Source: Owenia fusiformis
Taxonomy: Eukaryota; Annelida; Polychaeta; Sabellida; Oweniidae
Length of the DNA stretch: 64,000 nucleotides
Reading direction: 5' to 3'
Assembly: GCA_903813345.2 (NCBI GenBank)
Contig: CAIIXF020000113.1
Coordinates: 62,001-126,000 of the forward strand
The notes under the pieces were generated by a model that did not search any database, was not told where the DNA came from, and saw nothing but the letters and a program-made list of their open reading frames with translations. Positions 1 to 64,000 of the stretch are shown piece after piece. The stretch's first letter is position 1. Each line of letters begins with the position of its first letter. A program made the position numbers and the translations under genes.

Positions 1-3000
1 TGGTAGGCTACTACAGAGTGAATAGAGGTAACCTAAGGAGCAGCTACGCGGCTATAGAGGGTATAGAGGTAACCATAGGAGAATGTATGCGTTAGCTACA
101 TTGGCTACGCGATTACAGACGATATAGAGATTACCTAAGGAGCATGCATGCGGTGGCTACACTACCTACACTCGCTACGCGGATACATAGGTTCTGGAGA
201 TTAGCCTAGGAAAAGGGATTCGGAGGCTACGTACGCTATCTAGACTGACTACGCTGACATTACATGGTCGGAATGTAAGCCTAGGAGCATGCATTCAGTG
301 GCAACGCTATTTACACTGGGTAGGCTACTACAGGAGGAGCAGCTACGCGGCTATAGAGGTAACCTTAGTAGAATGAATGCGTTAGCTACACTGGCTACGC
401 TGCTACAGAGTGTACAGAGGTAACCCAAGGAGCATACATGCTGTTGCTACGATAGTTACACTCACTACACAGCTACAGAGGATGTGGATGTAAGCCTAGG
501 AGCAGGCATTCAGTGGCTATGTTAGCTACATTGGCTACTCGGCTACACAGGGTCTGGATGTAAGCCTAGGAACATGCATTCAGTAGCTCCGCTATCTACA
601 CTGGGTACGCTACAACAGAGTGTGTAGAGGTAACCAAACGAGTATGCATGCTGTGGCTACGCTAGCTACACTGGGTAGGCTACTACAGAGTGAATAGAGG
701 TAACCTAAGGAGCAGCTACGCGGCTATAGAGGTAACCTTAGTAGAATGAATGCGTTAGCTACACTGGCTACGCTGCTACAGAGTGTACAGAGGTAACACA
801 AGGAGAATACATGCTGTGGTTACACTGTGGATAGTTACACTCACGACACAGCTACAGAGGTTGTGGAGGAGCCTAGGAGCAGGCATTCAGTGGCTACGTT
901 AGCTACATTGGCTACGCAGCTACACAGGGTCTGGGTGTATGTTTAGGAGCATGCATTCAGTGGCCCCACTGGGTACGCTACTACAGAGTGTATAGAGGTA
1001 ACCAAACGAGTATGCATGCTGTGGCTACGCTAGCTACACTCGCAACGTAGCTACAGAGGGTATAGAGGTGACCTTAGGGGAATGTATGTGCTTGCTACGG
1101 TAGCTACAATGGGTACGCTTCTACAGAGGGTCGGAAGGTAACCCTAGGAGCATGCATACAGTGGCTCCGCTAGCTACACTCGTTACGAGGCTACAGAGGG
1201 TATAGATGTAACCTTAGGAGAATGTATGCGGTAGATACCCTAGCAACACTGGCTACGCGGCTACAGAGGGTCTGGAGGTAACCCTAGGAGCAGGCATGCG
1301 ATGGCTACGCTTTCTAATCTGACTACGCTTCTACACAGGGTCTGGATGTAGACCTAGGAGCATGCATTCAGTGGGTACGTTAGGTTTATTGGCTACGCGG
1401 CTACACAGGGTCTAGAAGTAGGCCTATGAGCATGCATTCAGGGGCTACGCTAGCTACACTGGCTTTGTGACTACACAGGGTCTAAAAGTAAGCCTAGGAG
1501 CATGCATTCAGTGGCTACACTGGCTTTGCGACAACTGGTGTATAGAGGTAACCAAATGAGCATACATGCTGAGGCTCCGATAGCTACACTCACTACACGG
1601 CTACAGAGGTTGTGGAGGTAAGCCTAGGAGCAGGCATTCAGTGGCTACGTTAGCTACATTGTCTGCGCTGATACACAGGGTCGGTCTGTATGTAAGCCTA
1701 GGAGCATGCATACAGTGGCTCCGCTAGCTACACTGGGTACGCTACTACAGAGTGTACAGAGGTAACCAAAGGAGTATGCATGCTGTGGCTACGCTAGCTA
1801 CACTCGCAACGCGGCTACAGAGGGTATAGAGGTGACCTTAGGGGAATGTATGCGGTAGCTACGCTAGCTACACTGGGTACGCTTCTACAGAGGGTCGGAA
1901 GGTAACCCTAGGAGCAGGCATGAGATGACTACGATAGCAACTCTGACTACGCTGCTACACAGGGTCTGGATGCAAGCCTAGGAGCATGCATTCAGTGGCA
2001 ACGCTACCTACACTGGGTAGGCTACTACAGAGTGATTATATGTAACCTAAGGAGCATGCATGCGGTGGCTACACTAGCTACACTCGCTACGCGGCTACAT
2101 ACGTAGGTTCTGGAGATTAGTCTAGGAGCAGGGATTCGGAGGCTACGTACACTATCTAGACTGACTACGCTGACATTACAGGGTCGGAATGTAAGCCTAG
2201 GAGCATGCATTCAGTGGCAACGCTAGCTACACTGGGTAGGCTACTACAGAGTGAATAGAGGTAACCTAAGTTGCAGTTACAGAGTGTACAGAGGTAACCA
2301 AAGGAGTATGCATGCTGTGGCTACGCTAGCTACACTTGCAACGCGGCAACAGAGGGTATAGAGGTGACCTTAGGGGATTGTATGCGGTAGCTACGCTAGC
2401 TACACTGGGTACGCTTCTACAGAGTGTCTGAAGGTAACCCTAGGAGCAGGGATGCGATGGCTACGCTAGCTACTCTGACTACGCTGCTACACAGGATCTG
2501 GATGTAAGCCGAGGAGCATGTATTCAGTGGCAACGCTAGCTTCACTGGGTAGGCTACTACAGAGTGATTATAGGTAGCCTAAGGAGCATGCATGCGGTGG
2601 CTACACTAGCTATACTAGCTAAGCGGCTACATAGGTTCTGGAGATTAGCCTAGGAGCAGTGATTCGGAGGCTACGATATCTAGACTGACTACGCTGACAT
2701 AACAGGGTCGGAATGTAAGCCTAGTAGCATGCATTCAGGAGCAGCTACGCGGCTATAGAGGGTATAGAGGTAAGATTAGGAGAATGTATGCGTTAGCTAC
2801 ACTGGCTACGCGATTACAGAGGATATAGAGGTTACCTAAGGAGCATGCATGCGGTGGCTACACTACCTACACTGGGTACGCTTCTACAGAGGGTCTGAAG
2901 GTAACCCTAGGAGCAGGCATGCGATGGATACGCTAGCTACTCTGACTACGCTGCTACACAAGGTCTTGATGTAAGCCTAGGAGCATGCATTCAGTGGCAA

Positions 3001-6000
3001 CGCTAGCTACACTGGGTTACTAAAGAGTGATTATAGGTAACTTAAGGAGCATGCATGCGGTGGCTACACTACCTACACTCGCTATGCGGCTACATAGGTT
3101 CTGGAGATTAGCCTAGGAGCAGGGATTCGGAGGCTACGTACGCTATCTAGACTGACTACGCTGACATTACAGGGTCGGAATGTAAGCCCAGGAGCATGCA
3201 TTCAGTGGCAACTTGGTAGGCTACTACAGAGTGAATAGAGGTAACCTAAGGAGCAGCTACGCGGCTACAGAGGGTATAGAGGTAACCATAGGAGAATGTA
3301 TGCGTTAGCTACATTGGCTACGCGATTACAGATGATATAGAGGTTACCTAAGGAGCATGCATGCGTTGGCTACACTACCTACATTCGTACCTTATCTAGA
3401 CTGACTACGCTTACATTACAGGGTCGGAATGTAAGCCTAGGAGCATGCATTCAGTGGCAACGCTAGCTACACTGGGTAGGCTACTACAGAGTGAATAGAG
3501 GTAACCTAAGGAGCAGCTACGCGGCTATAGAGGTAACCTTAGTAGAATGAATGCGTTAGCTACACTGGCTACGCTGCTACAGAGTGTACAGAGGTAACCC
3601 AAGGAGAATACATGCCTAGGAGCAGGGATTCGGAGGCTATGTAAGCTATCTAGACTGACTACGCTGACATTACATGGTCGGAATGTAAGCCTAGGAGCAT
3701 GCATTCAGTGGCAACGCTATTTACACTGGGTAGGCTACTACAGGAGGAGCAGCTACGCGGCTATAGAGGTAACCTTAGTAGAATGAATGCGTTAGCTACA
3801 CTGGCTACGCAGCTACAGAGTGTACAGAGGTAACCAAAGGAGCATACATGCTGTGGCTACGATAGTTACACTCACTACACAGCTACAGAGGATGTGGATG
3901 TAAGCCTAGGAGCAGGCATTCAGTGGCTACGTTAGCTACATTGTCTGCGCTGATACACAGGGTCGGTCTGTTTGTAAGCCTAGGAGCATGCATTCAGTGG
4001 CTCCGCTAGCTACACTGGGTACGCTACTACAGAGGTAACCAAAGGAGTATGCATGCTGTGGCTACGCTAGATACACTCGCAACGCGGCTACAGAGGGTAT
4101 AGAGGTGACCTTAGGGGATTGTATGCGGTAGCTACGCTAGCTACACTGGGTACGCTTCTACAGAGTGTCTGAAGGTAACCCCAGGAGCAGGGATTCGATG
4201 GCTACGCTAGCTACTCTGACTACGCTGCTACACAGGGTCTGGATGTAAGCCGAGGAGCATGCATTCAGTGGCAACGCTAGCTACACTGGGTAGGCTACTA
4301 CAGAGTGATTATAGGTAACCTAAGGAGCATGCATGCGGTGGCTACACTAGCTATACTAGCTAAGCGGCTACATAGGTTCTGGAGATTAGCCTAGGAGCAG
4401 TGATTCGGAGGCTACGATATCTAGACTGACTACGCTGACATAACAGGGTCGGAATGTAAGCCTAGTAGCATGCATTCAGGAGCAGCTACGCGGCTATAGA
4501 GGGTATAGAGGTAAGATTAGGAGAATGAATGCGTTAGCTACACTGGCTACGCGATTACAGAGGATATAGAGGTTACCTAAGGAGCATGCATGCGGTGGCT
4601 ACACTACTTACACTGGGTACGCTTCTACAGAGGGTCTGAAGGTAACCCTAGGAGCAGGCATGCGATGGATACGCTAGCTACTCTGACTACGCTGCTACAC
4701 AAGGTCTTGATGTAAGCCTAGGAGCATGCATTCAGTGGCAACGCTAGCTACACTGGGTTACTAAACAGTGATTATAGGTAACTTAAGGAGCATGCATGCG
4801 GTGGCTACACTACTTACACTCGCTACGCGGCTACATAGGTTCTGGAGATTAGCCTAGGAGCAGGGATTCGGAGGCTACGTACGCTATCTAGACTGACTAC
4901 GCTGACATTACAGGGTCGGAATGTAACCCCAGGAGCATGCATTCAGTGGCAACTTGGTAGGCTACTACAGAGTGAATAGAGGTAACCTAAGGAGCAGCTA
5001 CGCGGCTATAGAGGGTATAGAGGTAACCATAGGAGAATGTATGCGTTAGCTACATTGGCTACGCGATTACAGACGATATAGAGATTACCTAAGGAGCATG
5101 CATGCGGTGGCTACACTACCTACACTCGCTACGCGGATACATAGGTTCTGGAGATTAGCCTAGGAAAAGGGATTCGGAGGCTACGTACGCTATCTAGACT
5201 GACTACGCTGACATTACATGGTCGGAATGTAAGCCTAGGAGCATGCATTCAGTGGCAACGCTATTTACACTGGGTAGGCTACTACAGGAGGAGCAGCTAC
5301 GCGGCTATAGAGGTAACCTTAGTAGAATGAATGCGTTAGCTACACTGGCTACGCTGCTACAGAGTGTACAGAGGTAACCCAAGGAGCATACATGCTGTTG
5401 CTACGATAGTTACACTCACTACACAGCTACAGAGGATGTGGATGTAAGCCTAGGAGCAGGCATTCAGTGGCTATGTTAGCTACATTGGCTACTCGGCTAC
5501 ACAGGGTCTGGATGTAAGCCTAGGAACATGCATTCAGTAGCTCCGCTATCTACACTGGGTACGCTACAACAGAGTGTGTAGAGGTAACCAAACGAGTATG
5601 CATGCTGTGGCTACGCTAGCTACACTGGGTAGGCTACTACAGAGTGAATAGAGGTAACCTAAGGAGCAGCTACGCGGCTATAGAGGTAATCTTAGTAGAA
5701 TGAATGCGTTAGCTACACTGGCTACGCTGCTACAGAGTGTACAGAGGTAACACAAGGAGAATACATGCTGTGGTTACACTGTGGATAGTTACACTCACGA
5801 CACAGCTACAGAGGTTGTGGAGGAGCCTAGGAGCAGGCATTCAGTGGCTACGTTAGCTACATTGGCTACGCAGCTACACAGGGTCTGGATGTATGTTTAG
5901 GAGCATGCATTCAGTGGCCCCACTGGGTACGCTACTACAGAGTGTATAGAGGTAACCAAACGAGTATGCATGCTGTGGCTACGCTAGCTACACTCGCAAC

Positions 6001-6420
6001 GTGGCTACAGAGGGTATAGAGGTGACCTTAGGGGAATGTATGTGCTTGCTACGGTAGCTACAATGGGTACGCTTCTACAGAGGGTCGGAAGGTAACCCTA
6101 GGAGCATGCATACAGTGGCTCCGCTAGCTACACTCGTTACGAGGCTACAGAGGGTATAGATGTAACCTTAGGAGAATGTATGCGGTAGATACCCTAGCAA
6201 CACTGGCTACGCGGCTACAGAGGGTCTGGAGGTAACCCTAGGAGCAGGCATGCGATGGCTACGCTTTCTAATCTGACTACGCTTCTACACAGGGTCTGGA
6301 TGTAGACCTAGGAGCATGCATTCAGTGGGTACGTTAGGTTTATTGGCTACGCGGCTACACAGGGTCTAGAAGTAGGCCTATGAGCATGCATTCAGGGGCT
6401 ACGCTAGCTACACTGGCTTT
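1..6420. repeat. Higher-order satellite block, copy 1 of an 8139-bp duplication
   Basis: This block is repeated nearly base for base at 8140-14559 (constant offset 8139). Anchors such as the junction CAACTTGGTAGGCTAC fall at 3214/11353 and 4955/13094, and a 61-codon minus-strand open frame at 2025 recurs at 10164. Only scattered single-base differences were seen, for example near 5690 (GGTAATC against GGTAACC) and 13723 (GAGGAAACC against GAGGTAACC). The window starts inside the block, so the true left end is unknown. Confidence 0.88.
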
Positions 6421-8139
6421 GTGACTACACAGGGTCTAAAAGTAAGCCTAGGATCATGCATTCAGTGGCTACACTGGCTTTGCGACAACTGGTGTATAGA
6501 GGTAACCAAATGAGCATACATGCTGAGGCTCCGATAGCTACACTCACTACACGGCTACAGAGGTTGTGGAGGTAAGCCTAGGAGCAGGCATTCAGTGGCT
6601 ACGTTAGCTACATTGTCTGCGCTGATACACAGGGTCGGTCTGTATGTAAGCCTAGGAGCATGCATACAGTGGCTCCGCTAGCTACACTGGGTACGCTACT
6701 ACAGAGTGTACAGAGGTAACCAAAGGAGTATGCATGCTGTGGCTACGCTAGCTACACTTGCAACGCGGCAACAGAGGGTATAGAGGTGACCTTAGGGGAT
6801 TGTATGCGGTAGCTACGCTAGCTACACTGGGTACGCTTCTACAGAGTGTCTGAAGGTAACCCTAGGAGCAGGGATGCGATGGCTACGCTAGCTACTCTGA
6901 CTACGCTGCTACACAGGATCTGGATGTAAGCCGAGGAGCATGTATTCAGTGGCAACGCTAGCTACACTGGGTAGGCTACTACAGAGTGATTATAGGTAAC
7001 CTAAGGAGCATACATGCGGTGGCTACGCTAGTTAGACTCGCTACGCAGCTACAGAGGTTCTTGAGGTAAGCCTAGTAGCATGCATTCAGTGGCAACGCTA
7101 GCTACACTGGGAAGGCTAATACAGAGTGAATAGAACCTCAGGAGCAGCTACGCGGCTGTAGAGGGTATAGAGGTAAGATTAGGAGAATGTATGCGTTAGC
7201 TACACTGGCTACGCGATTACAGAGGATATAGAGGTTACCTAAGGAGCATGCATGCGTTGGCTACGCTAGCTACACTTGCAACGCGGCTACAGAGGGTATA
7301 GAGGTGACCTTAGGGGAATGTATGCGGTAGCTACGCTAGCTACACTGGGTACGCTTCTACAGAGGGTCTGAAGGTAACCCTAGGAGCAGGCATGTGATGG
7401 CTACGCTAGCAACTCTGACTACGCTGCTACAAAGGGTCGGTCTGGATGTAAGCCTAGGAGCATTCATACATACGTAGGTTCTGGAAATTAGTCTAGGAGC
7501 AGGGATTCGGAGGCTACGTACGCTATCTAGACTGACTACGCTGACATTACAGGGTCGGAATGTAAGCCTAGGAGCATGCATTCAGTGGCAACGCTAGTTA
7601 CACTGGGTAGGCTACTACAGGAGGAGCAGCTACGCGGCCATAGAGGTAACCTTAGTAGAATGAATGCGTTAGCTACACTGGCTACGCTGCTACAGAGTGT
7701 ACAGAGGTAACCCAAGGAGCATACATGCTGTGGCTACGATAGTTACACTCACTACACAGCTACAGAGGATGTGGATGTAAGCCTAGGAGCAGGCATTCAG
7801 TGGCTACGTTAGCTACATTGGCTACTCGGCTACACAGGGTCTGGATGTAAGCCTAGGAACATGCATTCAGTAGCTCCGCTATCTACACTGGGTACGCTAC
7901 AACAGAGTGTGTAGAGGTAACCTAAGAGCAGCGCTATAGCTACGCGGCTATTGAGGTAACCTTAGTAGAATGAATGCGTTAGCTACACTGGCTACGCTGC
8001 TACAGAGTGTACAGAGGTAACCCAAGGAGAATACATGCCTAGGAGCAGGGATTCGGAGGCTACGTAAGCTATCTAGACTGACTACGCTGACATTACAGGG
8101 TCGGAATGTAAGCCCAGGAGCATGCATTCAGTGGCAACT

Positions 8140-11100
8140 TGGTAGGCTACTACAGAGTGAATAGAGGTAACCTAAGGAGCAGCTACGCGGCTATAGAGGG
8201 TATAGAGGTAACCATAGGAGAATGTATGCGTTAGCTACATTGGCTACGCGATTACAGACGATATAGAGATTACCTAAGGAGCATGCATGCGGTGGCTACA
8301 CTACCTACACTCGCTACGCGGATACATAGGTTCTGGAGATTAGCCTAGGAAAAGGGATTCGGAGGCTACGTACGCTATCTAGACTGACTACGCTGACATT
8401 ACATGGTCGGAATGTAAGCCTAGGAGCATGCATTCAGTGGCAACGCTATTTACACTGGGTAGGCTACTACAGGAGGAGCAGCTACGCGGCTATAGAGGTA
8501 ACCTTAGTAGAATGAATGCGTTAGCTACACTGGCTACGCTGCTACAGAGTGTACAGAGGTAACCCAAGGAGCATACATGCTGTTGCTACGATAGTTACAC
8601 TCACTACACAGCTACAGAGGATGTGGATGTAAGCCTAGGAGCAGGCATTCAGTGGCTATGTTAGCTACATTGGCTACTCGGCTACACAGGGTCTGGATGT
8701 AAGCCTAGGAACATGCATTCAGTAGCTCCGCTATCTACACTGGGTACGCTACAACAGAGTGTGTAGAGGTAACCAAACGAGTATGCATGCTGTGGCTACG
8801 CTAGCTACACTGGGTAGGCTACTACAGAGTGAATAGAGGTAACCTAAGGAGCAGCTACGCGGCTATAGAGGTAACCTTAGTAGAATGAATGCGTTAGCTA
8901 CACTGGCTACGCTGCTACAGAGTGTACAGAGGTAACACAAGGAGAATACATGCTGTGGTTACACTGTGGATAGTTACACTCACGACACAGCTACAGAGGT
9001 TGTGGAGGAGCCTAGGAGCAGGCATTCAGTGGCTACGTTAGCTACATTGGCTACGCAGCTACACAGGGTCTGGGTGTATGTTTAGGAGCATGCATTCAGT
9101 GGCCCCACTGGGTACGCTACTACAGAGTGTATAGAGGTAACCAAACGAGTATGCATGCTGTGGCTACGCTAGCTACACTCGCAACGTAGCTACAGAGGGT
9201 ATAGAGGTGACCTTAGGGGAATGTATGTGCTTGCTACGGTAGCTACAATGGGTACGCTTCTACAGAGGGTCGGAAGGTAACCCTAGGAGCATGCATACAG
9301 TGGCTCCGCTAGCTACACTCGTTACGAGGCTACAGAGGGTATAGATGTAACCTTAGGAGAATGTATGCGGTAGATACCCTAGCAACACTGGCTACGCGGC
9401 TACAGAGGGTCTGGAGGTAACCCTAGGAGCAGGCATGCGATGGCTACGCTTTCTAATCTGACTACGCTTCTACACAGGGTCTGGATGTAGACCTAGGAGC
9501 ATGCATTCAGTGGGTACGTTAGGTTTATTGGCTACGCGGCTACACAGGGTCTAGAAGTAGGCCTATGAGCATGCATTCAGGGGCTACGCTAGCTACACTG
9601 GCTTTGTGACTACACAGGGTCTAAAAGTAAGCCTAGGAGCATGCATTCAGTGGCTACACTGGCTTTGCGACAACTGGTGTATAGAGGTAACCAAATGAGC
9701 ATACATGCTGAGGCTCCGATAGCTACACTCACTACACGGCTACAGAGGTTGTGGAGGTAAGCCTAGGAGCAGGCATTCAGTGGCTACGTTAGCTACATTG
9801 TCTGCGCTGATACACAGGGTCGGTCTGTATGTAAGCCTAGGAGCATGCATACAGTGGCTCCGCTAGCTACACTGGGTACGCTACTACAGAGTGTACAGAG
9901 GTAACCAAAGGAGTATGCATGCTGTGGCTACGCTAGCTACACTCGCAACGCGGCTACAGAGGGTATAGAGGTGACCTTAGGGGAATGTATGCGGTAGCTA
10001 CGCTAGCTACACTGGGTACGCTTCTACAGAGGGTCGGAAGGTAACCCTAGGAGCAGGCATGAGATGACTACGATAGCAACTCTGACTACGCTGCTACACA
10101 GGGTCTGGATGCAAGCCTAGGAGCATGCATTCAGTGGCAACGCTACCTACACTGGGTAGGCTACTACAGAGTGATTATATGTAACCTAAGGAGCATGCAT
10201 GCGGTGGCTACACTAGCTACACTCGCTACGCGGCTACATACGTAGGTTCTGGAGATTAGTCTAGGAGCAGGGATTCGGAGGCTACGTACACTATCTAGAC
10301 TGACTACGCTGACATTACAGGGTCGGAATGTAAGCCTAGGAGCATGCATTCAGTGGCAACGCTAGCTACACTGGGTAGGCTACTACAGAGTGAATAGAGG
10401 TAACCTAAGTTGCAGTTACAGAGTGTACAGAGGTAACCAAAGGAGTATGCATGCTGTGGCTACGCTAGCTACACTTGCAACGCGGCAACAGAGGGTATAG
10501 AGGTGACCTTAGGGGATTGTATGCGGTAGCTACGCTAGCTACACTGGGTACGCTTCTACAGAGTGTCTGAAGGTAACCCTAGGAGCAGGGATGCGATGGC
10601 TACGCTAGCTACTCTGACTACGCTGCTACACAGGATCTGGATGTAAGCCGAGGAGCATGTATTCAGTGGCAACGCTAGCTTCACTGGGTAGGCTACTACA
10701 GAGTGATTATAGGTAGCCTAAGGAGCATGCATGCGGTGGCTACACTAGCTATACTAGCTAAGCGGCTACATAGGTTCTGGAGATTAGCCTAGGAGCAGTG
10801 ATTCGGAGGCTACGATATCTAGACTGACTACGCTGACATAACAGGGTCGGAATGTAAGCCTAGTAGCATGCATTCAGGAGCAGCTACGCGGCTATAGAGG
10901 GTATAGAGGTAAGATTAGGAGAATGTATGCGTTAGCTACACTGGCTACGCGATTACAGAGGATATAGAGGTTACCTAAGGAGCATGCATGCGGTGGCTAC
11001 ACTACCTACACTGGGTACGCTTCTACAGAGGGTCTGAAGGTAACCCTAGGAGCAGGCATGCGATGGATACGCTAGCTACTCTGACTACGCTGCTACACAA

Positions 11101-14100
11101 GGTCTTGATGTAAGCCTAGGAGCATGCATTCAGTGGCAACGCTAGCTACACTGGGTTACTAAAGAGTGATTATAGGTAACTTAAGGAGCATGCATGCGGT
11201 GGCTACACTACCTACACTCGCTATGCGGCTACATAGGTTCTGGAGATTAGCCTAGGAGCAGGGATTCGGAGGCTACGTACGCTATCTAGACTGACTACGC
11301 TGACATTACAGGGTCGGAATGTAAGCCCAGGAGCATGCATTCAGTGGCAACTTGGTAGGCTACTACAGAGTGAATAGAGGTAACCTAAGGAGCAGCTACG
11401 CGGCTACAGAGGGTATAGAGGTAACCATAGGAGAATGTATGCGTTAGCTACATTGGCTACGCGATTACAGATGATATAGAGGTTACCTAAGGAGCATGCA
11501 TGCGTTGGCTACACTACCTACATTCGTACCTTATCTAGACTGACTACGCTTACATTACAGGGTCGGAATGTAAGCCTAGGAGCATGCATTCAGTGGCAAC
11601 GCTAGCTACACTGGGTAGGCTACTACAGAGTGAATAGAGGTAACCTAAGGAGCAGCTACGCGGCTATAGAGGTAACCTTAGTAGAATGAATGCGTTAGCT
11701 ACACTGGCTACGCTGCTACAGAGTGTACAGAGGTAACCCAAGGAGAATACATGCCTAGGAGCAGGGATTCGGAGGCTATGTAAGCTATCTAGACTGACTA
11801 CGCTGACATTACATGGTCGGAATGTAAGCCTAGGAGCATGCATTCAGTGGCAACGCTATTTACACTGGGTAGGCTACTACAGGAGGAGCAGCTACGCGGC
11901 TATAGAGGTAACCTTAGTAGAATGAATGCGTTAGCTACACTGGCTACGCAGCTACAGAGTGTACAGAGGTAACCAAAGGAGCATACATGCTGTGGCTACG
12001 ATAGTTACACTCACTACACAGCTACAGAGGATGTGGATGTAAGCCTAGGAGCAGGCATTCAGTGGCTACGTTAGCTACATTGTCTGCGCTGATACACAGG
12101 GTCGGTCTGTTTGTAAGCCTAGGAGCATGCATTCAGTGGCTCCGCTAGCTACACTGGGTACGCTACTACAGAGGTAACCAAAGGAGTATGCATGCTGTGG
12201 CTACGCTAGATACACTCGCAACGCGGCTACAGAGGGTATAGAGGTGACCTTAGGGGATTGTATGCGGTAGCTACGCTAGCTACACTGGGTACGCTTCTAC
12301 AGAGTGTCTGAAGGTAACCCCAGGAGCAGGGATTCGATGGCTACGCTAGCTACTCTGACTACGCTGCTACACAGGGTCTGGATGTAAGCCGAGGAGCATG
12401 CATTCAGTGGCAACGTTAGCTACACTGGGTAGGCTACTACAGAGTGATTATAGGTAACCTAAGGAGCATGCATGCGGTGGCTACACTAGCTATACTAGCT
12501 AAGCGGCTACATAGGTTCTGGAGATTAGCCTAGGAGCAGTGATTCGGAGGCTACGATATCTAGACTGACTACGCTGACATAACAGGGTCGGAATGTAAGC
12601 CTAGTAGCATGCATTCAGGAGCAGCTACGCGGCTATAGAGGGTATAGAGGTAAGATTAGGAGAATGAATGCGTTAGCTACACTGGCTACGCGATTACAGA
12701 GGATATAGAGGTTACCTAAGGAGCATGCATGCGGTGGCTACACTACTTACACTGGGTACGCTTCTACAGAGGGTCTGAAGGTAACCCTAGGAGCAGGCAT
12801 GCGATGGATACGCTAGCTACTCTGACTACGCTGCTACACAAGGTCTTGATGTAAGCCTAGGAGCATGCATTCAGTGGCAACGCTAGCTACACTGGGTTAC
12901 TAAACAGTGATTATAGGTAACTTAAGGAGCATGCATGCGGTGGCTACACTACTTACACTCGCTACGCGGCTACATAGGTTCTGGAGATTAGCCTAGGAGC
13001 AGGGATTCGGAGGCTACGTACGCTATCTAGACTGACTACGCTGACATTACAGGGTCGGAATGTAACCCCAGGAGCATGCATTCAGTGGCAACTTGGTAGG
13101 CTACTACAGAGTGAATAGAGGTAACCTAAGGAGCAGCTACGCGGCTATAGAGGGTATAGAGGTAACCATAGGAGAATGTATGCGTTAGCTACATTGGCTA
13201 CGCGATTACAGACGATATAGAGATTACCTAAGGAGCATGCATGCGGTGGCTACACTACCTACACTCGCTACGCGGATACATAGGTTCTGGAGATTAGCCT
13301 AGGAAAAGGGATTCGGAGGCTACGTACGCTATCTAGACTGACTACGCTGACATTACATGGTCGGAATGTAAGCCTAGGAGCATGCATTCAGTGGCAACGC
13401 TATTTACACTGGGTAGGCTACTACAGGAGGAGCAGCTACGCGGCTATAGAGGTAACCTTAGTAGAATGAATGCGTTAGCTACACTGGCTACGCTGCTACA
13501 GAGTGTACAGAGGTAACCCAAGGAGCATACATGCTGTTGCTACGATAGTTACACTCACTACACAGCTACAGAGGATGTGGATGTAAGCCTAGGAGCAGGC
13601 ATTCAGTGGCTATGTTAGCTACATTGGCTACTCGGCTACACAGGGTCTGGATGTAAGCCTAGGAACATGCATTCAGTAGCTCCGCTATCTACACTGGGTA
13701 CGCTACAACAGAGTGTGTAGAGGAAACCAAACGAGTATGCATGCTGTGGCTACGCTAGCTACACTGGGTAGGCTACTACAGAGTGAATAGAGGTAACCTA
13801 AGGAGCAGCTACGCGGCTATAGAGGTAACCTTAGTAGAATGAATGCGTTAGCTACACTGGCTACGCTGCTACAGAGTGTACAGAGGTAACACAAGGAGAA
13901 TACATGCTGTGGTTACACTGTGGATAGTTACACTCACGACACAGCTACAGAGGTTGTGGAGGAGCCTAGGAGCAGGCATTCAGTGGCTACGTTAGCTACA
14001 TTGGCTACGCAGCTACACAGGGTCTGGGTGTATGTTTAGGAGCATGCATTCAGTGGCCCCACTGGGTACGCTACTACAGAGTGTATAGAGGTAACCAAAC

Positions 14101-14559
14101 GAGTATGCATGCTGTGGCTACGCTAGCTACACTCGCAACGTGGCTACAGAGGGTATAGAGGTGACCTTAGGGGAATGTATGTGCTTGCTACGGTAGCTAC
14201 AATGGGTACGCTTCTACAGAGGGTCGGAAGGTAACCCTAGGAGCATGCATACAGTGGCTCCGCTAGCTACACTCGTTACGAGGCTACAGAGGGTATAGAT
14301 GTAACCTTAGGAGAATGTATGCGGTAGATACCCTAGCAACACTGGCTACGCGGCTACAGAGGGTCTGGAGGTAACCCTAGGAGCAGGCATGCGATGGCTA
14401 CGCTTTCTAATCTGACTACGCTTCTACACAGGGTCTGGATGTAGACCTAGGAGCATGCATTCAGTGGGTACGTTAGGTTTATTGGCTACGCGGCTACACA
14501 GGGTCTAGAAGTAGGCCTATGAGCATGCATTCAGGGGCTACGCTAGCTACACTGGCTTC
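8140..14559. repeat. Higher-order satellite block, copy 2 of the 8139-bp duplication
   Basis: This block is collinear with 1-6420. Similarity breaks up from about 14560 onward: small changes appear (GGCTTCGTGAC, a 2-bp loss giving AAGCCTACAGCATG), and about one monomer (74 bp) is missing at about 14720 relative to 6570-6660. After that the register continues with sequence equivalent to 1700 onward. Confidence 0.88.
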
Positions 14560-16930
14560 GTGACTACACAGGGTCTTAAAGTAAGCCTACAGCATGCATT
14601 CAGTGGCTACACTGGCTTTGCGACTACTGGTGTATAGAGGTAACCAAATGAGCATACATGCTGAGGCTCCGATAGCTACACTCACTACACGGCTACAGAG
14701 GTTGTGGAGGTAAGCCTAGGAGCATGCATACAGTGGCTCCGCTAGCTACACTGGGTACACTACTACAGAGTGTACAGAGGTAACCAAAGGAGTATGCATG
14801 CTGTGGCTACGCTAGCTACACTCGCAACGCGGCTACAGAGGGTATAGAGGTGACCTTAGGGGAATGTATGCGGTAGCTACGCTAGCTACACTGGGTACGC
14901 TTCTACAGAGGGTCGGAAGGTAACCCTGGGAGCAGGCATGAGATGACTACGATAGCAACTCTGACTACGCTGCTACACAGGGTCTGGATGCAAGCCTAGG
15001 AGCATGCATTCAGTGGCAACGCTACCTACACTGGGTAGGCTACTACAGAGTGATTATATGTAACCTAAGGAGCATCCATGCGGTGGCTACACTAGCTACA
15101 CTCGCTACGCGGCTACATACGTAGGTTCTGGAGATTATTCTAGGAGCAGGGATTCGGAGGCTACGTACACTATCTAGACTGACTACGCTGACATTACAGG
15201 GTCGGAATGTAAGCCTAGGAGCATGCATTCAGTGGCAACGCTAGCTACACTGGGTAGGCTACTACAGAGTGAATAGAGGTAACCTAAGTTGCAGTTACAG
15301 AGTGTACAGAGGTAACCAAAGGAGTATGCATGCTGTGGCTACGCTAGCTACACTTGCAACGCGGCAACAGAGGGTATAGAGGTGACCTTAGGGGATTGTA
15401 TGCGGTAGCTACGCTAGCTACACTGGGTACGCTTCTACAGAGTGTCTGAAGGTAACCCTAGGAGCAGGGATGCGATGGCTACGCTAGCTACTCTGACTAC
15501 GCTGCTACACAGGATCTTGATGTAAGCCGAGGAGCATGTATTCAGTGGCAACGCTAGCTACACTGGGTAGGCTACTACAGAGTGATTATAGGTAACCTAA
15601 GGAGCATGCATGCGGTGGCTACGCTAGTTAGACTCGCTACGCGGCTACAGAGGTTCTTGAGGTAAGCCTAGTAGCATGCATTCAGTGGCAACGCTAGCTA
15701 CACTGGGAAGGCTAATACAGAGTGAATAGAACCTCAGGAGCAGCTACGCGGCTGTAGAGGGTATAGAGGTAAGATTAGGAGAATGTATGCGTTAGCTACA
15801 CTGGCTACGCGATTACAGAGGATATAGAGGTTACCTAAGGAGCATGCATGCGTTGGCTACGCTAGCTACACTTGCAACGCGGCTACAGAGGGTATAGAGG
15901 TGACCTTAGGGGAATGTATGCGGTAGCTACGCTAGCTACACTGGGTACGCTTCTACAAAGGGTCTGAAGGTAACCCTAGGAGCAGGCATGTGATGGCTAC
16001 GCTAGCAACTCTGACTACGCTGCTACAAAGGGTCGGTCTGGATGTAAGCCTAGGAGCATTCATACATACGTAGGTTCTGGAAATTAGTCTAGGAGCAGGG
16101 ATTCGGAGGCTACGTACGCTATCTAGACTGACTACGCTGACATTACAGGGTCGGAATGTAAGCCTAGGAGCATGCATTCAGTGGCAACGCTAGTTACACT
16201 GGGTAGGCTACTACAGGAGGAGCAGCTACGCGGCTATAGAGGTAACCTTAGTAGAATGAATGCGTTAGCTACACTGGCTACGCTGCTACAGAGTGTACAG
16301 AGGTAACCCAAGGAGAATACATGCTGTGGTTACACTGTGGATAGTTACACTCACGACACAGCTACAGAGGTTGTGGAGGAGCCTAGGAGCAGGCATTCAG
16401 TGGCTACGTTAGCTACATTGGCTACGCAGCTACACAGGGTCTGGATGTATGCCTAGGAGCATGCATTTAGTGGCTCCACTGGGTACGCTACTACAGAGTG
16501 TATAGAGGTAACCAAAGTAGTATGCATGCTGTGGCTACGCTAGCTACACTTGCAACGCGGCTACAGAGGGTATAGAGGTGACCATTTGGGGAATGTATGA
16601 GGTAGCTATGCTAGACTGGGTACGCTTCTACACAAGGTCTTGATGTAAGCCTAGGAGCATGCATTCAGTGGCAACGCTAGCTACACTGGGTAGGCTACTA
16701 CAGAGTGAATAGAGGTAACCTAAGGAGCAGCTACGCGGCTATAGAGGTAACCTTAGTAGAATGAATGCGTTAGCTACACTGGCTACGCTGCTACAGAGTG
16801 TACAGAGGTAACCCAAGGAGAATACATGCCTAGGAGCAGGGATTCGGAGGCTACGTAAGCTATCTAGACTGACTACGCTGACATTACAGGGTCGGAATGT
16901 AAGCCCAGGAGCATGCATTCAGTGGCAACT

Positions 16931-19900
16931 TGGTAGGCTACTACAGAGTGAATAGAGGTAACCTAAGGAGCAGCTACGCGGCTATAGAGGGTATAGAGGT
17001 AACCATAGGAGAATGTATGCGTTAGCTACATTGGCTACGCGATTACAGACGATATAGAGATTACCTAAGGAGCATGCATGCGGTGGCTACACTACCTACA
17101 CTCGCTACGCGGATACATAGGTTCTGGAGATTAGCCTAGGAAAAGGGATTCGGAGGCTACGTACGCTATCTAGACTGACTACGCTGACATTACATGGTCG
17201 GAATGTAAGCCTAGGAGCATGCATTCAGTGGCAACGCTATTTACACTGGGTAGGCTACTACAGGAGGAGCAGCTACGCGGCTATAGAGGTAACCTTAGTA
17301 GAATGAATGCGTTAGCTACACTGGCTACGCTGCTACAGAGTGTACAGAGGTAACCCAAGGAGCATACATGCTGTTGCTACGATAGTTACACTCACTACAC
17401 AGCTACAGAGGATGTGGATGTAAGCCTAGGAGCAGGCATTCAGTGGCTATGTTAGCTACATTGGCTACTCGGCTACACAGGGTCTGGATGTAAGCCTAGG
17501 AACATGCATTCAGTAGCTCCGCTATCTACACTGGGTACGCTACAACAGAGTGTGTAGAGGTAACCAAACGAGTATGCATGCTGTGGCTACGCTAGCTACA
17601 CTGGGTAGGCTACTACAGAGTGAATAGAGGTAACCTAAGGAGCAGCTACGCGGCTATAGAGGTAATCTTAGTAGAATGAATGCGTTAGCTACACTGGCTA
17701 CGCTGCTACAGAGTGTACAGAGGTAACACAAGGAGAATACATGCTGTGGTTACACTGTGGATAGTTACACTCACGACACAGCTACAGAGGTTGTGGAGGA
17801 GCCTAGGAGCAGGCATTCAGTGGCTACGTTAGCTACATTGGCTACGCAGCTACACAGGGTCTGGATGTATGTTTAGGAGCATGCATTCAGTGGCCCCACT
17901 GGGTACGCTACTACAGAGTGTATAGAGGTAACCAAACGAGTATGCATGCTGTGGCTACGCTAGCTACACTCGCAACGTGGCTACAGAGGGTATAGAGGTG
18001 ACCTTAGGGGAATGTATGTGCTTGCTACGGTAGCTACAATGGGTACGCTTCTACAGAGGGTCGGAAGGTAACCCTAGGAGCATGCATACAGTGGCTCCGC
18101 TAGCTACACTCGTTACGAGGCTACAGAGGGTATAGATGTAACCTTAGGAGAATGTATGCGGTAGATACCCTAGCAACACTGGCTACGCGGCTACAGAGGG
18201 TCTGGAGGTAACCCTAGGAGCAGGCATGCGATGGCTACGCTTTCTAATCTGACTACGCTTCTACACAGGGTCTGGATGTAGACCTAGGAGCATGCATTCA
18301 GTGGGTACGTTAGGTTTATTGGCTACGCGGCTACACAGGGTCTAGAAGTAGGCCTATGAGCATGCATTCAGGGGCTACGCTAGCTACACTGGCTTTGTGA
18401 CTACACAGGGTCTAAAAGTAAGCCTAGGATCATGCATTCAGTGGCTACACTGGCTTTGCGACAACTGGTGTATAGAGGTAACCAAATGAGCATACATGCT
18501 GAGGCTCCGATAGCTACACTCACTACACGGCTACAGAGGTTGTGGAGGTAAGCCTAGGAGCAGGCATTCAGTGGCTACGTTAGCTACATTGTCTGCGCTG
18601 ATACACAGGGTCGGTCTGTATGTAAGCCTAGGAGCATGCATACAGTGGCTCCGCTAGCTACACTGGGTACGCTACTACAGAGTGTACAGAGGTAACCAAA
18701 GGAGTATGCATGCTGTGGCTACGCTAGCTACACTCGCAACGCGGCTACAGAGGGTATAGAGGTGACCTTAGGGGAATGTATGCGGTAGCTACGCTAGCTA
18801 CACTGGGTACGCTTCTACAGAGGGTCGGAAGGTAACCCTAGGAGCAGGCATGAGATGACTACGATAGCAACTCTGACTACGCTGCTACACAGGGTCTGGA
18901 TGCAAGCCTAGGAGCATGCATTCAGTGGCAACGCTACCTACACTGGGTAGGCTACTACAGAGTGATTATATGTAACCTAAGGAGCATGCATGCGGTGGCT
19001 ACACTAGCTACACTCGCTACGCGGCTACATACGTAGGTTCTGGAGATTAGTCTAGGAGCAGGGATTCGGAGGCTACGTACACTATCTAGACTGACTACGC
19101 TGACATTACAGGGTCGGAATGTAAGCCTAGGAGCATGCATTCAGTGGCAACGCTAGCTACACTGGGTAGGCTACTACAGAGTGAATAGAGGTAACCTAAG
19201 TTGCAGTTACAGAGTGTACAGAGGTAACCAAAGGAGTATGCATGCTGTGGCTACGCTAGCTACACTTGCAACGCGGCAACAGAGGGTATAGAGGTGACCT
19301 TAGGGGATTGTATGCGGTAGCTACGCTAGCTACACTGGGTACGCTTCTACAGAGTGTCTGAAGGGATGCGATGGCTACGCTAGCTACTCTGACTACGCTG
19401 CTACACAGGATCTGGATGTAAGCCGAGGAGCATGTATTCAGTGGCAACGCTAGCTACACTGGGTAGGCTACTACAGAGTGATTATAGGTAACCTAAGGAG
19501 CATACATGCGGTGGCTACGCTAGTTAGACTCGCTACGCAGCTACAGAGGTTCTTGAGGTAAGCCTAGTAGCATGCATTCAGTGGCAACGCTAGCTACACT
19601 GGGAAGGCTAATACAGAGTGAATAGAACCTCAGGAGCAGCTACGCGGCTGTAGAGGGTATAGAGGTAAGATTAGGAGAATGTATGCGTTAGCTACACTGG
19701 CTACGCGATTACAGAGGATATAGAGGTTACCTAAGGAGCATGCATGCGTTGGCTACGCTAGCTACACTTGCAACGCGGCTACAGAGGGTATAGAGGTGAC
19801 CTTAGGGGAATGTATGCGGTAGCTACGCTAGCTACACTGGGTACGCTTCTACAGAGGGTCTGAAGGTAACCCTAGGAGCAGGCATGTGATGGCTACGCTA

Positions 19901-20631
19901 GCAACTCTGACTACGCTGCTACAAAGGGTCGGTCTGGATGTAAGCCTAGGAGCATTCATACATACGTAGGTTCTGGAAATTAGTCTAGGAGCAGGGATTC
20001 GGAGGCTACGTACGCTATCTAGACTGACTACGCTGACATTACAGGGTCGGAATGTAAGCCTAGGAGCATGCATTCAGTGGCAACGCTAGTTACACTGGGT
20101 AGGCTACTACAGGAGGAGCAGCTACGCGGCCATAGAGGTAACCTTAGTAGAATGAATGCGTTAGCTACACTGGCTACGCTGCTACAGAGTGTACAGAGGT
20201 AACCCAAGGAGCATACATGCTGTGGCTACGATAGTTACACTCACTACACAGCTACAGAGGATGTGGATGTAAGCCTAGGAGCAGGCATTCAGTGGCTACG
20301 TTAGCTACATTGGCTACTCGGCTACACAGGGTCTGGATGTAAGCCTAGGAACATGCATTCAGTAGCTCCGCTATCTACACTGGGTACGCTACAACAGAGT
20401 GTGTAGAGGTAACCTAAGAGCAGCGCTATAGCTACGCGGCTATTGAGGTAACCTTAGTAGAATGAATGCGTTAGCTACACTGGCTACGCTGCTACAGAGT
20501 GTACAGAGGTAACCCAAGGAGAATACATGCCTAGGAGCAGGGATTCGGAGGCTACGTAAGTTATCTAGACTGACTACGCTGACATTACAGGGTCGGAATG
20601 TAAGCCCAGGAGCATGCATTCAGTGGCAACT
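16931..20631. repeat. 3.7-kb higher-order unit, copy A
   Basis: This unit starts at the CAACTTGGTAGG junction, and the next unit begins exactly 3701 bp later. It is near-identical to 20632 onward. A private 16-bp deletion lies at about 19363, where CTGAAG runs straight into GGATGCG; other copies have GTAACCCTAGGAGCAG between them. Confidence 0.8.
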
Positions 20632-23600
20632 TGGTAGGCTACTACAGAGTGAATAGAGGTAACCTAAGGAGCAGCTACGCGGCTATAGAGGGTATAGAGG
20701 TAACCATAGGAGAATGTATGCGTTAGCTACATTGGCTACGCGATTACAGACGATATAGAGATTACCTAAGGAGCATGCATGCGGTGGCTACACTACCTAC
20801 ACTCGCTACGCGGATACATAGGTTCTGGAGATTAGCCTAGGAAAAGGGATTCGGAGGCTACGTACGCTATCTAGACTGACTACGCTGACATTACATGGTC
20901 GGAATGTAAGCCTAGGAGCATGCATTCAGTGGCAACGCTATTTACACTGGGTAGGCTACTACAGGAGGAGCAGCTACGCGGCTATAGAGGTAACCTTAGT
21001 AGAATGAATGCGTTAGCTACACTGGCTACGCTGCTACAGAGTGTACAGAGGTAACCCAAGGAGCATACATGCTGTTGCTACGATAGTTACACTCACTACA
21101 CAGCTACAGAGGATGTGGATGTAAGCCTAGGAGCAGGCATTCAGTGGCTATGTTAGCTACATTGGCTACTCGGCTACACAGGGTCTGGATGTAAGCCTAG
21201 GAACATGCATTCAGTAGCTCCGCTATCTACACTGGGTACGCTACAACAGAGTGTGTAGAGGTAACCAAACGAGTATGCATGCTGTGGCTACGCTAGCTAC
21301 ACTGGGTAGGCTACTACAGAGTGAATAGAGGTAACCTAAGGAGCAGCTACGCGGCTATAGAGGTAACCTTAGTAGAATGAATGCGTTAGCTACACTGGCT
21401 ACGCTGCTACAGAGTGTACAGAGGTAACACAAGGAGAATACATGCTGTGGTTACACTGTGGATAGTTACACTCACGACACAGCTACAGAGGTTGTGGAGG
21501 AGCCTAGGAGCAGGCATTCAGTGGCTACGTTAGCTACATTGGCTACGCAGCTACACAGGGTCTGGGTGTATGTTTAGGAGCATGCATTCAGTGGCCCCAC
21601 TGGGTACGCTACTACAGAGTGTATAGAGGTAACCAAACGAGTATGCATGCTGTGGCTACGCTAGCTACACTCGCAACGTAGCTACAGAGGGTATAGAGGT
21701 GACCTTAGGGGAATGTATGTGCTTGCTACGGTAGCTACAATGGGTACGCTTCTACAGAGGGTCGGAAGGTAACCCTAGGAGCATGCATACAGTGGCTCCG
21801 CTAGCTACACTCGTTACGAGGCTACAGAGGGTATAGATGTAACCTTAGGAGAATGTATGCGGTAGATACCCTAGCAACACTGGCTACGCGGCTACAGAGG
21901 GTCTGGAGGTAACCCTAGGAGCAGGCATGCGATGGCTACGCTTTCTAATCTGACTACGCTTCTACACAGGGTCTGGATGTAGACCTAGGAGCATGCATTC
22001 AGTGGGTACGTTAGGTTTATTGGCTACGCGGCTACACAGGGTCTAGAAGTAGGCCTATGAGCATGCATTCAGGGGCTACGCTAGCTACACTGGCTTTGTG
22101 ACTACACAGGGTCTAAAAGTAAGCCTAGGAGCATGCATTCAGTGGCTACACTGGCTTTGCGACAACTGGTGTATAGAGGTAACCAAATGAGCATACATGC
22201 TGAGGCTCCGATAGCTACACTCACTACACGGCTACAGAGGTTGTGGAGGTAAGCCTAGGAGCAGGCATTCAGTGGCTACGTTAGCTACATTGTCTGCGCT
22301 GATACACAGGGTCGGTCTGTATGTAAGCCTAGGAGCATGCATACAGTGGCTCCGCTAGCTACACTGGGTACGCTACTACAGAGTGTACAGAGGTAACCAA
22401 AGGAGTATGCATGCTGTGGCTACGCTAGCTACACTCGCAACGCGGCTACAGAGGGTATAGAGGTGACCTTAGGGGAATGTATGCGGTAGCTACGCTAGCT
22501 ACACTGGGTACGCTTCTACAGAGGGTCGGAAGGTAACCCTAGGAGCAGGCATGAGATGACTACGATAGCAACTCTGACTACGCTGCTACACAGGGTCTGG
22601 ATGCAAGCCTAGGAGCATGCATTCAGTGGCAACGCTACCTACACTGGGTAGGCTACTACAGAGTGATTATATGTAACCTAAGGAGCATGCATGCGGTGGC
22701 TACACTAGCTACACTCGCTACGCGGCTACATACGTAGGTTCTGGAGATTAGTCTAGGAGCAGGGATTCGGAGGCTACGTACACTATCTAGACTGACTACG
22801 CTGACATTACAGGGTCGGAATGTAAGCCTAGGAGCATGCATTCAGTGGCAACGCTAGCTACACTGGGTAGGCTACTACAGAGTGAATAGAGGTAACCTAA
22901 GTTGCAGTTACAGAGTGTACAGAGGTAACCAAAGGAGTATGCATGCTGTGGCTACGCTAGCTACACTTGCAACGCGGCAACAGAGGGTATAGAGGTGACC
23001 TTAGGGGATTGTATGCGGTAGCTACGCTAGCTACACTGGGTACGCTTCTACAGAGTGTCTGAAGGTAACCCTAGGAGCAGGGATGCGATGGCTACGCTAG
23101 CTACTCTGACTACGCTGCTACACAGGATCTGGATGTAAGCCGAGGAGCATGTATTCAGTGGCAACGCTAGCTTCACTGGGTAGGCTACTACAGAGTGATT
23201 ATAGGTAACCTAAGGAGCATGCATGCGGTGGCTACGCTAGTTAGACTCGCTACGCGGCTACAGAGGTTCTTGAGGTAAGCCTAGTAGCATGCATTCAGTG
23301 GCAACGCTAGCTACACTGGGAAGGCTAATACAGAGTGAATAGAACCTCAGGAGCAGCTACGCGGCTGTAGAGGGTATAGAGGTAAGATTAGGAGAATGTA
23401 TGCGTTAGCTACACTGGCTACGCGATTACAGAGGATATAGAGGTTACCTAAGGAGCATGCATGCGTTGGCTACGCTAGCTACACTTGCAACGCGGCTACA
23501 GAGGGTATAGAGGTGACCTTAGGGGAATGTATGCGGTAGCTACGCTAGCTACACTGGGTACGCTTCTACAGAGGGTCTGAAGGTAACCCTAGGAGCAGGC

Positions 23601-23765
23601 ATGTGATGGCTACGCTAGCAACTCTGACTACGCTGCTACAAAGGGTCGGTCTGGATGTAAGCCTAGGAGCATTCATACATACGTAGGTTCTGGAAATTAG
23701 TCTAGGAGCAGGGATTCGGAGGCTACGTACGCTATCTAGACTGACTACGCTGACATTACAGGGTC
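20632..23765. repeat. 3.7-kb higher-order unit, copy B (shortened)
   Basis: Collinear with 16931-20048 until about 23762. There the sequence jumps to the equivalent of 17481 (GGTCTGGATGTAAGCC), so the 3' part of the unit is lost. The jump is between related monomers and looks like an unequal-exchange junction. Confidence 0.78.
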
Positions 23766-26700
23766 TGGATGTAAGCCTAGGAACATGCATTCAGTAGCTC
23801 CGCTATCTACACTGGGTACGCTACAACAGAGTGTGTAGAGGTAACCAAACGAGTATGCATGCTGTGGCTACGCTAGCTACACTGGGTAGGCTACTACAGA
23901 GTGAATAGAGGTAACCTAAGGAGCAGCTACGCGGCTATAGAGGTAATCTTAGTAGAATGAATGCGTTAGCTACACTGGCTACGCTGCTACAGAGTGTACA
24001 GAGGTAACACAAGGAGAATACATGCTGTGGTTACACTGTGGATAGTTACACTCACGACACAGCTACAGAGGTTGTGGAGGAGCCTAGGAGCAGGCATTCA
24101 GTGGCTACGTTAGCTACATTGGCTACGCAGCTACACAGGGTCTGGATGTATGTTTAGGAGCATGCATTCAGTGGCCCCACTGGGTACGCTACTACAGAGT
24201 GTATAGAGGTAACCAAACGAGTATGCATGCTGTGGCTACGCTAGCTACACTCGCAACGTGGCTACAGAGGGTATAGAGGTGACCTTAGGGGAATGTATGT
24301 GCTTGCTACGGTAGCTACAATGGGTACGCTTCTACAGAGGGTCGGAAGGTAACCCTAGGAGCATGCATACAGTGGCTCCGCTAGCTACACTCGTTACGAG
24401 GCTACAGAGGGTATAGATGTAACCTTAGGAGAATGTATGCGGTAGATACCCTAGCAACACTGGCTACGCGGCTACAGAGGGTCTGGAGGTAACCCTAGGA
24501 GCAGGCATGCGATGGCTACGCTTTCTAATCTGACTACGCTTCTACACAGGGTCTGGATGTAGACCTAGGAGCATGCATTCAGTGGGTACGTTAGGTTTAT
24601 TGGCTACGCGGCTACACAGGGTCTAGAAGTAGGCCTATGAGCATGCATTCAGGGGCTACGCTAGCTACACTGGCTTTGTGACTACACAGGGTCTAAAAGT
24701 AAGCCTAGGATCATGCATTCAGTGGCTACACTGGCTTTGCGACAACTGGTGTATAGAGGTAACCAAATGAGCATACATGCTGAGGCTCCGATAGCTACAC
24801 TCACTACACGGCTACAGAGGTTGTGGAGGTAAGCCTAGGAGCAGGCATTCAGTGGCTACGTTAGCTACATTGTCTGCGCTGATACACAGGGTCGGTCTGT
24901 ATGTAAGCCTAGGAGCATGCATACAGTGGCTCCGCTAGCTACACTGGGTACGCTACTACAGAGTGTACAGAGGTAACCAAAGGAGTATGCATGCTGTGGC
25001 TACGCTAGCTACACTCGCAACGCGGCTACAGAGGGTATAGAGGTGACCTTAGGGGAATGTATGCGGTAGCTACGCTAGCTACACTGGGTACGCTTCTACA
25101 GAGGGTCGGAAGGTAACCCTAGGAGCAGGCATGAGATGACTACGATAGCAACTCTGACTACGCTGCTACACAGGGTCTGGATGCAAGCCTAGGAGCATGC
25201 ATTCAGTGGCAACGCTACCTACACTGGGTAGGCTACTACAGAGTGATTATATGTAACCTAAGGAGCATGCATGCGGTGGCTACACTAGCTACACTCGCTA
25301 CGCGGCTACATACGTAGGTTCTGGAGATTAGTCTAGGAGCAGGGATTCGGAGGCTACGTACACTATCTAGACTGACTACGCTGACATTACAGGGTCGGAA
25401 TGTAAGCCTAGGAGCATGCATTCAGTGGCAACGCTAGCTACACTGGGTAGGCTACTACAGAGTGAATAGAGGTAACCTAAGTTGCAGTTACAGAGTGTAC
25501 AGAGGTAACCAAAGGAGTATGCATGCTGTGGCTACGCTAGCTACACTTGCAACGCGGCAACAGAGGGTATAGAGGTGACCTTAGGGGATTGTATGCGGTA
25601 GCTACGCTAGCTACACTGGGTACGCTTCTACAGAGTGTCTGAAGGTAACCCTAGGAGCAGGGATGCGATGGCTACGCTAGCTACTCTGACTACGCTGCTA
25701 CACAGGATCTGGATGTAAGCCGAGGAGCATGTATTCAGTGGCAACGCTAGCTACACTGGGTAGGCTACTACAGAGTGATTATAGGTAACCTAAGGAGCAT
25801 ACATGCGGTGGCTACGCTAGTTAGACTCGCTACGCAGCTACAGAGGTTCTTGAGGTAAGCCTAGTAGCATGCATTCAGTGGCAACGCTAGCTACACTGGG
25901 AAGGCTAATACAGAGTGAATAGAACCTCAGGAGCAGCTACGCGGCTGTAGAGGGTATAGAGGTAAGATTAGGAGAATGTATGCGTTAGCTACACTGGCTA
26001 CGCGATTACAGAGGATATAGAGGTTACCTAAGGAGCATGCATGCGTTGGCTACGCTAGCTACACTTGCAACGCGGCTACAGAGGGTATAGAGGTGACCTT
26101 AGGGGAATGTATGCGGTAGCTACGCTAGCTACACTGGGTACGCTTCTACAGAGGGTCTGAAGGTAACCCTAGGAGCAGGCATGTGATGGCTACGCTAGCA
26201 ACTCTGACTACGCTGCTACAAAGGGTCGGTCTGGATGTAAGCCTAGGAGCATTCATACATACGTAGGTTCTGGAAATTAGTCTAGGAGCAGGGATTCGGA
26301 GGCTACGTACGCTATCTAGACTGACTACGCTGACATTACAGGGTCGGAATGTAAGCCTTAAGGAGCATGCATTCAGTGGCAACGCTAGTTACACTGGGTA
26401 GGCTACTACAGGAGGAGCAGCTACGCGGCCATAGAGGTAACCTTAGTAGAATGAATGCCTTAGCTACACTGGCTACGCTGCTACAGAGTGTACAGAGGTA
26501 ACCCAAGGAGCATACATGCTGTGGCTACGATAGTTACACTCACTACACAGCTACAGAGGATGTGGATGTAAGCCTAGGAGCAGGCATTCAGTGGCTACGT
26601 TAGCTACATTGGCTACTCGGCTACACAGGGTCTGGATGTAAGCCTAGGAACATGCATTCAGTAGCTCCGCTATCTACACTGGGTACGCTACAACAGAGTG

Positions 26701-26930
26701 TGTAGAGGTAACCTAAGAGCAGCGCTATAGCTACGCGGCTATTGAGGTAACCTTAGTAGAATGAATGCGTTAGCTACACTGGCTACGCTGCTACAGAGTG
26801 TACAGAGGTAACCCAAGGAGAATACATGCCTAGGAGCAGGGATTCGGAGGCTACGTAAGCTATCTAGACTGACTACGCTGACATTACAGGGTCGGAATGT
26901 AAGCCCAGGAGCATGCATTCAGTGGCAACT
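23766..26930. repeat. 3.2-kb higher-order unit, copy C
   Basis: Collinear with about 17485-20631 at offset 6281 (changing to 6297 after the 16-bp deletion private to copy A). A small local change near 26358 (GCCTTAAGGAGCATG where other copies have GCCTAGGAGCATG) lengthens a fortuitous minus-strand frame. Confidence 0.78.
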
Positions 26931-29900
26931 TGGTAGGCTACTACAGAGTGAATAGAGGTAACCTAAGGAGCAGCTACGCGGCTATAGAGGGTATAGAGGT
27001 AACCATAGGAGAATGTATGCGTTAGCTACATTGGCTACGCGATTACAGACGATATAGAGATTACCTAAGGAGCATGCATGCGGTGGCTACACTACCTACA
27101 CTCGCTACGCGGATACATAGGTTCTGGAGATTAGCCTAGGAAAAGGGATTCGGAGGCTACGTACGCTATCTAGACTGACTACGCTGACATTACATGGTCG
27201 GAATGTAAGCCTAGGAGCATGCATTCAGTGGCAACGCTATTTACACTGGGTAGGCTACTACAGGAGGAGCAGCTACGCGGCTATAGAGGTAACCTTAGTA
27301 GAATGAATGCGTTAGCTACACTGGCTACGCTGCTACAGAGTGTACAGAGGTAACCCAAGGAGCATACATGCTGTTGCTACGATAGTTACACTCACTACAC
27401 AGCTACAGAGGATGTGGATGTAAGCCTAGGAGCAGGCATTCAGTGGCTATGTTAGCTACATTGGCTACTCGGCTACACAGGGTCTGGATGTAAGCCTAGG
27501 AACATGCATTCAGTAGCTCCGCTATCTACACTGGGTACGCTACAACAGAGTGTGTAGAGGTAACCAAACGAGTATGCATGCTGTGGCTACGCTAGCTACA
27601 CTGGGTAGGCTACTACAGAGTGAATAGAGGTAACCTAAGGAGCAGCTACGCGGCTATAGAGGTAACCTTAGTAGAATGAATGCGTTAGCTACACTGGCTA
27701 CGCTGCTACAGAGTGTACAGAGGTAACACAAGGAGAATACATGCTGTGGTTACACTGTGGATAGTTACACTCACGACACAGCTACAGAGGTTGTGGAGGA
27801 GCCTAGGAGCAGGCATTCAGTGGCTACGTTAGCTACATTGGCTACGCAGCTACACAGGGTCTGGGTGTATGTTTAGGAGCATGCATTCAGTGGCCCCACT
27901 GGGTACGCTACTACAGAGTGTATAGAGGTAACCAAACGAGTATGCATGCTGTGGCTACGCTAGCTACACTCGCAACGTAGCTACAGAGGGTATAGAGGTG
28001 ACCTTAGGGGAATGTATGTGCTTGCTACGGTAGCTACAATGGGTACGCTTCTACAGAGGGTCGGAAGGTAACCCTAGGAGCATGCATACAGTGGCTCCGC
28101 TAGCTACACTCGTTACGAGGCTACAGAGGGTATAGATGTAACCTTAGGAGAATGTATGCGGTAGATACCCTAGCAACACTGGCTACGCGGCTACAGAGGG
28201 TCTGGAGGTAACCCTAGGAGCAGGCATGCGATGGCTACGCTTTCTAATCTGACTACGCTTCTACACAGGGTCTGGATGTAGACCTAGGAGCATGCATTCA
28301 GTGGGTACGTTAGGTTTATTGGCTACGCGGCTACACAGGGTCTAGAAGTAGGCCTATGAGCATGCATTCAGGGGCTACGCTAGCTACACTGGCTTTGTGA
28401 CTACACAGGGTCTAAAAGTAAGCCTAGGAGCATGCATTCAGTGGCTACACTGGCTTTGCGACAACTGGTGTATAGAGGTAACCAAATGAGCATACATGCT
28501 GAGGCTCCGATAGCTACACTCACTACACGGCTACAGAGGTTGTGGAGGTAAGCCTAGGAGCAGGCATTCAGTGGCTACGTTAGCTACATTGTCTGCGCTG
28601 ATACACAGGGTCGGTCTGTATGTAAGCCTAGGAGCATGCATACAGTGGCTCCGCTAGCTACACTGGGTACGCTACTACAGAGTGTACAGAGGTAACCAAA
28701 GGAGTATGCATGCTGTGGCTACGCTAGCTACACTCGCAACGCGGCTACAGAGGGTATAGAGGTGACCTTAGGGGAATGTATGCGGTAGCTACGCTAGCTA
28801 CACTGGGTACGCTTCTACAGAGGGTCGGAAGGTAACCCTAGGAGCAGGCATGAGATGACTACGATAGCAACTCTGACTACGCTGCTACACAGGGTCTGGA
28901 TGCAAGCCTAGGAGCATGCATTCAGTGGCAACGCTACCTACACTGGGTAGGCTACTACAGAGTGATTATATGTAACCTAAGGAGCATGCATGCGGTGGCT
29001 ACACTAGCTACACTCGCTACGCGGCTACATACGTAGGTTCTGGAGATTAGTCTAGGAGCAGGGATTCGGAGGCTACGTACACTATCTAGACTGACTACGC
29101 TGACATTACAGGGTCGGAATGTAAGCCTAGGAGCATGCATTCAGTGGCAACGCTAGCTACACTGGGTAGGCTACTACAGAGTGAATAGAGGTAACCTAAG
29201 TTGCAGTTACAGAGTGTACAGAGGTAACCAAAGGAGTATGCATGCTGTGGCTACGCTAGCTACACTTGCAACGCGGCAACAGAGGGTATAGAGGTGACCT
29301 TAGGGGATTGTATGCGGTAGCTACGCTAGCTACACTGGGTACGCTTCTACAGAGTGTCTGAAGGTAACCCTAGGAGCAGGGATGCGATGGCTACGCTAGC
29401 TACTCTGACTACGCTGCTACACAGGATCTGGATGTAAGCCGAGGAGCATGTATTCAGTGGCAACGCTAGCTTCACTGGGTAGGCTACTACAGAGTGATTA
29501 TAGGTAACCTAAGGAGCATGCATGCGGTGGCTACGCTAGTTAGACTCGCTACGCGGCTACAGAGGTTCTTGAGGTAAGCCTAGTAGCATGCATTCAGTGG
29601 CAACGCTAGCTACACTGGGAAGGCTAATACAGAGTGAATAGAACCTCAGGAGCAGCTACGCGGCTGTAGAGGGTATAGAGGTAAGATTAGGAGAATGTAT
29701 GCGTTAGCTACACTGGCTACGCGATTACAGAGGATATAGAGGTTACCTAAGGAGCATGCATGCGTTGGCTACGCTAGCTACACTTGCAACGCGGCTACAG
29801 AGGGTATAGAGGTGACCTTAGGGGAATGTATGCGGTAGCTACGCTAGCTACACTGGGTACGCTTCTACAGAGGGTCTGAAGGTAACCCTAGGAGCAGGCA

Positions 29901-30060
29901 TGTGATGGCTACGCTAGCAACTCTGACTACGCTGCTACAAAGGGTCGGTCTGGATGTAAGCCTAGGAGCATTCATACATACGTAGGTTCTGGAAATTAGT
30001 CTAGGAGCAGGGATTCGGAGGCTACGTACGCTATCTAGACTGACTACGCTGACATTACAG
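26931..30060. repeat. 3.1-kb higher-order unit, copy D
   Basis: Collinear with 20632-23765 at offset 6299. It ends at the same kind of junction: at 30061 the sequence jumps to the AACATGCATTCAGTAGC monomer. It then continues differently from copy B, into GAGGTAACCTAAGAGCAGCGC rather than ACCAAACGAG. Confidence 0.78.
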
Positions 30061-30944
30061 GGTCTGGATGTAAGCCTAGGAACATGCATTCAGTAGCTCC
30101 GCTATCTACACTGGGTACGCTACAACAGAGTGTGTAGAGGTAACCTAAGAGCAGCGCTATAGCTACGCGGCTATAGAGGTAACCTTAGTAGAATGAATGC
30201 GTTAGCTACACTGGCTACGCTGCTACAGAGTGTACAGAGGTAACCCAAGGAGCATACATGCTGTGGCTACGATAGTTACACTCACTACACAGCTACAGAG
30301 GATGTGGATGTAAGCCTAGGAGCAGGCATTCAGTGGCTACGTTAGCTAGATTGTCTGCACTGATACACAGGGTCGGTCTGTATGTAAGCCTAGGAGCATG
30401 CATTCAGTGGCTCCGCTAGCTACACTGGGTACGCTACTACAGAGGTAACCAAAGGAGTATGCATGCTGTGGCTACGCTAGATACACTCGCAACGCGGCTA
30501 CAGAGGGTATAGAGGTGACCTTAGGGGATTGTATGCGGTAGCTACGCTAGCTACACTGGGTACGCTTCTACAGAGTGTCTGAAGGTAACCCTAGGAGCAG
30601 GGATGCGATGGCTACGCTAGCTACTCTGACTACGCTGCTACACAGGGTCTGGATGTAAGCCGAGGAGCATGCATTCAGTGGCAACGCTAGCTACACTGGG
30701 TAGGCTACTACAGAGTGATTATAGGTAACCTAAGGAGCATGCATGCGGTGGCTACACTAGCTATACTAGCTAAGCGGCTACATAGGTTCTGGAGATTAGC
30801 CTAGGAGCAGTGATTCGGAGGCTACGATATCTAGACTGACTACGCTGACATTACAGGTTCGGAATGTAAGCCTAGTAGCATGCATTCAGTGGCAACGCTA
30901 GCTACACTGGGTAGGATAATACAGAGTGAATAAAACCTCAGGAG

Positions 30945-33900
30945 CAGCTACGCGGCTATAGAGGGTATAGAGGTAAGATTAGGAGAATGTATGCGTTAGC
31001 TACACTGGCTACGCGATTACAGAGGATATAGAGGTTACCTAAGGAGCATGCATGCGGTGGCTACACTACCTACACTGGGTACGCTTCTACAGAGGGTCTG
31101 AAGGTAACCCTAGGAGCAGGCATGCGATGGATACGCTAGCTACTCTGACTACGCTGCTACACAAGGTCTTGATGTAAGCCTAGGAGCATGCATTCAGTGG
31201 CAACGCTAGCTACACTGGGTTACTAAAGAGTGATTATAGGTAACTTAAGGAGCATGCATGCGGTGGCTACACTACCTACACTCGCTATGCGGCTACATAG
31301 GTTCTGGAGATTAGCCTAGGAGCAGGGATTCGGAGGCTACGTACGCTATCTAGACTGACTACGCTGACATTACAGGGTCGGAATGTAAGCCCAGGAGCAT
31401 GCATTCAGTGGCAACTTGGTAGGCTACTACAGAGTGAATAGAGGTAACCTAAGGAGCAGCTACGCGGCTACAGAGGGTATAGAGGTAACCATAGGAGAAT
31501 GTATGCGTTAGCTACATTGGCTACGCGATTACAGATGATATAGAGGTTACCTAAGGAGCATGCATGCGTTGGCTACACTACCTACATTCGTACCTTATCT
31601 AGACTGACTACGCTTACATTACAGGGTCGGAATGTAAGCCTAGGAGCATGCATTCAGTGGCAACGCTAGCTACACTGGGTAGGCTACTACAGAGTGAATA
31701 GAGGTAACCTAAGGAGCAGCTACGCGGCTATAGAGGTAACCTTAGTAGAATGAATGCGTTAGCTACACTGGCTACGCTGCTACAGAGTGTACAGAGGTAA
31801 CCCAAGGAGAATACATGCCTAGGAGCAGGGATTCGGAGGCTACGTAAGCTATCTAGACTGACTACGCTGACATTACATGGTCGGAATGTAAGCCTAGGAG
31901 CATGCATTCAGTGGCAACGCTATTTACACTGGGTAGGCTACTACAGGAGGAGCAGCTACGCGGCTATAGAGGTAACCTTAGTAGAATGAATGCGTTAGCT
32001 ACACTGGCTACGCAGCTACAGAGTGTACAGAGGTAACCCAAGGAGCATACATGCTGTGGCTACGATAGTTACACTCACTACACAGCTACAGAGGATGTGG
32101 ATGTAAGCCTAGGAGCAGGCATTCAGTGGCTACGTTAGCTACATTGTCTGCGCTGATACACAGGGTCGGTCTGTATGTAAGCCTAGGAGCATGCATTCAG
32201 TGGCTCCGCTAGCTACACTGGGTACGCTACTACAGAGGTAACCAAAGGAGTATGCATGCTGTGGCTACGCTAGATACACTCGCAACGCGGCTACAGAGGG
32301 TATAGAGGTGACCTTAGGGGATTGTATGCGGTAGCTACGCTAGCTACACTGGGTACGCTTCTACAGAGTGTCTGAAGGTAACCCTAGGAGCAGGGATTCG
32401 ATGGCTACGCTAGCTACTCTGACTACGCTGCTACACAGGGTCTGGATGTAAGCCGAGGAGCATGCATTCAGTGGCAACGCTAGCTACACTGGGTAGGCTA
32501 CTACAGAGTGATTATAGGTAACCTAAGGAGCATGCATGCGGTGGCTACACTAGCTATACTAGCTAAGCGGCTACATAGGTTCTGGAGATTAGCCTAGGAG
32601 CAGTGATTCGGAGGCTACGATATCTAGACTGACTACGCTGACATTACAGGGTCGGAATGTAAGCCTAGTAGCATGCATTCAGGAGCAGCTACGCGGCTAT
32701 AGAGGGTATAGAGGTAAGATTAGGAGAATGTATGCGTTAGCTACACTGGCTACGCGATTACAGAGGATATAGAGGTTACCTGAGGAGCATGCATGCGGTG
32801 GCTACACTACCTACACTGGGTACGCTTCTACAGAGGGTCTGAAGGTAACCCTAGGAGCAGGCATGCGATGGATACGCTAGCTACTCTGACTACGCTGCTA
32901 CACAAGTTCTTGATGTAAGCCTAGGAGCATGCATTCAGTGGCAACGCTAGCTACACTGGGTTACTAAACAGTGATTATAGGTAACTTAAGGAGCATGCAT
33001 GCGGTGGCTACACTACTTACACTCGCTACGCGGCTACATAGGTTCTGGAGATTAGCCTAGGAGCAGGGATTCGGAGGCTACGTACGCTATCTAGACTGAC
33101 TACGCTGACATTACAGGGTCGGAATGTAACCCCAGGAGCATGCATTCAGTGGCAACTTGGTAGGCTACTACAGAGTGAATAGAGGTAACCTAAGGAGCAG
33201 CTACGCGGCTACAGAGGGTATAGAGGTAACCATAGGAGAATGTATGCGTTAGCTACATAGGCTACGCGATTACAGACGATATAGAGGTTACCTAAGGAGC
33301 ATGCATGCGGTGGCTACACTACCTACACTCGCTACGCGGATACATAGGTTCTGGAGATTAGCCTAGGAAAAGGGATTCGGAGGCTACGTACGCTATCTAG
33401 ACTGACTACGCTGACATTACAGGGTCGGAATGTAAGCCTAGGAGCATGCATTCAGTGGCAACGCTAGTTACACTGGGTAGGCTACTACAGGAGGAGCAGC
33501 TACGCGGCTATAGAGGTAACCTTAGTAGAATGAATGCGTTAGCTACACTGGCTACGCTGCTACAGAGTGTACAGAGGTAACCCAAGGAGAATACATGCTG
33601 TGGTTACACTGTGGATAGTTACACTCACGACACAGCTACAGAGGTTGTGAAGGAGCCTAGGAGCAGGCATTCAGTGGCTACGTTAGCTACATTGGCTACG
33701 CAGCTACACAGGGTCTGGATGTATGCCTAGGAGCATGCATTAGTGGCTCCACTGGGTACGCTACTACAGAGTGTATAGAGGTAACCAAAGTAGTATGCAT
33801 GCTGTGGCTACGCTAGCTACACTTGCAACGCGGCTACAGAGGGTATAGAGGTGACCATTTGGGGAATGTATGAGGTAGCTATGCTAGACTGGGTACGCTT

Positions 33901-34414
33901 CTACACAAGGTCTTGATGTAAGCCTAGGAGCATGCATTCAGTGGCAATGCTAGTTACACTGGGTTACTAAAGAGTGATTATAGGTAACTTAAGGAGCATG
34001 CATGCGGTGGCTACACTACCTACACTCGCTACGCGGCTACATAGGTTCTGGAGATTAGCCTAGGAGTAGGGATTCGGAGGCTACGTACCTTATCTAGACT
34101 GACTACGCTTACATTACAGGGTCGGAATGTAAGCCTAGGAGCATGCATTCAGTGGCAACGCTAGCTACACTGGGTAGGCTACTACAGAGTGAATAGAGGT
34201 AACCTAAGGAGCAGCTACGCGGCTATAGAGGTAACCTTAGTAGAATGAATGCGTTAGCTACACTGGCTACGCTGCTACAGAGTGTACAGAGGTAACCCAA
34301 GGAGAATACATGCCTAGGAGCAGGGATTCGGAGGCTACGTAAGCTATCTAGACTGACTACGCTGACATTACAGGGTCGGAATGTAAGCCCAGGAGCATGC
34401 ATTCAGTGGCAACT
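30945..34414. repeat. Higher-order block, copy 1 of a 14457-bp-offset duplication
   Basis: Matches 45402-48871 at constant offset 14457 (junction anchors 31417/45874, 33158/47615, 34415/48872). Within and just after it there is a second, shorter periodicity of about 2.8 kb: 33158 and 35961 carry the same junction, as do 34415 and 37212. So 31.9-34.7 kb and 34.7-37.5 kb are themselves a local tandem duplication. Confidence 0.8.
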
Positions 34415-37211
34415 TGGTAGGCTACTACAGAGTGAATAGAGGTAACCTAAGGAGCAGCTACGCGGCTATAGAGGGTATAGAGGTAACCATAGGAGAATGT
34501 ATGCGTTAGCTACATTGGCTACGCGATTACAGACGATATAGAGATTACCTAAGGAGCATGCATGCGGTGGCTACACTACCTACACTCGCTACGCGGATAC
34601 ATAGGTTCTGGAGATTAGCCTAGGAAAAGGGATTCGGAGGCTACGTACGCTATCTAGACTGACTACGCTGACATTACATGGTCGGAATGTAAGCCTAGGA
34701 GCATGCATTCAGTGGCAACGCTATTTACACTGGGTAGGCTACTACAGGAGGAGCAGCTACGCGGCTATAGAGGTAACCTTAGTAGAATGAATGCGTTAGC
34801 TACACTGGCTACGCTGCTACAGAGTGTACAGAGGTAACCCAAGGAGCATACATGCTGTGGCTACGATAGTTACACTCACTACACAGCTACAGAGGATGTG
34901 GATTTAAGCCTAGGAGCAGGCATTCAGTGGCTACGTTAGCTACATTGTCTGCGCTGATACACAGGGTCGGTCTGTATGTAAGCCTAGGAGCATGCATTCA
35001 GTGGCTCCGCTAGCTACACTGGGTACGCAACTACAGAGGTAACCAAAGGAGTATGCATGCTGTGGCTACGCTAGATACACTCGCAACGCGGCTACAGAGG
35101 GTATAGAGGTGACCTTAGGGGATTGTATGCGGTAGCTACGCTAGCTACACTGTGTACGCTTCTACAGAGTGTCTGAAGGTAACCCTAGGAGCAGGGATGC
35201 GATGGCTACGCTAGCTACTCTGACTACGCTGCTACACAGGGTCTGGATGTAAGCCGAGGAGCATGCATTCAGTGGCAACGCTAGCTTCACTCGGTAGGCT
35301 ACTACAGAGTGATTATAGGTAGCCTAAGGAGCATGCATGCGGTGGCTACACTAGCTATACTAGCTAAGCGGCTACATAGGTTCTGGAGATTAGCCTAGGA
35401 GCAGTGATTCGGAGGCTACGATATCTAGACTGACTACGCTGACATTACAGGGTCGGAATGTAAGCCTAGTAGCATGCATTCAGGAGCAGCTACGCGGCTA
35501 TAGAGGGTATAGAGGTAAGATTAGGAGAATGTATGCGTTAGCTACACTGGCTACGCGATTACAGAGGATATAGAGGTTACCTGAGGAGCATGCATATGCG
35601 GTGGCTACACTACCTACACTGGGTACGCTTCTACAGAGGGTCTGAAGGTAACCCTAGGAGCAGGCATGCGATGGATACGCTAGCTACTCTGACTACGCTG
35701 CTACACAAGGTCTTGATGTAAGCCTAGGAGCATGCATTCAGTGGCAACGCTAGCTACACTGGGTTACTAAACAGTGATTATAGGTAACTTAAGGAGCATG
35801 CATGCGGTGGCTACACTACCTACACTCGCTACGCGGCTACATAGGTTCTGGAGATTAGCCTAGGAGCAGGGATTCGGAGGCTACGTACGCTATCTAGACT
35901 GACTACGCTGACATTACAGGGTCGGAATGTAACCCCAGGAGCATGCATTCAGTGGCAACTTGGTAGGCTACTACAGAGTGAATAGAGGTAACCTAAGGAG
36001 CAGCTACGCGGCTACAGAGGGTATAGAGGTAACCATAGGAGAATGTATGCGTTAGCTACATTGGCTACGCGATTACAGACGATATAGAGGTTACCTAAGG
36101 AGCATGCATGCGGTGGCTACACTACCTACACTCGCTACGAGGATACATAGGTTCTGGAGATTAGCCTAGGAAAAGGGATTCGGAGGCTACGTACGCTATC
36201 TAGACTGACTACGCTGACATTACAGGGTCGGAATGTAAGCCTAGGAGCATGCATTCAGTGGCAACGCTAGTTACACTGGGTAGGCTACTACAGGAGGAGC
36301 AGCTACGCGGCTATAGAGGTAACCTTAGTAGAATGAATGCGTTAGCTACACTGGCTACGCTGCTACAGAGTGTACAGAGGTAACCCAAGGAGAATACATG
36401 CTGTGGTTACACTGTGGATAGTTACACTCACGACACAGCTACAGAGGTTGTGGAGGAGCCTAGGAGCAGGCATTCAGTGGCTACGTTAGCTACATTGGCT
36501 ACGCAGCTACACAGGGTCTGGATGTATGCCTAGGAGCATGCATTAGTGGCCCCACTGGGTACGCTACTACAGAGTGTATAGAGGTAACCAAAGTAGTATG
36601 CATGCTGTGGCTACGCTAGCTACACTTGCAACGCGGCTACAGAGGGTATAGAGGTGACCATTTGGGGAATGTATGAGGTAGCTATGCTAGACTGGGTACG
36701 CTTCTACACAAGGTCTTGATGTAAGCCTAGGAGCATGCATTCAGTGGCAACGCTAGCTACACTGGGTTACTAAAGAGTGATTATAGGTAACTTAAGGAGC
36801 ATGCATGCGGTGGCTACACTACCTACACTCGCTACGCGGCTACATAGGTTCTGGAGATTAGCCTAGGAGTAGGGATTCGGAGGCTACGTACCTTATCTAG
36901 ACTGACTACGCTTACATTACAGGGTCGGAATGTAAGCCTAGGAGCATGCATTCAGTGGCAACGCTAGCTACACTGGGTAGGCTACTACAGAGTGAATAGA
37001 GGTAACCTAAGGAGCAGCTACGCGGCTATAGAGGTAACCTTAGTAGAATGAATGCGTTAGCTACACTGGCTACGCTGCTACAGAGTGTACAGAGGTAACC
37101 CAAGGAGAATACATGCCTAGGAGCAGGGATTCGGAGGCTACGTAAGCTATCTACTACGCTGACATTACAGGGTCGGAATGTAAGCCCAGGAGCATGCATT
37201 CAGTGGCAACT

Positions 37212-40200
37212 TGGTAGGCTACTACAGAGTGAATAGAGGTAACCTAAGGAGCAGCTACGCGGCTATAGAGGGTATAGAGGTAACCATAGGAGAATGTATG
37301 CGTTAGCTACATTGGCTACGCGATTACAGACGATATAGAGATTACCTAAGGAGCATGCATGCGGTGGCTACACTACCTACACTCGCTACGCGGATACATA
37401 GGTTCTGGAGATTATCCTAGGAAAAGGGATTCGGAGGCTACGTACGCTATCTAGACTGACTACGCTGACATTACATGGTCGGAATGTAAGCCTAGGAGCA
37501 TGCATTCAGTGGCAACGCTATTTACACTGGGTAGGCTACTACAGGAGGAGCAGCTACGCGGCTATAGAGGTAACCTTAGTAGAATGAATGCGTTAGCTAC
37601 ACTGGCTACGCTGCTACAGAGTGTACAGAGGTAACCCAAGGAGCATACATGCTGTTGCTACGATAGTTACACTCACTACACAGCTACAGAGGATGTGGAT
37701 GTAAGCCTAGGAGCAGGCATTCAGTGGCTATGTTAGCTAAATTGGCTACTCGGCTACACAGGGTCTGGATGTAAGCCTAGGAACATGCATTCAGTAGCTC
37801 CGCTATCTACACTGGGTACGCTACAACAGAGTGTGTAGAGGTAACCAAACGAGTATGCATGCTGTGGCTACGCTAGCTACACTGGGTAGGCTACTACAGA
37901 GTGAATAGAGGTAACCTAAGGAGCAGCTACGCGGCTATAGAGGTAACCTTAGTAGAATGAATGCGTTAGCTACACTGGCTACGCTGCTACAGAGTGTACA
38001 GAGGTAACACAAGGAGAATACATGCTGTGGTTACACTGTGGATAGTTACACTCACGACACAGCTACAGAGGTTGTGGAGGAGCCTAGGAGCAGGCATTCA
38101 GTGGCTACGTTAGCTACATTGGCTACGCAGCTACACAGGGTCTGGGTGTATGTTTAGGAGCATGCATTCAGTGGCCCCACTGGGTACGCTACTACAGAGT
38201 GTATAGAGGTAACCAAACGAGTATGCATGCTGTGGCTACGCTAGCTACACTCGCAACGTGGCTACAGAGGGTATAGAGGTGACCTTAGGGGAATGTATGT
38301 GCTTGCTACGGTAGCTACAATGGGTACGCTTCTACAGAGGGTCGGAAGGTAACCCTAGGAGCATGCATACAGTGGCTCCGCTAGCTACACTCGTTACGAG
38401 GCTACAGAGGGTATAGATGTAACCTTAGGAGAATGTATGCGGTAGATACCCTAGCAACACTGGTTACGCGGCTACAGAGGGTCTGGAGGTAACCCTAGGA
38501 GCAGGCATGCGATGGCTACGCTTTCTAATCTGACTACGCTTCTACACAGGGTCTGGATGTAGACCTAGGAGCATGCATTCAGTGGGTACGTTAGGTTTAT
38601 TGGCTACGCGGCTACACAGGGTCTAGAAGTAGGCCTATGAGCATGCATTCAGGGGCTACGCTAGCTACACTGGCTTTGTGACTACACAGGGTCTAAAAGT
38701 AAGCCTAGGAGCATGCATTCAGTGGCTACACTGGCTTTGCGACAACTGGTGTATAGAGGTAACCAAATGAGCATACATGCTGAGGCTCCGATAGCTACAC
38801 TCACTACACGGCTACAGAGGTTGTGGAGGTAAGCCTAGGAGCAGGCATTCAGTGGCTACGTTAGCTACATTGTCTGCGCTGATACACAGGGTCGGTCTGT
38901 ATGTAAGCCTAGGAGCATGCATACAGTGGCTCCGCTAGCTACACTGGGTACGCTACTACAGAGTGTACAGAGGTAACCAAAGGAGTATGCATGCTGTGGC
39001 TACGCTAGCTACACTCGCAACGCGGCTACAGAGGGTATAGAGGTGACCTTAGGGGAATGTATGCGGTAGCTACGCTAGCTACACTGGGTACGCTTCTACA
39101 GAGGGTCGGAAGGTAACCCTAGGAGCAGGCATGAGATGACTACGATAGCAACTCTGACTACGCTGCTACACAGGGTCTGGATGCAAGCCTAGGAGCATGC
39201 ATTCAGTGGCAACGCTACCTACACTGGGTAGGCTACTACAGAGTGATTATATGTAACCTAAGGAGCATGCATGCGGTGGCTACACTAGCTACACTCGCTA
39301 CGCGGCTACATACGTAGGTTCTGGAGATTAGTCTAGGAGCAGGGATTCGGAGGCTACGTACACTATCTAGACTGACTACGCTGACATTACAGGGTCGGAA
39401 TGTAAGCCTAGGAGCATGCATTCAGTGGCAACGCTAGCTACACTGGGTAGGCTACTACAGAGTGAATAGAGGTAACCTAAGTTGCAGTTACAGAGTGTAC
39501 AGAGGTAACCAAAGGAGTATGCATGCTGTGGCTACGCTAGCTACACTTGCAACGCGGCAACAGAGGGTATAGAGGTGACCTTAGGGGATTGTATGCGGTA
39601 GCTACGCTAGCTACACTGGGTACGCTTCTACAGAGTGTCTGAAGGTAACCCTAGGAGCAGGGATGCGATGGCTACGCTAGCTACTCTGACTACGCTGCTA
39701 CACAGGATCTGGATGTAAGCCGAGGAGCATGTATTCAGTGGCAACGCTAGCTACACTGGGTAGGCTACTACAGAGTGATTATAGGTAACCTAAGGAGCAT
39801 GCATGCGGTGGCTACGCTAGTTAGACTCGCTACGCGGCTACAGAGGTTCTTGAGGTAAGCCTAGTAGCATGCATTCAGTGGCAACGCTAGCTACACTGGG
39901 AAGGCTAAATACAGAGTGAATAGAACCTCAGGAGCAGCTACGCGGCTGTAGAGGGTATAGAGGTAAGATTAGGAGAATGTATGCGTTAGCTACACTGGCT
40001 ACGCGATTACAGAGGATATAGAGGTTACCTAAGGAGCATGCATGCGTTGGCTACGCTAGCTACACTTGCAACGCGGCTACAGAGGGTATAGAGGTGACCT
40101 TAGGGGAATGTATGCGGTAGCTACGCTAGCTACACTGGGTACGCTTCTACAGAGGGTCGGAAGGTAACCCTAGGAGCAGGCATGAGATGACTACGATAGC

Positions 40201-41594
40201 AACTCTGACTACGCTGCTACACAGGGTCTGGATGCAAGCCTAGGAGCATGCATTCAGTGGCAACGCTACCTACACTGGGTAGGCTACTACAGAGTGATTA
40301 TATGTAACCTAAGGAGCATGCATGCGGTGGCTACACTAGCTACACTCGCTACGCGGCTACATACGTAGGTTCTGGAGATTAGTCTAGGAGCAGGGATTCG
40401 GAGGCTACGTACACTATCTAGACTGACTACGCTGACATTACAGGGTCGGAATGTAAGCCTAGGAGCATGCATTCAGTGGCAACGCTAGCTACACTGGGTA
40501 GGCTACTACAGAGTGAATAGAGGTAACCTAAGTTGCAGTTACAGAGTGTACAGAGGTAACCAAAGGAGTATGCATGCTCTGGCTACGCTAGCTACACTTG
40601 CAACGCGGCAACAGAGGGTATAGAGGTGACCTTAGGGGATTGTATGCGGTAGCTACGCTAGCTACACTGGGTACGCTTCTACAGAGTGTCTGAAGGTAAC
40701 CCTAGGAGCAGGGATGCGATGGCTACGCTAGCTACTCTGACTACGCTGCTACACAGGATCTGGATGTAAGCCGAGGAGCATGTATTCAGTGGCAACGCTA
40801 GCTACACTGGGTAGGCTACTACAGAGTGATTATAGGTAACCTAAGGAGCATGCATGCGGTGGCTACGCTAGTTAGACTCGCTACGCGGCTACAGAGGTTC
40901 TTGAGGTAAGCCTAGTAGCATGCATTCAGTGGCAACGCTAGCTACTAACCTAAGGAGCAGCTACGCGGCTATAGAGGGTATAGAGGTAACCATAGGAGAA
41001 TGTATGCGTTAGCTACATTGGCTACGCGATTACAGACGATATAGAGATTACCTAAGGAGCATGCATGCGGTGGCTACACTACCTACACTCGCTACGCGGA
41101 TACATAGGTTCTGGAGATTATCCTAGGAAAAGGGATTCGGAGGCTACGTACGCTATCTAGACTGACTACGCTGACATTACATGGTCGGAATGTAAGCCTA
41201 GGAGCATGCATTCAGTGGCAACGCTATTTACACTGGGTAGGCTACTACAGGAGGAGCAGCTACGCGGCTATAGAGGTAACCTTAGTAGAATGAATGCGTT
41301 AGCTACACTGGCTACGCTGCTACAGAGTGTACAGAGGTAACCCAAGGAGCATACATGCTGTTGCTACGATAGTTACACTCACTACACAGCTACAGAGGAT
41401 GTGGATGTAAGCCTAGGAGCAGGCATTCAGTGGCTATGTTAGCTAAATTGGCTACTCGGCTACACAGGGTCTGGATGTAAGCCTAGGAACATGCATTCAG
41501 TAGCTCCGCTATCTACACTGGGTACGCTACAACAGAGTGTGTAGAGGTAACCAAACGAGTATGCATGCTGTGGCTACGCTAGCTACACTGGGTA
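37212..41594. repeat. Higher-order block, copy 1 of the 11660-bp-offset duplication (empty insertion site)
   Basis: Matches 48872-53254 at offset 11660. It includes the unusual junction GCTACTAACCTAAGG at 40941, which recurs at 52601. The block continues without interruption past 41594. Positions 41591-41594 (GGTA) are the unoccupied equivalent of the site where the 9.5-kb element sits in the other copy. Confidence 0.87.
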
Positions 41595-44500
41595 GGCTAC
41601 TACAGAGTGAATAGAGGTAACCTAAGGAGCAGCTACGCGGCTATAGAGGTAACCTTAGTAGAATGAATGCGTTAGCTACACTGGCTACGCTGCTACAGAG
41701 TGTACAGAGGTAACACAAGGAGAATACATGCTGTGGTTACACTGTGGATAGTTACACTCACGACACAGCTACAGAGGTTGTGGAGGAGCCTAGGAGCAGG
41801 CATTCAGTGGCTACGTTAGCTACATTGGCTACGCAGCTACACAGGGTCTGGGTGTATGTTTAGGAGCATGCATTCAGTGGCCCCACTGGGTACGCTACTA
41901 CAGAGTGTATAGAGGTAACCAAACGAGTATGCATGCTGTGGCTACGCTAGCTACACTCGCAACGTGGCTACAGAGGGTATAGAGGTGACCTTAGGGGAAT
42001 GTATGTGCTTGCTACGGTAGCTACAATGGGTACGCTTCTACAGAGGGTCGGAAGGTAACCCTAGGAGCATGCATACAGTGGCTCCGCTAGCTACACTCGT
42101 TACGAGGCTACAGAGGGTATAGATGTAACCTTAGGAGAATGTATGCGGTAGATACCCTAGCAACACTGGTTACGCGGCTACAGAGGGTCTGGAGGTAACC
42201 CTAGGAGCAGGCATGCGATGGCTACGCTTTCTAATCTGACTACGCTTCTACACAGGGTCTGGATGTAGACCTAGGAGCATGCATTCAGTGGGTACGTTAG
42301 GTTTATTGGCTACGCGGCTACACAGGGTCTAGAAGTAGGCCTATGAGCATGCATTCAGGGGCTACGCTAGCTACACTGGCTTTGTGACTACACAGGGTCT
42401 AAAAGTAAGCCTAGGAGCATGCATTCAGTGGCTACACTGGCTTTGCGACAACTGGTGTATAGAGGTAACCAAATGAGCATACATGCTGAGGCTCCGATAG
42501 CTACACTCACTACACGGCTACAGAGGTTGTGGAGGTAAGCCTAGGAGCAGGCATTCAGTGGCTACGTTAGCTACATTGTCTGCGCTGATACACAGGGTCG
42601 GTCTGTATGTAAGCCTAGGAGCATGCATACAGTGGCTCCGCTAGCTACACTGGGTACGCTACTACAGAGTGTACAGAGGTAACCAAAGGAGTATGCATGC
42701 TGTGGCTACGCTAGCTACACTCGCAACGCGGCTACAGAGGGTATAGAGGTGACCTTAGGGGAATGTATGCGGTAGCTACGCTAGCTACACTGGGTACGCT
42801 TCTACAGAGGGTCGGAAGGTAACCCTAGGAGCAGGCATGAGATGACTACGATAGCAACTCTGACTACGCTGCTACACAGGGTCTGGATGCAAGCCTAGGA
42901 GCATGCATTCAGTGGCAACGCTACCTACACTGGGTAGGCTACTACAGAGTGATTATATGTAACCTAAGGAGCATGCATGCGGTGGCTACACTAGCTACAC
43001 TCGCTACGCGGCTACATACGTAGGTTCTGGAGATTAGTCTAGGAGCAGGGATTCGGAGGCTACGTACACTATCTAGACTGACTACGCTGACATTACAGGG
43101 TCGGAATGTAAGCCTAGGAGCATGCATTCAGTGGCAACGCTAGCTACACTGGGTAGGCTACTACAGAGTGAATAGAGGTAACCTAAGTTGCAGTTACAGA
43201 GTGTACAGAGGTAACCAAAGGAGTATGCATGCTGTGGCTACGCTAGCTACACTTGCAACGCGGCAACAGAGGGTATAGAGGTGACCTTAGGGGATTGTAT
43301 GCGGTAGCTACGCTAGCTACACTGGGTACGCTTCTACAGAGTGTCTGAAGGTAACCCTAGGAGCAGGGATGCGATGGCTACGCTAGCTACTCTGACTACG
43401 CTGCTACACAGGATCTGGATGTAAGCCGAGGAGCATGTATTCAGTGGCAACGCTAGCTACACTGGGTAGGCTACTACAGAGTGATTATAGGTAACCTAAG
43501 GAGCATGCATGCGGTGGCTACGCTAGTTAGACTCGCTACGCGGCTACAGAGGTTCTTGAGGTAAGCCTAGTAGCATGCATTCAGTGGCAACGCTAGCTAC
43601 ACTGGGAAGGCTAAATACAGAGTGAATAGAACCTCAGGAGCAGCTACGCGGCTGTAGAGGGTATAGAGGTAAGATTAGGAGAATGTATGCGTTAGCTACA
43701 CTGGCTACGCGATTACAGAGGATATAGAGGTTACCTAAGGAGCATGCATGCGTTGGCTACGCTAGCTACACTTGCAACGCGGCTACAGAGGGTATAGAGG
43801 TGACCTTAGGGGAATGTATGCGGTAGCTACGCTAGCTACACTGGGTACGCTTCTACAGAGGGTCTGAAGGTAACCCTAGGAGCAGGCATGTGATGGCTAC
43901 GCTAGCAACTCTGACTACGCTGCTACAAAGGGTCGGTCTGGATGTAAGCCTAGGAGCATTCATACATACGTAGGTTCTGGAAATTAGTCTAGGAGCAGGG
44001 ATTCGGAGACTACGTACGCTATCTAGACTGACTACGCTGACATTACAGGGTCGGAATGTAAGCCTAGGAGCATGCATTCAGTGGCAACGCTAGTTACACT
44101 GGGTAGGCTACTACAGGAGGAGCAGCTACGCGGGCATAGAGGTAACCTTAGTAGAATGAATGCGTTAGCTACACTGGCTACGCTGCTACAGAGTGTACAG
44201 AGGTAACCCAAGGAGCAAACATGCTGTGGCTACGATAGTTACACTCACTACACAGCTACAGAGGATGTGGATGTAAGCCTAGGAGCAGGCATTCAGTGGC
44301 TACGTTAGCTACATTGGCTACTCGGCTACACAGGGTCTGGATGTAAGCCTAGGAACATGCATTCAGTAGCTCCGCTATCTACACTGGGTACGCTACAACA
44401 GAGTGTGTAGAGGTAACCTAAGAGCAGCGCTATAGCTACGCGGCTATTGAGGTAACCTTAGTAGAATGAATGCGTTAGCTACACTGGCTACGCTGCTACA

Positions 44501-45401
44501 GAGTGTACAGAGGTAACCCAAGGAGAATACATGCCTAGGAGCAGGGATTCGGAGGCTACATAAGCTATCTAGACTGACTACGCTGACATTACATGGTCGG
44601 AATGTAAGCCTAGGAGCATGCATTCAGTGGCAACGCTATTTACACTGGGTAGGCTACTACAGGAGGAGCAGCTACGCGGCTATAGAGGTAACCTTAGTAG
44701 AATGAATGCGTTAGCTACACTGGCTACGCTGCTACAGAGTGTACAGAGGTAACCCAAGGAGCATACATGCTGTGGCTACAATAGTTACACTCACTACACA
44801 GCTACAGAGGATGTGGATGTAAGCCTAGGAGCAGGCATTCAGTGGCTACGTTAGCTACATTGTCTGCGCTGATACACAGGGTCGGTCTGTATGTAAGCCT
44901 AGGAGCATGCATTCAGTGGCTCCGCTAGCTACACTGGGTACGCTACTACAGAGGTAACCAAAGGAGTATGCATGCTGTGGCTACGCTAGATACACTTGCA
45001 ACGCGGCTACAGAGGGTATAGAGGTGACCTTAGGGGATTGTATGCGGTAGCTACGCTAGCTACACTGGGTACGCTTCTACAGAGTGTCTGAAGGTAACCC
45101 TAGGAGCAGGGATGCGATGGCTACGCTAGCTACTCTGACTACGCTGCTACACAGGGTCTGGATGTAAGCCGAGGAGCATGCATTCAGTGGCAACGCTAGC
45201 TACACTCGGTAGGCTACTACAGAGTGATTATAGGTAGCCTAAGGAGCATGCATGCGGTGGCTACACTAGCTATACTAGCTAAGCGGCTACATAGGTTCTG
45301 GAGATGAGCCTAGGAGCAGTGATTCGGAGGCTACGATATCTAGACTGACTACGCTGACATTACAGGGTCGGAATGTAAGCCTAGTAGCATGCATTCAGGA
45401 G

Positions 45402-48400
45402 CAGCTACGCGGCTATAGAGGGTATAGAGGTAAGATTAGGAGAATGTATGCGTTAGCTACACTGGCTACGCGATTACAGAGGATATAGAGGTTACCTAAG
45501 GAGCATGCATGCGGTGGCTACACTACCTACACTGGGTACGCTTCTACAGAGGGTCTGAAGGTAACCCTAGGAGCAGGCATGCGATGGATACGCTAGCTAC
45601 TCTGACTACGCTGCTACACAAGGTCTTGATGTAAGCCTAGGAGCATGCATTCAGTGGCAACGCTAGCTACACTGGGTTACTAAAGAGTGATTATAGGTAA
45701 CTTAAGGAGCATGCATGCGGTGGCTACACTACCTACACTCGCTATGCGGCTACATAGGTTCTGGAGATTAGCCTAGGAGCAGGGATTCGGAGGCTACGTA
45801 CGCTATCTAGACTGACTACGCTGACATTACAGGGTCGGAATGTAAGCCCAGGAGCATGCATTCAGTGGCAACTTGGTAGGCTACTACAGAGTGAATAGAG
45901 GTAACCTAAGGAGCAGCTACGCGGCTACAGAGGGTATAGAGGTAACCATAGGAGAATGTATGCGTTAGCTACATTGGCTACGCGATTACAGATGATATAG
46001 AGGTTACCTAAGGAGCATGCATGCGTTGGCTACACTACCTACATTCGTACCTTATCTAGACTGACTACGCTTACATTACAGGGTCGGAATGTAAGCCTAG
46101 GAGCATGCATTCAGTGGCAACGCTAGCTACACTGGGTAGGCTACTACAGAGTGAATAGAGGTAACCTAAGGAGCAGCTACGCGGCTATAGAGGTAACCTT
46201 AGTAGAATGAATGCGTTAGCTACACTGGCTACGCTGCTACAGAGTGTACAGAGGTAACCCAAGGAGAATACATGCCTAGGAGCAGGGATTCGGAGGCTAC
46301 GTAAGCTATCTAGACTGACTACGCTGACATTACATGGTCGGAATGTAAGCCTAGGAGCATGCATTCAGTGGCAACGCTATTTACACTGGGTAGGCTACTA
46401 CAGGAGGAGCAGCTACGCGGCTATAGAGGTAACCTTAGTAGAATGAATGCGTTAGCTACACTGGCTACGCAGCTACAGAGTGTACAGAGGTAACCCAAGG
46501 AGCATACATGCTGTGGCTACGATAGTTACACTCACTACACAGCTACAGAGGATGTGGATGTAAGCCTAGGAGCAGGCATTCAGTGGCTACGTTAGCTACA
46601 TTGTCTGCGCTGATACACAGGGTCGGTCTGTATGTAAGCCTAGGAGCATGCATTCAGTGGCTCCGCTAGCTACACTGGGTACGCTACTACAGAGGTAACC
46701 AAAGGAGTATGCATGCTGTGGCTACGCTAGATACACTCGCAACGCGGCTACAGAGGGTATAGAGGTGACCTTAGGGGATTGTATGCGGTAGCTACGCTAG
46801 CTACACTGGGTACGCTTCTACAGAGTGTCTGAAGGTAACCCTAGGAGCAGGGATTCGATGGCTACGCTAGCTACTCTGACTACGCTGCTACACAGGGTCT
46901 GGATGTAAGCCGAGGAGCATGCATTCAGTGGCAACGCTAGCTACACTGGGTAGGCTACTACAGAGTGATTATAGGTAACCTAAGGAGCATGCATGCGGTG
47001 GCTACACTAGCTATACTAGCTAAGCGGCTACATAGGTTCTGGAGATTAGCCTAGGAGCAGTGATTCGGAGGCTACGATATCTAGACTGACTACGCTGACA
47101 TTACAGGGTCGGAATGTAAGCCTAGTAGCATGCATTCAGGAGCAGCTACGCGGCTATAGAGGGTATAGAGGTAAGATTAGGAGAATGTATGCGTTAGCTA
47201 CACTGGCTACGCGATTACAGAGGATATAGAGGTTACCTAAGGAGCATGCATGCGGTGGCTACACTACCTACACTGGGTACGCTTCTACAGAGGGTCTGAA
47301 GGTAACCCTAGGAGCAGGCATGCGATGGATACGCTAGCTACTCCGACTACGCTGCTACACAAGGTCTTGATGTAAGCCTAGGAGCATGCATTCAGTGGCA
47401 ACGCTAGCTACACTGGGTTACTAAACAGTGATTATAGGTAACTTAAGGAGCATGCATGCGGTGGCTACACTACTTACACTCGCTACGCGGCTACATAGGT
47501 TCTGGAGATTAGCCTAGGAGCAGGGATTCGGAGGCTACGTACGCTATCTAGACTGACTACGCTGACATTACAGGGTCGGAATGTAACCCCAGGAGCATGC
47601 ATTCAGTGGCAACTTGGTAGGCTACTACAGAGTGAATAGAGGTAACCTAAGGAGCAGCTACGCGGCTACAGAGGGTATAGAGGTAACCATAGGAGAATGT
47701 ATGCGTTAGCTACATAGGCTACGCGATTACAGACGATATAGAAGTTACCTAAGGAGCATGCATGCGGTGGCTACACTACCTACACTCGCTACGCGGATAC
47801 ATAGGTTCTGGAGATTAGCCTAGGAAAAGGGATTCGGAGGCTACGTACGCTATCTAGACTGACTACGCTGACATTACAGGGTCGGAATGTAAGCCTAGGA
47901 GCATGCATTCAGTGGCAACGCTAGTTACACTGGGTAGGCTACTACAGGAGGAGCAGCTACGCGGCTATAGAGGTAACCTTAGTAGAATGAATGCGTTAGC
48001 TACACTGGCTACGCTGCTACAGAGTGTACAGAGGTAACCCAAGGAGAATACATGCTGTGGTTACACTGTGGATAGTTACACTCACGACACAGCTACAGAG
48101 GTTGTGAAGGAGCCTAGGAGCAGGCATTCAGTGGCTACGTTAGCTACATTGGCTACGCAGCTACACAGGGTCTGGATGTATGCCTAGGAGCATGCATTAG
48201 TGGCTCCACTGGGTACGCTACTACAGAGTGTATAGAGGTAACCAAAGTAGTATGCATGCTGTGGCTACGCTAGCTACACTTGCAACGCGGCTACAGAGGG
48301 TATAGAGGTGACCATTTGGGGAATGTATGAGGTAGCTATGCTAGACTGGGTACGCTTCTACACAAGGTCTTGATGTAAGCCTAGGAGCATGCATTCAGTG

Positions 48401-48871
48401 GCAATGCTAGTTACACTGGGTTACTAAAGAGTGATTATAGGTAACTTAAGGAGCATGCATGCGGTGGCTACACTACCTACACTCGCTACGCGGCTACATA
48501 GGTTCTGGAGATTAGCCTAGGAGTAGGGATTCGGAGGCTATGTACCTTATCTAGACTGACTACGCTTACATTACAGGGTCGGAATGTAAGCCTAGGAGCA
48601 TGCATTCAGTGGCAACGCTAGCTACACTGGGTAGGCTACTACAGAGTGAATAGAGGTAACCTAAGGAGCAGCTACGCGGCTATAGAGGTAACCTTAGTAG
48701 AATGAATGCGTTAGCTACACTGGCTACGCTGCTACAGAGTGTACAGAGGTAACCCAAGGAGAATACATGCCTAGGAGCAGGGATTCGGAGGCTACGTAAG
48801 CTATCTAGACTGACTACGCTGACATTACAGGGTCGGAATGTAAGCCCAGGAGCATGCATTCAGTGGCAACT
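45402..48871. repeat. Higher-order block, copy 2 of the 14457-bp-offset duplication
   Basis: Collinear with 30945-34414. Just upstream (about 45390), 52 bp present at about 30889-30940 are absent, because GCATGCATTCAG joins directly to GAGCAGCTACGCGG. Unlike copy 1, it is followed directly by the 37212-type block, without the extra 2.8-kb copy. Confidence 0.8.
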
Positions 48872-51800
48872 TGGTAGGCTACTACAGAGTGAATAGAGGT
48901 AACCTAAGGAGCAGCTACGCGGCTATAGAGGGTATAGAGGTAACCATAGGAGAATGTATGCGTTAGCTACATTGGCTACGCGATTACAGACGATATAGAG
49001 ATTACCTAAGGAGCATGCATGCGGTGGCTACACTACCTACACTCGCTACGCGGATACATAGGTTCTGGAGATTAGCCTAGGAAAAGGGATTCAGAGGCTA
49101 CGTACGCTATCTAGACTGACTACGCTGACATTACATGGTCGGAATGTAAGCCTAGGAGCATGCATTCAGTGGCAACGCTATTTACACTGGGTAGGCTACT
49201 ACAGGAGGAGCAGCTACGCGGCTATAGAGGTAACCTTAGTAGAATGAATGCGTTAGCTACACTGGCTACGCTGCTACAGAGTGTACAGAGGTAACCCAAG
49301 GAGCATACATGCTGTTGCTACGATAGTTACACTCACTACACAGCTACAGAGGATGTGGATGTAAGCCTAGGAGCAGGCATTCAGTGGCTATGTTAGCTAC
49401 ATTGGCTACTCGGCTACACAGGGTCTGGATGTAAGCCTAGGAACATGCATTCAGTAGCTCCGCTATCTACACTGGGTACGCTACAACAGAGTGTGTAGAG
49501 GTAACCAAACGAGTATGCATGCTGTGGCTACGCTAGCTACACTGGGTAGGCTACTACAGAGTGAATAGAGGTAACCTAAGGAGCAGCTACGCGGCTATAG
49601 AGGTAACCTTAGTAGAATGAATGCGTTAGCTACACTGGCTACGCTGCTACAGAGTGTACAGAGGTAACACAAGGAGAATACATGCTGTGGTTACACTGTG
49701 GATAGTTACACTCACGACACAGCTACAGAGGTTGTGGAGGAGCCTAGGAGCAGGCATTCAGTGGCTACGTTAGCTACATTGGCTACGCAGCTACACAGGG
49801 TCTGGGTGTATGTTTAGGAGCATGCATTCAGTGGCCCCACTGGGTACGCTACTACAGAGTGTATAGAGGTAACCAAACGAGTATGCATGCTGTGGCTACG
49901 CTAGCTACACTCGCAACGTGGCTACAGAGGGTATAGAGGTGACCTTAGGGGAATGTATGTGCTTGCTACGGTAGCTACAATGGGTACGCTTCTACAGAGG
50001 GTCGGAAGGTAACCCTAGGAGCATGCATACAGTGGCTCCGCTAGCTACACTCGTTACGAGGCTACAGAGGGTATAGATGTAACCTTAGGAGAATGTATGC
50101 GGTAGATACCCTAGCAACACTGGTTACGCGGCTACAGAGGGTCTGGAGGTAACCCTAGGAGCAGGCATGCGATGGCTACGCTTTCTAATCTGACTACGCT
50201 TCTACACAGGGTCTGGATGTAGACCTAGGAGCATGCATTCAGTGGGTACGTTAGGTTTATTGGCTACGCGGCTACACAGGGTCTAGAAGTAGGCCTATGA
50301 GCATGCATTCAGGGGCTACGCTAGCTACACTGGCTTTGTGACTACACAGGGTCTAAAAGTAAGCCTAGGAGCATGCATTCAGTGGCTACACTGGCTTTGC
50401 GACAACTGGTGTATAGAGGTAACCAAATGAGCATACATGCTGAGGCTCCGATAGCTACACTCACTACACGGCTACAGAGGTTGTGGAGGTAAGCTTAGGA
50501 GCAGGCATTCAGTGGCTACGTTAGCTACATTGTCTGCGCTGATACACAGGGTCGGTCTGTATGTAAGCCTAGGAGCATGCATACAGTGGCTCCGCTAGCT
50601 ACACTGGGTACGCTACTACAGAGTGTACAGAGGTAACCAAAGGAGTATGCATGCTGTGGCTACGCTAGCTACACTCGCAACGCGGCTACAGAGGGTATAG
50701 AGGTGACCTTAGGGGAATGTATGCGGTAGCTACGCTAGCTACACTGGGTACGCTTCTACAGAGGGTCGGAAGGTAACCCTAGGAGCAGGCATGAGATGAC
50801 TACGATAGCAACTCTGACTACGCTGCTACACAGGGTCTGGATGCAAGCCTAGGAGCATGCATTCAGTGGCAACGCTACCTACACTGGGTAGGCTACTACA
50901 GAGTGATTATATGTAACCTAAGGAGCATGCATGCGGTGGCTACACTAGCTACACTCGCTACGCGGCTACATACGTAGGTTCTGGAGATTAGTCTAGGAGC
51001 AGGGATTCGGAGGCTACGTACACTATCTAGACTGACTACGCTGACATTACAGGGTCGGAATGTAAGCCTAGGAGCATGCATTCAGTGGCAACGCTAGCTA
51101 CACTGGGTAGGCTACTACAGAGTGAATAGAGGTAACCTAAGTTGCAGTTACAGAGTGTACAGAGGTAACCAAAGGAGTATGCATGCTGTGGCTACGCTAG
51201 CTACACTTGCAACGCGGCAACAGAGGGTATAGAGGTGACCTTAGGGGATTGTATGCGGTAGCTACGCTAGCTACACTGGGTACGCTTCTACAGAGTGTCT
51301 GAAGGTAACCCTAGGAGCAGGGATGCGATGGCTACGCTAGCTACTCTGACTACGCTGCTACACAGGATCTGGATGTAAGCCGAGGAGCATGTATTCAGTG
51401 GCAACGCTAGCTACACTGGGTAGGCTACTACAGAGTGATTATAGGTAACCTAAGGAGCATGCATGCGGTGGCTACGCTAGTTAGACTCGCTACGCGGCTA
51501 CAGAGGTTCTTGAGGTAAGCCTAGTAGCATGCATTCAGTGGCAACGCTAGCTACACTGGGAAGGCTAAATACAGAGTGAATAGAACCTCAGGAGCAGCTA
51601 CGCGGCTGTAGAGGGTATAGAGGTAAGATTAGGAGAATGTATGCGTTAGCTACACTGGCTACGCGATTACAGAGGATATAGAGGTTACCTAAGGAGCATG
51701 CATGCGTTGGCTACGCTAGCTACACTTGCAACGCGGCTACAGAGGGTATAGAGGTGACCTTAGGGGAATGTATGCGGTAGCTACGCTAGCTACACTGGGT

Positions 51801-53254
51801 ACGCTTCTACAGAGGGTCGGAAGGTAACCCTAGGAGCAGGCATGAGATGACTACGATAGCAACTCTGACTACGCTGCTACACAGGGTCTGGATGCAAGCC
51901 TAGGAGCATGCATTCAGTGGCAACGCTACCTACACTGGGTAGGCTACTACAGAGTGATTATATGTAACCTAAGGAGCATGCATGCGGTGGCTACACTAGC
52001 TACACTCGCTACGCGGCTACATACGTAGGTTCTGGAGATTAGTCTAGGAGCAGGGATTCGGAGGCTACGTACACTATCTAGACTGACTACGCTGACATTA
52101 CAGGGTCGGAATGTAAGCCTAGGAGCATGCATTCAGTGGCAACGCTAGCTACACTGGGTAGGCTACTACAGAGTGAATAGAGGTAACCTAAGTTGCAGTT
52201 ACAGAGTGTACAGAGGTAACCAAAGGAGTATGCATGCTCTGGCTACGCTAGCTACACTTGCAACGCGGCAACAGAGGGTATAGAGGTGACCTTAGGGGAT
52301 TGTATGCGGTAGCTACGCTAGCTACACTGGGTACGCTTCTACAGAGTGTCTGAAGGTAACCCTAGGAGCAGGGATGCGATGGCTACGCTAGCTACTCTGA
52401 CTACGCTGCTACACAGGATCTGGATGTAAGCCGAGGAGCATGTATTCAGTGGCAACGCTAGCTACACTGGGTAGGCTACTACAGAGTGATTATAGGTAAC
52501 CTAAGGAGCATGCATGCGGTGGCTACGCTAGTTAGACTCGCTACGCGGCTACAGAGGTTCTTGAGGTAAGCCTAGTAGCATGCATTCAGTGGCAACGCTA
52601 GCTACTAACCTAAGGAGCAGCTACGCGGCTATAGAGGGTATAGAGGTAACCATAGGAGAATGTATGCGTTAGCTACATTGGCTACGCGATTACAGACGAT
52701 ATAGAGATTACCTAAGGAGCATGCATGCGGTGGCTACACTACCTACACTCGCTACGCGGATACATAGGTTCTGGAGATTATCCTAGGAAAAGGGATTCGG
52801 AGGCTACGTACGCTATCTAGACTGACTACGCTGACATTACATGGTCGGAATGTAAGCCTAGGAGCATGCATTCAGTGGCAACGCTATTTACACTGGGTAG
52901 GCTACTACAGGAGGAGCAGCTACGCGGCTATAGAGGTAACCTTAGTAGAATGAATGCGTTAGCTACACTGGCTACGCTGCTACAGAGTGTACAGAGGTAA
53001 CCCAAGGAGCATACATGCTGTTGCTACGATAGTTACACTCACTACACAGCTACAGAGGATGTGGATGTAAGCCTAGGAGCAGGCATTCAGTGGCTATGTT
53101 AGCTAAATTGGCTACTCGGCTACACAGGGTCTGGATGTAAGCCTAGGAACATGCATTCAGTAGCTCCGCTATCTACACTGGGTACGCTACAACAGAGTGT
53201 GTAGAGGTAACCAAACGAGTATGCATGCTGTGGCTACGCTAGCTACACTGGGTA
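48872..53254. repeat. Higher-order block, copy 2 of the 11660-bp-offset duplication (interrupted by the element)
   Basis: Collinear with 37212-41594 and carrying the same junction (52601). Differences are scattered single bases, for example TTCAGAGG at about 49091 against TTCGGAGG at about 37431. The copy is cut at 53254 by the 9520-bp insertion and continues at 62775. Confidence 0.87.
53251..53254. other. Target-site duplication GGTA, left copy
   Basis: The uninterrupted satellite reads CACTGGGTAGGCTAC. On the left of the element it reads CACTGGGTA followed by the terminal repeat, and on the right it resumes with GGTAGGCTAC. GGTA is therefore present twice at the occupied site and once at empty sites such as 41591-41594. 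Confidence 0.85.
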
Positions 53255-53269
53255 CAGCAGGAGATCCAA
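53255..53269 (+). repeat. Left terminal inverted repeat (15 bp)
   Basis: CAGCAGGAGATCCAA is the exact reverse complement of 62760-62774. The match stops at the 16th base (A against G). Beyond it there is only weak, gapped similarity (an ATTGT...TCGG stretch on both sides), so a longer degenerate inverted repeat is possible but not clear. Confidence 0.88.
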
Positions 53270-54140
53270 AGGGCAAATTGTGCTTCGGTTAGCGACATTT
53301 CTATCTCCGCCGTGGCGTGATATAGTCCCGATTTCTCGGTACACGAGTTCGTAGAAAAATACGACACCTCAAGTCAAGAGGCCATAACTCAACCCATAAA
53401 TTATCAATTTTGATTCTGTTTGAATTTTTAGGATGCCATATATGAGAGTTGTGATATGTAAAGCCATCGTTATGTTTCATAAGGGATAAAATAGTGTATT
53501 TGGTGTAGGCCCGACTTGAATATTTTTGGAAGATTTTTCCAAAAAAAAAATTTTTCCGCTAAAAAGTTGGCAGAAATTTGTCTTCAGGGTTTTCAGCACT
53601 AACCCTCAGGTGTTCTCGATTATTTTGGATATCTCTGATCTTTTTGTCAGCTTAACTTTTTTAACCTACCTGTAGTTCATGGAGAAAATGATATCGAAAG
53701 TGCACTCTCATTTTCACCCTAAATCGTATTTTTGGCGAGTCATGACCTCATGACGTAAATTCCGGTTTTGAACTTTTTAGGTGGAAGTTTTCAAATTTCT
53801 GTCGAATATGCCCGAATATGACGACAGTAACAATAAATTGGACCCTAAGGTATTGCTGTCTGGTGTATAAAGTATAAGGGAACAAACAGATAACATTGAA
53901 GTAAGTATATAACAGGTGCTATCGATGAAAGTGAAGGAACAAGTCGTAAAAGTTCACTAAAATTATTCCAAGATCGAAGATGGCTTCCAATTTTCTAAGT
54001 TGAATTTTGAATGACCAGTTTTGCCATTCCAATCTGAATTATTGTGCTTTTAGGGTATAACTAGATGGTCGATATTACACTGGGATATTACCCTTATTCT
54101 TGATCAACTTAAGACTTTTATGAATCCCGATCTAGACCAA
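53270..54140. other. Left internal region of the element, no gene seen
   Basis: AT-rich sequence with poly-A/T tracts (for example an A10 run at 53541-53550). No open frame of note and no RNA gene was seen. It contains the 34-bp subterminal motif described separately (53563-53596) and two nearby TCATGAC motifs around 53740. Confidence 0.6.
53563..53596 (+). repeat. 34-bp subterminal motif shared with the right-end tandem repeat
   Basis: Matches 62339-62372 with one mismatch in 34 and 61911-61944 with two, in direct orientation; the core is AGTTGGCAGAAATTTGTCTT. It lies about 0.3 kb from the left end, while the right-end copies lie about 0.4 and 0.85 kb from the right end. Shared subterminal motifs are common in DNA transposons, but these are direct rather than inverted, so a transposase-binding role is only a guess. 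Confidence 0.8.
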
Positions 54141-54188
54141 GGGCCAAGCAGAGACATGAAAAACTGTTTTTCATGTCTCTGGGCCAAG
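54141..54188. repeat. Perfect 15-bp hairpin between 8-bp direct repeats
   Basis: Positions 54150-54164 and 54166-54180 are exact reverse complements with a single T between them (AGAGACATGAAAAAC and its complement). The hairpin is flanked by GGGCCAAG at 54141-54148 and again at 54181-54188. The arrangement resembles a tiny palindromic insertion with an 8-bp target duplication, or a templated repair scar. No gene context suggests a transcription terminator. Confidence 0.75.
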
Positions 54189-54683
54189 GCATTATTACGG
54201 TCTACAACTTGTGGACTGCGATAACTAAGGCTCACCAAGTTTTCTTTCTTTGACTTCATCAGGATGATTAAGCCTAGTTGAACTAAGATTGCTGTCATGT
54301 CTGCATTTCACAGTTCAAAATCAACTTGTGTAGTAATTTGACACCGACTTCTAATTTGCCTTATTGACTTATCATTTCTCAAACATATTTCCAAAAATCA
54401 GGAAATAAGGGTGACGAGCGGGGAAATTTTATTGGGAATTTCATTGTGAAAAACTACCGAGTGACAATTTAAACCACAGATCCGGAGCCTTCAAGTGTAG
54501 GGTGACATGACATTTCTTTCTCTGTATTGTCTTTATTATTTTGATCAACTGAAATTGTTATTGTTTATTGGGCATATTTTTCTCATTTTGATGCAAGAAA
54601 AGCTCCTGGTAATACTGCTAATACTTATATCTGGCCAGCTTTAGAGAGAGCCAGTTTAATTTAGCTACACTTAATCTTTCAAT

Positions 54684-54990
54684 ATAATTTCAATGGTTGG
54701 TGTGAAACTTTTTCATGTAGTGACATTTATAAAAGCAAGTTGATCTGTGGAATTCATTTTCATATTTTGATCTAGCATCATTGATAAAATATATCCAGAT
54801 CTTCTTAAGCCTTTACTAGCAGCTTTCTCATAATTTTAACAGTTGGTGTGAAACTTTTTCATGTTATGAACTGAGTTGAACTCTGGCCAAAAAGCCTTGC
54901 TTTTGATGATCTGTGGAATTCATTTTCAAATTTTCATATTTTGATCAAGCATCGCTGTAGAAAAATCTCTCAAGCCTTTACTATCAAAAG
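54684..54990 (+). repeat. Imperfect tandem duplication, ~150-bp unit
   Basis: Copy 1 is about 54684-54829 and copy 2 about 54830-54985. Both contain, in the same order, GTTGGTGTGAAACTTTTTCA, GATCTGTGGAATTCATTTTC, TTTTGATC.AGCATC and AAGCCTTTACTA. They differ by substitutions and small insertions (copy 2 has extra sequence around 54865-54895). No coding potential. Confidence 0.8.
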
Positions 54991-55432
54991 GTCCAAAATT
55001 AGCAGACATAAGCAAAAATATTGGAAATGTTTCTCAAATATTCAAATATCCAACCATTTTTCAATAAAAGGTGAAATTTTTTAATCATCAAATAGTCCAC
55101 TTCACCGTTTACAGTGCAAAACACTTTATCTTTGCACCATTGCATTTAATGCATTGTCTTATTAATGTTAGGTATAGGCAATATTTATAGCCTTTTCAGT
55201 CAATTTCACTTTTGAGAAGGGTATTTTTTATATTCTATGGGGAAAATGAACTGAAAATGTCATTAGCCAGAGAGCACAACTGCATTGGCCAAATAGGATG
55301 GTAAGTTAGCATTTGAATGAATCTAAATTTCAATATTAGATGCTTTTTTACAGATGCAAAAGGACTATTTCCATGCATAACATATCCAAGAACTGACTGT
55401 ATACTAAATGCTCTTCACACTTTGATTTTCAG
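54991..55432. other. AT-rich stretch upstream of the pseudogene exons, no gene seen
   Basis: No open frame, RNA gene or repeat was recognised. If the ATP synthase alpha copy once extended further 5', its earlier exons should lie here or to the left, but no sequence coding for that part of the protein could be recognised. It ends in a plausible splice acceptor (TTTGATTTTCAG, ending at 55432). Confidence 0.5.
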
Positions 55433-55557
55433 GCAGGCAAAGAGTGGGTACTAAAGCTCTGGGTGTTATATGAACATGAAGTGAAAGAACCCATGCAGAT
55501 TGCTTGAGTAGAAATGATCTATAGTTACTCAGTTCCTCAAGAAACTCAAAGATGCAG
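55433..55557 (+). pseudogene. ATP5F1A: ATP synthase alpha pseudo-exon a (about human residues 169-208)
   Basis: After TTTTCAG, the reading GRQRVGTKALGVI matches the family's RRRVGLKAPGII. Two stops and a frameshift follow. In the next frame KEPMQIA matches REPMQTG, and then MIYSYSVP...TQR parallels AVDSLVP...GQR with a one-residue insertion. A GT (GCAG|GTTTGT) follows at 55558. This segment normally precedes the P-loop. Its order relative to the other exons supports the assignment. Confidence 0.75.
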
Positions 55558-55771
55558 GTTTGTTTCCTTGTTCATTTAAATTAGTTGAAGTCATGATAAT
55601 ATTAGCTCACGTGGGTTCAAATGATCAAAAACCTGAATGTTTGATATTGCTAAAAGCATTTTTGTTACTAAAATTAGGCTGTTGGCAGTCAGAGACTTCA
55701 AGATGTTACACTTTTGTACACACATTGATTTTATGTCACTACCTACTAAAATGGTAAGATATTTAAGGAAT

Positions 55772-55933
55772 AAAGACCAAGATTTTATAATTTATGGCGT
55801 AATATATGACCGAAAATTTTATTCTGCTCATTGTTAAAAGACCGAAATTGCGAAGCGATTGAGGTCTTTGGCAATGGCCAGAATAAAATTTGAGGTCATA
55901 TATTTGACATATATCATAAAATCGAGGTCTTTG
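55772..55933. repeat. Fold-back (MITE-like) inverted repeat, ~160 bp, inside a pseudogene intron
   Basis: The left arm (about 55772-55846) and right arm (about 55861-55933) are imperfect reverse complements over about 70 bp. Shared blocks include AAAGACC, GATTTTAT, ATATATGACC, AATTTTATTCTG and CATTG.(T/C)AAAAGACC-like ends. The centre is AAATTGCGAAGCGATT. It lies between pseudo-exons a and b and was presumably inserted in the intron. No coding capacity. Confidence 0.78.
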
Positions 55934-56268
55934 TTACGATTCTAATATGATAAACAGACAAGAAACACAACTATTTGCATTTATGAATTTTAGCAGTGAT
56001 GCATACTCCAACATCCAGTTGTCAGCAATTAGCATTCAGCATCTAGAACAAATTCTTAGAACTTGAAAAAATTTAACTAATAGTGTTTAGATTAGATGTA
56101 GCATCCAGGTGGCTACATTTTGTCATTTTAATGCTTTGTTAGAGATTGCTTCAAAAATATTTATTGTTGCCTTGATGATATTGGAGTAATAGGTATTGAA
56201 ACAACCATAAACCTGCCTGTCATCTATGTACTAATTTTCTCTAACAACTTGTTTAAATATTTCTTTAG

Positions 56269-56393
56269 ATGCCATAAAGTACATCATCATTGTTGTATCT
56301 GGCACGGCTTTCTGATGCTGCTCCTCTCTAATACCTGACTTCTTACTCTGGCTGTGACATCATGTGAGAATACTTCAGAGATAAGCAAAACAG
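56269..56393 (+). pseudogene. ATP5F1A: ATP synthase alpha pseudo-exon b (about human residues 267-305)
   Basis: This is the clearest segment. After TTTCTTTAG the frame reads DAIKYIIIVVSGTA, matching the family's DAMKYTIVVSATA. One extra T then shifts the frame, which continues SDAAPL-stop-YLTSYSGCDIM-stop-EYFRD against [23 protein letters not shown]. Q and G codons have become TAA and TGA. It ends at CAG|GTGAGA, a good donor. The match covers the conserved nucleotide-domain stretch after the P-loop. Confidence 0.88.
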
Positions 56394-57257
56394 GTGAGAA
56401 AGTCGTATTACGTGGGTACTGTAGATACACTTAAAGGGGCAACAAGGACTGTAGAGAGAAACTTCGAAATTTTTTATTTTTTTCTGAGCTATCAGGTCAA
56501 TATTTAGCTTTATATCTTCTTTGACATATCTATTTTCTTGAAATGTATGGATAAACTATCAATTTCAGCATTAAGCAGTATAAATTCAGTTCAAAGCTTC
56601 TATAAAGGGTGTCCCAATTCATGGATTTTAAGATTCACAACGTTTCAAGAGGAATATCAGCTGAGCTAATGTTCATCCAGGGGGTTTCTTAGGAGATAAT
56701 AAAAAATAATTTTAGTCTTGATGAAATATACAAACTTAAATATATTTTGACACTGGTCAATGATCATTTAATGCCCCCTATGCACTAATTGTTGCACCTT
56801 TAATTTGGCTACTGTTTAATTTGACGGATTGAAAAGGTCTGCCAAACAAAAATCCACCAATTTTCAGGTTTATTTTGGAAAATCTCCAAATCTCTGAAAG
56901 ATTTCATTTGTGTAAGCCTTTCTATTTGGATTTCATTGCTATACCAAGACTTACTGTATGCTATACACCTGAGTTTGAAATGCTGATTTCCAGATCAATG
57001 ATAAAACTTAAAACTCAGTTCTTAATCTCAGTTCTTAAGTGTGATAATTAACTGTATCTACAGTATGTTTCATGAATTAAGTTGAGTGTTCATTTTCAAA
57101 TTATAAATATGCAGGTCAAGGTACATTCTGATATACATGTTCATGATATACTGTACTCCCACTAATATTTGACACAATTATATTTTGCTTTATTGCATCC
57201 TGATGCAAAGACTAGTTATAATCTACACTAATTTACACATTTTTTGGGTATTTCCAG

Positions 57258-57374
57258 AGCTCCATTCACATATCCAGATTCCTAAGATCAATGACTTCTA
57301 TAGTAGATCCCTCCATCAATGTGGGTCCCTGAAGTCTGTATCATGTGTAGGATCAGATTTAAGCCATGAAATAG
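57258..57374 (+). pseudogene. ATP5F1A: ATP synthase alpha pseudo-exon c (about human residues 384-428)
   Basis: After TATTTCCAG, the DNA aligns with the region coding [20 protein letters not shown] (AGCTCCATT..., CAGATT, TTCTATA). It continues into RPAINVG (ATCAATGTGGGT) and ends with GCCATGAAATAG, where the family has AMKQ, so CAG has become TAG. GTAGGT follows as a donor. Several small deletions and stops are present. A 93-codon open frame crosses part of this segment in a different register and is not the ancestral frame throughout. Confidence 0.78.
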
Positions 57375-57862
57375 GTAGGTTCAAGAAGACAGCTGATATT
57401 AAAATGGCCATTATTTTTTACAAGAAAACATGTTTTTTGAAAATTGAAATACCAGTAAACTGGTAAAAGGTCGGTTTAAGGAGAAATTTTTAAGACGACC
57501 ACTATTTATCAAAAAAAATTACTTCACTGTGATTTGCTTCTTGTTGAGTTAATGTTTTCTTAACTTAAGGTCAAGGTCAACATTTGAAATGGTATATGAT
57601 TATTTTACATATTAAGGACACATACTAGTAGTTTTGATAAAAGATTGGTCTGACAGAGTGGTCAAAAATATTATATTAATTGGCCTACTTCATGTTTTGC
57701 ACATGCTCTTATTTCACATTGCACATGTGTGTTATAAATATTTACCAGAGTTTCTCACGTTTAGGCCCATGGGCGTTTATCTGAAAAAGGTGTATGAAAA
57801 CGTTTTTTCCCTCTTTGTGAAACCCCATGGGCATTCATTTAAGATACTTCAAAAACTCACAG

Positions 57863-57945
57863 TGGGCGAAAACATTGAGAAAAGGACTAAAATTGAAGTG
57901 GCAAACAGAGCAGAGAATAGAGGTGAATTTGACAACTCATTTGTC
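57863..57945 (+). pseudogene. ATP5F1A: ATP synthase alpha pseudo-exon d (about human residues 429-458)
   Basis: After AACTCACAG the frame includes KIEVANRAENRGEFDNS, aligned to the family's YREVAAFAQFGSDLDAA (E, V, A, A and D at matching spacing, GAAGTGGCA identical in sense). The upstream GENIEKRT part is only loosely similar to AGTMKLELAQ. The segment lies inside a 113-codon open frame (57634-57975), which is mostly intron read-through. The match is weaker than exons b, c and e, but its position between c and e fits. Confidence 0.6.
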
Positions 57946-57988
57946 ACACATTTCCTTCAAATTTTATGTTTATGATATATCTTTGCAG

Positions 57989-58105
57989 TCCCCATGGCAG
58001 GAGCAGGTAGCCATCATATTCTCTGGAGTTGAAGATAAGCTGACGAAGTTGACATCTGGCAAAATTGCAGATACAAAAGAAGGAAAGCTACAGAATGTGT
58101 TCTAA
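57989..58105 (+). pseudogene. ATP5F1A: ATP synthase alpha pseudo-exon e (about human residues 476-505, then an early stop)
   Basis: After ATATCTTTGCAG the frame reads SPWQEQVAIIFSGV, matching SPMAIEEQVAVIYAGV of the alpha subunit C-terminal domain, with a short deletion (CCATGGC...GAGCAGGTAGCC). DKLTKL and GKI then parallel LDKL and SKI. The frame ends at TAA 58103-58105, about 50 residues before the normal C-terminus. The exon is 117 bp in phase 0. Confidence 0.83.
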
Positions 58106-59353
58106 AATTCCCTCCATGGATTCAAAACCTGAATATAGTTCATTCTATAATGAACATGAACTAAGTGAATTAGTTCCAAATGACACTGCCAGTCTTCCTG
58201 ATTCGTTTCAATGAAAAATTTAAATAGACAGTGGATAATATGTGCAGTAGTATGATCTTCCGGAGTAGCTCAACAAATTACAATGATTTGTGTTATGTTA
58301 TGCAGTAAATCTTGGCCCATCAAGAATTGGGAGATTGAGGTATCTCTTGGAGCTGTCTGCTATACTACACTGCTGTGATACTGTACTACATACACAACAC
58401 TGTCTAATAGCATAATTGTTAGTTTGAACCTTTGAGCCATGGAATAAGCTTCTGATAAGAATGTCTAAATCATTATTTGTCATTGAGAGAACATAGAATA
58501 GAATCTTTACATTTGAGAAATATTACCATACACATGTTTACGGAGTATTCATTCATAGATATTTCAGAATCGGGGGGGGGGGAGAGGGATTAACCTCAGA
58601 GTTCAAAGATGACTACATTTATAATGTAAACATGTATTGAGATGACGTACAGTTGGTACACCTCTGATTGGTCCAAATCGATAAACAAAAATGGCGGATT
58701 CAAATTTTCTAATAACATCATAGCTTGGATTTTCACATCAAGATAAAGAAAAGTGTAATGAATATGCTTACATCCATTAAAACATCACGACGACGTGTAA
58801 TATTAGAAAACTAACTCATGAGAAGGATGTGTCTGGATATATGCCCTTTTGGTCCCTCAGTCAAATGTATGTGAAATATGGTTTTTATTACTGTCCTAGT
58901 TATATTTGATAAGTATATTTACTTTTTCACGAGTTTTGATGCAAAATTAACCCCCTGCTGAGATCAGAATAAGTATCTGAACAAATAAAGAGGGTCATTA
59001 TCATAGAAAAAACACCAATGGCAACATGTATGACATACAAAGGAGAAATAACTTAAGACCCATGAAGAATTAAAAAGAAAATCATATTTTTGAAATGTAT
59101 TTTAGGATTAAAATTTTTTTCAAATTTTTGAATTTCCTGCCAGTTTAATTTGAAGGGGGAAAAACAAGATGGCTGCCATTTGATGTAAGAAATATCAGAA
59201 AAAAAGTTGCTTCACTTTTAGTTTTGCACAATGAGCACAGTTTTCCGGTTTAGGTTTTTTTGACTGATTCTGAATCTTCATCACCAGGGTCATGTATAGA
59301 GATTATAATATTGAAACCAAAATGTTGTGCTCAGCATGAATTTGACTGAAATA
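58106..59353. other. AT-rich stretch downstream of the pseudogene, no gene seen
   Basis: No supported gene. It contains an 11-G run (58572-58582) and short YY1-like motifs: AAATGGCGG at about 58689-58697 near an ATTGG box, and AAGATGGCTGCC at 59166-59177. The remaining C-terminal codons of ATP synthase alpha were looked for and not found. Confidence 0.5.
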
Positions 59354-59356
59354 TGT

Positions 59357-59567
59357 GTAAAGGACGATTCTCGGTTTGGAGAACGAAGTTCATCAATCTA
59401 AATGAGCATTATCCCTGCTCCGGACAAATTTGATTTTTTTTACATAATATAGATTTAAATGTCCTCTATTGAATAGTCATAATTTAATTTGGGTAATATT
59501 TCTAGATTTTTCGCAAAAAAATAATTAGCCCAAGAGACTGTTCTCCAAACCGAGAATCGTCCTTCAC
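59357..59567. repeat. Fold-back (MITE-like) inverted repeat with perfect 25-bp arms, ~210 bp
   Basis: 59360-59384 and 59540-59564 are exact reverse complements over 25 bp (beginning AAGGACGATTCTCGGTTTGG on the left arm). Similarity extends a few bases outward with one mismatch. The 155-bp loop is AT-rich and non-coding. This is the expected layout of a MITE or a recently made inverted duplication. No clear target duplication was seen. Confidence 0.82.
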
Positions 59568-59570
59568 TAA

Positions 59571-60410
59571 CACAATTGAAGTCTCAAAACTGGATGCTCA
59601 GTAACTTTGAGTGACTATAATCCCTTGATTACCCAGATAAACACCAATTCACTTATCCAGAAATACCATTCAATGTCTATACAAAGAAAGTACGCAATAT
59701 TTTGGAGGATATGTTTCAAAGTTTTTGTATAAATAATTCATTTAATATTTGCCATTGATTTGTCTTTGATGCCAATATTCTTCATCAATTGTGATACAAA
59801 TTGATATTTTTGTAATCTCAGAATAGAAGGATAAGATATTGAAGTTTAATAATATGTGTGATTGAGTTGGTTTTTCAGACATTACAATTTTCAATATTTT
59901 CTAAGTCGATACCCAGACTCATGGTAGGTGGTAGGCAGGAGACTAATATATCAGTCATCGCTAAAGCTCTGGGGGTCCACCCCTCTTTTTCAGAATTGAT
60001 CTCCACAAAAGACATATTACTGAGTATTTGTTCCATAGCCTAGCATATTATGAATGAATATTATTTGGTACTATATAACTGCACTTTATCTTAATTTTTA
60101 GAATTAAAACCATGTCAGCATGCTGGCATGTCAGCGTCATGATTTTATGATTACTAGTATTGATGAAATGAAATAAATGAATAATTGCATTCAACGGTCA
60201 GCCTATATTGTTGAGAAATTATTTACTATGTATAATTTTTTCCACAATATTTCCTAAAATAAGTTCATTTTCCGTGTGAAACTCCTGTGCACAGATCTAT
60301 GGGCAGTATACCAGTATACGGGTATAGCAATGGGGGAAAAGAGTCTTGTTAGGTGGAACAGGGAAGGTTCGTGAAAACGTCAGGAAAACACGGAAGGGTA
60401 GGGGAGTTTT
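59571..60410. other. AT-rich stretch, no supported gene
   Basis: A 61-codon + frame at 59858-60043 contains AKALGV, reminiscent of pseudo-exon a, but the match is too short to use. Minor self-complementary words (CAGCATGCTG at about 60117-60126; a GTATAC repeat at about 60307-60318) are present. Nothing else recognised. Confidence 0.5.
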
Positions 60411-60660
60411 GTAGGGTAAAGGACCGTGAGTTGTTTGTAGAATGATACACTTTAAAACATTTAATTGACTTTAAGATTGCACCATATAATCCCCAAAAAT
60501 ATCTCATTTTCTAGTATTATCTATGGATTAACACCCAAGTATTGTTACATAGTGTTTAAAAGTGTATTGATGTTTTTTAGATGAAAAACACAAGTGGAAT
60601 GCATGAACAAGCTCCCTAGATTCATTCTACAAACAACTCGCGGTCCTTTAAATACCCACG
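60411..60660. repeat. Fold-back (MITE-like) inverted repeat, 28-bp arms, ~240 bp
   Basis: 60418-60445 and 60622-60649 are reverse complements with one mismatch in 28 (left arm begins AAAGGACCGTGAGTTGTTTG). Looser similarity extends outward (GTAGGGTA against the complement of TACCCAC). The loop is 176 bp of AT-rich, non-coding sequence. Confidence 0.82.
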
Positions 60661-61559
60661 AAATAAATGTGCTTTTTCGGCAGTATGTATTGTATTCGAA
60701 TATTTCGTTAACTTCACTTCCTTTCAATTATTAAATAAATAAAGTCGATGTACTATTGATTTTCCTAAGGGCAAGGAAGATTGCCTCCCAGAGTGCAATA
60801 TCCATATTCTGTCTCATATATGGGAATGTGCTTCAAAATTCGAATTCCAACAGCCGCCATTTGTTCACTTCAACATTTGGATCGTGAATTTTGGTCTTAT
60901 TTCCTATCGAAACATTCCAAAAATGAAATTCTCGGAGTCAACCCTCCTTGCACCAACTAGTTGCACGTCGACGTTGTGCAAACTGCTACAAATTATAAAA
61001 GGTGCAATATGCGGTCAGCGTCACTGATCCATACGCTAAGCGGCTGACAGACTGAGGATGCACAATTTACAAATTATGGCTATTAGGTGAGTGGCTCCTC
61101 GGAACATAATGCTGAAACCAGTACAATGTTTTTTAAAACCAATCTGTGTCTGAGATAGTGTTTTCGAAAATTTATATCTGCATAGCCTGATAGCGGTTTT
61201 ATTGGATGATTTTTAATAGCGTGTTGACTTAGGGGCGTCGGCAGAATTGTTGAATTGAAGCCGGGCATAGAAGGCATTCACAGCTCATCCGAGACTAAAC
61301 AGGGGTCATTATGCTATGAATGAATATGTATACATGAGCTGATCATTTTCGAATAAAACATGCCTTCGAAATAATGCGCTTAATTCGGATATTTATTCAT
61401 CGTCGTGATATCCGGTGTCCGGTCTTGATATAAAATCGATTTAAATACAGAGCGAGCAATGATTGCACATTTATACAATGAATTCCCTCATTCGACAAAT
61501 CGAGAAATAGAGACGGCCGCCGACCTCACAACGTAAAATTAAAAGCCGGGTATTTTGAC
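60661..61559. other. AT-rich stretch, no supported gene
   Basis: Short open frames on the minus strand (61083-61277 and 61471-61722) show no family resemblance and no codon signal I can support. A YY1-like motif (CAGCCGCCATTT) lies at 60851-60862, and a partial palindrome (TTGCAC...GTGCAA) at 60961-60981. Confidence 0.5.
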
Positions 61560-62660
61560 TTTCATTGTTCAAAGTTGGAAAAGAATTCTTACTGATGTCC
61601 AACCATGCTTCAATTAATGCGCTAAAACGAGTCACATTTACGCATTTGGCGTGAAGAACGGTAACACGTAACCTGGTTTTATTGGCTGCATTCCATCGGA
61701 TCATATGTAATAAGTCCATCAATGTGATGTGCTTGTGATACTCTTTTATGTTGTATTAGATTCATACTGAATCATTAATGCATATTGATCGAGATATGGC
61801 CATGAACAAATACATACGCGTATCAAATCTAATCTTGGTTTTAAAATCGAGAAATACGACGTCGTCATTGGTTTGCGGTAAAAACCATGATTTTTCACTC
61901 GTCGTTACAGAAAGTTGGCAGAAATTTGTCTTCAGAGGTTTCAGAAAAAAACAATCGTACCATTGGAGAGAGCTCATTGTGGGCTAAATGTAGAGCGAAA
62001 AACATTTTTTAACTCAACGAGATTTAATGGCCCAATTAACGCGCGAATGTGATACACATTTGTGCATTTTCAGTGAATTTCTGTGAAAAAATGTTTTACA
62101 CGTTTGTACCCGTAGCTGGGTGGTATTTAATCGGGTCGAAATAACTTATCCATATGCGCATTGCCCTTGTAATAAGCTTTCATAACTATAAAAATGATCA
62201 TTCAATGACGAATATTGACCGAGATATGACCGTGAACAAATATCATACGCGTATCAAATCTAATCTTGGTATAAAAATCGAGAAACACGACGTCATTGGT
62301 TTGCGGGAAAAAACATGATTTTTCACTCGTCGTTACAGAAAGTTGGCAGAAATTTGTCTTCAGGGGTTTCAGAAAAAAACAACTATACCATTGGAAAGAG
62401 CTCGATGTGGGCTAAATGATGAGTGAAAAACATTTTTTAACCCGACTTGTTTTAATAGCCTATTTAACTCGCGAAAATGATACACATTTCTGCATTTTTA
62501 ATGAAAAATATGTCAAAACTTTAGCACCCGTAACTGGTTGGTATTTTATCTGACCAAAATAATAAATTCACATACGTAATGCCCTGGTTATAAGCTTTCA
62601 TTAATTATCAAATTTATAATATAATGATAAATATTGACTGAGATATGATCGATTAGAAAT
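61560..62660 (+). repeat. Right-end subterminal tandem repeat, ~430-bp unit
   Basis: Copies start at TATTGA.CGAGATATG: 61783-62212 (430 bp), 62213-62631 (419 bp) and a truncated third from 62632 that runs toward the right terminal repeat. A more diverged partial copy precedes them from about 61560 (ACACGTAACCTGG, CACATTTACGCATTT). Shared blocks include CATACGCGTATCAAATCTAA, GATTTTTCACTCGTCGTTAC and the 34-bp motif also found near the left end. The overlapping 69- and 71-codon open frames are broken in the second copy by small indels, so they are not treated as genes. Confidence 0.85.
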
Positions 62661-62759
62661 GCATGTATACACCATGACGTTCAAAAGCGTGAAATTTAAA
62701 TGGACTGATCACCGTAGATTACTACGCGATTTTGCCGAAAGAACAATGGAAATGACGTC

Positions 62760-62774
62760 TTGGATCTCCTGCTG
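62760..62774 (-). repeat. Right terminal inverted repeat (15 bp)
   Basis: TTGGATCTCCTGCTG is the perfect reverse complement of the left end. It is followed directly by the satellite target duplication. Confidence 0.88.
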
Positions 62775-62778
62775 GGTA
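62775..62778. other. Target-site duplication GGTA, right copy
   Basis: Right-hand copy of the 4-bp duplication, directly after the right terminal inverted repeat. Removing 53255-62778 restores the satellite sequence exactly as seen at 41591 and about 49544. Confidence 0.85.
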
Positions 62779-64000
62779 GGCTACTACAGAGTGAATAGAG
62801 GTAACCTAAGGAGCAGCTACGCGGCTATAGAGGTAACCTTAGTAGAATGAATGCGTTAGCTACACTGGCTACGCTGCTACAGAGTGTACAGAGGTAACAC
62901 AAGGAGAATACATGCTGTGGTTACACTGTGGATAGTTACACTCACGACACAGCTACAGAGGTTGTGGAGGAGCCTAGGAGCAGGCATTCAGTGGCTACGT
63001 TAGCTACATTGGCTACGCAGCTACACAGGGTCTGGGTGTATGTTTAGGAGCATGCATTCAGTGGCCCCACTGGGTACGCTACTACAGAGTGTATAGAGGT
63101 AACCAAACGAGTATGCATGCTGTGGCTACGCTAGCTACACTCGCAACGTGGCTACAGAGGGTATAGAGGTGACCTTAGGGGAATGTATGTGCTTGCTACG
63201 GTAGCTACAATGGGTACGCTTCTACAGAGGGTCGGAAGGTAACCCTAGGAGCATGCATACAGTGGCTCCGCTAGCTACACTCGTTACGAGGCTACAGAGG
63301 GTATAGATGTAACCTTAGGAGAATGTATGCGGTAGATACCCTAGCAACACTGGTTACGCGGCTACAGAGGGTCTGGAGGTAACCCTAGGAGCAGGCATGC
63401 GATGGCTACGCTTTCTAATCTGACTACGCTTCTACACAGGGTCTGGATGTAGACCTAGGAGCATGCATTCAGTGGGTACGTTAGGTTTATTGGCTACGCG
63501 GCTACACAGGGTCTAGAAGTAGGCCTATGAGCATGCATTCAGGGGCTACGCTAGCTACACTGGCTTTGTGACTACACAGGGTCTAAAAGTAAGCCTAGGA
63601 GCATGCATTCAGTGGCTACACTGGCTTTGCGACAACTGGTGTATAGAGGTAACCAAATGAGCATACATGCTGAGGCTCCGATAGCTACACTCACTACACG
63701 GCTACAGAGGTTGTGGAGGTAAGCCTAGGAGCAGGCATTCAGTGGCTACGTTAGCTACATTGTCTGCGCTGATACACAGGGTCGGTCTGTATGTAAGCCT
63801 AGGAGCATGCATACAGTGGCTCCGCTAGCTACACTGGGTACGCTACTACAGAGTGTACAGAGGTAACCAAAGGAGTATGCATGCTGTGGCTACGCTAGCT
63901 ACACTCGCAACGCGGCTACAGAGGGTATAGAGGTGACCTTAGGGGAATGTATGCGGTAGCTACGCTAGCTACACTGGGTACGCTTCTACAGAGGGTCGGA
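62775..64000. repeat. Satellite array, ~70-bp monomer (right part, truncated by the window)
   Basis: Satellite resumes immediately after the right terminal repeat of the insertion, in exact register with the interrupted copy. Positions 62775 onward match 41591 onward at a constant offset of 21184, including the diagnostic variant CTGGTTACGCGG at about 63352 (also at about 42168). The left-hand copy (48872-53254) matches 37212-41594 at offset 11660. The difference between the offsets, 9524, equals the 9520-bp insertion plus a 4-bp duplication. The array runs off the end of the window. Confidence 0.97.

Follow-up and report, generated by a model that had tools for sequence, protein, structure and literature searches.

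A genomic stretch of the ATP5F1A gene carried by a family of DNA transposons in Owenia fusiformis

How did a broken, intron-containing copy of a mitochondrial ATP synthase gene come to lie within an insert in a satellite array? The window analysed here, a 64,000-nucleotide stretch of Owenia fusiformis DNA, comprises positions 62001-126000 of a contig (C113) of a 498-Mb assembly. It consists of an array of 70-bp satellite repeats with higher-order periods, interrupted by a single 9520-bp insert (53255-62774). An initial annotation, made from the letters alone, had described at 55433-58105 a broken ATP synthase alpha gene, introns included, carried inside a mobile element. We conclude, with a probability of roughly 0.93, that the insert is a Pack-TIR-type DNA transposon holding a piece of genomic DNA from the ATP5F1A gene of its own host, acquired in one ancestral capture and decaying since as a neutral passenger.

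The borders of the insert and its target site were as follows:

53255-62774, plus strand: whole element, 9520 bp, in the 70-bp satellite array; supported by exact inverted ends, 15 further cargo copies complete at both ends, and an empty site
53255-53269, plus strand: left terminal inverted repeat (TIR), CAGCAGGAGATCCAA, 15 bp, exact
62760-62774, minus strand: right terminal inverted repeat, 15 bp, exact
53251-53254, no strand: left target-site duplication (TSD), GGTA, 4 bp
62775-62778, no strand: right target-site duplication, GGTA, 4 bp

When the two flanks were joined over one GGTA, the joined sequence gave 31 exact matches in the satellite array, representing the empty site, and 13 further array matches with 2 mismatches; there were no matches in 100 shuffles. 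The segment 53255-62774 is one DNA transposon, inserted cleanly with a 4-bp target duplication, and the fragment is indeed carried inside a mobile element. A genome-wide scan with the 15-bp end returned 88 exact matches, versus none for the reversed control pattern. By our own count these matches include 28 inverted pairs, made up of 16 elements with ATP5F1A cargo, 9 elements of what we call family D, and 3 miniature elements of 60, 132 and 472 bp.

Profile TIGR00962 (atpA) gave 10 matches in the genome, 8 of which are exons of one gene on contig C10; the remaining two each stand alone, one on C7 and one on a cargo-carrying element on C11 (E 7e-4). The C10 protein assembled from splice sites, without its first coding exon(s), is open over 506 codons (506 aa) and matches bovine ATP synthase alpha at E 9e-291. 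On this homology we regard the C10 gene as the true mitochondrial ATP synthase alpha gene, ATP5F1A, and exons are numbered below after the eight found there. Among the matches within host positions 17483441-17492384 on C10 there was no homology to the element ends; the parental copy sits elsewhere, outside the element and without flanking element ends.

Comparison of 55400-58400 with this locus by blastn gave 8 plus-strand matches and no minus-strand match at E ≤ 1e-4, a level reached by 0 of 200 control sequences whose letters were shuffled in 60-base blocks (11 of the 200 reached 1e-2). Six of the eight matches are collinear with ATP5F1A (55428-55502, 55510-55564, 56233-56389, 57308-57387, 57926-58065 and 58058-58279), with low identities of 66-84% and E values of 1.5e-9 to 6.7e-29. 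The stretch 55428-58279 spans the gene from within exon 3 to about 200 bp beyond the stop codon, including intron edges and 3' UTR. Its remnants, and the repeats lying among them, are:

55428-55502, plus strand: exon 3 remnant, beginning mid-exon at the left capture junction (host 17486222-17486298)
55510-55564, plus strand: end of exon 4, splice donor and first intron bases, the P-loop part being deleted before it (host 17486779-17486833)
56233-56393, plus strand: intron end and exon 5 remnant (exon 56269-56393); 56233-56389 corresponds to host 17487218-17487365, E 6.7e-29
57258-57387, plus strand: exon 6 remnant and donor (host 17488153-17488235); significant for 57308-57387 only
57926-58105, plus strand: intron end and remnant of exon 8, the last coding exon (host 17490598-17490742, and 17490819 onward)
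58106-58279, plus strand: 3' UTR remnant and right capture end (ends about host 17491038-17491091)
56431-56803, no strand: short dispersed repeat, MITE-like, nested in the captured intron (at least 13 other loci at 86-90%)
56784-57027, plus strand: dispersed repeat, also in a host ATP5F1A intron; left out of the capture
56048-56151, plus strand: dispersed repeat, also upstream in the host locus; left out of the capture

The last two segments were rejected as captured sequence because they are out of order and the corresponding host piece is a dispersed repeat (40 of 589 candidates scored for 56784-57027, and 40 of 4639 for 56048-56151). A host upstream piece, 17484303-17484393, was set aside as an out-of-order match in copies of subfamilies A and B, which are defined below; one stretch related to this piece was present elsewhere, on C6, among the matches listed.

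DNA homology to host ATP5F1A bears out the description of a broken ATP synthase alpha gene. Exon and intron edges match the functional locus, in keeping with a genomic capture that included introns, and the pseudo-exon borders proposed at 56269-56393, 57258-57374 and 57989-58105 agree, as judged by eye, with host splice sites. The P-loop part was correctly described as missing: host P-loop codons (17486358) fall in the alignment gap 17486298-17486779. Exon 7 gave no blastn match in the window copy. Most coding indels shift the frame (window copy, 10 of 13; C11 copy, 17 of 19), and neither carrier would therefore be expected to produce this portion of the protein. At the protein level, Pfam searches of the window element in its three plus-strand frames gave nothing at E ≤ 0.5, and a translated search (tblastn) with the host ATP5F1A protein matched one exon in the window copy at E 2.7e-4; in the control, 0 of 200 shuffled proteins matched any of 15 elements at 1e-2. 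Given this weak protein-level signal, the evidence for the fragment is mainly at the DNA level.

The extent of the fragment also bears on the route by which it was acquired. Had an unspliced pre-mRNA, instead of genomic DNA, been retrocopied into the element, a right end about 200 bp past the stop codon, near a plausible transcript end, would be easily accounted for. A start inside exon 3 fits such a retrocopy poorly, however, as do the retained introns and the lack of a poly(A) tract at the right junction in three aligned copies (C113, C6 and C11), and we assign very little probability to an RNA route. Copying from genomic DNA is the reading followed below.

Searches with three pieces of the insert revealed three subfamilies of carriers: A with 15 loci, B with 5 and C with 2 (C11 and C3). 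Similarity to the window copy is about 93-100% by block in A, about 82-95% in B, and about 71-86% where alignable in C. With 40 candidates scored per search, part of the ATP5F1A fragment was present at no fewer than 22 loci. Both 15-bp ends are present in 16 of 22 cargo loci and one exact end is missing in 6; loci with both ends were located partly by searching for those ends, so that their having them in common does not count independently. All 16 complete copies have TSDs, an exact 4 bp in 14 and 5 bp in 2. Other copies of the element thus carry the same fragment between the same ends, at differing sites and with differing TSDs.

These copies refute an account without capture, in which the fragment is an ordinary genomic ATP5F1A pseudogene and an unrelated element landed beside or around it, the arrangement arising by segmental duplication or nesting. 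Such an account could draw on the age and decay of the fragment, and on two A loci on C8 (37.51 and 37.60 Mb) that have a common left flank and probably arose by segmental duplication. The fragment nevertheless lies within all of these loci of the same element, and the 16 complete copies with the same cargo have their own flanks and TSDs at different sites; this account retains virtually no probability. Capture by the element is the reading retained.

Comparison among copies revealed both recent and older relationships. The window copy and a copy on C2 are 99.885% identical over 9524 columns, with 7 mismatches and 2 gap openings, and differ in flanks and TSDs. Their near-identity at different sites argues for recent movement, and subfamily A, as far as these sequences tell, is still moving or moved very recently. 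The fragment itself is old and was passed to the window copy from earlier copies. Between the two C copies, two long common parts show identities of 99.5% and 99.7%, and the carrier on C3 lacks its 5' end. In the C11 copy the ATP5F1A fragment occupies element positions 11022-13030 and retains exon 7; one continuous, intron-containing stretch matches host 17487315-17488779 at 61% identity. This carrier also matches PF00306, at E 0.0022, under the curated cut-off.

Subfamilies A, B and C have in common more than the cargo. Sequence to the left of the fragment is homologous among the aligned A, B and C copies (C113, C6, C11 and C3), and the left junction to ATP5F1A falls at the same host base within about 2 bp, inside exon 3. 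The P-loop region is absent in A and C, with the gap in C (host 17486317-17486741) nested within the larger gap in A. The left junction and the P-loop loss are shared derived features, and separate captures would need both to occur twice; from their common presence we infer one capture. Independent captures of ATP5F1A by A/B and by C would account for the different exon subsets that A and C retain, exon 7 being kept only in C, but are at odds with the homologous left sequence, the coincident junction and the nested P-loop loss, and have scarcely any probability. No close relative without the captured fragment was found, and the capture step itself was not seen.

A decaying copy accumulates change equally at all codon positions, whereas a selected gene changes mostly at the third. 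Differences from the host gene at codon positions 1, 2 and 3 were 0.18, 0.13 and 0.24 for the window copy, 0.18, 0.14 and 0.25 for a B copy (C6), and 0.17, 0.13 and 0.25 for the C11 copy, counted over matches at E ≤ 1e-6 with repeat matches excluded. Non-coding differences were 0.26, 0.24 and 0.33 for the same three copies. The codon-position pattern fits the sum of one neutral branch, that of the element, and one selected branch, that of the host; read from this pattern, without dating, element-side change is about 0.13-0.15 per site. The large divergence between host and element, 24-25% at third positions and 22-33% in non-coding sequence, might instead suggest that the element arrived by horizontal transfer with the ATP5F1A fragment of another species, possibly a closely related donor. 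Introns and 3' UTR are still alignable with those of the host, however, and the codon-position pattern fits neutral and selected branches from an ancestor in or near this lineage; we consider horizontal transfer to have little probability, and a capture from the host's own gene to be the better account.

The carriers differ in coding capacity. No transposase homology was present in four A and B copies read whole, and the longest stop-to-stop frame within the window is 119 aa. The C11 carrier (C11:14702082-14717651; 15,570 bp, TSD TATT, same ends) holds both the fragment and, at element positions 1181-9103, a single transposase-like frame of 2641 aa without a stop, and a dead transposase in this copy was rejected on that ground. 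The picture of the element given by the initial annotation is to be corrected accordingly: carriers include non-autonomous members and one with an intact 2641-aa transposase-like frame. A homologue on C5, in a family D element, has a 2552-aa frame, apparently shortened near the C-terminus. The two proteins are 66% identical over 1839 aligned columns, with dN/dS of about 0.10 (Nei-Gojobori, own script), at a dS near saturation. With a 1566-aa query, C11, C3 and C5 were matched near full length at 68% or more, and the next-best matches were at 38-49% (30 of 82 candidates scored).

When the C5 protein was scanned in pieces, it matched the Pfam family DUF6589, whose function is unknown, at E 1.4e-12, above cut-off, and its start gave a weak match to a GDSL-like family at E 3e-5, under cut-off; scanned as one 2287-aa stretch it gave no Pfam match at 0.1. 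More distant relatives combine DUF6589 with an OTU domain. One motif in the transposase-like protein resembles XPG/FEN1 by eye, a likeness that none of the searches brought to significance; Pfam gave no match to an XPG-type nuclease in the C5 protein. In PDB profile searches, query A1 had no match, query A2 returned two S100-A5 rows (E 0.022 and 0.11), and query A3 matched DnaK at E 0.005, ahead of its best-scoring nuclease, exonuclease 1, at E 0.63, and also matched Mdm4. A relative of the protein matched 5_3_exonuc_N at E 0.68, and AlphaFold models of the nuclease-like and DUF6589 regions had a pLDDT of 30. An Academ-like superfamily placement is a lead only and is unproven.

Family D has related ends without the cargo. 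TSDs flank 8 of its 9 complete elements (4 bp in 6 and 5 bp in 2) and are lacking in 1; the transposase-like region of C5 aside, these elements have in common with an A carrier little more than terminal stretches of about 84 bp and 134 bp. ATP5F1A exon sequence was found by blastn in 0 of 5 family D elements. Of 4 further elements, 3 had no match and one (C12q) had three short matches, two of them in a dispersed repeat of intron 2 and one beyond the gene. The host ATP5F1A protein matched 0 of the 9 elements by tblastn at 1e-2, and Pfam searches of six frames of one family D element gave nothing at 0.01.

On the reading preferred here, about 4.9 kb of ATP5F1A, beginning within exon 3 and extending beyond the stop codon, would have been copied once between the element ends in the ancestor of A, B and C, probably via template switching during repair or replication, and the captured piece would then have decayed as a neutral passenger. 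The inspected A and B copies, without a transposase, would move on an enzyme supplied in trans. Its source would most likely be transposase-coding relatives, namely C on C11 and a second lineage on C5. The cargo could alternatively serve the element and be kept while decaying, for example as a source of small RNAs cross-matching host mRNA or by providing, downstream of the transposase, a module for splicing or 3'-end formation. The longest exact match to host mRNA is 25 nt in a C carrier and 19 nt in the window copy; we think such a service unlikely.

On this evidence, a living element lineage has retained a large multi-exon capture for long enough to split into three subfamilies. Because one genome holds the parent gene, several generations of carriers and empty sites, the family allows a direct comparison of capture, decay and spread. 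It also connects gene capture with the DUF6589-type transposases, which have been little studied. In the literature covered, with most subscription papers outside it, we found no multicopy DUF6589-type family this large or old with cargo also in a member bearing a transposase-like frame.

Capture by TIR elements in an animal is itself already known (PMC8277862; PMC2572040). The initial annotation had called it less documented in animals than in plants, and it is better documented than that: a survey of 100 animal genomes reports 370 young Pack-TIRs, mostly hAT and TcMariner (PMC8277862). That survey gives only four multicopy cases, among them a frog example of 291 bp in three places, and describes a screen against intron-less copies of multi-exon genes (PMC8277862). 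Its filters favour young cases, so that old captures would be missed there.

For superfamily comparison, a TSD of 3-4 bp is stated for AcademX (PMC10045372). Among the elements described here, the TSD is 4 bp long in 14 of the 16 complete cargo copies and in 6 of the 9 family D elements; 2 cargo and 2 family D copies, with 5 bp, depart from that range. A large protein with a candidate nuclease-like part is a further likeness to AcademX (PMC10045372), from which the very large single frame of 2641 aa differs. At 15.6 kb, the C11 element is also longer than the average of 5565 bp given for curated bivalve Academ elements (PMC10294476).

As in Turmoil-1 of Caenorhabditis elegans, an earlier case, an animal DNA element holds protein-coding host sequence; in Turmoil-1 it is the inverted terminal repeats that contain the coding fragments (PMC2572040), whereas here an internal multi-exon genomic stretch is involved. 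Plant Pack-MULE and Pack-TYPE elements likewise have a gene fragment between TIRs and an enzyme in trans (PMC8903248). Those of plants are assigned to MULE, CACTA, hAT, PIF and Mariner and are called non-autonomous in the source (PMC8903248); the present element, in contrast, is an animal element associated with a DUF6589-type protein, which one carrier encodes. The absence of transposase, a Pack-TYPE trait, holds for the window copy, which is without transposase homology, but not for the C11 carrier with its 2641-aa frame. The family resembles animal Pack-TIRs as characterized in the survey, with host sequence between TIRs, a parental copy elsewhere, TSDs, and multicopy cases that spread by transposition (PMC8277862). 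Unlike the cases given there, the present family has a source of about 4.9 kb, at least 22 loci in three subfamilies, considerable age, and a complete transposase-like ORF in one of its carriers.

The window element is embedded in a satellite array and carries other repeats within it. The features of the window are as follows:

1-53250 and 62779-64000, satellite DNA arrayed on a base unit of 70 bp
56431-56803, short dispersed repeat inside the captured intron of the ATP5F1A fragment
58823-59922, dispersed repeat of two blocks, split in the window
59357-59567, palindromic insert of 211 bp separating these two blocks
60417-60650, palindromic MITE-like unit with arms of 29 bp (97% complementary)

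A genome search placed the short repeat at 13 or more further loci (86-90%), and the two blocks of the longer repeat are contiguous at no fewer than 10 loci outside the window copy. Further periods of 61, 140, 210, 236 and 467 bp were seen in the satellite array, where blocks of kilobase length are also repeated, as in the arrays that begin at 756 and 8895.

Related sequences lie elsewhere in the assembly:

C4:30730898-30731369 (L057), 472-bp miniature of the window-element type, both ends present
C1:55.25 Mb (L078) and C11:19.95 Mb (L079), long open frames distantly related to the transposase-like protein
C1:19975229-19990243 (L063/L064), family-D element broken by an insert

The miniature is flanked by the target site duplication ATTT. 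Both distant relatives encode OTU protease and DUF6589 domains, together with a cysteine-rich tail. At the ends of the interrupted family-D copy, no target site duplication of 4 or 5 bp was found; its insert contains open frames of 515 and 1252 amino acids, the latter of which, judged by eye, looks like a non-LTR retrotransposon protein.
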